This document shows positions 1 through 49,191 of a stretch of DNA of 49,191 nt, in pieces. The DNA is from Thermoleophilia bacterium (GTDB taxonomy: Bacteria > Actinomycetota > Thermoleophilia > Gaiellales > Gaiellaceae). Numbering within the stretch: the first letter of the stretch is position 1; each line of letters opens with the position of its first letter. The stretch lies in NCBI GenBank assembly GCA_023382435.1, contig JAHDVS010000004.1, positions 1 to 49,191 on the forward strand, written 5' to 3'. The notes below the pieces were generated by a model that saw nothing but the letters and a program-made list of their open reading frames with translations, was not told the origin of the DNA and made no database searches. The position numbers and the translations under genes are program-made.

Positions 1-1
1 C

Positions 2-163
2 GGTGGCTACTACTTGCACCCGGAGGTGCAGCGCCGCCTCGGCTACCCGGGCCAGACGCCCCGGCCGCTCCCGGCCGCCGGCCTCCCCGACTACGTCGAG
101 GAGGGCCTGCTCGAGCGGGTCTACGAGCGCGGCCCGATCTACCGCCCGACGCCGGGGCGGTGA
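2..163 (+). CDS. C-terminal fragment, unknown protein (possibly gluconate 2-dehydrogenase subunit 3-like)
   Basis: Only the last 53 codons are inside the window; the reading frame starts at base 2 and ends with TGA at 161-163. The fragment opens with GGYYLHPEVQRRLGYPGQTP and ends in a Pro/Arg-rich tail. A Tyr-rich HPEV/LGYPG pattern near the C-terminus is reminiscent of the small subunit of membrane gluconate/sugar dehydrogenases, which would be a periplasmic partner of a GMC oxidoreductase. That is a memory-based resemblance only. Codon use is strongly GC3-biased, which supports this frame over the other frames at the window edge. Confidence 0.45.
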   Translation, partial: GGYYLHPEVQRRLGYPGQTPRPLPAAGLPDYVEEGLLERVYERGPIYRPTPGR

Positions 164-332
164 GCCGCGGCCCGGGGGAGCCCGAGCTCGCGCCTGACCT
201 CGTCGGGCGAGAGCAGACGGCGTTGACCCCTTCCTCGTACAGCTGATCGGGCCTCTGGAACACCGGGCGGCTCGAGGAGGTGCACCCGGGAGCATGGCTG
301 CCGCCCGGGCGCGCTCCTCCTCTTTCGCGGTC
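164..332. other. intergenic, no feature seen
   Basis: Convergent gap between the edge gene and the minus-strand secreted protein. I see no tRNA, no clear hairpin with a T-run and no convincing small ORF. Confidence 0.4.
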
Positions 333-815
333 CTAGTGAAGGCTGATTGTTAGCCGCTGTGTTCCGTCGGGCCGGTCGCGTACGGTGATCTCTCCGGTCG
401 CGCCCGCGTAGGCCCTCGTTCCGCCGAGGATCGCGAGACTGTCCTCAGCAGGGGGATGCCAGCCGGATGCGCCCCTGTTGCCGCCCCCACCCGCTGCGAC
501 GATCGTGCCCTCGGGGAGCAGAAGCGTGGCCCACCGTGCGAAGCCCTCGATCCGGGGGTCGATGACGACGTCCATGTCCTCGAGCCGACCCGCGGGCTTG
601 CCGTCGCGCGTCAGGGCGCCCGTGAAGAAGAACTGGTCGCCGACCGAGGTCCCCTTCGGAGCGACATCGTCGGTCTCGAACGACGACTTGTCGTAGCGGA
701 CAAGGAGCGTGAAGCTCCGTTCGGAGCTCGCTCCCGCGGTGAGTACCGGGATTCCGGCAACGATCGCGGTGAGAACGAAGGCAGCGACGATGCCGAGGGT
801 TCTCCGTGTCGTCAT
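333..815 (-). CDS. secreted dirigent/allene-oxide-cyclase-like beta-barrel protein
   Basis: 160 residues from ATG at 815, which is preceded by GGAGGTG and overlaps the stop of the upstream gene as ATGA. Residues 1-30 form a signal peptide (positive TTRR, hydrophobic core, AGASS cleavage region). The mature part has the pattern FTLLVRYDKSSFETDD, then GDQFFFTGALTRDG and a late LGGTRAYAGATGEITVRD. This matches the short extracellular barrel domain shared by dirigent and allene-oxide-cyclase-like proteins in actinobacteria. The LGGTRAYAGATGE segment is the most family-like part. No enzymatic activity is known for the bacterial members. It probably acts outside the membrane and is co-translated with the adjacent six-helix membrane protein. 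The longer reading frame reaching 995 lies inside the neighbour and was not used. Confidence 0.7.
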   Translation of the reverse strand: MTTRRTLGIVAAFVLTAIVAGIPVLTAGASSERSFTLLVRYDKSSFETDDVAPKGTSVGDQFFFTGALTRDGKPAGRLEDMDVVIDPRIEGFARWATLLLPEGTIVAAGGGGNRGASGWHPPAEDSLAILGGTRAYAGATGEITVRDRPDGTQRLTISLH

Positions 816-1489
816 GCGGGCACCTCCATCGGAGTCGGGTTGGTGGCGACGGCGCTGCCACCGCGCAGGGCGAGCGTGATGCTGACGGCGACGATCCAGA
901 GCAGCTCGAGCAGGAACGTCGGCGGACCGGACATCGCGAACGGCACGGTTGCGAGGAGCAGCGGCGCCGTGACGAGCGCCGACCAGCCGAGCCACCGCGG
1001 TAGGCAGCGGGTAGACAGGATCACACCGCCGGCCGCCGCGAGCATGACTGCGCCGAGCGCCGATGCGAGGACGAAGGCGGCCTCGTTCATGTCGACCATC
1101 GCTGCGGCGAGGCCGTCCGAGATGCCGTCATCGGCCCGCCACAGGAGCGCGAACATCGGCGCGCCGGAGGCGATCTTCACGGCCGCGGAGAGCAGGCCCA
1201 TGGCGAGCACCGCCCACGGCAGCCACGTGCGGCCCCGGTCGGCCCGTTGCAGTACCCACGCGAGGACGACGACGAAGATCGGGAAGCAGAGCAGTGCGAA
1301 CAGCTCCAGGACGCCGAGCGCCCAGTCGGCGTTCGTGACCTCATGGGCACGCCACCAGGCGCCGATCGCCTGGGACGACGCCGTCGAATCGGGCGAGCCG
1401 GAGCCGAGAACGTCGCTCGCAAGGACCGCGATGACGACGTAGAGGGCGCCGCAGGCGGCGCCGAGACGGGCGAGCAGAGGGTTGGACAC
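812..1489 (-). CDS. six-helix integral membrane protein of unknown function
   Basis: 225 residues from GTG at 1489, chosen because AGGGAGAG lies about 3-10 bases upstream; an ATG at 1573 would add 28 residues without membrane character. The protein starts SNPLLARLGAACGALYVVIA and has about six hydrophobic segments, with an extracytoplasmic loop after helix 1 (SGSPDSTASSQAIGAWWRAH). The helix layout is like that of DUF4386-type actinobacterial membrane proteins; I do not recognise a defined family or an active site. It overlaps the secreted barrel protein by 4 bases and is divergent from the histidine kinase at 1657, so the pair may be a target of that two-component system (inference). Confidence 0.65.
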   Translation of the reverse strand: MSNPLLARLGAACGALYVVIAVLASDVLGSGSPDSTASSQAIGAWWRAHEVTNADWALGVLELFALLCFPIFVVVLAWVLQRADRGRTWLPWAVLAMGLLSAAVKIASGAPMFALLWRADDGISDGLAAAMVDMNEAAFVLASALGAVMLAAAGGVILSTRCLPRWLGWSALVTAPLLLATVPFAMSGPPTFLLELLWIVAVSITLALRGGSAVATNPTPMEVPA

Positions 1490-1656
1490 GATCTCTCCCT
1501 TCGGTTCGCGGCTGACGAATGGATGGTCGCGCCGGATGGCGACGAGCACCACCGCCTCGCGAGCGAGCTGCATCTCCCCCCGCGGGAGGAACCGCGAGCG
1601 CGTCTTTCCGCCTCGAGGCCGATGCCGTTGCGCCGGAAACGGAGTACGTTCAGGAC

Positions 1657-2844
1657 GTGACGCGCACCTTCACCGCTCGACTCTCGAGCCCGAAGCTCCG
1701 ATCGGCCGGAATCGGGCTCCTCGTGCTCGTGTTGCTGGCGGCCGCCTTGATCGAGATCTGGCTACCCGCCGATCCGGTGACGAGGGGCTGGGGCGGGCCG
1801 CGCTGGGCCTCGACACTGCTCGCTCTCGCGAGCATCCTGCCGCTCCTCGTCCTGCGCCGGCACCCGGTGCCGGCGCTCGCCGTCTCGTTTGCAGCCGCGT
1901 GCGGCAACATCCTGCTGACCGCGCCGCACCAGGCCTCTTTCGAGGGCTTCGTTGCGCTGGTCGTGCTCGCCTACGGAGCCGGGGCCTACCTGGAGACGGC
2001 ACCGGCAGTCTGGACGGTCGTCGTGCTCGACGCGGCGGTCGTGGTGCTCGGCCTGTTGCTGGCGCTGCTCGACGACTACGACAGCCTCGAGTACTTTCCG
2101 GTGCCGTTCTGGCTTGCGATGGCGTGGGTGGTCGGACGGCTGATGCGGTCCTGGCGACGGCGGGCGGAGGAGCTGGAGGGGCTCGCGGCGGAGCTGGCTG
2201 CCGAGCGCGACGCCCGCGCCAGAGCTGCTGTCGAGGCAGAGCGCATGCGCATCGCGCACGAGCTGCACGACGTCGTCGCGCACAACGTCAGCGTGATGAC
2301 GATCCAGGCGACGGCCGCCTCTCGGATCCTGGCGAACGACCCCGACGGGGCCTGCGACGCGCTCGCGAGCGTCGAGCGCACCGGGCGCGAGACGGTGGAC
2401 GAGATGCGCATCCTGCTCGGCGTGCTTCGGGACCCCGGCAAGGACGAGCCGTTCGCGCCGCAGCCCGGCCTCGCGGAGCTCGACGCGCTCGCCGAGCGTG
2501 TCGGCAGCGCGGGCGTGCCGGTGGAGGTCGTCGTCGAGGGCCGGCCGCGCCCTCTGGCGGCCGGTCTCGACCTGGCCGCCTACAGGATCGTGCAGGAGGC
2601 GCTCACGAACGTCCTCAAGCACGCCGGAGGGGCGCGCGCCCGGGTCATCGTCCGGTACATGGATACGGCGCTCGAGGTCGAAGTGGTCGACGACGGCGCC
2701 GGCAGCGGCACCGGCGGCGGCACCGGCAACGGGCTCGTCGGAATGCGGGAACGCGTTGCGATGTACGGCGGGCAGCTCGAGATGGGCCGTCGTTACGAGG
2801 GCGGTTGGGCGCTGCGCGCCCGACTCCCGGTGGGGCCGACGTGA
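1657..2844 (+). CDS. two-component sensor histidine kinase, NarL/LuxR-partner (HisKA_3) type
   Basis: 395 residues from GTG at 1657. The N-terminal ~150 residues hold four to five membrane helices (GIGLLVLVLLAAALIEIW, TLLALASILPLLVL and others) with no recognisable extracytoplasmic sensor domain. A coiled linker follows. The dimerisation/phosphotransfer motif is ERMRIAHELHDVVAHNVS with phospho-accepting His204. The HATPase_c domain shows VDDGAGSGTGGGTGNGLVGM, a glycine-rich G box, near the C-terminus. The stop overlaps the response regulator start as GTGA, so the two are one operon. The signal is unknown. Earlier in-frame starts from 1519 add a low-complexity Arg/Pro stretch and were rejected. 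Confidence 0.9.
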   Translation: MTRTFTARLSSPKLRSAGIGLLVLVLLAAALIEIWLPADPVTRGWGGPRWASTLLALASILPLLVLRRHPVPALAVSFAAACGNILLTAPHQASFEGFVALVVLAYGAGAYLETAPAVWTVVVLDAAVVVLGLLLALLDDYDSLEYFPVPFWLAMAWVVGRLMRSWRRRAEELEGLAAELAAERDARARAAVEAERMRIAHELHDVVAHNVSVMTIQATAASRILANDPDGACDALASVERTGRETVDEMRILLGVLRDPGKDEPFAPQPGLAELDALAERVGSAGVPVEVVVEGRPRPLAAGLDLAAYRIVQEALTNVLKHAGGARARVIVRYMDTALEVEVVDDGAGSGTGGGTGNGLVGMRERVAMYGGQLEMGRRYEGGWALRARLPVGPT

Positions 2845-3497
2845 TCCGCGTCGCGCTCGCGGACGACCAGGAGTTGGTACGCACCGGCTTCCGCATGATT
2901 CTCGAGAGCGAGGGCGACCTGACGGTCGTCGGCGAGGCGGAGGACGGCGCGCAGGCGTTCGAGCTCGTCCGGCGCGAACGTCCCGACGTCGTGCTGATGG
3001 ACGTCCGCATGCCGGTGCTCGACGGCATCTCCGCGACCGCGCGGATCGTCGCTGCGGGGCTCCCGACTCGCGTGCTCGTGCTGACGACGTTCGACCTCGA
3101 CGAGGTCGTGTTCGAGGCGATCCGCGCTGGCGCCGCCGGCTTCCTCCTGAAGACCGGGCCGGCAGACGATCTCGTGCGCGCAGTACGTGTCGTGGCGTCG
3201 GGCGAGTCGCTGCTGTCGCCGTCGGTGACGCGCCGGCTCGTCGAGGAGTTCGCGCGACGACCGTCGGGTGCTCCGCCTGCGGCGGTGAACGAGCTGACGC
3301 CGCGGGAGCTCGATGTCCTCCGCCTTCTCGCTCGCGGACTCAGCAATGCCGAGATCGCGGCGGAGTTGGTCGTCGAGACGTCGACCGTGAAGTCACACGT
3401 GGCGAGCGTTCTTTCGAAGCTCAACCTCCGCGACCGCGTGCAGGCGGTCGTTGCCGCCTACGAGAGCGGGCTGGTCACTCCAGGCACGATCCCGTAG
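2841..3497 (+). CDS. NarL/FixJ-family response regulator
   Basis: 218 residues from GTG at 2841, inside the overlap with the kinase stop. The receiver domain covers residues 1-120 (IRVALADDQELVRTGFRMIL; phospho-acceptor Asp54 in VLMDVRMP; conserved Lys in FLLKTGPADDL). The LuxR-type helix-turn-helix covers about 150-210 (LTPRELDVLRLLARGLSNAE, then TVKSHVASVLSKLNLRDR). It should be phosphorylated by the kinase encoded just upstream and act as a DNA-binding regulator. The divergent membrane/secreted pair at 333-1489 is the closest candidate target. Confidence 0.93.
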   Translation: MIRVALADDQELVRTGFRMILESEGDLTVVGEAEDGAQAFELVRRERPDVVLMDVRMPVLDGISATARIVAAGLPTRVLVLTTFDLDEVVFEAIRAGAAGFLLKTGPADDLVRAVRVVASGESLLSPSVTRRLVEEFARRPSGAPPAAVNELTPRELDVLRLLARGLSNAEIAAELVVETSTVKSHVASVLSKLNLRDRVQAVVAAYESGLVTPGTIP

Positions 3498-3710
3498 GAG
3501 GCGCCGTGCGGTCTGGGGTCGGGTCTCCGACGTTGCGTGTGCGCTGGTTCTGCAGCCACGCTCTTGCTCGGGCGACGCCGGGTAGTGAGCCGTCTCACTC
3601 TGGACGTGCAGTACGGCGACGGCCGCAACGACCGAGACCTGACCCCCGGCACGCGCGATGCCGGACGAGCCGCTGGCCGGCGGCGACAGCGCCGCTTGCC
3701 CCGCCTTCGC

Positions 3711-3739
3711 TTGACTCCGGCCGGCCCGGTCCCTATGAT
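3711..3739 (+). promoter_or_regulatory. sigma70-type promoter of the catabolic island
   Basis: TTGACT at 3711-3716, exactly 17 bases, then TATGAT at 3734-3739. Both hexamers are close to the housekeeping consensus and stand out in this GC-rich DNA. Transcription would begin near 3746, about 105 bases before the ABC transporter start. Confidence 0.75.
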
Positions 3740-3759
3740 CTGCCGATCCGTGAACTTCT

Positions 3760-3774
3760 TTTCAAATAGTGAAA
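3760..3774. promoter_or_regulatory. inverted-repeat operator TTTCA-N5-TGAAA
   Basis: Perfect 5-base arms, TTTCA (3760-3764) and TGAAA (3770-3774), around AATAG. It sits about +14 to +28 relative to the predicted start site, where a bound repressor would block initiation or early elongation. The IclR regulator at 15226 is the only island-encoded DNA-binding protein and the natural candidate (inference). Confidence 0.55.
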
Positions 3775-3850
3775 CGCGTTCGGAACCGACCACTGGCCTT
3801 GGAGCAGGACAGGTTGATCCGGAAGCTCCCGGAGTGAGGAGGAGGCAGCG

Positions 3851-5110
3851 ATGAGCAAGCGCGACGAGGAGGCACGGGACCTGGTTCAGAGGCTCAGTGC
3901 CGGCAAGATGTCTCGGCGGCAGTTCATGACGCGGGCATCGGCTCTTGGCTTGACGGCAGGGGCGATTGGCTCGATCCTTGCCGCCTGTGGGGGGAAGGAC
4001 GATGCTGCGCCAGCCACCGCCCCGACGGAGCCCGCCCCGACGGAGTCGGCTCCTGGCGAGTCGACCGCTCCTGCCGGGACAGTCGATATCGCCGGGGATC
4101 TCGACCATTTCACCTGGGAGGGCTACGACTTGCCGGGGATTATCGATCCCTGGCTCGACGCGAACGGCGTCTCGCAGAACGTGACCTTAATTGGCGTCCA
4201 GGCCGATGTCGAAGCCAAGCTCTTGAGCCCTGCCGGGAAGGGTGTCGATCTGACGTCGGCCAACCAGGCTTTCATCCAGAGCTACCTGGATTTCGGGATC
4301 GTGAGGCCGATTAGCGTCGAGGAAGTCCCGAGCCTCGCGAAGCTGTTTCCCAGGTGGCAGCAGTTTCCGTACAGGAATGACGACGGGACATTCAACGTGG
4401 TGCCGTGGACGTGGGGGTCGCTGGGGCTCACCTACTCGCCGGAGCGCGTCGGAGAAGTGCCGGAGAGCTGGGAGATCGTGTTCGATCCGGCGTTCAAGGA
4501 TCGCGTCGTAATGCTCGACGACGCCCAGAACAACGTCTCGCTTGCGGCGCTGATCCTGGGTTTCAACCCCGACGAGCTGACCCAGGAGCAGTTCGCCGAG
4601 GTCAAGGACTTTCTCGGGCGGGTCATGAAGCAGTCCAAGACACTGGCACCTTCCTTTGGGGACATCGTCTCTCTTTTTGCCGCCGGCGAGGTCGACCTCA
4701 ACTTCCTCGGCTGGATCGGTACCGACGTCTTCATCGAGGGTGCCGAAACGAAGACGATCGTCCCCGCCAAGAACCCCGACGGTTCGCTAGGCCGGAGCCT
4801 CGCCTTCTGCGACTGTGCCATGATCCCACCCGATGCCGACAACGTCCCGGCGGCGCTCGCCTTCAGCGAGCAGCTGATCTCAGGTCAGATCGCCGCGGAT
4901 GCGGCCGCATACCTCGCCGCGGGGACGACGAACCCGGAGGTCGTAGCGCTGATCGACGAGACGACGCGGGCCCTCTTCCCCTACGATGATCTCGGCGCCT
5001 TTTTCGAAAGGGTCGCTCTTCCTAACGGCTTCCCGCGCGAGTCCGACGAATTCGTCACCTTTGACGAAACGGTCAAGGGCTGGGAAGACGTGAAGGCCGC
5101 GGCCCTGTAG
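3851..5110 (+). CDS. ABC transporter substrate-binding lipoprotein, spermidine/putrescine (PotD)-like
   Basis: 419 residues. The N-terminus has a twin-arginine motif (SRRQFMTRASALGLTAG, residues 20-36) followed by a lipobox LAAC at about residues 43-46, so it is probably a Tat-exported lipoprotein. A Pro/Thr/Glu-rich linker (residues ~53-75) leads into the binding domain. Family 1-type features include FTWEGYDLPGIIDPW, VVPWTWGSLGLTYSPERVGE and WIGTDVFIEGAETKTIVP. The overall shape is that of PotD/PotF-type proteins, but the transported compound may be a carboxylate rather than a polyamine given the enzymes that follow. It is the first gene of the island and is followed by two permeases and an ATPase in the usual order. 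Confidence 0.88.
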   Translation: MSKRDEEARDLVQRLSAGKMSRRQFMTRASALGLTAGAIGSILAACGGKDDAAPATAPTEPAPTESAPGESTAPAGTVDIAGDLDHFTWEGYDLPGIIDPWLDANGVSQNVTLIGVQADVEAKLLSPAGKGVDLTSANQAFIQSYLDFGIVRPISVEEVPSLAKLFPRWQQFPYRNDDGTFNVVPWTWGSLGLTYSPERVGEVPESWEIVFDPAFKDRVVMLDDAQNNVSLAALILGFNPDELTQEQFAEVKDFLGRVMKQSKTLAPSFGDIVSLFAAGEVDLNFLGWIGTDVFIEGAETKTIVPAKNPDGSLGRSLAFCDCAMIPPDADNVPAALAFSEQLISGQIAADAAAYLAAGTTNPEVVALIDETTRALFPYDDLGAFFERVALPNGFPRESDEFVTFDETVKGWEDVKAAAL

Positions 5111-5136
5111 TCGGAGGACGTTGCGGGGCGGGCCGA

Positions 5137-6006
5137 ATGAGCGTCAGTCGGCGTTTGGCTGCGGTACTGGCGAGTCCGCTCGGGCTGCTTCTGTTCGTCG
5201 CTATCGCCATTCCGGGAGGGACGTTCCTCGTCTATTCCTTCTTCAGCTTCGATGCCTCGCTCCGTCGGGTAGAGCCCGGCTTCAGCTTCGATAACTACCG
5301 GCTCGTACTGACTGAATCGACGTTTCACACGCTCGGTTGGAACACCCTCGCCATCGCCGTTCCGGCGACTGTCGCATCCGTCGTGGCCGGGTACGCGCTC
5401 GCCTACTACCTGGCGTTCGAGGCGCGACGGTCGCGGACGTTCCTTCTTGCCCTCGTCGTGATCTCGATGCTCGCGAGCTACCTCGTTCGTATCTATGCCT
5501 GGCGTACGCTCATGGGTGAGCGCGGCGTCTTGAACAGCGCGCTCGAGGCGATCGGGATCATCGACGAGCCGCTCGGCGTTCTGCTCTTCTCGCGGCTCAC
5601 CGTGATCGTCGCCTATGTCAACCTGTACCTGCCCTTCACGACGCTGCTCATCTACGCCAGCCTGGCCGGCGTTCCCCGCGCGCTTCGCGAGAGCGCCCGC
5701 GATCTGGGGGCGGGTCGGGGCGAAACCCTGCGTCGCGTCACCCTTCCTCTCTCCGGGCACGCGGTGCTCGTGGCGACCGCGTTCACTTTCTTCCTCAGCG
5801 CTGGCGACTTCTTCGCCCCCGTCCTCCTCGGGGGGACGAGCTCGGTGACATTCGGGGTGGCGATCTCTGATCAGCTTCGAAGCACCGGTAACTACCCCCT
5901 TGGTGCCGCCCTGTCGTTCGTCATGTTGGCGGCGTTTGCGCTCGTGTATCTGCTATTGCGGGCGTCGCTTCGCGCTTTCCGCTTCTTGCCCCGTCAGGTG
6001 GCCTAG
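5137..6006 (+). CDS. ABC transporter permease, PotB-like
   Basis: 289 residues with six membrane helices, starting VSRRLAAVLASPLGLLLFVA. The EAA loop that docks to the ATPase is visible as ALRESARDLGAGRGETLRRV (about residues 186-205), with the conserved Gly. The long hydrophilic loop after helix 1 (EPGFSFDNYRLVL) is typical of the PotB/HisM group. It lies 26 bases after the binding protein and 3 bases before the second permease, so the three form one transcript. Confidence 0.9.
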   Translation: MSVSRRLAAVLASPLGLLLFVAIAIPGGTFLVYSFFSFDASLRRVEPGFSFDNYRLVLTESTFHTLGWNTLAIAVPATVASVVAGYALAYYLAFEARRSRTFLLALVVISMLASYLVRIYAWRTLMGERGVLNSALEAIGIIDEPLGVLLFSRLTVIVAYVNLYLPFTTLLIYASLAGVPRALRESARDLGAGRGETLRRVTLPLSGHAVLVATAFTFFLSAGDFFAPVLLGGTSSVTFGVAISDQLRSTGNYPLGAALSFVMLAAFALVYLLLRASLRAFRFLPRQVA

Positions 6007-6009
6007 CTC

Positions 6010-6825
6010 GTGAGATTCCCACGTCCCCTCGTCCTCGTCGTCGGAGCGCTCATCGCCTTCCTCTACGCGCCGGTCGCGGTCGCCGTCGTGTTCGCTTTCA
6101 ACTCGGGTTCCACCTTGAGCGTGCCGCTGCAGGGGCTCTCGCTCCGTTGGTTTCGGGCGGTCCTGGCCGACCCGGGCTTCAGGGACGCGTTGACGAACAG
6201 CCTTCTGGTGGCTGTCGTCACAGCCGGGGGCACCGCGCTCATAGGCACGGCGAGCGCCTTCGTGATCGTGCGGCGCCGGTCGCGGCCGGTCGCTGCGCTC
6301 GAGGGCTTCTCGCGGCTGCCGGTCATGTTGCCCCCCCTTCTCATCGGCGCCTCGCTGCTAACGACGATCGCCGCGTCCGGCGTCGCTCTCTCGCTGATGA
6401 CGGTGACCGTGGGCCACCTCGTGTACGTAATCCCCTACGTCGTCGTCGTCGTTGTCGCACGGCTCCGCTCCGTCGACCTCGAGCTCGAGCAGGCGGCCCG
6501 GGATCTGGGCGCGGGTCCGCTCGAGACGTTTCGGCGGGTGACGCTTCCGCTTCTCACCCCCGCCGTCCTCGGGGCTGCCATGCTCGCCTTCGCCTTCTCC
6601 TTCGACGAGATCCTGATCACGACCTTCACGTCAGGCCTCGATTCGACGCTACCGATGTTCATCGTCTCGAAGATGCGGCGAACGATCGATCCCTCCATCA
6701 ACGCCGTTGCGACGGTCCTGCTCCTCGTACCCTGGATCGCGCTGGCGCTAGCTCTCGTCACCACGCGCAGGTCCATCGCTCGTGCGCCCGCGCCAGGTAG
6801 TGCCGGGGGCGGGGAGTCGGCGTGA
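6010..6825 (+). CDS. ABC transporter permease, PotC-like
   Basis: 271 residues from GTG at 6010. There are six predicted helices; the extracytoplasmic segment LSLRWFRAVLADPGFRDAL is characteristic of PotC-type subunits. The EAA loop reads LEQAARDLGAGPLETFRRVT. It pairs with the PotB-like subunit to form the transmembrane channel. The stop overlaps the ATPase start (GTGA at 6822-6825). Confidence 0.9.
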   Translation: MRFPRPLVLVVGALIAFLYAPVAVAVVFAFNSGSTLSVPLQGLSLRWFRAVLADPGFRDALTNSLLVAVVTAGGTALIGTASAFVIVRRRSRPVAALEGFSRLPVMLPPLLIGASLLTTIAASGVALSLMTVTVGHLVYVIPYVVVVVVARLRSVDLELEQAARDLGAGPLETFRRVTLPLLTPAVLGAAMLAFAFSFDEILITTFTSGLDSTLPMFIVSKMRRTIDPSINAVATVLLLVPWIALALALVTTRRSIARAPAPGSAGGGESA

Positions 6826-7961
6826 ACGCTTCGCCGAAGGAGTTCGCCGAGTCCCAGGCGCTCGCGAGCGCCCGCGCCGAAAGCGTGTCCGTCGTGGGTG
6901 TAACGAAGCGCTTTGGCTCGGTGGTTGCTCTCTCCGACGTCAGCCTGAGCATCCCAGAGGGGTCCTTCTTCGGTCTTCTGGGCCCGAGCGGCTGCGGGAA
7001 GACGACCCTGCTGCGCATCCTCGCCGGGCTAGAGCGGCCGGACGGGGGGGACGTCCTCTTCAACGGGAAGAGCATCCTGGGCACACCCCCCGAGCGCCGA
7101 CCGTTCAATATCTGTTTTCAACGCTACGCTCTCTTCCCGCACCTGACCGTGCGCGAGAACATCGCGTTTGGCCTGACGACGCGAGGGCGCGGTCGGGGGA
7201 GGCGTCGCCGCCAGGAGATCGCACAGCGGGTCGATGACATGCTGTCCCTCGTGGGGCTCGAGGGGCTGGGCGAGCGTTCCCCTTCGCAGCTGAGCGGCGG
7301 GCAGGCACAACGGGTCGGTCTCTCGCGGGCGCTGATCAACCAGCCGCGCCTTCTGCTGCTCGACGAGCCGCTCTCCGCGCTCGATCGAAACGTGCGGAAC
7401 GTGATGCGCGAGGAGCTCCTGCGCATCCAGCAGGAGCTCGGTACGACCTTCCTGCTCGTGACACACGACCAGGACGAGGCACTGAGCATGTCGAGCGAGG
7501 TGGCACTCATGAACCAGGGCCGCATCGAGCAGGTGGCCGACCCGGAGACTCTCTACCAGCGCCCAGCAACGCTCTTTGCCGCCCGCTTCATCGGCGCAGG
7601 GAGCTTTCTGGCGGCCCGAGCGCATCGGTGCGAGGGCGAGCATGTCTCGGTGGAGGTGGCCGGCGCGCGCTTCCGAGCGCTCGACGCCGGCGTCGTAGAG
7701 GGCTCCGCGGCGACCGTGCTATTGCGACCCGAGGAGATCCGCATCGTGACCGAAGGCGAGAGCCGAACGTCGGGAATCGTCGAGACCTCCGCCTTTCTCG
7801 GCTCGAGCTACGAACTGACCATCACTACTCCGCTGGGGGCTCTCAGGCTCCGAAGCCCGCAGCCGATTCCTCCGGGCGCAAGCATCGCGATCGGCTGGGA
7901 GGAGACGGCCGGGATCTGCTATCCGAGCGACGACTCCGGTGGGCGGGCCGATGCAACGTAG
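6822..7961 (+). CDS. ABC transporter ATPase, PotA-like
   Basis: 379 residues. Walker A GPSGCGKTTLL (about residue 52), Q-loop CFQRYALFPHLTV, signature LSGGQAQRVGLSRAL, Walker B LLLLDEPLSALD and switch His in VTHDQDEALSM. After ~235 residues comes a C-terminal TOBE/OB-fold regulatory region (VLLRPEEIRIVTEG), as in PotA/UgpC/MalK. The enzyme powers the importer. The first ~20 residues (NASPKEFAESQALASARAES) are an extra tail with no family match. This gene ends the transporter part; 138 bases follow before the first FAH gene. Confidence 0.92.
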   Translation: MNASPKEFAESQALASARAESVSVVGVTKRFGSVVALSDVSLSIPEGSFFGLLGPSGCGKTTLLRILAGLERPDGGDVLFNGKSILGTPPERRPFNICFQRYALFPHLTVRENIAFGLTTRGRGRGRRRRQEIAQRVDDMLSLVGLEGLGERSPSQLSGGQAQRVGLSRALINQPRLLLLDEPLSALDRNVRNVMREELLRIQQELGTTFLLVTHDQDEALSMSSEVALMNQGRIEQVADPETLYQRPATLFAARFIGAGSFLAARAHRCEGEHVSVEVAGARFRALDAGVVEGSAATVLLRPEEIRIVTEGESRTSGIVETSAFLGSSYELTITTPLGALRLRSPQPIPPGASIAIGWEETAGICYPSDDSGGRADAT

Positions 7962-7991
7962 TGGGCGGGCCGTTTACAGGGAGGCCCTCGC

Positions 7992-8007
7992 CGAGCGACA
8001 ACGCTCG
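7992..8007. other. small hairpin between transporter and enzyme genes
   Basis: CGAGCG (7992-7997), loop ACAA, CGCTCG (8002-8007). No T-run follows, so it is not a classical terminator. It may stabilise or partly separate the transporter mRNA from the downstream enzyme mRNA. Otherwise nothing is seen in 7962-8099. Confidence 0.3.
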
Positions 8008-8099
8008 CCCTCGCTTGAAGCAGAGCCAGCACGCTCCCAGGGTCTGGGCGTGGCGATCGTGATCGACGTCAACAAGGTTAGGTGAAGGAGGCAGCGCAA

Positions 8100-8963
8100 G
8101 TGAGACTGGTCACCTACGCGATCAATGGTGACAGCGCCGTCGGTGTCAAGCTCCCCGGCGGGGTTGCTGAGTCCGGCTACTCGAGCATGCTCGACCTTAT
8201 CCGTGACGGCGAACCCGGTCTCGAGCGGGTGCGGGAGCGCTCCGCCGCGGCCGAGCGCTCCGGAAACCTGATCCGAGCGGAGCGCATTCTCGCTCCCGTC
8301 CCACGCCCGGGAAAGCTTCTCTTCGGCAACGTCAATTTCCACAGCGTCGTCGAGGCGTTCGAGGATCTGCCGATGCCCGAGTATGCGAGCTTCTTCTCGA
8401 AGCTCCCGAGCACCGTGATCGGGCCGGGCGAGGCGATCGTTAAGCCCTACCCCGAGATGGAGCTCGACTACTCAGTCGAACTCGGAGTCGTGATCGGGAA
8501 GACGGCCCGGAAGCTCAGCCCCGAGAGAGCTCTCGAGTATGTCTTCGGCTACACGGTGGTCAACGACCTCAGCGCTCGTGACATCCAGCTCAGGCGCGCC
8601 GGGGAGTACTACCTCGGCGAATCTCTCGGGAAGGGTGCGGACACGTTCTGCCCCATGGGGCCCGAACTCGTCCTCGTCGATGAGATCCCGGATCCCTCGC
8701 AGCTGCACTTGGCCTCCTCTGTGAACGGGGAGCCGCGGCAGTCCGAGGGAGCCACCGGAATGATTTACGACATCCCCCACCTTCTGGCTGCGTTCACGGA
8801 GTTCGTCACTCTCGAGGCGGGCGATGTTGTCAGCAGCGGGTCGCCGGCGGGAGGCATCGGCATGCTGATGGACCCGCCTGCGTGGCTGGAGCCGGGCGAC
8901 GAGATGACCGTCGAGATCGATCGCATCGGCAAGGTCACAAACCCAGTTGTGGCGGGCTGGTAG
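8100..8963 (+). CDS. fumarylacetoacetate hydrolase family protein, copy 1
   Basis: 287 residues from GTG at 8100, selected because AAGGAGG ends 8 bases upstream and the paralogue at 10362 starts at the same point (MRLVTYA). The FAH fold has its metal site in MELDYSVELGVVIGK (Glu residues) and NDLSARDIQLRR (Asp). Further family marks are GKGADTFCPMGPELV, SSVNGEPRQ, a late SSGSPAGGIG and the end motif WLEPGDEMTVEIDRIG. Members hydrolyse or cleave 2,4-diketo acids, or act as isomerases, decarboxylases or oxaloacetate tautomerases, using Mg2+ or Mn2+ in the cytoplasm. The substrate here is unknown; with an SDR and hydroxyacid dehydrogenase nearby, a diketo-deoxy-sugar-acid hydrolase is plausible. 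It is 9 bases upstream of epimerase copy 1. Confidence 0.87.
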   Translation: MRLVTYAINGDSAVGVKLPGGVAESGYSSMLDLIRDGEPGLERVRERSAAAERSGNLIRAERILAPVPRPGKLLFGNVNFHSVVEAFEDLPMPEYASFFSKLPSTVIGPGEAIVKPYPEMELDYSVELGVVIGKTARKLSPERALEYVFGYTVVNDLSARDIQLRRAGEYYLGESLGKGADTFCPMGPELVLVDEIPDPSQLHLASSVNGEPRQSEGATGMIYDIPHLLAAFTEFVTLEAGDVVSSGSPAGGIGMLMDPPAWLEPGDEMTVEIDRIGKVTNPVVAGW

Positions 8964-8972
8964 GGGGTTCCG

Positions 8973-9989
8973 GTGTCGATCCCAGACCGCTCACGGCCCG
9001 TGCTCGTGATTGGTGGCTCCGGCTTCGCCGGGAGCTATACCGTCCGTGCGCTCCACGACGCCGGCTACGACGTCGTGGTCTGCGACCTGAACGACTATCA
9101 GCCGGAGTCGCGCTTCATGATCGGGGGAGCGGCCGAGGGGATCCCCGTCGAGCGCGGCTCGATTGACAACTGGCCGCGGGTCCTCGACGTCGTCAACCGG
9201 CATCGGCCAGGGGCGATCGTCCACCTGGCATCGATCATGGACCTTCCCTTCCTCGACCAGAACCCGATGGTCGCTCTCAAGGTCAACGTCGAAGGGACGG
9301 TCAATCTCCTCGAGGCCGCGCGCTTCAACGACGTACAGCGCTTCGTCTTCTTCTCGACGATCGGCGTCATTCCACAGGTGAAGTACGAGCCGATCGACGC
9401 CGCGCACCCGGTCGTGCTGCCCCGCCACGGGCCCCGCGGCGCCTACAGCGTCGCGAAGCTCTGCGGCGAGGGTTTCTGCTTCGCGTATGAGCAGTCCTTC
9501 GGGCTCGATGTGCGGGTGATCCGGCCCTCTGCGCTCTACGGCTTCGGGATGAGCGCTCTTGCTCCGAACTACATGAAGCAGATCGTCGAGCCGGCCGTCA
9601 GAGGCGAGCCCGTTCGGCTGCCGACAGGCGGGCCGGTTCCCAGGGACTACGTGCACGTCCTGGATGTCGCCAGCCTCGTTGTCGCCGTTCTGGAGGGGGC
9701 AGATGACACCGACCGGATCTACTACGGCGCGACGGGCGAACCGCTTCGCACGGGCGGCGACGTGGGATGCATCGCACGCGAGCTCCTCCCGGGCGCAGAG
9801 ATCGAGATCGGAGACGACTTCACGGAGAGCGATCGAGCCGAGCAAGGGTGTCGCGGCCAGATCTCGATCGAGAATGCCAAGGCGCAGCTTGGCTGGTCGC
9901 CGAGGTACAGCTCTCTTCGCGATGGCATGGCCGAGTACATCGAGCGGTACCGCGCCTTCCTCGCGGCCGCTCAAGGCGGTCACGGATGA
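8973..9989 (+). CDS. NAD-dependent epimerase/dehydratase (extended SDR), copy 1
   Basis: 338 residues from GTG at 8973. The NAD-binding Rossmann motif is VLVIGGSGFAGSYTVRAL, with an acidic residue after beta-2 (VVVCDLND) that favours NAD over NADP. The catalytic Tyr-Lys pair is in YSVAKLCGE, and the Ser/Thr is in FFSTIGV. The substrate-binding side has RPSALYGFGM and PTGGPVPRDYVHVLDVA. The family includes sugar-nucleotide epimerases and uronate dehydrogenase; in a catabolic island without nucleotidyl transferases a sugar or sugar-acid dehydrogenase role is more likely. By hand alignment about 280 of 338 positions equal copy 2 at 11247. Confidence 0.88.
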   Translation: MSIPDRSRPVLVIGGSGFAGSYTVRALHDAGYDVVVCDLNDYQPESRFMIGGAAEGIPVERGSIDNWPRVLDVVNRHRPGAIVHLASIMDLPFLDQNPMVALKVNVEGTVNLLEAARFNDVQRFVFFSTIGVIPQVKYEPIDAAHPVVLPRHGPRGAYSVAKLCGEGFCFAYEQSFGLDVRVIRPSALYGFGMSALAPNYMKQIVEPAVRGEPVRLPTGGPVPRDYVHVLDVASLVVAVLEGADDTDRIYYGATGEPLRTGGDVGCIARELLPGAEIEIGDDFTESDRAEQGCRGQISIENAKAQLGWSPRYSSLRDGMAEYIERYRAFLAAAQGGHG

Positions 9990-10123
9990 GTTCGGGACGG
10001 AATGGAGCGGGGACGCAAACGCTGATTCCGGCTGCCGCCGGCCGAGCGACCGGACAGGCGCGCACGGTTCCGAGCCGCACGCTCGTTCCGGGTCAGATCA
10101 CGCCTGGCTGCGGTGGGGAATGA
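9986..10123 (+). pseudogene. possible relic of a second hydroxyacid dehydrogenase start
   Basis: ATG at 9986 overlaps the stop of epimerase copy 1 exactly as the real dehydrogenase ATG at 12260 overlaps copy 2. The first codons read MSSGRNG against MSPGPGP in the intact gene, then similarity is lost and the frame stops at 10121 after 45 codons. It is best read as the left edge of a decayed gene copy. As a functional 45-residue peptide it has no recognisable feature. Confidence 0.4.
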
Positions 10124-10303
10124 AGGCTGCTAGCGCTCGCCTCGTCATCCTGGAGCCCGGCGACATCATCAGCAGCGGGTCGTCGGGGAGAGAGAGGTCT
10201 GGGCATGCTGATGGACCCGCCGCGGTGGCTCGAGCCCGGCGAGGAGGTCACGGTCGAGGTCGATCGCATCGGCAAGCTCACGAACCCGGTTGCGGCGGGC
10301 TGG
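10124..10303 (+). pseudogene. frameshifted relic of an FAH gene C-terminus
   Basis: In one frame LEPGDIISSGS is readable; after four extra bases relative to both intact copies, the frame changes and continues as MLMDPPRWLEPGEEVTVEVD and then DRIGKLTNPVAAGW. This is the last ~50 codons of the FAH family protein. An extra T after the final Trp codon removes the normal stop. The 5' part of the relic resembles FAH copy 1 (AGCAGCGGGTCG), the 3' part copy 2 (CTGGGCATGCTGATGGACCC). The upstream junction GCCTCGTCATCCT also matches the dehydrogenase start at 12260, so the relic may be a fusion of a dehydrogenase start to an FAH end. Confidence 0.75.
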
Positions 10304-10361
10304 TTAGGCAGACGACGGTTGAGTGCCACGTCCTGCTCCAAACGGAAACGGAGGGTCCGAG

Positions 10362-11237
10362 ATGAGGCTGGTTACCTACGCCCTGAATGGGGAGAGCGCC
10401 GTCGGCGTCAAGCTTCCCGGCGGGGTTGCCGACAGCGGTTACTCGAGCATGCTTGACCTTATCCGCGGCGGCGAACCCGCGCTCGAGCGCGTGCGCCGGC
10501 GTACTACTGAGGCTGAGCGCTCGGGCAGCCTGATCCGACCGGAGCGCATTCTCGCTCCCATCCCACGCCCGGGGAAGCTCCTTTTCGCCTACGTCAATTT
10601 CTACAGCGTCGTTGAGGCGTTCAAGGATGTCGATCTGGTCGAGGAGATCTCGATTCCACAGGCCGCCAGCTTCTTCTCGAAGCTGCCGACTAGCGTAATC
10701 GGCCCAGGCGATGCGGTTGTCAAGCCATATCCCGATTGTGAGCTTGACTACTCAGTCGAGCTCGGAGTCGTCATCGGGAAGACGGCCAAGAAGATCGGCC
10801 CCGAGAACGCTCTTGAGTATGTCTTCGGCTACACCGTGTGTCACGACGTCAGCGCCCGCGACATCGAGCTCCGGCGGAACCCCTGGTTCGACACCACGTT
10901 TGGAAAGGGCTGCGACACGTTTTGCGTGCTCGGGCCGGAGATCGTGCTACGCGACGAGATCCCCGACCCCTCGCGGCTGCATCTGAGCTCCTCCGTGAAC
11001 GGGGAGCCGCGCCAGTCCGAATCGGCCGCGGGGATGATCTTCGACGTCCAACATCAGATTGCCGCAATAACGGAGTTCGTCACCCTCGAGCCCGGTGACA
11101 TCGTCAGCGGCGGGACGCCAGCCGAAGGTCTGGGCATGCTGATGGACCCGCCCCGGTGGCTCGAGCCCGGTGACGAGGTCACGGTCGAGATCGATCGCAT
11201 CGGCAAGCTCACGAACCCGGTTGCGGCGGGCTGGTAG
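10362..11237 (+). CDS. fumarylacetoacetate hydrolase family protein, copy 2
   Basis: 291 residues from ATG at 10362. It is a close paralogue of the gene at 8100. Shared metal-site segment CELDYSVELGVVIGK, GKGCDTFCVLGPEIV and SSVNGEPRQSE. Differences that could change specificity: a six-residue insertion in the lid region (DVDLVEEISIPQAASFF in place of DLPMPEYASFF), a shorter stretch RNPWFDTTFGKG, and CHDVSARD where copy 1 and most family members have NDxSARD. The enzyme is expected to be cytoplasmic and metal-dependent. It is followed after 9 bases by epimerase copy 2 with TAGGAGGTACCG as ribosome site. Confidence 0.87.
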   Translation: MRLVTYALNGESAVGVKLPGGVADSGYSSMLDLIRGGEPALERVRRRTTEAERSGSLIRPERILAPIPRPGKLLFAYVNFYSVVEAFKDVDLVEEISIPQAASFFSKLPTSVIGPGDAVVKPYPDCELDYSVELGVVIGKTAKKIGPENALEYVFGYTVCHDVSARDIELRRNPWFDTTFGKGCDTFCVLGPEIVLRDEIPDPSRLHLSSSVNGEPRQSESAAGMIFDVQHQIAAITEFVTLEPGDIVSGGTPAEGLGMLMDPPRWLEPGDEVTVEIDRIGKLTNPVAAGW

Positions 11238-11246
11238 GAGGTACCG

Positions 11247-12263
11247 ATGGCGATCCCAGACCGCTCGCGGCCCGTCCTCGTCACCGGCGGCGCCGGCTTC
11301 GCCGGCAGCTACACAGTCCGCGCTCTCCTCGACGCCGGCTACGAGGTCGTCGTCTGCGACTTGAACGACTATCGGCCGGAGTCGCGCTTCGTCATCGGGA
11401 AAGCGGCCGAGCAGATCCCCGTCGAGCGTGGCTCGATAGACAACTGGCCGCGGGTCCTCGATGTCGTGGGCCGGCATCGGCCGGGAGCGATCGTCCACCT
11501 GGCATCGATCATGGACGTCGCTGTCCTCGACGAGAACCCGATGGTGGCGCTCAAGGTCAACGTCGAGGGGGCGGTCAACTTCCTCGAGGCGGCGCGCTTC
11601 AACGGCGTCCAGCGCTTCGTCTTTTTTTCGACGATCGGTGTGATCCCACAGGTGAAGTACGAGCCGATCGACGCGGAACACCCAGTCGTGCTGCCAAGGC
11701 ACGGCCCCGTCGGCTCCTACAGCGTGGCGAAGCTCTGCGGCGAGGCTTTCTGCTTCGCCTACCAGCAGTCGTTCGGGCTCGACGTGCGGATCATCCGGCC
11801 CTCGGCTCTCTATGGAGTCGGGATGACTTGGTTCGCCCCGAACTACATGAAGCAGATTGTCGAGCCCGCGGTCCGAGGTGAAGCTGTGCAGTTGCCGACG
11901 GGTGGGCCGGTGCCCAGAGACTACGTGCACGCCGTGGATCTCGCCAGTCTTGTCGTCGCCGTTCTCGAGGGACCCGAGGATGCCGACCGGATCTTCTATG
12001 CCGCGACGGGCAAGCCCCTTCGCACGGGCGGGGACGTGGCGCGGATCGTACGCGAGTTGCTCCCCGGCGCAGACATCGAGGTCGGAGGGCAATTCAGCGA
12101 GAGCGATCTGGCCGAGCAGGCATATCGCGGCCAAATCTCGATCGAGAATGCGAAGACGCAGCTTGGCTGGTCGCCGAAGTACAGCTCTCTTCACGACGGC
12201 CTGGCCGAGTACGTCGAGCGGTATCGAGCCTTCCTCGCGGCATCTGCAGGTGGTCGCCGATGA
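11247..12263 (+). CDS. NAD-dependent epimerase/dehydratase (extended SDR), copy 2
   Basis: 338 residues, same length as copy 1 with no gaps. Rossmann motif VLVTGGAGFAGSYTVRAL (the more canonical GGAGFAG form), NAD-selecting VVVCDLND, catalytic YSVAKLCGE. Substitutions relative to copy 1 cluster at the probable substrate side, such as LYGVGMTWFAPNYM for LYGFGMSALAPNYM and GGQFSESDLAEQAY for GDDFTESDRAEQGC. These could reflect a changed substrate. The stop overlaps the start of the dehydrogenase at 12260 (ATGA). Confidence 0.88.
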   Translation: MAIPDRSRPVLVTGGAGFAGSYTVRALLDAGYEVVVCDLNDYRPESRFVIGKAAEQIPVERGSIDNWPRVLDVVGRHRPGAIVHLASIMDVAVLDENPMVALKVNVEGAVNFLEAARFNGVQRFVFFSTIGVIPQVKYEPIDAEHPVVLPRHGPVGSYSVAKLCGEAFCFAYQQSFGLDVRIIRPSALYGVGMTWFAPNYMKQIVEPAVRGEAVQLPTGGPVPRDYVHAVDLASLVVAVLEGPEDADRIFYAATGKPLRTGGDVARIVRELLPGADIEVGGQFSESDLAEQAYRGQISIENAKTQLGWSPKYSSLHDGLAEYVERYRAFLAASAGGRR

Positions 12264-13318
12264 GTCCGGGGCCGGGACCCCGCCTCGTCATCCTCGACGC
12301 GGGCTTCGGCGACGCCGCCGAGGAAGCGCGGGCGGCGGAGCCGTTCGGGGTGGAGGTAGAGGACGCGCAGGCGAGAACGCCGGAGGAACGTGGCGCCGTG
12401 GTAGCCAGCGCGGAAGGCGTTCTCGTCCGGTTCTCCCCGGTCGATAGTGAATTGATCGCGCGCCACCCGCGGTGGCGGGTCATCGGGCGCTACGGGGTCG
12501 GCGTCGACAACGTCGACATCCAAGCCGCCACGGCACGCGGAATCGCTGTCATCAACGTCCCGGATTACTGCGTCGAGGAGGTCGCCACTCACGCGCTCGC
12601 GCTCATGTTGGCCTCGTGGCGCAAGCTGCCACAGGCCGAGCGTCTGATCGCGGAGGGCCGCTGGAACGACTGGCGCGTGCTGGAGCCTGTACGGCTGCTT
12701 TCGACCTGCACCCTCGGGCTTGTCGGACTCGGTCAGATCGGCGGTGAGGTCGCCCGCCTAGCGCAGCCGCTGTTCGGGCGGATCGTCGCCTTCGATCCGT
12801 CTCCTATCCCGCTTCCAGCAGGTGTGGAGGAAGTCGAGCTCGACCGGCTCTTTGCCGAGGCCGACATCGTCTCTCTCCATTGCCCGCTCACCCCCGAAAC
12901 GCGCCACCTCGCCGACGCTCGCCGACTCGACATGATGAAGCCCGACTCCCTGCTCGTCAACGTCTCGCGGGGCGAGCTCGTCGATACCGCGGCGCTCGCC
13001 AGAGCACTTGACGTCGGTCGCCCCGCGCGGGCGGCGCTCGATGTGCTGCCCCAAGAGCCGCCAGAGCCAGGCGATCCCCTGCTCGGCGCGCCGAACCTGA
13101 TTCTGACCAACCACGTCGCCTGGTACTCGACACAGGCACTGTCGCGTCTGCGCTCGTCGCTCGCTGCCAACTGCGCGGCACTGCTCGTGGGGAAGCCGGC
13201 GCCTGGCGTTGTCAACGCCGACGAGCTCGCGGCCCGCGGCGTGGTGCTGCCCCGCGGACCGTCGCTGGAGCGGCGGCGGGGTCTGCCGGAGTCTCGAACC
13301 CCATGGAAAGGAAGTTGA
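12260..13318 (+). CDS. D-isomer-specific 2-hydroxyacid dehydrogenase (CtBP/phosphoglycerate dehydrogenase-like)
   Basis: 352 residues. The NAD-binding core begins at LGLVGLGQIGGEVARLAQPL, and the catalytic triad is visible: Arg in VNVSRGELVDT, Glu in LPQEPPEPGDP and His in LTNHVAWYS. Substrate-side elements include VGVDNVDIQAATARGI and PDYCVEEVATHALAL, typical of C-terminal-binding-protein-like members. It should interconvert a 2-oxoacid and a D-2-hydroxyacid in the cytoplasm, for instance a lactate- or glyoxylate-type product of FAH cleavage (inference). The C-terminal ~25 residues are Arg/Pro-rich and variable. Translation is coupled to epimerase copy 2. Confidence 0.88.
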   Translation: MSPGPGPRLVILDAGFGDAAEEARAAEPFGVEVEDAQARTPEERGAVVASAEGVLVRFSPVDSELIARHPRWRVIGRYGVGVDNVDIQAATARGIAVINVPDYCVEEVATHALALMLASWRKLPQAERLIAEGRWNDWRVLEPVRLLSTCTLGLVGLGQIGGEVARLAQPLFGRIVAFDPSPIPLPAGVEEVELDRLFAEADIVSLHCPLTPETRHLADARRLDMMKPDSLLVNVSRGELVDTAALARALDVGRPARAALDVLPQEPPEPGDPLLGAPNLILTNHVAWYSTQALSRLRSSLAANCAALLVGKPAPGVVNADELAARGVVLPRGPSLERRRGLPESRTPWKGS

Positions 13319-13322
13319 GCGC

Positions 13323-13385
13323 ATGAGCTTGCACGGTGCCGAACGCCACACGCGCGGTCGCGAGATGGAGGAGAGGCAGCGATGA
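13323..13385 (+). CDS. possible 20-residue minicistron coupling to the next gene
   Basis: ATG at 13323 with AAAGGAAG 7-14 bases upstream opens a 20-codon frame reading MSLHGAERHTRGREMEERQR, whose TGA overlaps the next gene start as ATGA. It could be a leader that couples translation of the epimerase at 13382, or a chance frame in the gap. GAGGAGAGGCAGCG inside it is the ribosome site of the next gene. Confidence 0.3.
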   Translation: MSLHGAERHTRGREMEERQR

Positions 13386-14365
13386 GGATACTCCTCCTCG
13401 GGGGCACCCGGTTTCTGGGGCGGCGGCTCTCCAGCCTACTGATCGAAAGCGGGGCTGATGTAACCGTGCTGCACCGATGCGTGACCGGCGCGCCTCCGCC
13501 GGGGACGAAGACCGTGCAGGGAGACCGCGCGCAGCCCGACGGGCTGGAGGGGATTCGAGACCTGGCCTTCGACACGGTCGTCGATCTCTCCTCGTACTTT
13601 TCCGACTGGACTAGGCGGGCCATCACAGCCTTTCGCGGTCGCATCGGTCACTACGTCTACGTCTCGAGCGGTACGGTGTATCGGCCCTCGGCCGAGCTTC
13701 CCTGGGCCGAGACGACGCCCTTCGGCCCGATGCCGATCTGGGGGACATACGGTGAGGAAAAGGTGACCTCAGAGCGGCTCCTCTGGCAGGCGCATCAGGC
13801 CGGCGACTTCGCCGTCACCGCCTTCCGGTTTCCCTTCATCCTCGGTCCATGCAACTTCACCGACCGGGAGTCGTTCGTCTTCTCGCGCCTGGCGGCCCGG
13901 GAACCGATTCTGCTCCCGAACGGCGGTACCGCCATCAACCAGTTCGTCTACATCGAGGATGCCGCCCAGGCCCTCCTCGCCGCCATCGAGCGGCCAGGTG
14001 CCAGCGCCGGACAGGCATACAACTGTGGCCATGCGAGGGGGGTCACGAATCGCGGCTTCGTCGAGATCTGCGCCGAGCTACTCGACGTCGACCCTGAGAT
14101 CGTCGCGATCGACGAGAACGAACTGGACGTAGCGCGGGACACCTGGGACCTCAACGACCTGGTCTTCCCCTTCCCGGACGAGCACTTCCTTCTCGATGTG
14201 AGCAAGATCCGGCGCGAGCTTGGCACTGAGAGCGAGACGCCGACACGGCGCATGCTCGAGGAATACCTCGCATGGTGGCTCACGCAGCCGAGCCACGAGC
14301 GGGAACGCTACTCGCGGGAGGAGCAGGCGCTTGCCGCCCTACGAGCTCCGGAGCGCTCGCGGTGA
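13382..14365 (+). CDS. NAD-dependent epimerase/dehydratase, atypical extended SDR
   Basis: 327 residues. The nucleotide-binding motif is MRILLLGGTRFLGRRLSSLL; GGTRFLG is typical of the CSP41/isoflavone-reductase-like atypical group. YGEEKVTSERLL supplies the Tyr/Lys pair, and YVYVSSGTVYRP the Ser. It is not a close relative of the two tandem epimerases. It may act on a further oxidised or lactone form of the same substrate (inference). The stop overlaps the SDR start as GTGA, so the two are co-translated. Confidence 0.82.
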   Translation: MRILLLGGTRFLGRRLSSLLIESGADVTVLHRCVTGAPPPGTKTVQGDRAQPDGLEGIRDLAFDTVVDLSSYFSDWTRRAITAFRGRIGHYVYVSSGTVYRPSAELPWAETTPFGPMPIWGTYGEEKVTSERLLWQAHQAGDFAVTAFRFPFILGPCNFTDRESFVFSRLAAREPILLPNGGTAINQFVYIEDAAQALLAAIERPGASAGQAYNCGHARGVTNRGFVEICAELLDVDPEIVAIDENELDVARDTWDLNDLVFPFPDEHFLLDVSKIRRELGTESETPTRRMLEEYLAWWLTQPSHERERYSREEQALAALRAPERSR

Positions 14366-15117
14366 GCCGCCGGCTCGAGCGGAAACGCGCGCTCGTGACG
14401 GGGGCCGCCTCCGGGATCGGCCAGGCCACGGCCGTCCGCTTCGCGGCCGAGGGCGCGCGGGTGGCCTGCCTCGACACGAACGAGGCCGGGCTCGCGCGAG
14501 TGGCCGCGGACGTTGGCGAGGCGGTGCTCCCCCTCCCCTGCGACGTGGTGCGCGAGGAGGAGGTCGAGCGGGCCGTGGCGGCCGCCGTCGAGCGCTATGG
14601 CGGCCTCGACGTGATCGTCGCGAATGCCGGCATCGAGCACCCGGGCGACGCGCGTGTGGACAGGCTCGAGCTCGCCGTCTGGCAGCGAACGCTCGAGGTC
14701 AACCTGACGGGCGTCTTCCTGACCTGCAAACACGGCGTGCGGGCCCTCCTGGCTTCGGGCGGCGGGTCGCTCATCTGCACCGCCTCGCCAACGTCGCTCT
14801 ACGGGCTCGCGCCCGGCCAGGATGCGTACAGCGCCAGCAAGGCCGGCGTACTCGGGCTGGCCAGGGTGATGGCAAACGAGTTCGCGAAGGAAGGGATCCG
14901 GGTAAACGCCGTCGTACCCGGCTTCACGCTCACCGGCCTGGCGGACAGGGTCGTGGCGAACGAGGCCTGGTTTCGAGAGACGGTTGCGGCGATCCCGCTC
15001 GGTCGCCCCGGAGAGCCGGACGAGGTCGCTGCGATAATGGTCTTCCTCGCCTCAGACGAGGCGTCCTACGCAACAGGCGGGATCTTCGTCGTCGACGGTG
15101 GCGTGACAGCGGTCTGA
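14362..15117 (+). CDS. short-chain dehydrogenase/reductase
   Basis: 251 residues, classical SDR. Cofactor motif ALVTGAASGIGQATAVRF with Asp after beta-2 (ACLDTNEAG), indicating NAD(H). Then NAGIEH, catalytic Ser in LICTASPTSLYG and the YSASKAGVLGLARVMANEF Tyr-Lys site. The C-terminus FVVDGGVTAV is standard. Such enzymes oxidise 2-keto-3-deoxy sugar acids to diketo acids that FAH family proteins then hydrolyse, in non-phosphorylated fucose and rhamnose routes; whether that applies here is inference. It is the last enzyme before the regulator. Confidence 0.9.
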   Translation: MSRRLERKRALVTGAASGIGQATAVRFAAEGARVACLDTNEAGLARVAADVGEAVLPLPCDVVREEEVERAVAAAVERYGGLDVIVANAGIEHPGDARVDRLELAVWQRTLEVNLTGVFLTCKHGVRALLASGGGSLICTASPTSLYGLAPGQDAYSASKAGVLGLARVMANEFAKEGIRVNAVVPGFTLTGLADRVVANEAWFRETVAAIPLGRPGEPDEVAAIMVFLASDEASYATGGIFVVDGGVTAV

Positions 15118-15118
15118 G

Positions 15119-15136
15119 CGGATTCCCCGGAATCCG
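15119..15136. promoter_or_regulatory. palindromic operator candidate upstream of the IclR gene
   Basis: CGGATTCC-CC-GGAATCCG: 8-base perfect arms with a two-base centre, directly after the SDR stop and about 90 bases before the regulator start. A partial second copy GATTCCGGGAA lies at 15161-15171. A two-base loop cannot fold into a hairpin without losing pairs, so a dimeric protein site is more likely than a terminator. Autoregulation by the IclR protein is the simplest idea. Confidence 0.5.
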
Positions 15137-15225
15137 AGCAGCGACCGGGGTGCGTCGGGCGATTCCGGGAAGCGAGGCGCAAGCACGTACGTATGAGCGC
15201 CGCAGAAGAGGAGGCATGAGATCCG

Positions 15226-16062
15226 GTGGCGAATCCGGCAACAGAACCGCAACGCGAGCAACGGAAACCCACGCTGCTTCGATCGGTGGCAAGGGCGATC
15301 GAGGTTCTCTTCTTCGTCGCGGAGGCCGACGCAGGTCGTACGGCCAAGGAGACGTCGCTCGCACTCGATATCCCGATCGGGACTGCCTACCATGCGCTCA
15401 ACACGCTGGCTGCGCGCGGGATGGTGTCGAAGGATTCCGGCCATCGGTATCGATTGGGCTCGAGGGTGGGCGTACTGGCCGATGCCTTCGCGCGCCAGCT
15501 CACTCCTGCCGAGAACCTGCTCGGACCGCTCCACGAGCTAGCGGAGTCGACGGACGAGAGCGCGCACCTCGTTGGCTGGAGGCACGACGACGTTGTCGTC
15601 CTTGCTTCGGTCGAAGGTACGCAGGCAGTGCGGGTCTCAGGGGTTCACACCGGCCAGGCCGGGAATGCCCATGCTCGCGCCTCCGGGAAGGCTCTCCTCG
15701 CCTGGGCACCCTCGAAGCAACGCGAGGCGTACCTGCGAAAGCATGAGCTGACGGCGCTGACGCCGCATACGATCACGGACAGGCAAGCGCTTCTGGCCGA
15801 GCTCGAGCGAATTCGGGCGCGAGGCTACGCGATCGAGGATGAGGAGTTCGCCGAGGGGGCGGCCTGTCTGGCAGCCCCGATCATCGACGGCGGGGTGGTG
15901 ATTGGCGCCTACAGCCTGTCGGCGCCCGCCGAGCGCTTCCGGCGGAACAAGAAGCGCTTGACTCAAGCCGTGCTAGCGGCGGCGAGGTCGGCCGCGACTC
16001 AAAGAACGGAGTTGGTGGTGGAGGCACCCCGCTCCACCGGTCCCGTGTTGACAGGTAGCTGA
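15226..16062 (+). CDS. IclR-family transcriptional regulator
   Basis: 278 residues from GTG at 15226 (GAGGAGG about 11 bases upstream). The winged helix-turn-helix covers residues ~20-80 (LLRSVARAIEVLFFVAEA, SLALDIPIGTAYHALNTLAA, then HRYRLGSRVGVLADAF). The C-terminal effector domain has HARASGKALLAWAPSKQREA and the IclR-type pattern RGYAIEDEEFAEGAACLAAPI. Members bind a pathway metabolite and usually repress, sometimes activate, an adjacent catabolic operon. It is encoded at the end of the island in the same direction and is expected to act on the 3711-3774 promoter and possibly on 15119-15136. Confidence 0.93.
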   Translation: MANPATEPQREQRKPTLLRSVARAIEVLFFVAEADAGRTAKETSLALDIPIGTAYHALNTLAARGMVSKDSGHRYRLGSRVGVLADAFARQLTPAENLLGPLHELAESTDESAHLVGWRHDDVVVLASVEGTQAVRVSGVHTGQAGNAHARASGKALLAWAPSKQREAYLRKHELTALTPHTITDRQALLAELERIRARGYAIEDEEFAEGAACLAAPIIDGGVVIGAYSLSAPAERFRRNKKRLTQAVLAAARSAATQRTELVVEAPRSTGPVLTGS

Positions 16063-16152
16063 GCCGGGGTGCCGTGTCCCGCTGTCCCGCGTCACGGGGT
16101 CCGGCAGGGGGTTCGTGTCGGGCTCCTCGTGAAGGGAGCTACAGACGCCACG

Positions 16153-16199
16153 CCTCACCAAACCCAGACCGACGTTTGCCGGCCTGGGTTCGGGTGAGG
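16153..16199. terminator. large hairpin between the IclR gene and tRNA-Glu
   Basis: CCTCACC (16153-16159) and AACCCAG (16161-16167) pair with CTGGGTT (16184-16190) and GGTGAGG (16193-16199), leaving a 16-base apical loop with some inner pairing. It lies 7 bases past the encoded CCA of tRNA-Glu on the minus strand and 90 bases past the IclR stop on the plus strand. It can serve as a two-way transcription end; there is no T-run. Confidence 0.55.
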
Positions 16200-16205
16200 G
16201 AGATT

Positions 16206-16282
16206 TGGTACCCCCAGCGGGATTCGAACCCGCGATCTCCGGCTTGAAAGGCCGGTGTCCTAGGCCGCTAGACGATGGGGGC
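16206..16282 (-). tRNA. tRNA-Glu (anticodon TTC)
   Basis: On the minus strand the gene begins GCCCCCATCGTCTAGCGG. The anticodon arm is CCGGC-CTTTCAA-GCCGG with anticodon TTC, and the T arm contains GGTTCGAATCC. The acceptor ends pair GCCCCCA with TGGGGGT; discriminator A at 16209 and CCA encoded at 16206-16208. It marks the right edge of the catabolic island. Confidence 0.97.
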
Positions 16283-16679
16283 GGGCGCCAGAACGGTAGC
16301 GCACCCGCTCCGCTTGCCAGCGTAGGGAATCGCTCGCCTCCGGACCTGGACGAGAGCGAGGAGCTCGCGGGGGTCGGCGCAGACGTCGACTGGGGGCGCG
16401 CCTGCGTCACGACGGGTCTTGCCGCAGGCGCCTCCGAGACCCGCGGCTGGCCGGCGTGCATCACGGGCTCCGTGGCCGTGATCGCCGACACGTTCGGCGA
16501 GGTCAAGGAGTCGAGCGAGGGCAACAACGCAGCCGTCGCCGTCGGCGGCCTCTGCTAGCGACCTCCCTCGTTCGAGGGATCTCTCCGGGTCGCCGCTGCC
16601 CCCCGCCGAAGCGGAGTGGCCGATCGGCGACGCCGACCACCCCGGAGGGCGCCGCAGGCGCCGCCCGTACACTTGGGCG
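16283..16679 (+). pseudogene. relic of a CARDB-like extracellular domain between two tRNAs
   Basis: The frame ending at 16558 carries LAAGASETRGWPACITGSVA followed by VIADTFGEVKESSEGNN. The pattern AD-x(3)-V-x-ES-x-E-GNN close to the end is the signature of CARDB/APHP-type beta-sandwich domains of exported proteins. No acceptable start exists: the open frame begins inside the tRNA-Glu gene. About 60-70 codons of a C-terminus therefore remain. The rest (16559-16667) is non-coding, with a CCCTC-GTTC-GAGGG hairpin at 16565-16578 and TACACT at 16668-16673 just before tRNA-Val. Confidence 0.5.
16668..16673 (+). promoter_or_regulatory. -10 box of tRNA-Val
   Basis: TACACT ends 6 bases before the first base of the tRNA, the distance expected for a -10 element. 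No convincing -35 hexamer is seen. Confidence 0.4.
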
Positions 16680-16752
16680 GGGCGGCTAGCTCAGCTGGGA
16701 GAGCGCCTGCTTTACACGCAGGAGGTCGTCGGTTCGAGCCCGGCGCCGCCCA
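16680..16752 (+). tRNA. tRNA-Val (anticodon TAC)
   Basis: Acceptor GGGCGGC pairs with GCCGCCC; D arm GCTCAGCTGGGAGAGC; anticodon arm CCTGC-TTTACAC-GCAGG with anticodon TAC; T arm contains GGTTCGAGCC. Discriminator A at 16752. The following bases are CCT, so the CCA end is not encoded. Confidence 0.97.
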
Positions 16753-16762
16753 CCTTCGGCTT

Positions 16763-16783
16763 GCCGGCTCCGGGGGAGCCGGC
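16763..16783 (+). terminator. hairpin after tRNA-Val
   Basis: GCCGGCTCC (16763-16771), loop GGG, GGAGCCGGC (16775-16783): nine perfect GC-rich pairs immediately downstream of the tRNA and 18 bases before mrpA. It lacks a T-run, as is common for actinobacterial terminators. Confidence 0.65.
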
Positions 16784-16801
16784 AACTAGACTCAGGAGCC
16801 G

Positions 16802-19027
16802 GTGCTCCGGCTGCTTCCGGCGATCATCGCGCTGGGCGCGTTCGCCGCGATCCTCGCCGGCTGGGCGGCCGGCGGGGGCGCGGTCGAGGCCGCCTGGGCG
16901 CCGTCGTGGGGCCTCGAGCTGAGCTTCGAGCTCGACGGGCTCGGCGCGCTCTACGGACTCCTCGCGACGGGAATCGGCTTCCCGGTCTTTGCCTACGCCG
17001 CGCGCTACCTGCCCTTGCACCTCGATCACCAGGGCCGCTCCCACCGGGAGGAGTGGCGCTTCTTCGGGCTCCTGCTCCTGTTCATGGTCTCGATGGTCGG
17101 GCTCGTGACCGCCCGCGACCTGATCCTCCTGTTCGTCTTCTGGGACCTGACCGCCGTCTCGTCCTACTTCCTGATCGGCTACGACCGCCAGGAGGCGGAG
17201 GCGCGCTCCTCGGCGCTGATGGCGCTGCTCGTGACGGGCGTCACCGCCGTGCTCCTGCTCGCCGCGATCCTGCTCCTCTGGGCCGAGTACGGCACGTTCT
17301 CGCTGCCCGAGCTGGCCGCGCGGGCACGCCCGGGGGCGCTCGTGACCGGCGCGGGTGTGCTGGTCGCGATTGCCGGGCTCGCGAAGAGCGCGCAGGTGCC
17401 GTTTCACTTCTGGTTGCCACGGGCGATGGCGGCCCCGACACCCGTGTCCGCGTACCTGCACTCGGCGGCGATGGTCGCGGCCGGCGTCTTCCTGCTCGCC
17501 CGCTTCTACCCGCTGCTCGCCCTGAGCGGCCTCGTGCTGGACCTGTTGCTGGCGGCCGGCCTTGCCTCGATCGCAATCGGAGGCGTGCTGGCGCTCACCT
17601 GCGACCGGCTGAAACAGGTGCTCGCCTACTCGACGATCTCCCAGTACGGCTACGTCGCCACGATGTACGGCCTCGGCGGTGGCAAGAGCGTGGCCGCGGC
17701 CGCGTTCTACGTTCTCAGCCACGCGCTCGCGAAGAGCGCCCTCTTCCTGACCGCGGGCGCCGTGACCGAGGCGACCGGGGAGGACAGGCTCTCGCGGCTC
17801 GGCGGCCTCGCCCGCTCCATGCCGGCGCTCGCGGTCGGAAGCGGGCTCGCGGCCGCCGGCCTCGCTGCATTGCCGCTGACGATCGGGTTCTTCAAGGACG
17901 AGCTCTTCTTCGCGGCGTCCTTCGACGACAGCTGGCCCGCCGCGGTCGCCGCGGTTGCCGCGGCCGGGCTGACGTTCGCCTACATCGGCCGCTTCTGGCT
18001 TCGGATCTTCGCCGGACGCCGCCGCAGCGACGCCGTCCGGCTGCCGCCGCTGCTCACGGCACCCGTCGCGGTGCTCGGCCTCGCCGTTCTCCTCGGCGGT
18101 GCCTTCGCGCCCCCCTTTGGCGACCTCGCCGCGGCGGCCGCGCGGGCCAGCGCCGGCGCCGTGCCCCCGATCGAGCCCGCCTACCACCTCGATGCCCGGG
18201 CCGAGAACCTGATGGCGCTGGCCGCCTACGCCACCGGGATCCTGCTGCTCGCGGCGCCGTGGCTCTGGCGGCGCCCCGCGGCCTGGGTTGCGTCAACCGG
18301 AGCACGGCTCGGGCCCGAGCGTGCCTACACGGTCGGGCTCGCCGGTCTCAACCGCTTCTCCGACGCGATCCACGAGATCGAGGTGCGCGACCTGCGCAGC
18401 CGGATCGCCGCGGTGCTCGTGCCCGGCGGCGCGCTCGCCGTTGCGGGGCTCGCGGCGACGCCGACCGCGGGCGCATACCGGGCGGGCACGCTCTCCACGG
18501 ACGACCTCGCGCTCGTTCTCACGCTCGCTGTGGTCGCGCTGGCGGCGATCGGGACGGCGGCGCCGCGCCACCACCTCACCCTGCTGCTCTCCGTCGCCGG
18601 CGTCGGCTTCGGTCTCGCGGTCGTGTACGCGCTGCTCGGAGGCCCCGACGTGGCGCTCGTCGCCGTGCTCGTCGAGACGGTCGCCGCACTCGTCTTCCTG
18701 GGCGTGTTCGCGCTCGTGCCGAGGGACGTGCTCAGGCGCATGGAGGCCATCCCGACTCCCCGGCGGCGACGCTGGCGCGATCCCGCGATCGGCATCTTCG
18801 CGGGTGCGGTCGTGTTCTTCGTCGTCTGGGGCGCGCTCTCGCGGCCGAGCCCTGCGGCGGCGATCGCGGACGAGCACGTTCGGCTCGCCCCGCAAGCCCA
18901 TGCCAAGGACGTCGTCACCGCGATCCTCGCCGACTTCCGCGGTCTCGACACGCTCGGGGAGATCACCGTGATCGCAGTCGCGCTCGTCGGCGTCACGACG
19001 CTGCTCGCGCGAGGACGGCTGCGATGA
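16802..19027 (+). CDS. mrpA: Na+/H+ antiporter subunit A (Mrp type)
   Basis: 741 residues from GTG at 16802. The N-terminal two thirds is a proton-translocating NuoL/ND5-like domain: DLILLFVFWDLTAVSSYFLI, the Lys-containing KSAQVPFHFWLPRAMAAPTP helix and the PVSAYLHSAAMVAAGVF segment. The C-terminal third has the MrpA-specific DUF4040 region (SVAGVGFGLAVVYALLGGPD, VALVAVLVETVAALVFLGVF) and a final MbhE-like segment ending in LDTLGEITVIAVALVGVTTL. Subunit A and D together exchange cytoplasmic Na+ for protons; the complex supports alkali and salt tolerance. Only 49 bases separate it from tRNA-Val; TAGACT at 16787-16792 may drive a leaderless mRNA. Confidence 0.93.
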   Translation: MLRLLPAIIALGAFAAILAGWAAGGGAVEAAWAPSWGLELSFELDGLGALYGLLATGIGFPVFAYAARYLPLHLDHQGRSHREEWRFFGLLLLFMVSMVGLVTARDLILLFVFWDLTAVSSYFLIGYDRQEAEARSSALMALLVTGVTAVLLLAAILLLWAEYGTFSLPELAARARPGALVTGAGVLVAIAGLAKSAQVPFHFWLPRAMAAPTPVSAYLHSAAMVAAGVFLLARFYPLLALSGLVLDLLLAAGLASIAIGGVLALTCDRLKQVLAYSTISQYGYVATMYGLGGGKSVAAAAFYVLSHALAKSALFLTAGAVTEATGEDRLSRLGGLARSMPALAVGSGLAAAGLAALPLTIGFFKDELFFAASFDDSWPAAVAAVAAAGLTFAYIGRFWLRIFAGRRRSDAVRLPPLLTAPVAVLGLAVLLGGAFAPPFGDLAAAAARASAGAVPPIEPAYHLDARAENLMALAAYATGILLLAAPWLWRRPAAWVASTGARLGPERAYTVGLAGLNRFSDAIHEIEVRDLRSRIAAVLVPGGALAVAGLAATPTAGAYRAGTLSTDDLALVLTLAVVALAAIGTAAPRHHLTLLLSVAGVGFGLAVVYALLGGPDVALVAVLVETVAALVFLGVFALVPRDVLRRMEAIPTPRRRRWRDPAIGIFAGAVVFFVVWGALSRPSPAAAIADEHVRLAPQAHAKDVVTAILADFRGLDTLGEITVIAVALVGVTTLLARGRLR

Positions 19028-19470
19028 GACCCACGCTGTCCCAGGCGGTCGCGCGGCTGATCCTGCTCCCCGGGCTCGCGATCTCGATCGCGACGCTCGT
19101 CAAGGGGTACGGCGACGCCGGCGACGGGTTCGCCGCCGGCGTGATCGCGGCGCTCACCCTGCTCGTCCAGTACGTCGCGTTCGGCTACCGGGAGGCGGAG
19201 CGTCGCATTCCCGGCCTGCGCCGGCTCCCCGTGGCGGCCGTTGCCGGGCTCGCGCGCGCGCTCGCCGTCGCGCTCGTGCCCGCCGCCCGCGGGGACGCGA
19301 TCCTCACGCACTGGCCGCCGCCGGGCGACTCGCCGGTGCGACTCGGGACGCTCGAGCTCGTGAGCGCGGTGCTGTTCGATGTCGGGGTCTTCCTGGTCGT
19401 CCTCGGGGTCGTCACGGGCGCCGTCGGCGCGATCGCCAGGGCGGCCGAGCGCGCGGGGGGGCGCGCGTGA
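19024..19470 (+). CDS. mrpB: Na+/H+ antiporter subunit B (Mrp type)
   Basis: 148 residues, start overlapping the mrpA stop (ATGA). Four membrane helices with the MnhB hallmark GYGDAGDGFAAGVIAALTLL close to the N-terminus, followed by QYVAFGYREAERRIP. It ends TGAVGAIARAAERAGGRA. It corresponds to the separate MnhB subunit, so subunit A has not absorbed it as happens in some lineages. The stop overlaps mrpC (GTGA). Confidence 0.92.
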   Translation: MRPTLSQAVARLILLPGLAISIATLVKGYGDAGDGFAAGVIAALTLLVQYVAFGYREAERRIPGLRRLPVAAVAGLARALAVALVPAARGDAILTHWPPPGDSPVRLGTLELVSAVLFDVGVFLVVLGVVTGAVGAIARAAERAGGRA

Positions 19471-19841
19471 TCCTCGTCATCTCCCTCGTGGTCGCGATCC
19501 TGTTCGGGGCCGGCGCCTACCTGCTTCTGAAGCCCGACCTCTTCCGCGTGATCGTCGGGGTCGTACTCGTCTCGCACGCCGCCAACCTGGCGCTGATGGG
19601 ATCCGGGCTCTCGCGCGGGCAGCCGCCGATCTACCCGCTCCCGTTCTCAGACGGGATCAGCGACCCGCTCGTGCAGGCGCTGACCCTGACCGCGATCGTG
19701 ATCGGTTTCGCCGTCACGACGCTCCTGCTCGGCCTCGTCGTGCGCGTGTATCGCTCCCACTTCGCGCCCGACCTCGACGAGGTCGCCCGTGCGGAGGCGA
19801 GGCGCGAGGCCGAGCTCGAGCGGGACGAGGTGTCGATCTGA
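19467..19841 (+). CDS. mrpC: Na+/H+ antiporter subunit C (Mrp type, NuoK-like)
   Basis: 124 residues with three membrane helices. It resembles NuoK: an N-terminal helix, then LFRVIVGVVLVSHAANLALM and DPLVQALTLTAIVIGFAVTT, the latter being the most conserved MrpC stretch. The tail after residue 100 is charged (ARREAELERDEVSI). Start GTG overlaps mrpB; stop shares one base with the mrpD start (TGATG). Confidence 0.93.
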   Translation: MILVISLVVAILFGAGAYLLLKPDLFRVIVGVVLVSHAANLALMGSGLSRGQPPIYPLPFSDGISDPLVQALTLTAIVIGFAVTTLLLGLVVRVYRSHFAPDLDEVARAEARREAELERDEVSI

Positions 19842-21217
19842 TGATCGCCCTCGCGGTCGGGATCCCCTGGGTTGCCGCGGTCGCGCTCCTGTTCCTGGAC
19901 GGGCGCCGCCGCTGGGTGGGCTGGCTTGCCGTGACCGCCGCGGCCGCCGGCTTCGGAACGGTGGCGGCCCTCGCTGCGCTCGTCGTCGTGGACGGCCCGC
20001 GCGAGGTCGTCGCCGGCGGCTGGCCTCCCGGGGTCGGGATCGTGCTGCGGGCCGACGCGCTCGGCGTCGCCTTCGCCGTGCTCTCCTCCGGCGTGCTGCT
20101 CGTCGCGCTGGCCCAGCAGGTGATCGCGGGCGTCCGTTCGCGGACGTTTCCCGCGCTCGTGCTCTTCCTCGCCACCGGTCTCACCGGGCTCTTCCTGACC
20201 GGCGACGTCTTCAACTTCTACGTCTTCTTCGAGCTGTCGATGATCGCGGCGTACGTCCTCACCACGTACGGCGGCCGCGCTCGCCAGACCGGCGGCGCGT
20301 TCATCTTCGCGGTCGTCAACCTGCTCGGGTCGTTCATCTTCCTGATCGCGGTTGCCGCGATCTACCACGTCACCGGCACGCTCGAGATGCGCGCGGTTGC
20401 CGACCAGCTCGCGGTCGTCGAGCCGAGCACGGTGATCCTGATCGCGGTTGCCCTGTTCGTGGCTTTCGGCGTCAAGCTCGGGCTGTTTCCGTTCCACTTC
20501 TGGCTGCCCGTCGTGTACGCGGGCGCCCGCCCGACCGTGGCGGCGATCCTCGGCGGCGCGCTCGCGAACATCGGCAGCTACGGCGTGCTGCGGTTCGGGG
20601 CCGGCCTCCTGCCCCGCGAGCTCGAGCTCGGCGCGGTCGCGCTGCTCGTGATCGGCGGCGCCAGCATCGTCTACGGCTCGCTCCAGGCCGTCTCGCGGCG
20701 CACGGCCCCCGAGGTGCTCGCGTACTCGTCGATCGGGCAGGTGGGCTACGTCCTCGTGGCTCTGTCCGTCGGCGGCAGGGCCGGGCTCGCGGCCGCGGTC
20801 GTCTTCGCGCTCGTCAACTCGCTCAACAAGGCGCTCCTGTTCCTGACCGTGGAGCTGCGCGGCTGGCTCGTCGGCGCGGCCTTCGCGGTCGGCGCGCTCA
20901 GCGTCACGGGCGTCCCGCCGTCGGCCGGGTTCTTCGGCAAGGCGGCGCTGTTTCGCGCGGGCCTCGACGCGGGCGACGTGGCCGTCGTGGTGCTGCTTTT
21001 CCTGGGTGGCGCGCTCTCGTTCGTGTACATGTTCCAGATCTACCAGCGCGACCATTGGCGCCCCGCGTCCGCTACCGCTCCCGGGGGCTCCAGCCCGCTG
21101 GCCGCCCGGGCAATCGCGATCGGCCTGGCGATGCTCGTGATCGCGCTCGGTGTCTGGCCCGAGCCCCTGATCTCGATCGGCGAGGACGCCGCGAGCGCAC
21201 TCCTGGGGGGACGCTGA
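19841..21217 (+). CDS. mrpD: Na+/H+ antiporter subunit D (Mrp type)
   Basis: 458 residues, NuoM/NuoN-like with about 14 helices. Conserved positions: Glu in NFYVFFELSMIAAYVLTTYG, Lys in FGVKLGLFPFHFWLPVVYAG, and KALLFLTVELRG later on. These are the proton-path residues of this family. It acts with MrpA as the antiport core. Start ATG shares a base with the mrpC stop and its own stop shares a base with mrpE. Confidence 0.94.
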   Translation: MIALAVGIPWVAAVALLFLDGRRRWVGWLAVTAAAAGFGTVAALAALVVVDGPREVVAGGWPPGVGIVLRADALGVAFAVLSSGVLLVALAQQVIAGVRSRTFPALVLFLATGLTGLFLTGDVFNFYVFFELSMIAAYVLTTYGGRARQTGGAFIFAVVNLLGSFIFLIAVAAIYHVTGTLEMRAVADQLAVVEPSTVILIAVALFVAFGVKLGLFPFHFWLPVVYAGARPTVAAILGGALANIGSYGVLRFGAGLLPRELELGAVALLVIGGASIVYGSLQAVSRRTAPEVLAYSSIGQVGYVLVALSVGGRAGLAAAVVFALVNSLNKALLFLTVELRGWLVGAAFAVGALSVTGVPPSAGFFGKAALFRAGLDAGDVAVVVLLFLGGALSFVYMFQIYQRDHWRPASATAPGGSSPLAARAIAIGLAMLVIALGVWPEPLISIGEDAASALLGGR

Positions 21218-21708
21218 TGGTTCGCGCGCTTCTCTGGGTGCTCGGGCTGACGGCCGTCCACGGTCTCACGGTCGCGAGCTTCGCCCCCTGGGATGTCGCG
21301 CTCGGCGCGATCGTCGCGGTCGTCCTCGTCACGACGCTCGGTCGCGTCGCGCTCGTCGCGCCCGGCGGGCACGCGAGCAGGTCCCGCCGTCTCGTCGGCC
21401 TGCCGCTACTCGTGGGGGCGATCCTGCGCGACATGACCGCCGGCACGTGGCAGGTCAGCGCCACCGTGCTCGGGCTACGGCCGCTGCGGCACGCCGGTAT
21501 CGTCGTCATCCCGTTCGGCGAGCGCTCGGACGCGGCGGTGCTCGCGACCGCCTTCGCCGCCACGCTATCGCCCGGCGAGTTCCTCGTCGAGATCGACTGG
21601 GACCGGCGGGTGATGGTGTTCCACGTCCTCGATGCCGGCGACCCGGATCGCGTCCGGGCACGCTTCGCCGACTTCTACCGCCGCCACCAGCATCCCGTTG
21701 TCCCGTAG
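21217..21708 (+). CDS. mrpE: Na+/H+ antiporter subunit E (Mrp type)
   Basis: 163 residues: two helices at the N-terminus, then a cytoplasmic domain with LPLLVGAILRDMTAGTWQVS and the family motif ATLSPGEFLVEIDWDRRVM, HVLDAGDP. MrpE stabilises the complex. TGATG start/stop linkage to mrpD. A 19-base gap, the widest in this operon up to CaxA, precedes mrpF. Confidence 0.92.
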   Translation: MVRALLWVLGLTAVHGLTVASFAPWDVALGAIVAVVLVTTLGRVALVAPGGHASRSRRLVGLPLLVGAILRDMTAGTWQVSATVLGLRPLRHAGIVVIPFGERSDAAVLATAFAATLSPGEFLVEIDWDRRVMVFHVLDAGDPDRVRARFADFYRRHQHPVVP

Positions 21709-21727
21709 CGTCAGGGAGGTCAGTCGC

Positions 21728-21997
21728 ATGCACACAGCCGTCTTCAACGCCGCCGTCGTCTGGATGGCGCTCTTGCTCGCAGCGAGCGCCGGGCTCGTCG
21801 TTCGGGCCCGCTCGGTCCTGGCGCGGGTTCTCGCGCTCGACATGCTCGTGCTCGTGCTCGTGGCGCTCCTCGTCCTCTTCGCCGACGAGAACCGGGTCGG
21901 TTACTACCTCGATGCCGCGCTCGCGCTCGCCGTGCTCTCGTTTGTCGCAACGGTGGCTGCGGCGCGATACGAGTCGGAAGGGAGGTTGTTCTCGTGA
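21728..21997 (+). CDS. mrpF: Na+/H+ antiporter subunit F (Mrp type)
   Basis: 89 residues, three helices; ATG at 21728 is preceded by AGGGAGGTC. The central VLARVLALDMLVLVLVALLV matches the MrpF pattern RVLALD, followed by YYLDAALALAVLSFVATVA. The upstream in-frame start at 21632 lies inside mrpE and was rejected. Stop overlaps the mrpG start (GTGA). Confidence 0.92.
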   Translation: MHTAVFNAAVVWMALLLAASAGLVVRARSVLARVLALDMLVLVLVALLVLFADENRVGYYLDAALALAVLSFVATVAAARYESEGRLFS

Positions 21998-22350
21998 CTC
22001 TCGGCTGGCTCGCCTGGGGCGCTGACGTTCTCGTCCTGCTCGGCGTCGGCGTGATGACGATCGGGGTCTACGGCCTCTACCGGATGCCGGACATCTACAC
22101 GCAGCTCCACGCCGCCAGCAAGGCGGTCTTCCTCGGCGTGATCGCATTGCTGCTCGCCTCCGTCGCGACACGGGAGCCGGCGATCCTCTACCGGGCGCTC
22201 CTGATCGCCGTCTTCCTGCTCGTCACAACCCCCGTCGCGGCACACGCGGTCGCGCGGGCCGCGTACCTGCTGCGCGAGCCGATGCGCAGCCCCGGCGCCG
22301 TCGACGAGACCGGCCGCATCGGGCCGCGACCGGGGGCGCCGCAGCCGTGA
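21994..22350 (+). CDS. mrpG: Na+/H+ antiporter subunit G (Mrp type)
   Basis: 118 residues with three helices. The conserved MnhG region YGLYRMPDIYTQLHAASKAV is present, and VTTPVAAHAVARAAYLL marks the third helix. The last ~20 residues are a polar tail. It completes the seven-gene set in the canonical A-to-G order. The stop overlaps the UspA gene (GTGA), showing that stress and antiporter genes share one transcript. Confidence 0.93.
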   Translation: MTLGWLAWGADVLVLLGVGVMTIGVYGLYRMPDIYTQLHAASKAVFLGVIALLLASVATREPAILYRALLIAVFLLVTTPVAAHAVARAAYLLREPMRSPGAVDETGRIGPRPGAPQP

Positions 22351-23177
22351 CGGCGCCGGGGCCGATCGTGGTCGGCTACGACGGCTCCGAGGCCGCGCGC
22401 CAGGCGCTACGGCGCGCCGCCGCGATCGCGTGCCCCGACCGGCCTGTCACGGTCGTGACGGCTGCACCGTTGCTCATGCACCTGCGGGACGCGCCGGGCG
22501 AGGGCGCGCCTCCGCCGGAGGCTCTCCTCGGCGAGGCCGCCGCGTACCTGCGCGCGCTCGGGGTCGAGTCCGACACCCGCGCCGCGCCGCTCGAGCCGGC
22601 CGATGCGCTGATCGAGACGGCGAGGGACGCTGGCGCGCGCATCGTCGTGGTGGGCACCCGCGGCCGCGGCCGCGCTGCCCGCACGGCGCTCGGCTCCGTC
22701 TCGACCGCCGTGCTCCAGCACGCGCCCTGCGACGTCCTGATCGTCCGCCCGCCGGCCGGGGAGGATGGGGCCGAGCTGGAGACCGACTGGCCTCGCGCGG
22801 TCGTCGTCGGCTTCGACGGCTCTCCATCGGCTCGGCTTGCGCTCGAGGACGCCGCCGCGATCGCGACCCCGGGCGCGGAGATCGCGCTGGTCCTGGCCGT
22901 CGGTCGCAGAGCCCGGGGGAGGCAGGTCGAGGCGATCCGGGTGTCCCTGCGCGAGGCGTGCGACGAGCTTGCAGGAAGGGGGCTGTCGCCCTCGGCGGTC
23001 GAGGCGCGCGGCGAGCCCGCAGCGGCGATCGCCGAGGCGGCGCGGGAGCGGGACGGCGACCTCGTGGTGATCGGGTCGAGCTCCGCCGGGCCGCTGCGGC
23101 GCCTGCTCCGCCGGCCGGTCTCGGCTGCGCTCGTGAGCCGCGCCGGACAGGACGTGCTCGTCGTCCGCCGCGGATGA
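22347..23177 (+). CDS. universal stress protein with two UspA domains
   Basis: 276 residues. Domain 1 (residues ~5-135) starts PIVVGYDGSEAARQAL and ends with the ATP-binding motif VVGTRGRGRAARTALGSVST, followed by CDVLIVRPP. Domain 2 (~145-275) starts AVVVGFDGSPSARLALEDAA and has DLVVIGSSSAGPLRRLL in place of the G-x2-G-x9-G(S/T) motif; its nucleotide site looks weaker. It probably senses ATP or energy state for the ion transport operon it is embedded in (inference). Overlaps mrpG and the exchanger by 4 bases each. Confidence 0.9.
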   Translation: MTAPGPIVVGYDGSEAARQALRRAAAIACPDRPVTVVTAAPLLMHLRDAPGEGAPPPEALLGEAAAYLRALGVESDTRAAPLEPADALIETARDAGARIVVVGTRGRGRAARTALGSVSTAVLQHAPCDVLIVRPPAGEDGAELETDWPRAVVVGFDGSPSARLALEDAAAIATPGAEIALVLAVGRRARGRQVEAIRVSLREACDELAGRGLSPSAVEARGEPAAAIAEAARERDGDLVVIGSSSAGPLRRLLRRPVSAALVSRAGQDVLVVRRG

Positions 23178-24262
23178 CCGCCGTCTGGCTCGTCGCCGGG
23201 CTCGCCCTTCTCGTCGCCGGCGGCGAGCTGCTCGTCCGCGGCGCGGCGCGACTCGCGGCCACGATCGGGGTCTCGCCGCTCGTGATCGGCCTCACGGTCG
23301 TCGCCTACGGGACGAGCTCGCCGGAGCTGGCCGTATCCGTCCAGGCCGCCGCGGACGGCCGGAGCGACATCGCGCTCGGGAACGTGGTGGGCAGCAACGT
23401 CTTCAACGTCCTGCTCATCCTCGGGGTCTCCGCGGCGATCACGCCGCTGCTCGTGGCGCGCAAGCTCGTGCGGCTCGAGGTGCCACTTCTGATCGGGCTC
23501 TCCGTGCTGATGCTTCTCCTCGCCCTGGACGGCGGCCTCGGTGCGATCGACGGGGGCGTCATGCTCGCGGTCCTCGTCGCGTACACGGCCTTCATCGTTT
23601 CGCGAAGCCGCGGCGAGACGCGGGCGGAGCGGGCGGCGGACGGTCACCTCCATCGCCCCGGCAGGCGTGCCTTGCTCGTGCAGCTCGCCCTGGTCGGCGC
23701 CGGTCTCGTACTGCTCGTCCTCGGCTCGCGCTGGCTGGTTCGCGGCGCGTCGGAGCTCGCGACCTCGCTCGGGGTGAGCGAGCTCGTGATCGCGCTCACG
23801 GTCGTCGCCGCCGGGACGGGAATGCCGGAGGTGGCGACATCCGTGATCGCGGCGCTGCGCGGACAGCGCGACATCGCGGTCGGCAACATCGTCGGCAGCA
23901 ACATCTTCAACATCGCCATGGTCATCGGCCTGAGCGGCGTGATCGCGCCGGGGGGCCTCGACGTCGCAGCCGACGTCCTGCGTTTCGACCTTCCCGTGAT
24001 GATCGCGGTCGCCGTGGCCTGCCTGCCGATCTTCTTCACGGGCTACGCGATCGCGCGCTGGGAAGGCCTCGTCTTTCTTGCCTACTACGCCGCGTACCTC
24101 GTCTACCTCGTGCTGGAGGCGACCTCGTACTGGGCGCTCTCTCCGTTCGCAACCGCGATGGTCGGATTCGTCCTGCCGCTGACCGCGCTGACGCTCGGTG
24201 TTCTCGCCGTTCGCGCCCATCGCGAGCACCGCCGTTTCTGGACGGCGGGCCCGGACGGCTAG
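23174..24262 (+). CDS. CaxA/YrbG-type Na+/Ca2+ exchanger
   Basis: 362 residues. Two inverted alpha repeats are clear: VAYGTSSPELAVSVQAAADG with GNVVGSNVFNVLLILG in the first half, and VAAGTGMPEVATSVIAALRG with GNIVGSNIFNIAMVIG in the second. The Glu of each SPE/MPE motif and the Asn of GSN bind the cation. A hydrophilic loop of about 25 residues (SRGETRAERAADGHLHRPG) separates the halves. It likely exports Ca2+ at the cost of Na+ entry, using the gradient set by Mrp. Its TAG stop lies in CTAG shared with the opposing ATPase stop. Confidence 0.92.
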   Translation: MTAVWLVAGLALLVAGGELLVRGAARLAATIGVSPLVIGLTVVAYGTSSPELAVSVQAAADGRSDIALGNVVGSNVFNVLLILGVSAAITPLLVARKLVRLEVPLLIGLSVLMLLLALDGGLGAIDGGVMLAVLVAYTAFIVSRSRGETRAERAADGHLHRPGRRALLVQLALVGAGLVLLVLGSRWLVRGASELATSLGVSELVIALTVVAAGTGMPEVATSVIAALRGQRDIAVGNIVGSNIFNIAMVIGLSGVIAPGGLDVAADVLRFDLPVMIAVAVACLPIFFTGYAIARWEGLVFLAYYAAYLVYLVLEATSYWALSPFATAMVGFVLPLTALTLGVLAVRAHREHRRFWTAGPDG

Positions 24263-26931
24263 CCCGACACGTGCTGACGGGCCGGTTGAACAGGCCCGCG
24301 CAGCAGCTTGTGCAACTCGACCGCCACGATCACCGAGGCCGCCACGCCGACGGTCTTCAGCCAGGTGGCGATGTCGAGCGGCTCGATGCGCAGCACGTAC
24401 TGGGCGGGGCCGAAGTGCATCGCGCCGACGTGGAGGGCGACCGCGAGCGAGGTGCCGGCGAACAAGAGCCGGTTCCCGAACGGGCTCTTCGCGAACGCGG
24501 ACAGGTGCTCGGAGCGGGAGTTGCCGACGTGGAACGCCTGGAACAGCACCATGGTGGTCAGGGCGACCGTGCGTGCGCGCTCGAGGTCGTCGCGCGCGTG
24601 GAGCTCGTGGAGGAAGAGCGCGAGCGTGCCGGCGGCCATCACGACGCCGGTGAGCACGGTCCGCTCCCAGAGCAGCGCCGAGATCACGCCCTCCGTGCGG
24701 GGGCGGGGTGGCCGGCGGAGCGTGTCTTTCTCGCCAGGCTCGAACGCGAGCGCCACGTCCTGGATCCCGTTCGTCACGAGGTTGAGCCAGATGATCTGAG
24801 CCGCCACGAACGGTGCCTGGAAGCTCGCGAGCAGGCTCGCAAGCACGGCGACGATCTCGGCCGCGCCGGTCGAGACCTGGTAGAAGGTCGTCTTGCGCAC
24901 GTTGTCGAACGCGATCCGGCCTTCCTCGACGGCGGCGACGATGCTCGCGAAGTTGTCGTCGGTGACGATCATGTCGGAGGCTTCCTTGGCGACCTCCGTC
25001 CCGGAAGCGCCCATGGCGACTCCGATGTCGGCCGCCCGCAGAGCCGGAGCGTCGTTGACCCCGTCGCCGGTAACCGCGACCGTGTGGCCCGCTCGCTTCA
25101 GGGCCTCGACGATCACCAGCTTGTGCTGCGGGGAGACCCGCGCGAACACGGAGGCCTCCGCCACGAGCTCGCCGATCTGCCGGTCGTCGAGGCTGTCGAG
25201 CTCGGAGCCGAGCACGGCGCGCCCATTCGCGGCGATGCCGACCTCGCGCGCGATCGCGAGGGCGGTGGCGGCGTGGTCGCCGGTGATCATGAGGACGCGG
25301 ATCCCCGCTTCCTGGCACCCGCGAACCGCGGCGATCGCCTCGTCGCGGGGCGGGTCGATCAGTCCGTAGAGGGAGAGGAACGTCAGCCCGTCGACGTGGT
25401 TGCCGGGCGTCGCCACGGAGGCCGCGCCGCCGTCGAGCGGCCGGTAGGCGGAGGCGAGGACGCGCATCCCGCCCGCGGCCATCCGCTCGGCCTCCGCGAG
25501 CACGAGACGCGGCTCGAGTGGGCCATCCCCGGCGCCGCGGTCGCACATCGCGAGCACCTCCTCGGGGGCCCCCTTGACGAACAGGAACGCGCCGCCGTCG
25601 CCCCGGTTGAACGTCGCCATGTAGCGCAGGTCGGAGTCGAACGGGATCTCCGCGAATCGCTCGAAGCGGCTTTCGAGCTCGTCCTTGAACAGGCCCGCCT
25701 TGGCCGCCGCGACGAGCAGCGCCACCTCGGTGGGATCGCCGGAGACGTCCAGCTCGCCGTCGAGGGGAACGGCCCGCGCCTCGTTGCAGAGGGTGCCCGC
25801 GAGCAACGCGAGCCAGAGCGGCGTTCCCTCCCCCGCCGGCCGGGGGGTACCGTCGAGCACGAGCTCGCCGCGCGAGCCGAGCCCGGAGCCCGTCACCTCG
25901 TAGCGTTCGCGACCGACGACGATCGCCTTCACGGTCATCAGGTTTCGCGTCAGGGTGCCGGTCTTGTCCGAGCCGATCACGGTGCAGCTGCCGAGCGTTT
26001 CGACGGCCGGCAGACGGCGGACGATCGCCCGCCGCGCCGCCATCCTGCGCATGCTGACCGCGAGCGCGATGGTCAAGACGATCGGCAGGCCCTCCGGGAT
26101 CGCGGACACGGCGAGGGCGAGGAGCGCGAGCACGAGGTCCTCGAACGGCTGCCCCGTGGCGAGGCCGGCGGCGAGGCCGATGGCGCAGCTCGCCAGCACG
26201 GCGATCCCGATCAGGCGGGCGAAGCGAGCCATCCGCCGCTGCAGCGGCGTCTCGCCCTGGCCGAGCTCGCGGACCGCGCCGGCGATTCGCCCGAGCTCGG
26301 TGCGGGGGCCCGTCGCGGAGACGACCGCCCGCGCCCGGCCCCGCACGACGATCGTGCCCATGAACAGCATCCCGGTGCGGTCCGCCACCGGCACGTCGGG
26401 CGCGACGGGATCGCTGCGCTTGCCGACCGTGGCCGACTCGCCCGTGAGCAGGGACTCGTCGGCGTCGAGCGCGACCGCGTGCAGGACGCGGCAGTCCGCG
26501 GGCACCTTCATTCCGGCCTCGACGAGCACGACATCGCCCGGTACGAGAGCGCGCGCGTCGACCTCCAGCTCCCGACCGCCGCGCACGACCCGGGCGAGGT
26601 TCAGGGCGAGCTGCCGGAGGGCTTCCATCGAGCGTTTCGCCCGCAGCTCCTGGGTGAATCCGATCGCCGCGTTGATGACGAGAACCACGCCGATCACGGC
26701 TGCGTCGACGAACTCCCCGAATGCCAGCGCGACGATCGCGGCGAAGAGCAGGATGTAGATGAGCGGGCTCGCGAACTGGCGCAGCAGAATGCGGGCGGCT
26801 CCCGGCCCGCGCTCGACCTCGAGCTCGTTTGCGCCGAAACGCCCGAGCCGCGTCGCCGCCTCGGCCGAAGTGAGGCCTCGCTCGTCGCTCCCGAGGGCGG
26901 CGAGCGCCTGCTCCGGGGGGAGGCTCCACAC
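24259..26931 (-). CDS. P-type cation-transporting ATPase (P2/Ca2+-ATPase-like)
   Basis: 890 residues from GTG at 26931. Order: cation ATPase N domain (EQALAALGSDERGLTSAEAA), actuator domain with LLTGESATVGK, M4 with SAIPEGLPIVLTIAL, phosphorylation site GSDKTGTLTRN, nucleotide domain with FVKGAPEEVL, hinge MITGDHAATALAIAREVG and VAVTGDGVNDAPALRAADIG, then C-terminal M5-M10. PEGLP in M4 is typical of Ca2+ or Na+ P2 pumps. M6 reads NLVTNGIQDVALAFEPGEKD, with Asn where SERCA/PMR1 has Asp, so Ca2+ specificity is uncertain. It lies 52 bases downstream of the USP-CBS gene and converges on the exchanger. Confidence 0.92.
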   Translation of the reverse strand: MWSLPPEQALAALGSDERGLTSAEAATRLGRFGANELEVERGPGAARILLRQFASPLIYILLFAAIVALAFGEFVDAAVIGVVLVINAAIGFTQELRAKRSMEALRQLALNLARVVRGGRELEVDARALVPGDVVLVEAGMKVPADCRVLHAVALDADESLLTGESATVGKRSDPVAPDVPVADRTGMLFMGTIVVRGRARAVVSATGPRTELGRIAGAVRELGQGETPLQRRMARFARLIGIAVLASCAIGLAAGLATGQPFEDLVLALLALAVSAIPEGLPIVLTIALAVSMRRMAARRAIVRRLPAVETLGSCTVIGSDKTGTLTRNLMTVKAIVVGRERYEVTGSGLGSRGELVLDGTPRPAGEGTPLWLALLAGTLCNEARAVPLDGELDVSGDPTEVALLVAAAKAGLFKDELESRFERFAEIPFDSDLRYMATFNRGDGGAFLFVKGAPEEVLAMCDRGAGDGPLEPRLVLAEAERMAAGGMRVLASAYRPLDGGAASVATPGNHVDGLTFLSLYGLIDPPRDEAIAAVRGCQEAGIRVLMITGDHAATALAIAREVGIAANGRAVLGSELDSLDDRQIGELVAEASVFARVSPQHKLVIVEALKRAGHTVAVTGDGVNDAPALRAADIGVAMGASGTEVAKEASDMIVTDDNFASIVAAVEEGRIAFDNVRKTTFYQVSTGAAEIVAVLASLLASFQAPFVAAQIIWLNLVTNGIQDVALAFEPGEKDTLRRPPRPRTEGVISALLWERTVLTGVVMAAGTLALFLHELHARDDLERARTVALTTMVLFQAFHVGNSRSEHLSAFAKSPFGNRLLFAGTSLAVALHVGAMHFGPAQYVLRIEPLDIATWLKTVGVAASVIVAVELHKLLRGPVQPARQHVSG

Positions 26932-26983
26932 CGCGAACTCCCGCCCGGCGTCGGTCCCCGTCCCACCGGGCCGCCCGGTTACG

Positions 26984-28318
26984 TCAGTCGCTTTCGCCCT
27001 CCCACGTGCGCAGGGCGAGCCGAATCAGGTCGTGGCGCGAGAGCATCCCGACGGGCACCCCGTTCCGCACCACGGGCATGTGGTCGATGTCGTGATGGAG
27101 CATGCGAGTCAGCGCCTGCTGCACGGGCTCGTCCTCGCTGGCAACGTGCACCGGGGCGCTCATCACCTCCCTGGCGGCAAGCGACCGCGATCCCTCGTAG
27201 ATCTCCTCGAGGCCGTGACCGAGCGCGAGCAGCTGGCCGAGCACTCTCGGGAGCTTGAGCTCGTGGCCGTAGCGGGACGCGGCCAGGACGACCTCGCGGC
27301 CGGCGAAGTCGGACTCGCTCACGATGCCCACGACCTGCCCGTCGGCGGACACGATCGGGACGGCGCCGATCTCGTGCTCGAGCAGCAACCTCGCGACCTC
27401 GTCGAGCGGGGTCTCCTCCGAGGCCACGACGGCCGGAGCCGTCATCAGCTCGCGTACGGGCGTTCCCCTGGCTCTCCGGTCGGCGGAGTCGCCGCCAGGG
27501 GAGCGGACGACGAGCACGGAGCACAGTGCCGCGTGGACGGCGCGCTCGCTGACGCTCCCGAGCGCGCGGACGCCGTGCAGGCCGCGACTCCCGACCACGA
27601 TCAGGTCGGCGTCCTGTGCCGCAGCGAGCAGTGCCACGAGCGCGCCGTCGCCGGTGGCCTCGAGCGGGTCGGGGGCCGCCACCGACCGCGCGGCGTCCAG
27701 ATCGATCCCGCTTGTTCCGGCGACCATGCGCACCGTTGCCCCGAGCTCGTCGCGAAGCTCGCGGGCGGCTTGGCAGGCGAGGGCGGATCCGCCGGAGCCG
27801 TCGACGCCCACAACGACGGCGGCAGGGAAGCCACCGCTCGATCCCGTGGGCCGGGCGACGAGCACCGAGCAGGGCGCCCGGTGCGTCACGGCCGTCGCGA
27901 CGCTGCCGAGCGCGATCCCGGCCAGGCGGCCGCGCCCGTGAGTGCCGACCGCGAGGAGTGTCGCCCGGGAGCTCTCAGCTTCCCTGAGCAGCGCGTCGGC
28001 GGGCTGCGCCTCGATAAGCTTCGACTCGACGGAACAGCGTGCGTCGATCCGGGTGCGAGCGGTCTCGAGCGCGGCGGCCATCCCGGCGCGGAGCCTCGTG
28101 ACCGCGGTGGGCCCACTGCTGCTCTCCGGTCGCTCCGACGCACCGCCCGCCATCACGACGTCCCAGGGATCGATGACCGCCACGAGCGTCAGGCTCTCCC
28201 GAGCGAGCCGACCTGCCTGGCGCGCGGCTTCGAGCCCTTCGTCGGAGCCGTCGATTCCGCAAACGACCCGATCGAAGGGCGAGAAGCCACTCGCGTCTGT
28301 GCCTCCGGGTTGAGCCAT
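26984..28318 (-). CDS. fusion of two UspA domains and a CBS-domain pair
   Basis: 444 residues from ATG at 28318; the open frame extends further upstream but lacks UspA-like sequence. UspA 1 (~10-150): DRVVCGIDGSDEGLEAARQA and VGTHGRGRLAGIALGSVATA. UspA 2 (~160-300): AAVVVGVDGSGGSALACQAA and VVGSRGLHGVRALGSVSERA. Both have the ATP-binding G-x2-G-x9-G(S/T) pattern. CBS 1 at ~310-360 (MTAPAVVASEETPLDEVARL) and CBS 2 at ~390-440 (MSAPVHVASEDEPVQQALTR) are linked by a helix-rich insert. The protein probably senses adenine nucleotides and is transcribed ahead of the P-type ATPase, suggesting energy-gated ion transport (inference). Confidence 0.88.
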   Translation of the reverse strand: MAQPGGTDASGFSPFDRVVCGIDGSDEGLEAARQAGRLARESLTLVAVIDPWDVVMAGGASERPESSSGPTAVTRLRAGMAAALETARTRIDARCSVESKLIEAQPADALLREAESSRATLLAVGTHGRGRLAGIALGSVATAVTHRAPCSVLVARPTGSSGGFPAAVVVGVDGSGGSALACQAARELRDELGATVRMVAGTSGIDLDAARSVAAPDPLEATGDGALVALLAAAQDADLIVVGSRGLHGVRALGSVSERAVHAALCSVLVVRSPGGDSADRRARGTPVRELMTAPAVVASEETPLDEVARLLLEHEIGAVPIVSADGQVVGIVSESDFAGREVVLAASRYGHELKLPRVLGQLLALGHGLEEIYEGSRSLAAREVMSAPVHVASEDEPVQQALTRMLHHDIDHMPVVRNGVPVGMLSRHDLIRLALRTWEGESD

Positions 28319-28395
28319 CACACCCCCGCTGTCGACCCCACCATCATGACGCACGGGCGGGCCGCCGGCAGCGTCCGCCGGCGGAAGGGGGGTGG

Positions 28396-29460
28396 CTACG
28401 ACCAGACGATCTCGAGCAGATCGGCTCGCGTCGTGAACGGGCCGCGCGCCGACCTCGCGCAGGTCACCCGGACCCGGGCCTCGCCGCCTCGCACGTGCCC
28501 GTCCGCCTCGACTTCGGACTCGACGGTGAGCTCCCGCCCGCCGACCCGGCGCGTGTCGAGCACGTCCCAGACGCGCCGCTCGAAGTTCCAGAGCGCGACG
28601 GTCTGGTTGCACCGGGCCGAGCTCGAGCCCCGGTAGACGACCCGCAGCGCCCCCGGCTCCTCGATCGGCGAGACGACGTTTGCAGACCAGGACGTCGACC
28701 GGGCGCGCGATCGAAGCGCGAGCAGGCGCCCGTCGTCAGAAGCGAGGCTCTCGAGCGTGCCGTCGTTGATGCGCCCGGCGTGGACGCGCATCGTGGTCGG
28801 CGCGCTCGTCGGGTCGGGATCGGGCGCGGGCGCAGGCGGCTCGACCTCGCTCCCCTCCGCAGGCGCTGGCTCCGGCCCGGGCCCAGGCTGGGGCTGGGGG
28901 TTGGGAGGCTGTGTCTCGGGCGCCGGATCGGGCGGCGGCAACGACGGCGGCGCGGGCGTGCTCGAGACGCCGAACTCCTGGGCCCAGTAGACGGCCCCGC
29001 CGGCGGAGGCCGCCGCGCCGACACCAATCGTCGTGTAGCGCGGGTTCTCGATGTTCGCGCGATGCCCGGGCGAGGCGAGCCACGCGGCGACAACCGATTC
29101 CGCGCTCGGGTAGCCGTACGCGATGTTCTCGCCCCAGGCACCACCCGTGTAGCCGCAGGCGGCGAGCCGTTCACCGACGGACCGGTCGACCGGGGGCGCC
29201 GGATCCTCGTGGGCCATGTACGTGTACATGGCCATGTGGCGGGCTTTCCAGGCGGCGGCAGCGCCGAGCGAGCCGAGCGTCGAGAGCGGTCCCAGCCCGA
29301 GGTCTGCGCGGTGGGCGTTGACGAGCGAGATGACCTGCGCCGCGTCCGAGCCGCTGGCGGCCGGCCAGTCGGAGCCGGGAGCGCAGTCGCCGATCGCCAG
29401 GGCAGCCGGCGGCGCCGCCAGCGCGGCCAGGACGGTGGCGATGGCGAGCAGGCGTCGCAC
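28396..29460 (-). CDS. exported CAP/SCP-domain protein with proline-rich linker
   Basis: 354 residues from GTG at 29460 behind GGGAAGAGG. Signal peptide: RRLLAIATVLAALAAPPAAL, residues 2-21, cleaved near ALA-IGD. The CAP domain (~35-165) has LVNAHRADLGLGPLS, HMAMYTYMAHEDP, WGENIAYGYPSAESVVAAWL and SPGHRANIENPRYTTIGVGA, with the His/Glu pocket intact. A Pro/Gln/Glu-rich linker (~170-220) leads to a unique C-terminal beta-rich domain containing two Cys. Bacterial CAP proteins are extracellular and mostly of unknown function, some wall-associated. Divergent from nudC; the 5' leader is structured (see 29510-29545). Confidence 0.85.
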   Translation of the reverse strand: MRRLLAIATVLAALAAPPAALAIGDCAPGSDWPAASGSDAAQVISLVNAHRADLGLGPLSTLGSLGAAAAWKARHMAMYTYMAHEDPAPPVDRSVGERLAACGYTGGAWGENIAYGYPSAESVVAAWLASPGHRANIENPRYTTIGVGAAASAGGAVYWAQEFGVSSTPAPPSLPPPDPAPETQPPNPQPQPGPGPEPAPAEGSEVEPPAPAPDPDPTSAPTTMRVHAGRINDGTLESLASDDGRLLALRSRARSTSWSANVVSPIEEPGALRVVYRGSSSARCNQTVALWNFERRVWDVLDTRRVGGRELTVESEVEADGHVRGGEARVRVTCARSARGPFTTRADLLEIVWS

Positions 29461-29654
29461 GGGCCTCTTCCCGGAGAATCGGCAGTGGAGCGTCGAGTCG
29501 CCATCCCCCACCGGCGTGCCGCCGGCGTCCCTCATTCGAGGGATCCCCGGGCGGGTCTCGACGTCGTGCCCGAGAATGTGCGCGTGGAGATGACCGCCCC
29601 GTCCCTGGTGAGCCCCGACGCCAAGCGCCACCCCCAGGCCCGGAGGCACCGGGC
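29461..29654. other. 194-base divergent region between CAP gene and nudC
   Basis: It carries the structured leader on the minus strand and, on the plus strand, the ribosome site CGGAGG 8 bases before nudC. No clear -10/-35 pairs were found for either gene. Confidence 0.4.
29510..29545 (-). ncRNA. structured 5' leader of the CAP-domain gene, candidate cis-regulatory RNA
   Basis: Read on the minus strand, the leader has CCCTC-GAAT-GAGGG (29529-29542) and then CCGGCG-GCA-CGCCGG (29511-29525), followed by GGGGGATGGCGACTC. The bases flanking the first hairpin recur near 16564-16581. Genes for wall-acting exported proteins in actinobacteria are often riboswitch-controlled, but I could not match this leader to a known class. 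Confidence 0.35.
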
Positions 29655-30485
29655 GTGAGCCGTCTCGTACGCGTCCCGGCGCCGCCGGAAGTGCCCGCGG
29701 AGGCGCTTCTCTTCGCCGTGCGCGGGCGGGAGCTGGTGATCGTCGAGGAGGGCGGCGGGGTCGGCATTCCGCGGCTCGGAGCCGTCAGGGAGCTGGCGGC
29801 CGAGGCGATCCATCATCTCGGCTGCCTCGGCGGGCGGCACTGCTACGCGGCCGCGCTCGGGGACGAGGCGGACCTGCCTCAGGGAACGGGCCTGATGGCG
29901 CTGCGCCCGCTGATGCTCGGGCTCGACGAGGAGCTCGCCGGTGTCGCCGGCCTAGCGTTCCAGATCGTCGACTGGGAGCGGACGCACCGCTTCTGCGGCG
30001 CCTGCGCCACGCCGACCGAGCTCGTCGCCGGCGAGCGCGCGAAGCGTTGCCCTGCCTGCGGCCTGCTCGCGTTCCCCCGTGTCGCGCCCGCGGTGATCGC
30101 CCGCGTCACCCGTGGCGACGAGATCCTGCTGGCGCGCGGGCGGCGCTTCCCGGACCCCGTCTACAGCGTGCTCGCCGGCTTCGTCGATCCGGGGGAGTCG
30201 CTCGAGCAGACGGTCGCGCGGGAGCTCGAGGAGGAGGTCGGGATCGAGGTCGAGGACGTGCGCTACTTCGCGAGCCAGCCGTGGCCGTTCCCGCACTCCC
30301 TGATGGTCGGCTTCACCGCTCGCTGGGCCGGCGGCGACCTGCGCGTCGACCCCGTTGAGCTCGTGGACGCGGGCTGGTTCTCCCGCGACGCGCTGCCTCT
30401 CCTGCCGCCGCCGCTCTCGATCGCTCGCCGTCTCATCGACGACTGGGTGGCGCCCGCGGACATGCCCCGGGGCCAGGCCCCCTGA
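29655..30485 (+). CDS. nudC: NAD(H) pyrophosphatase NudC
   Basis: 276 residues from GTG at 29655. Zinc ribbon with two Cys pairs (FCGACATPTE, RCPACGLLAFPRVAPAVIAR). Nudix box GFVDPGESLEQT followed by ARELEEEVGIEVED (catalytic Glu residues). The NADH-specific signature SQPWPFPHSLMVGF follows directly, as in all NudC enzymes. It hydrolyses NADH to NMNH and AMP and can remove NAD caps from RNA in characterised homologues. It is a single gene, divergent from the CAP protein and convergent with the HerA-like ATPase. Confidence 0.95.
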   Translation: MSRLVRVPAPPEVPAEALLFAVRGRELVIVEEGGGVGIPRLGAVRELAAEAIHHLGCLGGRHCYAAALGDEADLPQGTGLMALRPLMLGLDEELAGVAGLAFQIVDWERTHRFCGACATPTELVAGERAKRCPACGLLAFPRVAPAVIARVTRGDEILLARGRRFPDPVYSVLAGFVDPGESLEQTVARELEEEVGIEVEDVRYFASQPWPFPHSLMVGFTARWAGGDLRVDPVELVDAGWFSRDALPLLPPPLSIARRLIDDWVAPADMPRGQAP

Positions 30486-30502
30486 GCTGCGGCGGACTCC
30501 CG

Positions 30503-32029
30503 TTAGCGCTTGGCCTTGAACAGACCGAAGACGCCGCGCAGGATCTCCCGCTGGATCGATCTGCCCGCGGTCGACTTCAGGAAGTCCGTGAGGACGTTGC
30601 CGCCCTTCTTCGTCGCCCGGGCGGCCTCGCGGCTGCGCTCGGTCGGCTTTGCGTCCGCCGCCGCCTCGGCTTTCGCCTGCTGCTCGAGACGGGCCGCGAG
30701 CTTCTCCCGGGCTGACTCCCGATCCTCCCGCGTTCCGTACTTCGCCCACAGCGGCGAGGCCTTGGCCGCCGCCGCGACATCGTCGGCGGGGCCCATCCGC
30801 GACGCGGGCGCCCGCATCTTCGTATGCGCGACCGGCGTCGGCACACCCGACTCCGACAGGATCGTCACCGCCGCCTCGCCGATCCCGAGCGCCGGCAAGA
30901 GCTCCTCGAGGTCGTAGAAGTCCGACTTCGGGTAGGTCGCGATCGCCGCCCGCAGCGCCTTCGCGTCGTCGGGGGTGAACGCCCGCAGCGCGTGCTGGAC
31001 GCGGTTGCCGAGCTGGGCGAGCACGTCCTCGTGCACGTCCTTCGGCACCTGCGTGCAGAAGAACACGCCCACGCCTTTCGAGCGGATCATCCGGACGGTC
31101 TGGACGATCGACTCGAGGAACGGTTTCGTGGCGCCGTTGAAGAGCAGGTGCGCCTCGTCGAAGAAGAAGACGAGCTTCGGCCGCTCGAGGTCGCCGACCT
31201 CCGGCAGCTCCTCGAACAGCTCGGCGAGTAGCCACATCAGCGCGGTCGAGAACAGGCGCGGGCGGTCCTGCACCGCGGGCAGCTCGAGGCAGGAGATCAC
31301 GCCGCGCCCGTCCGGGGCGACACGCAGCAGGTCGGCGACGTCGAACTGGGGCTCGCCGAACAGCTCGGTGCCGCCTCCGTCCTCGAGCGCGACGAGCGAG
31401 CGCAGGAGCACGCCGATCGTCTGCGGCGCGACCCCGCCGATCCCCTGGAGCGCGTCGCGGCCGTCCTCCGAGCCGAGGTAGGTGAGGAGCGCGCGCAGAT
31501 CCGTGAGGTCGAGCAGCGGCAGCCCGTGCTGGTCGGCGAAGCGGAAGAGGAGCGCGAGGCTGTCCGCCTGGGTGTCGTTCGCGTCGAGGATCTTCGCAAG
31601 CAGCTGCGGGCCGAAGTCCGAGACGGTGGCGCGCACCGGCACGCCGGGCCCGATCCCGCCGAGGGACAGGAACTCGACCGGGAACGCCGCGGGCTCGTAC
31701 GGCAAGCCGAGCCGGCTCATGCGTTTCGGCGCCGGCCCCTCCGCCGCGCCCGGGACGGACAGCCCGGAGAGGTCCCCCTTCACGTCCGCGGTGAACACGC
31801 TCACGCCCTGGGCCGAGAGCTGCTCGGCGATCACCTGGAGCGTCACCGTCTTGCCCGTGCCGGTCGCGCCGGCGATCAGGCCGTGACGGTTCATCATCGA
31901 GAGCGGCGCGCGAACGATCGCCTCGACGATCGTCTCGTCGTCGAGGACGCCGCGCCCGAAGTCGACGTACGGACCCTCGACGGCGTACGCTTCCGCCATC
32001 GCGGTCGTGAACTCCGGCTTCGCGCTCAT
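30503..32029 (-). CDS. HerA-like (DUF853) ATPase
   Basis: 508 residues from ATG at 32029, which overlaps the stop of the gene upstream (ATGA). Walker A is LIAGATGTGKTVTLQVIAEQ, and Walker B LVFFFDEAHLLF includes the catalytic Glu. Further family blocks: GVFFCTQVPKDVHEDVLAQL, NRVQHALRAFTPDDAKALR and a final SIQREILRGVFGLFK. DUF853 proteins are cytoplasmic homologues of the HerA/FtsK helicases with unknown biological role. A charged coiled-coil region (~440-480) precedes the C-terminus. Translational coupling to an aminotransferase is unexpected and gives no functional clue. Confidence 0.9.
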   Translation of the reverse strand: MSAKPEFTTAMAEAYAVEGPYVDFGRGVLDDETIVEAIVRAPLSMMNRHGLIAGATGTGKTVTLQVIAEQLSAQGVSVFTADVKGDLSGLSVPGAAEGPAPKRMSRLGLPYEPAAFPVEFLSLGGIGPGVPVRATVSDFGPQLLAKILDANDTQADSLALLFRFADQHGLPLLDLTDLRALLTYLGSEDGRDALQGIGGVAPQTIGVLLRSLVALEDGGGTELFGEPQFDVADLLRVAPDGRGVISCLELPAVQDRPRLFSTALMWLLAELFEELPEVGDLERPKLVFFFDEAHLLFNGATKPFLESIVQTVRMIRSKGVGVFFCTQVPKDVHEDVLAQLGNRVQHALRAFTPDDAKALRAAIATYPKSDFYDLEELLPALGIGEAAVTILSESGVPTPVAHTKMRAPASRMGPADDVAAAAKASPLWAKYGTREDRESAREKLAARLEQQAKAEAAADAKPTERSREAARATKKGGNVLTDFLKSTAGRSIQREILRGVFGLFKAKR

Positions 32030-33267
32030 GCTGCTCGAGCCACCTCCCGTACGGACTCCCGGAGTGCCGAGCGTACCGTCTCGACGTCGTCGTCGGCAAT
32101 GCAGAGCGGGGGTTCGACGAGGATCCGGGTGCGGTCGCAGAACGCGTTCGCGACGAGCACCCCGCGCCGGATGCAGGCGCGCACGATCTCCGTCGCGGTC
32201 CTCAGGCTGTCCGTGTGGAGAGCGAGCAGGAGACCGCGACCGCTCGCCCCGGTGACGAGCGGTGTCGCCTCGGCCGCGAGTTCCCGGAGCGTCTCGAGGA
32301 TCAGGGCGCCGCTGGTGGCGGCCCGGCCGCACAGGTCGTCGGAGCGGACGACGTCGAGGGTCGCGAGCGCAGCGGCGCAGGCGGGTGCGTTGCCGGCTGC
32401 GGACGAGGCCGACATCGGAAAGCTGAGGCCGACCTTCGCGAACAGGGGGCGGCGCGCGACGAGCGCCCCGATCGGCATCGCGCCGCCGCCGAGCGACTTG
32501 CCGCACAGGAGCACGTCCGGGGTGACGCCCTCGTGCTCGCAGTCGAACAGCCGGCCCGTCTTCCCGATCCCGGTCTTGATCTCGTCGAGCACGAACACGA
32601 CCCCGTGCTCCTCGCAGGTAGCCGCGAGCTCGCGCAGGTATCCGTCGGGCGGGACGACGGCACCGCTCTCGGCCTGGATCGGCTCGATCAGCACCGCGCC
32701 CGTCTGCCCGTCGATTGCCTCGGCGACCGCTGTCGCGTCGCCGTACGGCACGTGCGCCACACCCGGGAGGAGGGGGTCGAAGCCACGGCGCATCGCCGGC
32801 TCGGAGACGCTGAGCGCCCCGACCGTGAAGCCGTGCCAGGCGCCATGAGCTGCGATGACGCCCGCCTTGCCGGTCGCGAGCCTGGCGAGCTTGAGCGCGC
32901 TGTCAACAGCCTCGGAGCCGCTGCTCACGATCAGGCTGCACTCGGCGTCTCCCGGCGCGACCACGGCTAGCCGCTCGGCGAGGCGGCTTTCGGCGTCGGA
33001 GAGGAACGGGAGGTTGTACGGGTGTGAGGAGGTGAGCTCGGCGACGGCGGCACCGATCACGCGCGGGTCGTTGTGGCCGACGTTCAGGTTCCCGTAGCCG
33101 GCGATGCAGTCCACGTAGCGCCTGCCGGAAGCATCGGTGACGGCCGCGCCCTCGGCGCGGACGATGTCGAGGTCGAGCCCGAGGCGCTCCAGAAATCGGA
33201 CGTACGGCGCGTTCACGTATCGCGCGTGCCGCGCCAGTCGCTCCGCGTAGTCGCCTGCACTCGCCAT
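32026..33267 (-). CDS. class III aminotransferase (GABA/omega-amino acid type)
   Basis: 413 residues from ATG at 33267. PLP-binding features: SSGSEAVDSALKLARLATGK, AHGAWHGFTVGALS, VFVLDEIKTGIGKTGRLF and the Schiff-base Lys in LLCGKSLGGGAMPIGAL. Start region VRFLERLGLDLDIVRAEGAA is like 4-aminobutyrate or glutamate-1-semialdehyde-type members. It transfers an amino group between an omega-amino acid and a 2-oxoacid in the cytoplasm; the exact substrate is not determined. Overlaps the HerA-like gene and is divergent, 30 bases apart, from the phospholipase D-like gene. Confidence 0.88.
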   Translation of the reverse strand: MASAGDYAERLARHARYVNAPYVRFLERLGLDLDIVRAEGAAVTDASGRRYVDCIAGYGNLNVGHNDPRVIGAAVAELTSSHPYNLPFLSDAESRLAERLAVVAPGDAECSLIVSSGSEAVDSALKLARLATGKAGVIAAHGAWHGFTVGALSVSEPAMRRGFDPLLPGVAHVPYGDATAVAEAIDGQTGAVLIEPIQAESGAVVPPDGYLRELAATCEEHGVVFVLDEIKTGIGKTGRLFDCEHEGVTPDVLLCGKSLGGGAMPIGALVARRPLFAKVGLSFPMSASSAAGNAPACAAALATLDVVRSDDLCGRAATSGALILETLRELAAEATPLVTGASGRGLLLALHTDSLRTATEIVRACIRRGVLVANAFCDRTRILVEPPLCIADDDVETVRSALRESVREVARAA

Positions 33268-33281
33268 CGCGGCCGCGCCAC

Positions 33282-33287
33282 TATAGT
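33282..33287 (+). promoter_or_regulatory. -10 box TATAGT for a probably leaderless mRNA
   Basis: TATAGT is followed by 10 bases and then the GTG start at 33298, so the transcript would begin at or next to the start codon. No -35 match and no clear ribosome site is present. Confidence 0.45.
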
Positions 33288-33297
33288 TGCCCGCGGG

Positions 33298-34347
33298 GTG
33301 GCGATCGCCGTCACGACGCTCACCGACGGCGGCCAGACCGCCCTCCAGCTCGCCGAGCAGGTGGCCGCGTTCCTCGACGGGGCGCGGCGGACACTCGACC
33401 TCGCCCTCTACGACGTTCAGCTCGACGGACCGGAGGCCGAGCCCGTCACCCGCGCGCTGACCGCGGCGGGCGAGCGGGGCGTTCGCGTCCGCGTGGTCTT
33501 CAATGTCGACCATCCGGGCCCGATCCCGGTGCCGCCGCCGCCGCGCCACGTGCCCGACCTGCTCGAGACCCTGCCCGTCGCCGTGAAGCCGATCCCGGGC
33601 GTGCCCGACCTGATGCACCACAAGTACGCGGTCAGGGACGGGGAGAGCGTCCTGACCGGCTCGGCCAACTGGACCGAGGATTCCTGGAGCCGTCAGGAGA
33701 ACGTGCTGGCGCAGGTCGGCTCCGCCGGGGTTGCCGCCGCCTACGCTCTCGACTTCGAGCAGCTCTGGCGCCTCGGTACCGTTGCCGGGTCGGGGGATGT
33801 CGAGCCGCGGGCGATCAGCGTCGACGGCACGGCGGTGAGGGCGTGGTTCACGCCCGGGCGGGGGACATCGCTCGCCCACCGGATCGCCCGGACGCTCGAC
33901 CGGGCCCGCAGCAGGGTGCGGATCTGCTCGCCCGTGATCAGCTCGGGGCCGATTCTCGGGACGCTCGCGCAGATCGCCACGGACGGGCGTGTCGACGTCG
34001 CCGGCCTCGTCGATGCGCCGCAGGTCGCCCAGGTCGCCGGTCAGTGGCGCGAGAACGGGAACGCCAACTGGAAGCTCCCGCTGCTTGCGGCCGCGCTTGG
34101 CAAGGGGGACTTCTCGGCCAAGCCCTCGACGCCGTGGCGCCCGGACTCCGCGCACGACTTCATGCACGCCAAAGTGACGGTGGCCGACGGCACCGTCTTC
34201 CTCGGCAGCTTCAACCTCTCGCGCTCCGGCGAGTCGAACGCCGAGAACGTGCTGGAGATCGAGGACCCGGCACTCGCAGACAGCCTCGCTGCGTTCGTCG
34301 ACGACGTGCGTTCCCGCTACCCGCGCGCAGACGTTCTCACCCTGTAG
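33298..34347 (+). CDS. phospholipase D-like protein with two HKD motifs
   Basis: 349 residues from GTG at 33298. Two phosphodiesterase motifs: MHHKYAVRDGESVLTGSANW (first) and MHAKVTVADGTVFLGSFNLS (second), each with His, Lys and Asp, and each followed by the typical GS-x-N. The N-terminus is ARRTLDLALYDVQLDGPEAE with a proline-rich insert PGPIPVPPPP before the first motif. No signal peptide is visible, so it should be cytoplasmic. Members include phospholipases, nucleases and cardiolipin synthase-like enzymes; absence of membrane helices disfavours cardiolipin synthase. Earlier starts lie inside the divergent aminotransferase. Confidence 0.85.
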   Translation: MAIAVTTLTDGGQTALQLAEQVAAFLDGARRTLDLALYDVQLDGPEAEPVTRALTAAGERGVRVRVVFNVDHPGPIPVPPPPRHVPDLLETLPVAVKPIPGVPDLMHHKYAVRDGESVLTGSANWTEDSWSRQENVLAQVGSAGVAAAYALDFEQLWRLGTVAGSGDVEPRAISVDGTAVRAWFTPGRGTSLAHRIARTLDRARSRVRICSPVISSGPILGTLAQIATDGRVDVAGLVDAPQVAQVAGQWRENGNANWKLPLLAAALGKGDFSAKPSTPWRPDSAHDFMHAKVTVADGTVFLGSFNLSRSGESNAENVLEIEDPALADSLAAFVDDVRSRYPRADVLTL

Positions 34348-34368
34348 GGGCGGGTCCTGACCCGCCCC
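34347..34368. terminator. bidirectional terminator hairpin
   Basis: GGGGCGGGTC (34347-34356) and GACCCGCCCC (34359-34368) form a perfect 10-base palindromic stem around CT, with the last base of the PLD stop in the stem. It lies between two convergent genes, 22 bases before the end of the DUF4332 gene. Confidence 0.75.
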
Positions 34369-34390
34369 GGGGTGGGGTGTGTGGGCCCGG

Positions 34391-34795
34391 CTAGTGGGTG
34401 ACGACCCGCGGCAGCGCCTTCGCCTCCTCGATCCAGCGCGCGACCTGGCTCTCGACCGGGACCTGGCGGACGAGCTTGCGCGCCTCGTTCGCCTCGGCGA
34501 GCTTCGCCCGGAGGCTCGTGGCGTTGCGCTGCGCGAGCTCGGGGACGGAGTCGACTCCGGCCGCCTCGAGCAGCTCGGCGTACTGCTCGCCGACCCCGTC
34601 GATCCGGAACAGGTCGACCTGGTTGACCCAGCGCAGGATCTGGGAGTCGCTGATCCCCGCTGCTTCGGCGAGGGCCTGCCGACCCTTGCGGTCGCGGCCG
34701 CGCTCGAGCAGCGCGTCGGTGGTCGCGACACCTGCCTCCCGGAGCTTGTCGGCGTAGGCGGGCCCGATCCCTTCGACCTCGGTCAGTGGCGCCAT
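34391..34795 (-). CDS. DUF4332 helix-hairpin-helix protein
   Basis: 134 residues, ATG preceded by ATAGGAGGACGCC. Two helix-hairpin-helix-like repeats: LTEVEGIGPAYADKLREAGV (residues ~4-23) and FRIDGVGEQYAELLEAAGV (~62-80), each followed by a helix with LAQRN/LLERG type packing. DUF4332 proteins are small, cytoplasmic and likely bind DNA or another protein; no activity is established. Stands alone, downstream of icd with 77 bases between. Confidence 0.85.
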   Translation of the reverse strand: MAPLTEVEGIGPAYADKLREAGVATTDALLERGRDRKGRQALAEAAGISDSQILRWVNQVDLFRIDGVGEQYAELLEAAGVDSVPELAQRNATSLRAKLAEANEARKLVRQVPVESQVARWIEEAKALPRVVTH

Positions 34796-34872
34796 GGCGT
34801 CCTCCTATCGGCACGCAGGGGGCGACGCCGTCGCCCCGGGGACGGTCATTCTATGCGGGCCGCGCGCGCGTG

Positions 34873-36339
34873 TCAGTCCTCGCCCTGGGCCTTCGTGAAG
34901 CCCTCCTCGCCGTGGAACTCCTGGAGCTTCTCGAGGTGCATCCACCGGTGCGTCGAGCCGATCCTGCGCACGAGCTCGGCGATCTCGTCGTCTTCGACGT
35001 CGCGGCCGTTCTCCGCCAGCGTGAAGCGGCAGAACCACTGGTCGATGCAGTCGGTCATCGCCCCCGTTGGCGGGTACACCCGCGTGCCGCGGTTCGAGAT
35101 CGCCTTCAGCCGAAGGCGGGTGCCCGCGGCCTTCTCCTCGAGGCTTCGCCCCAGCTCCTGCGGCTCGAGCGCAGACTCGACGAACACGTCGACCCCGACC
35201 ACACGTCGCGAGGGGTCGCTGACGAAGTCCGGCGCGGTGGAGACGTCCGGGAGCCGAAGCGGCTTGTAGTCGCGCGGCTCCCAGCCGGCCGGGACCTCGC
35301 CGAGGTTTCCGATCACGGCCTCCGTGAACTCCGTCGTCGAGAGGGCGGAGCCGTCGTCGCCGGCGATGTCGCGCGTCGTCCTTCCCTGCGCGAGCGTCGC
35401 GAGCAGCGCGCCCTCGACCGCGGCGGCCGGCTCGAACTCGCCGAGGTGGCGCAGCATCAGCACCGCCGACAGGATCAGCGCCGTCGGGTTGATCACGTTC
35501 TTGCCCGCGTACTTCGGTGCCGAGCCGTGGACGGCCTCGAAGATCGCGACGTCCGTGCCGATGTTCGCCGACGGCGCGAAGCCGAGCCCGCCGACGAGCG
35601 CGGACGACTCGTCGCTGATGATGTCCCCGTTCATGTTCGTGGTCACGATCACGTCGAACTGCTCGGGGCGCTTCACGAGCTGGTGGGCGCAGTTGTCGAT
35701 GATGATGTGCTGCGCCTCGATCTCCGGATACTCGGGCGCGACCTCCTCGAACGTGCGCTTGAGCATCCCTTCGGTCAGCTTCATGATGTTCGACTTGGTC
35801 GCGCAGTGGACGAGCGTCCTGCCTTCCGCTCGGGCGAGCTCGAACGCGAGCCGAACGATCTTCTCGCAGCCCTTGCGCGAGATCAGCTTCAGGCACTGGG
35901 CGACGCCGGGCGTCTGCATGTGCTCGATGCCGGCGTAGAGGTCCTCGACGTTCTCGCGGACGACGACGAGGTCGATGCCGCGCCCGGAGTAGGGCGTCGC
36001 GATCCCGGGCAGCTCCCGGGCCGGACGGATGTTCGCGTACGTCTCGAACAGCTTGCGCAGAGTGACGTTCGCGCTTTTCTCGCCGAAGCCGACGGGGGTC
36101 TCGAGCGGCCCCTTGAGCGCGACCCGCGTTTTTCGGATCGACTCGATCGTGTCGTCGGGAACGCCGGTCGCGAGCCCCTGCTCGAACACGCTCGCACCCG
36201 CCTGGCGCTCCTCCCACTCGATGCGTGCGCCGGCCGCCTCGACGATTTGCCGCGCGGACGCGACCACCTCCGGCCCGATTCCGTCGCCCGGGATCAGCGT
36301 TACGAGTTTCGCGCCGGACTCGGTCGTGTGAAACTTCAT
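34873..36339 (-). CDS. icd: isocitrate dehydrogenase, Thermus-type with C-terminal extension
   Basis: 488 residues; GAAGGGAGATCC precedes ATG. The dehydrogenase core shows TLIPGDGIGPEVVASARQ, KSANVTLRKLFETYANIRP (substrate Ser/Asn/Arg), VVRENVEDLYAGIEHMQTPG, KSNIMKLTEGMLKRTF and GSAPKYAGKNVINPTALILS (cofactor). After residue ~345 comes a ~140-residue extension ending EKLQEFHGEEGFTKAQGED. The long form with this ending is what I know from Thermus isocitrate dehydrogenase. It oxidises isocitrate to 2-oxoglutarate, supplying the substrate of the 2-oxoacid:ferredoxin oxidoreductase at the window's end; malate synthase nearby competes for the same carbon. Confidence 0.93.
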   Translation of the reverse strand: MKFHTTESGAKLVTLIPGDGIGPEVVASARQIVEAAGARIEWEERQAGASVFEQGLATGVPDDTIESIRKTRVALKGPLETPVGFGEKSANVTLRKLFETYANIRPARELPGIATPYSGRGIDLVVVRENVEDLYAGIEHMQTPGVAQCLKLISRKGCEKIVRLAFELARAEGRTLVHCATKSNIMKLTEGMLKRTFEEVAPEYPEIEAQHIIIDNCAHQLVKRPEQFDVIVTTNMNGDIISDESSALVGGLGFAPSANIGTDVAIFEAVHGSAPKYAGKNVINPTALILSAVLMLRHLGEFEPAAAVEGALLATLAQGRTTRDIAGDDGSALSTTEFTEAVIGNLGEVPAGWEPRDYKPLRLPDVSTAPDFVSDPSRRVVGVDVFVESALEPQELGRSLEEKAAGTRLRLKAISNRGTRVYPPTGAMTDCIDQWFCRFTLAENGRDVEDDEIAELVRRIGSTHRWMHLEKLQEFHGEEGFTKAQGED

Positions 36340-36382
36340 GGATCTCCCTTCGCTGTGAACCCGGGACGTAACCTACCTCTCC

Positions 36383-37363
36383 GTGGCGGGCGAGCGGAGC
36401 ATCGAGATCGACGGTCTCGTCCGTGAGTTCAAGGGCGGCATCCGTGCGGTCGACGGAATCGACCTCCGTGTGGAGCCCGGCGAGATCTACGGCTTTCTCG
36501 GCCCCAACGGCGCCGGCAAGTCGACAACCGTTCTCGTCCTGACCACCTTGCTGCCGCCCACGGCGGGCCGCGCTCTCGTGGCCGGGCACGACGTCGCCAC
36601 CGAGGGCGCCCTGGTCAGGGCGGCGATCGGGGCGGCGCTTCAGGAGGCTGCGCTCGACCCGGTCCTGACGGGGCGCGAGCATCTGCATTTGCAGTGCGCG
36701 CTCCACGGCCTCGACCGCGGCGAGCGCCGCCGCCGCGCCGTCGATCTGCTCGAGCGGGTAGGCCTGGCCGAGGCGGCCGACCGCAAGGTCGGCGGCTACT
36801 CGGGCGGGATGAAGCGGCGGCTCGATCTGGCGCTCGCGCTGGTGCATCGCCCGCGGATCCTGTTCCTGGACGAGCCGACAACCGGGCTCGACCCGCAGAG
36901 CCGAAGCGCGCTCTGGGCAGAGGTCGGGCGGCTCGCGCACGAGGAGGGCGTGACCGTCTTCTTGACCACCCAGTACCTGGAGGAGGCGGACGTCCTCGCC
37001 GACCGGGTCGGGATCATCGATCACGGCCGGATCGTCGCCACCGGCACCCCGGCGGCGTTGAAGGCGGAGATCGGGCGCCCCCGTCTCGAGGCGACCCCGG
37101 CCGTCGAGACCGACCGTGAGGCGATCGCGGGGGCTCTGGCCGCGTTCGGCGAGCCCTGCGCCGGCTCGCCCCGGGCGGTCGCGGTCCGGCTCGCCCGCGG
37201 CACCGAGGGCCTGACGGGGGCGGTGCGGGCGCTCGACGCGGCCGGCCTGCGGGTCGCCGATCTGCAGCTGCACTCGCCCTCCCTCGACGACGTCTTCCTC
37301 GCCAAGACCGGGCGGACGCTCGAGGGGGCCGCCGAGGAGGAGCCGGCGGCGGCCGGGGCGTGA
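36383..37363 (+). CDS. ABC-2 type exporter ATPase, DrrA-like
   Basis: 326 residues from GTG at 36383. Walker A YGFLGPNGAGKSTTVLVLTT, Q-loop GAALQEAALDPVLTG, signature GGYSGGMKRRLDLALAL, Walker B ILFLDEPTTGLDPQSR, switch region TVFLTTQYLEEADVLADRVG (Gln in place of the usual His, as in DrrA). The C-terminal ~90 residues (ALDAAGLRVADLQLHSPSLD) belong to the daunorubicin-resistance ATPase type. It drives export of a hydrophobic or lipid-like compound. TAACCT at 36369-36374 suggests a leaderless mRNA. Stop overlaps permease 1 (GTGA). Confidence 0.9.
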   Translation: MAGERSIEIDGLVREFKGGIRAVDGIDLRVEPGEIYGFLGPNGAGKSTTVLVLTTLLPPTAGRALVAGHDVATEGALVRAAIGAALQEAALDPVLTGREHLHLQCALHGLDRGERRRRAVDLLERVGLAEAADRKVGGYSGGMKRRLDLALALVHRPRILFLDEPTTGLDPQSRSALWAEVGRLAHEEGVTVFLTTQYLEEADVLADRVGIIDHGRIVATGTPAALKAEIGRPRLEATPAVETDREAIAGALAAFGEPCAGSPRAVAVRLARGTEGLTGAVRALDAAGLRVADLQLHSPSLDDVFLAKTGRTLEGAAEEEPAAAGA

Positions 37364-38139
37364 GCGGGCGAGCCACCGAGCAGATCGCCGGCCTCGCCGC
37401 GCGCTCGATCGTGCGCACGTTTCGCCAGCCCGCGCACGTCTTCCCCGCGCTCGTGTTTCCGCTGATCCTGCTCGCGGTCAACTCGGCGGGGCTCGACCGG
37501 GCGACGAGGATACCCGGCTTCCCGGCGGACTCCTACCTCGACTTCGCGCTCGGCTTCGCGTTCATGCAGGGTGCTCTGTTCACGACCACGAACGCGGGTA
37601 CCGATCTGGCCAGGGACATCCAGACCGGGTTCCTGAGCAGGCTTGCCCTGACTCCGATCCGCCGCGGCTCGCTGCTCGCCGGCCACCTCGCGGGCGCGGT
37701 CACGATGGGCCTCGTGCAGTCGCTCGTCTACCTCGGGGTCGGCCTGGCGGCCGGCGTTCGCCTCGAGGCGGGCGCGGGCGGCGCCGCGGTACTGGTCCTC
37801 CTGGCCGTTCTGATCGCGATCGGCTTCGGCGCGCTCGGGGCGATGCTCGCGCTGCGCACCGGCTCGGGCGAGGCGATCCAGGCGTCGTTTCCGATCTTCT
37901 TCGCGTTCCTGTTTCTCTCCTCGATGAACATCCCGCGCAGCCTGATGGAGGTGGGCTGGTTTCGCACCGTCGCCACCTACAACCCGGTCTCGTACCTGAT
38001 CGAGGGGCTGCGCAGCCTGATCATCACAGGCTGGGACGGACGGGCGCTCGCGCTCGGCTTCGGCGTCGCCGCGACCGTGGCCGCGCTCGGGCTCGCCGGG
38101 TCCGTGCTCGCCCTGCGCGTGAGGCTGACCCGGACATGA
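37360..38139 (+). CDS. ABC-2 type transporter permease 1
   Basis: 259 residues with six helices; begins SGRATEQIAGLAARSIVRTF. ABC-2 pattern: extracellular loop after helix 1 (LDRATRIPGFPADSYLDFAL), ARDIQTGFLSRLALTPIRRG and the fifth-helix region NPVSYLIEGLRSLIITGWDG. It forms the membrane channel together with permease 2. Both ends overlap neighbours by 4 bases. Confidence 0.9.
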   Translation: MSGRATEQIAGLAARSIVRTFRQPAHVFPALVFPLILLAVNSAGLDRATRIPGFPADSYLDFALGFAFMQGALFTTTNAGTDLARDIQTGFLSRLALTPIRRGSLLAGHLAGAVTMGLVQSLVYLGVGLAAGVRLEAGAGGAAVLVLLAVLIAIGFGALGAMLALRTGSGEAIQASFPIFFAFLFLSSMNIPRSLMEVGWFRTVATYNPVSYLIEGLRSLIITGWDGRALALGFGVAATVAALGLAGSVLALRVRLTRT

Positions 38140-38909
38140 ACGCGCGGGACCGCTCCGTCGCGCTGGCCGTCGCGTGGCGCAACCTGCACACGTACTTCAC
38201 GAGCCCGTCGCTGGTCCTCCCCGGCCTCTTCTTTCCGCTGCTCTTCTTCGCGGCCTTCGCCGGTGGCCTCCCCGCCGTGTCACGGCTGCCGGGCTTCGAC
38301 TACCCGGCCGGTTACACGTCCTTCCAGTACGTGTTCGTGCTGCTCCAGTCGGCGTCGTTCGGGGGCGTCTTCACCGGCTTCTCGATCGCCCGCGACTTCG
38401 AAAGCGGCTTCGCGCGCCGCCTGCTTCTGGCCGCGCCGCGGCGCTCCGCGGTGCTGGTCGGCTACGAGCTGGCCGCGCTCTGCCGCTGGGCCTTCACGGG
38501 CTCGATCGTGACGGTCGTCGCGCTGCTTGGCGGCATGGAGGTCGGCGGCGGTGCCGTAGACCTGTTCGGGCTGTTCGGGCTCGCGTTGCTCTTGAACGTC
38601 GCTGCGCTCCTGTGGGCGGGCGGTATCGCGCTGCGCCTGCGCACGATCCAGGCGGGCCCGCTGATGCAGGTGCCGGTGTTCATCCTGCTGTTCCTGGCCC
38701 CGGTGTACGTGCCGCTCGAGCTGCTCTCCGGCTGGATCCACGCGGTCGCGAAGATCAATCCGGTCACGTATGTCCTCACGTCAGGTCGGGGGCTGCTTGC
38801 CGGCGAACCGGTGCACGTCGCGCTCGCGTTCGGTCTCGTCCTGGCCCTGCTCGCGCTTCTCTCGCTGTGGGCGGCGCGGAGCCTGCGCCGGGCCGAGCGC
38901 GCTGGCTGA
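38136..38909 (+). CDS. ABC-2 type transporter permease 2
   Basis: 257 residues, same topology as permease 1 and probably its heterodimer partner: VAWRNLHTYFTSPSLVLPGL, SIARDFESGFARRLLLAAPR, KINPVTYVLTSGRGLLAG. Parallel motifs (RDFESGF/RDIQTGF, NPVTYV/NPVSYL) show that the two arose by duplication. No substrate clue; the exporter stands apart from biosynthetic genes. Confidence 0.9.
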   Translation: MNARDRSVALAVAWRNLHTYFTSPSLVLPGLFFPLLFFAAFAGGLPAVSRLPGFDYPAGYTSFQYVFVLLQSASFGGVFTGFSIARDFESGFARRLLLAAPRRSAVLVGYELAALCRWAFTGSIVTVVALLGGMEVGGGAVDLFGLFGLALLLNVAALLWAGGIALRLRTIQAGPLMQVPVFILLFLAPVYVPLELLSGWIHAVAKINPVTYVLTSGRGLLAGEPVHVALAFGLVLALLALLSLWAARSLRRAERAG

Positions 38910-38921
38910 CACGCGCCGCCG

Positions 38922-39245
38922 CTAGCCGTCGTCTCCGTTCTCGCGGGCCTCGTCCGAGTCCCCCTCGACGGCGACGACCGAGTAGTCGGCGGCCAGCCGG
39001 ACGTCGACGGTCGTGCCGTCGGCCTTCGTCACCTCGACCTCCCAGACAGCGCCGTCCTCCGAGTCGAGCTCGACGGAGTTGGCGTGGCCCCCGCCCAGGT
39101 GGGCGAGGGCGGCGGCCCGGGCGAGCCCGGCACCGGCGTCGGCCTCCGAGCTCTCTCCGCCGCTGGCGAGGGCGCCGCCCCCGGCCGCGAGCCCGGCCAG
39201 CGTGACTACGCTGGCTCCGATCGCGATCGTGCGCTTCCTGGTCAT
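38922..39245 (-). CDS. exported PepSY-domain protein
   Basis: 107 residues from ATG at 39245 after AAAGGAGATCCG. Signal sequence TRKRTIAIGASVVTLAGLAA, then one PepSY-like beta unit GAVWEVEVTKADGTTVDVRL and an acidic tail (VEGDSDEARENGDDG). The segment RAAALAHLGGGHANSVELDS lies in front of the PepSY unit. Such proteins are extracytoplasmic and often encoded with OmpR-type two-component systems, as here. It is the last gene of the minus-strand block from 42068. Confidence 0.82.
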   Translation of the reverse strand: MTRKRTIAIGASVVTLAGLAAGGGALASGGESSEADAGAGLARAAALAHLGGGHANSVELDSEDGAVWEVEVTKADGTTVDVRLAADYSVVAVEGDSDEARENGDDG

Positions 39246-39270
39246 CGGATCTCCTTTCGTTGCTCGCGGG

Positions 39271-39969
39271 TCAGCGCCGGACGACAGCGACAAGCTTCGT
39301 CCACGCGACCTCGCCCCTGGTCGCGCGGACCTCGATCAGGCCGACGCCGGGCGCGTAGAGCTTGCGCTCGCGGATGCCCGGGGAGAGCGGCGTCCACTCG
39401 CGCGTGAGCAGGACGTCCGCGAACGTGCCGTACGGCACCGTCCGCTCCCCGAGCGTGCGGAGCACCTGCGCCGTGTCCTCGGCGTGGCCCGCGTAGTACT
39501 CCTGGCGGTAGACCGTGCCGGGGCGGGGTCGGGCGAGCATCACGATCCCGGCCCGCGCGCCGTCGACGCCTGCCTGCCAGGAGCCGTCACTCTTGACCCA
39601 GCGGCCCTTGACGTAGTCGAGCGAGGCCTCGCCGAGGTACCAGACGTTGCCGTCGCGGTCCTGTGCGTACCAGTCCTTCGTGCGCTCGACGGGCTTGCCC
39701 CCGGCGGTGACGGTGTCGAGGACGACGACGCACTCGACGCCGAGGATCGTCTTCGTCTTCCGCGTGACCGCGACCCGGTTGTACTCGACGATCCCGTCCG
39801 ACACGCCTTCGTAGTGGTAGACGGTGCCGGGGGCGAGCGGGAAGTACTCGTTATCGATCCCGCGCACGAAGCTGGCGGGGTCGAAGACGGGTGTCGCCGC
39901 CCCCGCGCCGCCCGCCGCGGCGAGGGCCGCCACGAGGGCGGCGAGGGCGGTCAGCAGGCGTGCTCGCAT
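39271..39969 (-). CDS. exported protein of unknown function
   Basis: 232 residues, ATG after CGAAAGGAGCGCCCG. Signal peptide RARLLTALAALVAALAAAGG with cleavage near AGA-ATP. The mature part begins FDPASFVRGIDNEYFPLAPG, with conserved-looking DNEYFPLAPGTVYHYEG, DWYAQDRDGNVWYLGE and RQEYYAGHAEDTAQVL. This resembles a family of actinobacterial exported proteins without assigned function. It sits between the histidine kinase and the PepSY protein, so it may be their sensor accessory or output (inference). Confidence 0.75.
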   Translation of the reverse strand: MRARLLTALAALVAALAAAGGAGAATPVFDPASFVRGIDNEYFPLAPGTVYHYEGVSDGIVEYNRVAVTRKTKTILGVECVVVLDTVTAGGKPVERTKDWYAQDRDGNVWYLGEASLDYVKGRWVKSDGSWQAGVDGARAGIVMLARPRPGTVYRQEYYAGHAEDTAQVLRTLGERTVPYGTFADVLLTREWTPLSPGIRERKLYAPGVGLIEVRATRGEVAWTKLVAVVRR

Positions 39970-40005
39970 CGGGCGCTCCTTTCGCCGGTTTCGTCGGGGC
40001 GGACG

Positions 40006-41340
40006 CTACGTGCCGCCCGTGAGAGGGCGATGAGAGCCGCCGGCTGGCAGCGCCAGCCACACGTCGGCGCCGCCCCCGGGCCTGTTCGCGGCGGCCGCCA
40101 CGCCGCCGTGGCCGCGCGCGATCGCGCCCGCGATCGCGAGCCCGAGCCCGATGCCGCCCCGCGAGCGGGCCTCGTCCGCGCGGCTGAAGCGCTCGAACGC
40201 ACGCGGCAGGAACGAGGGCGGGAAGCCGCTGCCCTCGTCGGTCACGTGCAGCTCGACGGTGCCGTCGTGCTCGACCGCGGTCAGCTCGATCGCACCTCCA
40301 CCGTGGCGGAGCGCGTTCTCGACCACGCTCGCGAGCGCCTGCTCGACCCTGGCCCCGTCCGCGAGCACCGAGAGCCCAGCGGGGCAGTCGACGTGCAGCT
40401 CCCGGCCCGCCTCCGCCGCGCTTCGCTCGAAGCGCGCGGCGACGCGGCCGAGCAACTCGCGCGCGTCCTCGGTGGCAGGCTCGAGCCATGGCTCGTCCCG
40501 GGCGGAGCGGGCGAGCACGAGCAGGTCGTCGGCGAGGCGGGCGAGCCCGTCCACCTCTGCGGCCGCCGAACGCACCGCCTGCTCGAGCTCCGCGGCGGAG
40601 CGGGGTCTGCGCAGGGCGAGCTCGAGTTCCGCCTTCAGCAGCGCGAGCGGGGTGCGCAGCTCGTGGCTCGCGTCGGCGACGAAGCGCTGCTCGCGGGCGA
40701 GCGCCTCCTCGAGCCGGGCGAGCAGGTCGTTGAGCGTCGTGCCGAGCCGGGCGATCTCGTCGCCGGCGGGCGGCACCGGCAGCCTCGCCCCGGCCTCGCC
40801 GGCGGAGATCGCCTCGGCCCGGCGGCGCATCGACTCGACGGGGCGCAGCGCCGCCGCCGAGAGCGCGTAGCCGGCGAGCGCGGCGAGGAGCAGCGCGATC
40901 GGGCCCCCGAGGACGAGTTGGGTGCGCAGGCTGGCGAGCGCGTCGTCGCGATCGTCGAGGGCGGCGCCGACGACGGCGACGGCGTCCCCGGCGGGGCGGG
41001 CGAGCAGGCGCACGGGCTCCTCGAAGGCCGGGAGCTCCCGCCGGGCCACGAGCAGTTCGCCGCCGCGGGCCCGCTCGAGCTCGGTGCCCGAGAGCAGCGG
41101 GGCGCCCTCGACCCGCGACGTCGCGTCGAGGATCCGCCCGCCCGCGGCGAGGATCTGCGCGAAGCTCTCCTCGGCCTCGACGAGGCGGCCCGCGTCGCCG
41201 CCGAGCCCGGCGGCCTCCTCCCCGGCGAGCGCGGCGACGTCGTCGGCCCGCGCGCGCAGGCCCTGGTCGAGGGTCCGGTCGAGCGAGCCGGCGAGCCGCG
41301 CGTAGAGGAAGCCGCCGAGCGCGGCCAGGACGAGGGCCAT
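40006..41340 (-). CDS. sensor histidine kinase (EnvZ/PhoR type)
   Basis: 444 residues from ATG at 41340. The real start may be a CTG at 41391 that overlaps the regulator's stop as CTGA and adds RLPLRVRLTLAFAVA before helix 1. Two membrane helices (N-terminal and ~143-165) flank an extracytoplasmic domain of about 120 residues. HAMP ~166-218; HisKA RFVADASHELRTPLALLKAE with His226; HATPase_c with VVENALRHGG (N box), DEGSGFPPSFLPRAFERFSR and GGIGLGLAIAGAIARGHGG. It autophosphorylates and passes phosphate to the OmpR-type regulator at 41388. Confidence 0.92.
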   Translation of the reverse strand: MALVLAALGGFLYARLAGSLDRTLDQGLRARADDVAALAGEEAAGLGGDAGRLVEAEESFAQILAAGGRILDATSRVEGAPLLSGTELERARGGELLVARRELPAFEEPVRLLARPAGDAVAVVGAALDDRDDALASLRTQLVLGGPIALLLAALAGYALSAAALRPVESMRRRAEAISAGEAGARLPVPPAGDEIARLGTTLNDLLARLEEALAREQRFVADASHELRTPLALLKAELELALRRPRSAAELEQAVRSAAAEVDGLARLADDLLVLARSARDEPWLEPATEDARELLGRVAARFERSAAEAGRELHVDCPAGLSVLADGARVEQALASVVENALRHGGGAIELTAVEHDGTVELHVTDEGSGFPPSFLPRAFERFSRADEARSRGGIGLGLAIAGAIARGHGGVAAAANRPGGGADVWLALPAGGSHRPLTGGT

Positions 41341-41387
41341 CGCGACCGCGAACGCGAGCGTGAGCCGAACCCGCAGCGGCAGCCGGC

Positions 41388-42068
41388 TCAGACGCCGCCG
41401 TCCTGGCGTAGCCGGTAGCCGGCGCCGCGCACGGTCTCGATCGAGTTGCGGCCGAACGGGCGGTCGATCTTCTCGCGCAGGTAGCGCACGTACACGTCGA
41501 CGACGTTCGAGCGGCGCTCGTACTCCTCGTCCCAGGCGTGCTCGAGCAGCTCGAAGCGCGAGAGCACCCGGCCGGGGCGACGCATGAACGCCTCGAGCAG
41601 CGCGAGCTCCTTCGCCGACAGGCAGATCTCCCGCTCCCCGCGCCAGACCTGGCGGGTGGCGGGATCGAGGCGCAGGTCGCCGACCTCGAGGACGGCTGGG
41701 CGGGCGCTCGCGCCCCTGCGCGCGAGCGCCCGTAGGCGGGCGAACAGCTCCTCCAGCGAGAACGGCTTGGTCAGGTAGTCGTCGGCGCCGGCGTCGAGGC
41801 CGGTGACGCGGTCGGCGACGGCGTCACGGGCGGTCAGCATCAGGACGGGCGTCCAGACCCCGGCGGCCCGAAGCTGGCGGCAGACCTCGAAGCCGTCGGC
41901 GCCCGGGAGCATCACGTCGAGGACGATCGCGTCGTAGGCGCTCGAGCGGCCGCGCCAGAGCGCCTCGTCGCCGGTCGCGGCGACGTCGGCGAGGTACCCG
42001 TCCTCGGACAGAGCCCGGCGGAGCAGGCCGGCGAGCTTGGTCTCGTCCTCGACGATCAGGACCCGCAT
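41388..42068 (-). CDS. OmpR-family response regulator
   Basis: 226 residues. Receiver domain: MRVLIVEDETKLAGLLRRAL, phospho-acceptor Asp51 in IVLDVMLPGADG, Lys in DDYLTKPFSLEELFARL. Winged helix DNA-binding domain: SAKELALLEAFMRRPGRVLS, VVDVYVRYLREKIDRPFG and ETVRGAGYRL. First gene of the minus-strand block; likely controls the two exported proteins downstream and possibly itself. Confidence 0.94.
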   Translation of the reverse strand: MRVLIVEDETKLAGLLRRALSEDGYLADVAATGDEALWRGRSSAYDAIVLDVMLPGADGFEVCRQLRAAGVWTPVLMLTARDAVADRVTGLDAGADDYLTKPFSLEELFARLRALARRGASARPAVLEVGDLRLDPATRQVWRGEREICLSAKELALLEAFMRRPGRVLSRFELLEHAWDEEYERRSNVVDVYVRYLREKIDRPFGRNSIETVRGAGYRLRQDGGV

Positions 42069-42119
42069 GGTGCAGGGCGAATGGTTGCAGGGAAGATGAG
42101 AGCCCGGTGAGAAGCGGCG

Positions 42120-42434
42120 CTACGGCTTCACGCGCAGGCCGCCGTGCCTCGCCGCCCCCTCGAGGAAGACGAGCCAGTCGAGCCAGAGCTTCGCGTCCTC
42201 GATCGCGTGCGGCTCCGCGGAGGCGGCGTCGAGCGCCTCCTCGAGCTCGAGCTCGGACACGTACCAGTTCTCGGGCGTCTCGAGCTTGTGCAGCGGGATC
42301 CCGGCACCGCCCTCGCGCCGGCAGACCATCCGCTGGGCGACCATCTCGTCGCGCAGCGCCTCCATCTGGTCGTTGCGCAGCCAGACGTGGCCACCGATGC
42401 CGTCGTGGCGCTGCCACCAGACGTGGAACGCCAC
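42120..42434 (-). CDS. conserved-looking hypothetical protein, about 104 residues
   Basis: GTG at 42434 has GAGGAG seven bases upstream and lies 4 bases after the acyl-CoA synthetase stop, so translation is probably linked; an alternative GTG at 42449 overlaps that gene. Content: FHVWWQRHDGIGGHVWLRND near the start, KLETPENWYVSELELEEALD in the middle and a Trp-rich KLWLDWLVFLEGA. No signal peptide or membrane segment. I do not recognise the family. Confidence 0.6.
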   Translation of the reverse strand: MAFHVWWQRHDGIGGHVWLRNDQMEALRDEMVAQRMVCRREGGAGIPLHKLETPENWYVSELELEEALDAASAEPHAIEDAKLWLDWLVFLEGAARHGGLRVKP

Positions 42435-42438
42435 GGCG

Positions 42439-44010
42439 CTACTCCTCACCGCGGGCGCGGCGCTCCTCGAGCTGGCGCAGCTCGACGCGGCGGATCTTGC
42501 CGCTGCGCGTCTTCGGCAGCTCGGCGACGAACTCGATCTCGCGCGGGTACTTGTACGGGGCGGTGACGCGCTTGACGTGGTCCTCGAGGCCGCGCGCGAG
42601 CACGTCCGTGGCGTCGCTACCGGGGCGCAACACGACGAACGCCTTCACGATCTGGCCGCGGTCCGGATCGGGCTTGCCGATGACGGCGCTCTCGGCGACG
42701 GCGGGGTGCTCGAGCAGGGCGCTCTCGACCTCGAACGGGCCGATCCGGTAGGCGGCGGAGAGGATCACGTCGTCGGCACGCCCGGCGAACCAGAGGTAGC
42801 CGTCCTCGTCGCGGCTGGCCCGGTCGCCGGTCACGTACCAGTCGCCGCGGAAGACGCGCTCGGTCTCGTCGGGCTGCTCCCAGTAGCCGGCGAACAGGGT
42901 GGGCGGGCGCCCCGCGAGCGCGACGTCGCCCTCCTCGCCGGGCGGCAGCTCCCGGCCCTCCCCGTCGATCACGGCGAGCCGGTGGCCGGGCGTGGGGAGG
43001 CCCATCGAGCCGGGCCTGACCTCCATCCCCGGGAGGTTGCCGGCGAGCAGCGTGTTCTCGGTCTGCCCGTAGCCATCACGGATCGTGAGGCCGAACGTGT
43101 CGCGGAAGACGCGGATCACCTCGGGGTTGAGCGGCTCGCCGGCGGAGACGGCGTGGCGCAGGCCGGAGAGGTCGAAGCGCTCGAGTCCGTCCAGCTTGGC
43201 CGCAAGGCGGTACTCGGTCGGGGCCTGGCAGAGCACGGTGACGCCGAGCTGGCGGACGAGCTCGAGTCGCTCGGCCGGGTCGAAGCCGCCCTCGTGGAGC
43301 ACGATCGGCGCGCCGACGCTCCACGGGCCCAGCAGCACGTTCCAGATCGACTTCGCCCAGCCGGTGCCGGCGGTGCACCAGACGAGGTCGTCGGCGGTCG
43401 CGGCCAGCCAGCTCTCCGCCTGGCGGCGCTTCGCGTGGCAGTAGCCGTGGGTGTGGACGGCGCCCTTCGGGTTCTTCGTCGTCCCGGACGTGTAGAGGAT
43501 GAAGGCGGGGTCGGCGGCGGCGGTGTCCTCGGTCGGCGTCGTGTCCGGCTGGCGGGCGAGCCGCGCGGCCGCCTCGTCGAGCCAGAGCACCTCGGGCGGC
43601 GACGCGAGCTCGGCCCGCATCAGCTCGATCTCGCTCTCGACCGCGCGGCTCGCGACGAGCAGCCTCGCACCGGAGTGCTCGGCCCGGAACGCGAGGTCCT
43701 TGGCGCGCAGCATCTCCGCGCACGGGATCGTGATCGCGCCGATCTTCAGCGCGGCGAGCAGGAGCGGGTGCCAGTCGAGCGTCTTGCCGACGAGCGCGAG
43801 CACCCGGTCGCCGCGCCCGACGCCGAGCTCGCGCAGCAGGCCCGCCCAGCGGGCAGTCGCAGTCGCGACCTCACCGAACGGGACGTCCCGGACCGACCCG
43901 GCCGCGCCGACGAACCGGATCGCGAGCCTTGCGGAGCCGCCAGCGAGCGGCTCGACGACGTCGCGGGCGAAATTGAATCGGGCCGGCACGTTCCACGCCG
44001 CGTCGCTCAT
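42439..44010 (-). CDS. AMP-forming acyl-CoA synthetase
   Basis: 523 residues from ATG at 44010. Adenylate-forming motifs: FILYTSGTTKNPKGAVHTHG (P-loop, A3), VSAGEPLNPEVIRVF (A4), IRDGYGQTENTLLAGN (A5), DWYVTGDRASRDEDGYLWFA (A7) and GRADDVILSAAYRIGPFEVE (A8), with the catalytic Lys in LPKTRSGKIRR (A10). It activates a carboxylic acid to its CoA thioester via an acyl-AMP; chain length is not predictable, though the WNVPARFNFARDVV start is shared with medium-chain acyl-CoA synthetases. It may feed the glutaryl-CoA-type dehydrogenase nearby. Confidence 0.92.
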   Translation of the reverse strand: MSDAAWNVPARFNFARDVVEPLAGGSARLAIRFVGAAGSVRDVPFGEVATATARWAGLLRELGVGRGDRVLALVGKTLDWHPLLLAALKIGAITIPCAEMLRAKDLAFRAEHSGARLLVASRAVESEIELMRAELASPPEVLWLDEAAARLARQPDTTPTEDTAAADPAFILYTSGTTKNPKGAVHTHGYCHAKRRQAESWLAATADDLVWCTAGTGWAKSIWNVLLGPWSVGAPIVLHEGGFDPAERLELVRQLGVTVLCQAPTEYRLAAKLDGLERFDLSGLRHAVSAGEPLNPEVIRVFRDTFGLTIRDGYGQTENTLLAGNLPGMEVRPGSMGLPTPGHRLAVIDGEGRELPPGEEGDVALAGRPPTLFAGYWEQPDETERVFRGDWYVTGDRASRDEDGYLWFAGRADDVILSAAYRIGPFEVESALLEHPAVAESAVIGKPDPDRGQIVKAFVVLRPGSDATDVLARGLEDHVKRVTAPYKYPREIEFVAELPKTRSGKIRRVELRQLEERRARGEE

Positions 44011-44206
44011 CGGCGCGATTGTACGACGAAAGCGGAGCGGCCCGATCGCTCGGGCCGCTCCGGGGTCGAGACGTGGCTGCGGCCCCACGTTCTCGACGAC
44101 CCCCGCGAAGAGAATGCCGCGAAACCGGTGACGGCGCCTCACCCGCGCGGGTGAACCTGCCTCCCCCGGACGGGGAGACGCCCGCGTGTTCCTATACTCG
44201 ACCGGG
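44011..44206. other. intergenic region with tRNA-Lys promoter element
   Basis: Between the start of the acyl-CoA synthetase gene and tRNA-Lys. TATACT at 44193-44198, 8 bases before the tRNA, is a good -10 box. GGGCCGCTCCGG-like GC-rich inverted stretches near 44040 show no clear function. Confidence 0.4.
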
Positions 44207-44279
44207 GGGCCGTTAGCTCAGCTGGTAGAGCAGGGGACTTTTAATCCCAAGGTCGCTGGTTCGAGTCCAGCACGGCCCA
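44207..44279 (+). tRNA. tRNA-Lys (anticodon TTT)
   Basis: Acceptor GGGCCGT pairs with ACGGCCC; D arm GCTCAGCTGGTAGAGC; anticodon arm GGGGA-CTTTTAA-TCCCA, anticodon TTT; T arm CTGGTTCGAGTCCAG. Discriminator A at 44279; the CCA end is not encoded (next base T). Confidence 0.97.
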
Positions 44280-44355
44280 TCGGGCTCGCGTCGTACCGCA
44301 CGACGGGGTAGGGTTGTACGGGGCCGGTCGGCGGCCTCCCCGAGGGTGGAGAGAG

Positions 44356-44613
44356 ATGGCGGACGGGACAGGCACGGAGACGGGGCGCCCGGAGTCGACA
44401 CGAACGTTCACGCTCGTGGTCGAGCGCGACCCGGAAAGCGGGTGGCTCGTCGGCGAGGTCGTCGAGCTGCCGGGCTGTTACACGCAGGCCGCGGATCTTC
44501 CCGGACTCGAGAGGAACGTTCAGGAGGCGATCCGGGCCTACCTGGAGACCGTCGATCCGGACGGGCCCGTCACCGAGTTCGTCGGCACCTGGCGGGTCGA
44601 GGTCGCTGCTTGA
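44356..44613 (+). CDS. hicB: HicB-like antitoxin
   Basis: 85 residues from ATG at 44356 (GGTGGAGAG upstream). The partial RNase H-like HicB fold is evident: TFTLVVERDPESGWLVGEV, VELPGCYTQAADLPGLERNV and QEAIRAYLETVDPD. It lacks the C-terminal ribbon-helix-helix or HTH domain found in many HicB proteins, so DNA binding and autorepression are uncertain. It should neutralise the HicA toxin encoded immediately downstream. The frame begins 76 bases after tRNA-Lys. Confidence 0.82.
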   Translation: MADGTGTETGRPESTRTFTLVVERDPESGWLVGEVVELPGCYTQAADLPGLERNVQEAIRAYLETVDPDGPVTEFVGTWRVEVAA

Positions 44614-44843
44614 CGAGGCTCCGCCTCGCGGCGTTCGACCAGCTCGTCACGATTGCAGAGAAGGCGGGTTTCGCACCGGTCAGGCGCCGGGGAAGCCATG
44701 TCGTATTCAGGCACGCCGAAGGCCGGATCGTCGTCATTCCGGATCACGGAGCGACGGTACTCGTCCGGCCGCTCCTGCGGAAGATCCTGCGCGATCTGGG
44801 GCTCAGTCCCGACGAGTACCACCGTCTGCTCGACGAGCTGTGA
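44610..44843 (+). CDS. hicA: HicA-like mRNA interferase toxin
   Basis: 77 residues from TTG at 44610, overlapping the HicB stop as TTGA. The dsRBD-like HicA fold shows KAGFAPVRRRGSHVVFRHAE with the catalytic His in RGSH, then IVVIPDHGATVLVRPLLRKI and a final LGLSPDEYHRLLDEL. All hallmarks of HicA (GSH, HG, LRKILRDLG) are present, so the toxin appears intact. The family cleaves mRNA and arrests growth until the antitoxin is restored. The gene order is antitoxin first, the reverse of the classic hicAB layout. Confidence 0.85.
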   Translation: MTRLRLAAFDQLVTIAEKAGFAPVRRRGSHVVFRHAEGRIVVIPDHGATVLVRPLLRKILRDLGLSPDEYHRLLDEL

Positions 44844-44896
44844 GGGCCGACCGCCCGCGCCGGCGGGTGTCGGGGCGGCCATCATGTCGCCCGTTG

Positions 44897-45028
44897 CTAC
44901 CGGAACGCGTTCTCGCCGGTGAGCTTCGACAGGCCCGACAGCCGTGCGCCACAGTGCAGGCGAGCTCGTAGAGGCGGGTCGTGCCTCCGCCCGCCCCCGG
45001 TCTACCGGAACGCGTTCTCGCCGGTGAG
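44897..45028 (-). repeat. 27-base direct repeat of the 3' end of the acyl-CoA dehydrogenase gene
   Basis: The same 27 bases, starting CTACCGGAACGCG, occur at 44897-44923 and 45002-45028. The right copy encodes the last residues LTGENAFR and the stop of the dehydrogenase. The left copy sits in the gap and reads ARLSGLSKLTGENAFR plus stop in the same sense. The period is 105 bases. It looks like a partial tail duplication or the scar of a lost homologous gene. Confidence 0.7.
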
Positions 45029-46148
45029 GGCGCTGCCGAGCACGAGCGTGTGGACCTCGTGGGTGCCCTCGTAGGTGAGCACGGACTCGAGGTTGTTGGC
45101 GTGGCGGATCACCGGGTATTCGAGCGTGATCCCGTTCGCGCCGAGGATCGTGCGGGCGCTGCGGGCGACCTCGAGGGCGCCGCGGACGTTGCCCATCTTG
45201 CCGAGCGAGACGTGCTCGGGGCGGAGCGTCCCCGCGTCCTTCATCCGTCCGATGTGGAGCGAGACGAGGTGGGCGCGGCCGAGCTCGAGCGCCATCTCCG
45301 CGAGCTTCTGCTGGGTGAGCTGGTAGCCGGAGATCGGCTTGCCGAACACGATCCGCTCCTTCGCGTACTCGAGCGCGGCCTCGAAGCAGGCGCGGCCGGC
45401 TCCGACGACGCCCCAGACGATCCCGTAGCGGGCCTCGTTCAGGCAGGAGAGTGGCCCGCGCAGCGTCGAGGCACCCGGGAGCATGCTCTCCTCCGGGACG
45501 CGGACGTCCTGGAGCACGAGCTCGGACGTGACCGAGGCGCGCAGCGAGAGCTTGCGGTGGATCTCGGGGGCGCTGAACCCCGGGGTGCCTTTCTCGACGA
45601 CGAAGCCGCGGATCTCACCCTCGTCGGTGCGGGCCCACACGATCGCGACGTCCGCGATCGTCCCGTTCGTGATCCACATCTTCGTGCCGTTCAGGATCCA
45701 GTCGGTGCCGTCGCGGCGCGCATGCGTGCGCATCGCACCCGGGTCGGAGCCGGCGTCCGGCTCGGTCAGGCCGAAGCAGCCGATCGAGTCGCCCGCCGCC
45801 ATCGGCGGCAGCCAGCGCTGCTTCTGCTCCTCCGAGCCCCACTTCCAGATCGCGAACATCGCGAGCGACCCCTGCACCGAGCAGGCCGAGCGGATACCGG
45901 TGTCGCCCGCCTCGAGCTCGAGACAGGTGATGCCGTAGGCGACCGCGCTCGCGCCCGCGCAGCCGTACCCCTCCAGGTGCATCCCGAACAGCCCGAGCTT
46001 GCCGAGCTCCCGGATCACCTCGAGCGGGAGGACGCCGCGCTCGAACCAGTCTCCGACCTCGGGGAGCACCTGCTCGCGCACGAACTGGCTGACCGTGTCG
46101 CGAATCGCGCGCTCCTCGTCGTCGAGCAGCGCGTCGATGTCGAGCACG

Positions 46149-47702
<1,554 letters not shown>

Positions 47703-47754
47703 GTCACGGCCTTTCGTTCGGCTCCCGAGTTCCGGATGCAGTCGGGATAGGTTT

Positions 47755-47837
47755 CGGATCCGTATTCTAGGCATGATCGCTATTCCGCGCATTATTCATC
47801 GATATTCGGATCCAAAAACTCCGACTTCTGGATCCGA
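47755..47837 (-). promoter_or_regulatory. three-box operator and promoter of aceB
   Basis: GGATCC cores at 47756-47761 (as CGGATCCG), 47808-47813 (TTCGGATCC) and 47830-47835 (GGATCCGA). Centres are 52 and 22 bases apart, about five and two helical turns. TCGGATCC (47806-47813) and GGATCCGA (47830-47837) also form an inverted repeat with a 16-base spacer. On the minus strand TAGAAT at 47764-47769 is a likely -10 box; box 1 would then overlap the start of transcription. The region is clearly AT-richer than its surroundings. Confidence 0.5.
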
Positions 47838-47846
47838 GGCGCCCGT

Positions 47847-48650
47847 TCACTCGACGAGCTCCAGGCGTACCTCGCCGAGATCGCTTCGGGCGACGACCTG
47901 GTCGCCCGGGCCGACCCAGCGGGTCTCGACGAGGCTGCCGAGCAGCACGATCTCCCCGGCCGCGAGCGGCCGCCCGCGCAAGGCCGCGAACCCGGCCAGC
48001 CAGGCGAGCGCCTCGAGCGGGTGACCGAGGATCGCCGCACCCGTCCCCGACCCGGCCGGCATGCCCCCGACCGAGAGCTCGGCCGACACCGCCGCGAGGT
48101 CGCCGGCCGCGCCCGTCGCGACCGGCGGCCCCAGCACGCAGCCGGCGGCGAAGAAATTGTCGGCGACGAGCACCGGCAGGTCGAGCGCCCGGAAGTCGAC
48201 GTAGCGGTCCTCGACGAGCTCGACTGCGGTGCAGACCTCGCCCACCGCGGCCGCCACGGCCTCCCGTCCGGGAGCGCCGGGGAGGTCGCGGGCGAGGCGC
48301 ACCGCGAGCTCGCACTCGACCCCGAGTCGCCGCCCGCCGCAGGAGACGGTCGCGGGGGAGACGTGCACCGTGCGGGCGAGCACGCCGCCCGCGCACGGGT
48401 GGTCGATCCCGAGGTAGGCCTGCATCACCGGGGTCGTGCAGCCGATCTTGTGGCCGGCCCGCCGTCCAAGCTCGCCTTCGAGCGCGGCGAGCAACCCGTC
48501 CTGGACGAGGTAGCCGTCCGCCTCCGTGCGCGGCCCCGCTCCCGGCGCGAAGCCCGCGAACGGCTCTCGGCGGCGTCTCGCCTCGAGCAGCGCGAGCGCC
48601 GCGTCGGCAAGCCGCGCGGCCGGCGTGCGCTCGGCGCCGTCGCCTGTCAC
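47847..48650 (-). CDS. 2-keto-4-pentenoate hydratase (MhpD)-like protein
   Basis: 267 residues from GTG at 48650. FAH-superfamily hydratase/decarboxylase fold: AGHKIGCTTPVMQAYLGIDH, GVECELAVRLARDLPGAPGR (metal-binding Glu pair), VCTAVELVEDRYVDFRALDL, VADNFFAAGCVLGP and GHPLEALAWLAGFAALRGRP, LLGSLVETRWVGPGD. It hydrates 2-oxo-4-pentenoate-type products of aromatic meta-cleavage or decarboxylates 4-oxalocrotonate. No other meta-cleavage gene is seen nearby, so the physiological reaction is open. Head-to-tail with aceB, 145 bases before it. Confidence 0.87.
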   Translation of the reverse strand: MTGDGAERTPAARLADAALALLEARRRREPFAGFAPGAGPRTEADGYLVQDGLLAALEGELGRRAGHKIGCTTPVMQAYLGIDHPCAGGVLARTVHVSPATVSCGGRRLGVECELAVRLARDLPGAPGREAVAAAVGEVCTAVELVEDRYVDFRALDLPVLVADNFFAAGCVLGPPVATGAAGDLAAVSAELSVGGMPAGSGTGAAILGHPLEALAWLAGFAALRGRPLAAGEIVLLGSLVETRWVGPGDQVVARSDLGEVRLELVE

Positions 48651-48679
48651 ACGGGGAGTCTATGCCGCCCGCGCCGGCG

Positions 48680-49191
48680 TCAGGACTCGACGGCGACGAG
48701 CTGCCGGCCGGCCTCGAGTGCTCGCAGGTTGAGCTCGCGCTGGCGCGGCACGCGGGCGGCGACGGCCCGCTCCATCGTCTCGGCGTCGACGATCCCGGTC
48801 AGCTCGGCGACGGCGCCGAGCGCGACCACGTTCGCGGCCATCAGGCTGCCTGCGTGCTCCGCGGTCTCGGCGATCGGCAGCGAGCACAGCCGCCACTCGC
48901 CGGCCGGAGGCTCCGGCACCGCCCTCGCGTCGATCACGAGCACGCCCGTCGGGCGCAGGTCGCGCGCGTATTTCTCGCACGCCTCCTGCGTCAGCGCGAG
49001 CAGGACGTCGAGCTGTTGCGCCTGCGGGAAGCCGATCTCGCCGTCCGCGATCACGACGTCCGCCCGTGCCGAGCCGCCGCGCGACTCGGGCCCGTAGGCC
49101 TGCGACTGGGTGGCGTTCTTGCCGGCGAGGATCGCGGCCTCGGCCAGGATCACGCCGGCGAGCACGATCCCCTGCCCGCCGGCGCCCGCGA
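48680..49191 (-). CDS. 2-oxoacid:ferredoxin oxidoreductase gamma subunit, 5'-truncated by the window
   Basis: At least 169 residues are present; the reading frame runs off the right edge and opens with AGAGGQGIVLAGVILAEAAI, the glycine-rich N-terminal motif of the gamma subunit. Then SQAYGPESRGGSARADVVIA and a nucleotide-binding-like core follow. This is the KorC-type subunit of 2-oxoglutarate:ferredoxin oxidoreductase or a related pyruvate or indolepyruvate enzyme. It passes 2-oxoacid oxidation electrons to ferredoxin with the alpha and beta subunits, which should be just outside the window on the right. The true start is only a few residues upstream. Confidence 0.9.
   Translation of the reverse strand, partial: AGAGGQGIVLAGVILAEAAILAGKNATQSQAYGPESRGGSARADVVIADGEIGFPQAQQLDVLLALTQEACEKYARDLRPTGVLVIDARAVPEPPAGEWRLCSLPIAETAEHAGSLMAANVVALGAVAELTGIVDAETMERAVAARVPRQRELNLRALEAGRQLVAVES

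Follow-up and report, generated by a model that had tools for sequence, protein, structure and literature searches.

The window, by which we mean the whole 49,191-nucleotide stretch analysed (positions 1-49191 of contig C4, which is 114.6 kb long and belongs to a 2.73-Mb draft genome of 79 contigs that is most likely metagenome-assembled), carries a catabolic gene pair that has been duplicated once in tandem. One member of the pair encodes a protein of the FAH family and the other an extended SDR of the epimerase family (E), and both FAH copies are held under purifying selection although the residues that define the reaction of their family are gone. A FAH enzyme is commonly labelled a hydrolase from its family alone; here the fold has been kept under selection, duplicated and set next to a partner of its own, which makes the operon a natural test case for the capacities of the FAH scaffold once the catalytic dyad is lost. 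A further result is a partnership of E with FAH in sugar-acid catabolism among uncultured members of the Actinomycetota and Chloroflexota. The reading that we put forward, and to which we give an even chance, is that this is an operon, in an uncultured actinobacterium that is probably of the Thermoleophilia type, for an aldonate- or lactone-derived sugar acid with a tandem-duplicated, cognate FAH-epimerase pair, in which the FAH proteins would carry out a non-hydrolytic step and differ in substrate range.

Organization of the duplicated cassette

The cassette has the order FAH1-E1-FAH2-E2, four genes in direct repeat on the + strand, which is the alternation of FAH and extended-SDR genes that the initial annotation had described. 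The genes of the surrounding run are as follows.

3851..7961, + strand: ABC importer of the polyamine / 2-aminoethylphosphonate transporter type, upstream of the cassette
3851-5110, + strand: solute-binding protein of the importer (Pfam SBP_bac_8)
5137-6006 and 6010-6825, + strand: two permeases of the importer
6822-7961, + strand: ATPase of the importer (Pfam ABC_tran/TOBE_2)
8100-8963, + strand: FAH1, FAA_hydrolase family, 287 aa, PF01557 197 bits; lid Gly, HxxE dyad and first metal Glu absent
8973-9989, + strand: E1, extended SDR (Epimerase family), 338 aa, PF01370 138 bits; SDR motifs intact
10362-11237, + strand: FAH2, FAA_hydrolase family, 291 aa, PF01557 202 bits; the losses of FAH1 plus an active-site Gln-to-Glu change and a 6-residue lid insertion
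11247-12263, + strand: E2, extended SDR, 338 aa, PF01370 142 bits; SDR motifs intact
12260..13318, + strand: 2-hydroxyacid dehydrogenase of the phosphoglycerate-dehydrogenase type (PF02826/PF00389), overlapping the E2 stop
13382..14365, + strand: third extended SDR, unrelated to E1/E2 (PF01370 86 bits)
14365..15117, + strand: classical SDR dehydrogenase (PF13561 228 bits)
15226..16062, + strand: IclR-family regulator (PF01614 126 bits, PF09339)

Both FAH proteins score above the PF01557 cut-off of 23.9 bits and thus belong to the FAH superfamily. E1 and E2 are identical at 280/338 residues without a gap, exactly the figure estimated earlier by hand, and their DNA is 84.2% identical. The FAH copies are further apart (217/285 residues and 78.5% of the DNA identical): FAH2 carries 6 inserted residues after FAH1 codon 89, and a 2-residue deletion also separates the copies. 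Both indels had already been noticed. The repeat blocks are 248-300 nt long at 76-84% identity, far beyond chance. We prefer the FAH starts at GTG 8100 (FAH1) and ATG 10362 (FAH2) to those at 8082 and 10323; translation then begins MRLVTY, and a GGAGG-like ribosome-binding site lies upstream of each.

Judging from orientation and spacing, the run from the importer onward would form one transcript, and no promoter or terminator pattern was found between E1 and FAH2. A transporter and dehydrogenases share a single operon-like run with the cassette, in line with the one catabolic operon first proposed, and the IclR-family protein is likely its regulator. The PotB/PotC/PhnT2-like NCBIfam scores of the importer are under the cut-offs. 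No catabolic protein scores as high as an NCBIfam equivalog cut-off, a point against our reading.

A single duplication under purifying selection

A phylogeny of each pair had been proposed as a check on the duplication, and in neither tree do the copies fall in distant clades: E1 and E2 are sisters in a tree of 23 proteins (support 100/98), and FAH1 and FAH2 are sisters in a tree of 35 (support 100/100). The FAH-E pair thus has a single origin in one tandem duplication, an event that is in itself ordinary for a catabolic pair. By the Nei-Gojobori method, dS is 0.45 for the E pair and 0.61 for the FAH pair, with dN/dS of 0.23 and 0.27, respectively, and purifying selection acts on all four cassette genes. 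The relative rates of FAH1 and FAH2 are equal (17 vs 16 changes), so that no asymmetric divergence, with one copy keeping the old function and the other taking on a new one, is seen. The polarised changes of E1 and E2 are likewise symmetric (18 vs 15) and spread out. Among the near-invariant FAH columns, 34/47 are unchanged in both window copies.

A collapsed or chimeric repeat might be suspected in a draft of 79 contigs that is most likely metagenome-assembled, but the copies differ at 16% (E) and 21% (FAH) of their nucleotides and carry different indels, and their conserved reading frames run continuously on the 114.6-kb contig. We reject an assembly artefact on these grounds and consider it extremely improbable.

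Loss of the catalytic dyad in both FAH copies

In FAHD1, Mg is held by E71, E73 and D102, a dyad of two lid residues, H30 and E33, positions the water, and G24 and Q109 serve in substrate binding and orientation (PMC7116474, PMC8398924). By motif alignment, not superposition, E71, E73, D102, H30, E33, G24 and Q109 correspond to FAH2 columns 131, 133, 162, 83, 86, 77 and 169. Gly77, His83, Glu86 and Glu131 are invariant in 63/63 sampled relatives (33 mostly from the same family and 30 from the phylum, both samples favouring high-scoring and hence canonical members), and all four are replaced in FAH1 and FAH2. Both window proteins have Val83 and Ala86, so the lid His-x-x-Glu dyad is absent, and both have Ser131, Glu133 and Asp162, which leaves two of the three metal carboxylates. 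Lid position 77 is Asn in FAH1 and Tyr in FAH2. Both copies retain Glu133, Asp162, Arg166 and Lys182, while Gln169 is kept in FAH1 only and is Glu in FAH2; the equivalent Gln of Cg1458 is needed for nearly all of its decarboxylase activity (PMC8398924, PMC7116474). Because the losses of the Gly, the His, the Glu and the metal Glu are common to both copies, they are older than the duplication. The window FAH pair sits on a long branch, with 0.72 changes per column as against 0.20 for its sister in genome G033 (relative-rate p < 2e-5).

With the His-Glu dyad that it needs gone, canonical hydrolysis by FAH1 or FAH2 is unlikely. An AlphaFold2 model of FAH2 (pLDDT 80, pTM 0.83) retains the fold, with YisK (8sky) as its best match at a TM of 0.84. 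Confidence in the lid is low, at a pLDDT of about 40, which leaves room for a compensating residue; it is low in the Gln-Lys loop as well. On another reading the two FAHs could be ordinary hydrolases or decarboxylases with a rebuilt lid, in which other residues replace the dyad: in FAH1 a His stands two residues ahead of the missing one (NFHSVVEAF), both copies keep Glu85, and the FAH fold and core are conserved. In FAH2, however, Tyr takes the place of this His, both copies have Ser for the metal Glu, and the canonical pattern is present in all 63 sampled relatives, so that we regard a rebuilt lid as distinctly unlikely.

The main rival to our reading treats both FAH proteins as pseudoenzymes that catalyse nothing themselves and are retained for a structural or regulatory role beside other proteins, for example E1/E2 or the dehydrogenases. 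Such a role would account for proteins that have both lost the dyad, the lid Gly and a metal Glu and yet evolve under purifying selection. There are parallels in the N-terminal domain of HpcE, which has the FAH fold and lacks E-x-E in the aligned metal-motif region, and in YisK, the closest fold match, for which a cell-envelope role besides its enzyme activity is reported in work cited in PMC10825186. On the other hand, a pure scaffold would have no use for the residues that have been kept, namely two metal ligands, the catalytic Lys, an Arg and, in FAH1 alone, the Gln, and the differences between FAH1 and FAH2 concentrate around the active site. We consider the pseudoenzyme explanation unlikely, though it is the one most to be reckoned with.

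That concentration bears on a further claim of the initial annotation, that the pair had diverged after duplication at substrate-facing positions. In two segments bordering the active site, the lid and the Gln169-Lys182 loop, which were picked after viewing the alignment and with FAHD1 as a guide, FAH1 and FAH2 differ at 25/61 positions as against 44/224 elsewhere (Fisher p = 0.001), and both FAH indels sit within these segments. To this extent the claim stands for the FAH proteins, but the largest active-site change, the loss of the Gly, His, Glu and metal Glu, is shared and older than the duplication, and the claim does not extend to E1 and E2, whose differences are symmetric and not concentrated, although some of them fall in likely substrate loops.

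The epimerase partner

E1 and E2 have the motifs of extended SDRs, with G14/G17/G20 (GxxGxxG), S128, Y158 and K162 (Tyr-x-x-x-Lys) invariant between them and 20 relatives. Trp195 is kept in E2, as in the nearest relatives, and is Ala in E1. The AlphaFold2 model of E2 (pLDDT 94) has as its best Foldseek match the TM0509 UDP-glucose 4-epimerase (4zrm). E1/E2 share the fold (TM 0.82) and the NAD and catalytic motifs of this enzyme and of extended SDRs including D-erythronate dehydrogenase; they are only 28% identical to TM0509, and their setting is catabolic rather than one of nucleotide-sugar synthesis. No NCBIfam SDR equivalog (GalE, D-erythronate dehydrogenase and others) scores above its cut-off, the best reaching 92 bits vs 475 and D-erythronate dehydrogenase 27-35 vs 325.

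Single-copy E-FAH pairs elsewhere

Of the 129 genomes sampled from the order, six (G000, G015, G028, G033, G068 and G079) have relatives of E (E <= 1e-60), and precisely these six also have FAH-type relatives (E <= 1e-70), a coincidence with a chance of about 2e-10 (1/C(129,6)) if independence is assumed and kinship ignored. E and this type of FAH are true genomic partners. A search for the adjacent pair elsewhere had been suggested at the outset. The two genes usually lie on one contig: they do so on C17 of the same draft genome, in G015, G033 and G068, and in the records L034 (Actinomycetota SZAS-14) and L048 (Chloroflexi ACE_CHL4). In the last two, E lies directly before FAH with a homologous importer nearby, whose ATPase in L048 is 61% identical to that of the window. 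In L035 the gene right after the E homologue encodes a 61% homologue of the window's classical SDR, and in G033 a 2-hydroxyacid dehydrogenase 35% identical to the window's follows the canonical FAH. No tandem E-FAH array was seen among the relatives examined, and the FAH-epimerase-FAH-epimerase order, unfamiliar when first noted, is found in none of them.

The clusters on C17, L034 and L048 variously carry a relative of the D-apionate lactonase ApnL, a DUF1537-type acid-sugar kinase (called in L034 by sequence resemblance only) and a class II aldolase, and this company places the E-FAH pair in sugar-acid catabolism. Each of the three has at least one such gene of the D-apionate and four-carbon acid-sugar clusters, but the ApnL relatives are distant (NCBIfam NF049900, 254 bits on C17 and 165 in L048 against a cut-off of 750). 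The window cluster differs from these single-copy clusters in its IclR regulator, its different importer and its lack of the lactonase, kinase and aldolase; the lack of these three counts against our reading, and no ApnL-type lactonase was seen among the annotated genes of its operon.

Across samples of the order, class and phylum (129, 399 and 396 genomes; about 900), nothing is closer to the window FAHs than the canonical FAH of G033. A scan of the GTDB r220 species set for the window-type motifs SGYSSMLD and VNF[YH]SVVE, peptide patterns that miss distant variants, gave no relative. Plasmids gave best matches of 40-43%, all under 60%, and viral contigs gave no relatives.

A proposed non-hydrolytic step

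In the operon function that we propose, the ABC importer would bring in a small anionic compound, and E1/E2 would use NAD to oxidise or epimerise a hydroxy acid. With Glu133, Asp162, Arg166, Lys182 and Lys107 kept, FAH1 and FAH2 would remain able to bind a 2-oxo acid through these residues. We propose a non-hydrolytic step for them because there is no His-Glu dyad to activate water, and favour it because the fold and much of the metal- and oxo-acid-binding apparatus are under selection; this step might be a tautomerisation, an isomerisation or a water elimination on a sugar-acid intermediate. Separate substrate ranges for FAH1 and FAH2 are suggested by the differing lid and loop before Lys182 and by the change of Gln169 to Glu in FAH2 alone.

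Oxaloacetate tautomerase activity is a general property of FAHD enzymes (PMC10825186). Oxaloacetate tautomerisation requires no hydrolytic water. With the YisK (8sky)/FAHD1 branch of oxaloacetate tautomerases and decarboxylases the window FAHs share the fold, two of three metal ligands, the Arg and the Lys, but they are without the lid Gly, the dyad and the first metal Glu, and FAH2 also without the Gln. FAH-family dehydratases that use other catalytic glutamates exist (PMC6336799); the structurally known FAH dehydratase, however, retains all three acidic metal ligands (PMC9795676) where the window FAHs have two, and this counts against our reading.

The L-2,4-diketo-3-deoxyrhamnonate hydrolase (8gsr) of the non-phosphorylative Route III sugar pathways, which combine an SDR 4-dehydrogenase with an FAH hydrolase, is likewise an FAH protein encoded with sugar-acid dehydrogenases. 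The window FAH is 30% identical to 8gsr (Foldseek TM 0.77), and NF053535 is the best NCBIfam match of both window FAHs, at 157/152 bits vs a cut-off of 500. The Route III group has the catalytic His83/Glu86 in C785_RS20550 (PMC6336799), whereas the window FAHs have Val and Ala there, and the SDR partner in the window is extended and GalE-like, unlike that of Route III. More tentatively, and with rather less confidence than in the operon function as such, we suggest that the window FAHs may represent an unrecognised subfamily that gave up the dyad and one metal ligand for a different sugar-acid step, working together with a dedicated GalE-like dehydrogenase/epimerase, and that was split by the tandem duplication into two specificities.

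A third FAH remnant between E1 and FAH2

The initial annotation overlooked a third FAH sequence in the cassette, which is also matched by protein search.

10142-10304, + strand: frameshifted 3' remnant of a third FAH gene, 89% to the FAH2 tail (E 3e-56) and 80% to the FAH1 tail (E 3e-37)

A 16/17-nt match between 10138-10154 and 12281-12297 had prompted the idea that a second copy of the 2-hydroxyacid dehydrogenase gene, truncated to its 5' end, occupies 9990-10141 and is joined there to the FAH tail. This was rejected when the whole stretch scored no better than shuffles (p 0.58). A further degenerate FAH tail within 9990-10141 is too weak to claim (p 0.003 vs FAH1, 0.06 vs FAH2).

That a third FAH copy is already reduced to a 3' fragment, and that the FAH branch is long, would fit an array that raises expression through gene dosage while its FAH copies slowly decay under relaxed constraint. 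The two full copies argue otherwise, with intact frames and a dN/dS of 0.27 over a dS of 0.6, equal rates (17 vs 16 changes) and 34/47 near-invariant columns unchanged in both, and we hold amplification with decay to be improbable. In its last 108 nt the remnant is identical to the FAH2 tail at 104/108 positions and to FAH1 at 91/108. As it is nearer to the FAH2 tail than to the FAH1 tail, it derives from the FAH2 lineage after the FAH1/FAH2 split, and its presence means that the array has been rearranged at least twice.

Related clusters in the source genome and relatives

The source genome carries a second FAH-epimerase cluster on contig C17 (L023), which encodes a sugar importer, a DUF1537-type kinase, a class II aldolase, an ApbA-type reductase, a metallo-beta-lactamase-fold protein and a GntR regulator, and it is likely a complete acid-sugar pathway. 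A short ketol-acid reductoisomerase-like ORF, without the first ~90–105 model positions, also sits within this sugar-acid cluster.

L023:1–18345 (C17), canonical FAH-epimerase cluster
L023:3455–4144, plus strand, shortened ketol-acid reductoisomerase-like ORF (229 aa)
L023:11137–13104, minus strand, ApnL-like ~650-aa protein (NCBIfam, distant)
L024:9333–11225, minus strand, same
L028:12759–14729, minus strand, same
L048:5919–7916 (Chloroflexi), minus strand, same
L025:13191–15918, minus strand, canonical FAH region of relative G033

E-FAH clusters at L023, L024, L028 and L048 are accompanied by a conserved ~650-aa protein. Searches of Pfam and PDB returned no significant match for it, and NCBIfam identifies D-apionate lactonase ApnL as a distant relative (254 bits for the C17 protein versus a cut-off of 750). 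These proteins are possibly lactonases acting on other unusual aldonolactones. In G033, genes for a 2-hydroxyacid dehydrogenase and an HpaI/GarL-type aldolase follow the canonical FAH that is sister to the window FAHs, and these neighbours may hint at what the ancestral pathway was.

Other features of the window

9990–10141, E1 stop to the remnant of a third FAH gene (152 nt)
16206–16282, minus strand, tRNA-Glu gene
16680–16754, plus strand, tRNA-Val gene
16802–21708, plus strand, long overlapping membrane-protein ORFs

The 152-nt stretch weakly resembles FAH tails (shuffle p 0.003–0.06), a hint that it may be a further decayed FAH copy. By their sequence, the membrane-protein ORFs resemble an operon for an Mrp-type cation/proton antiporter, and both tRNA genes adjoin this putative operon.
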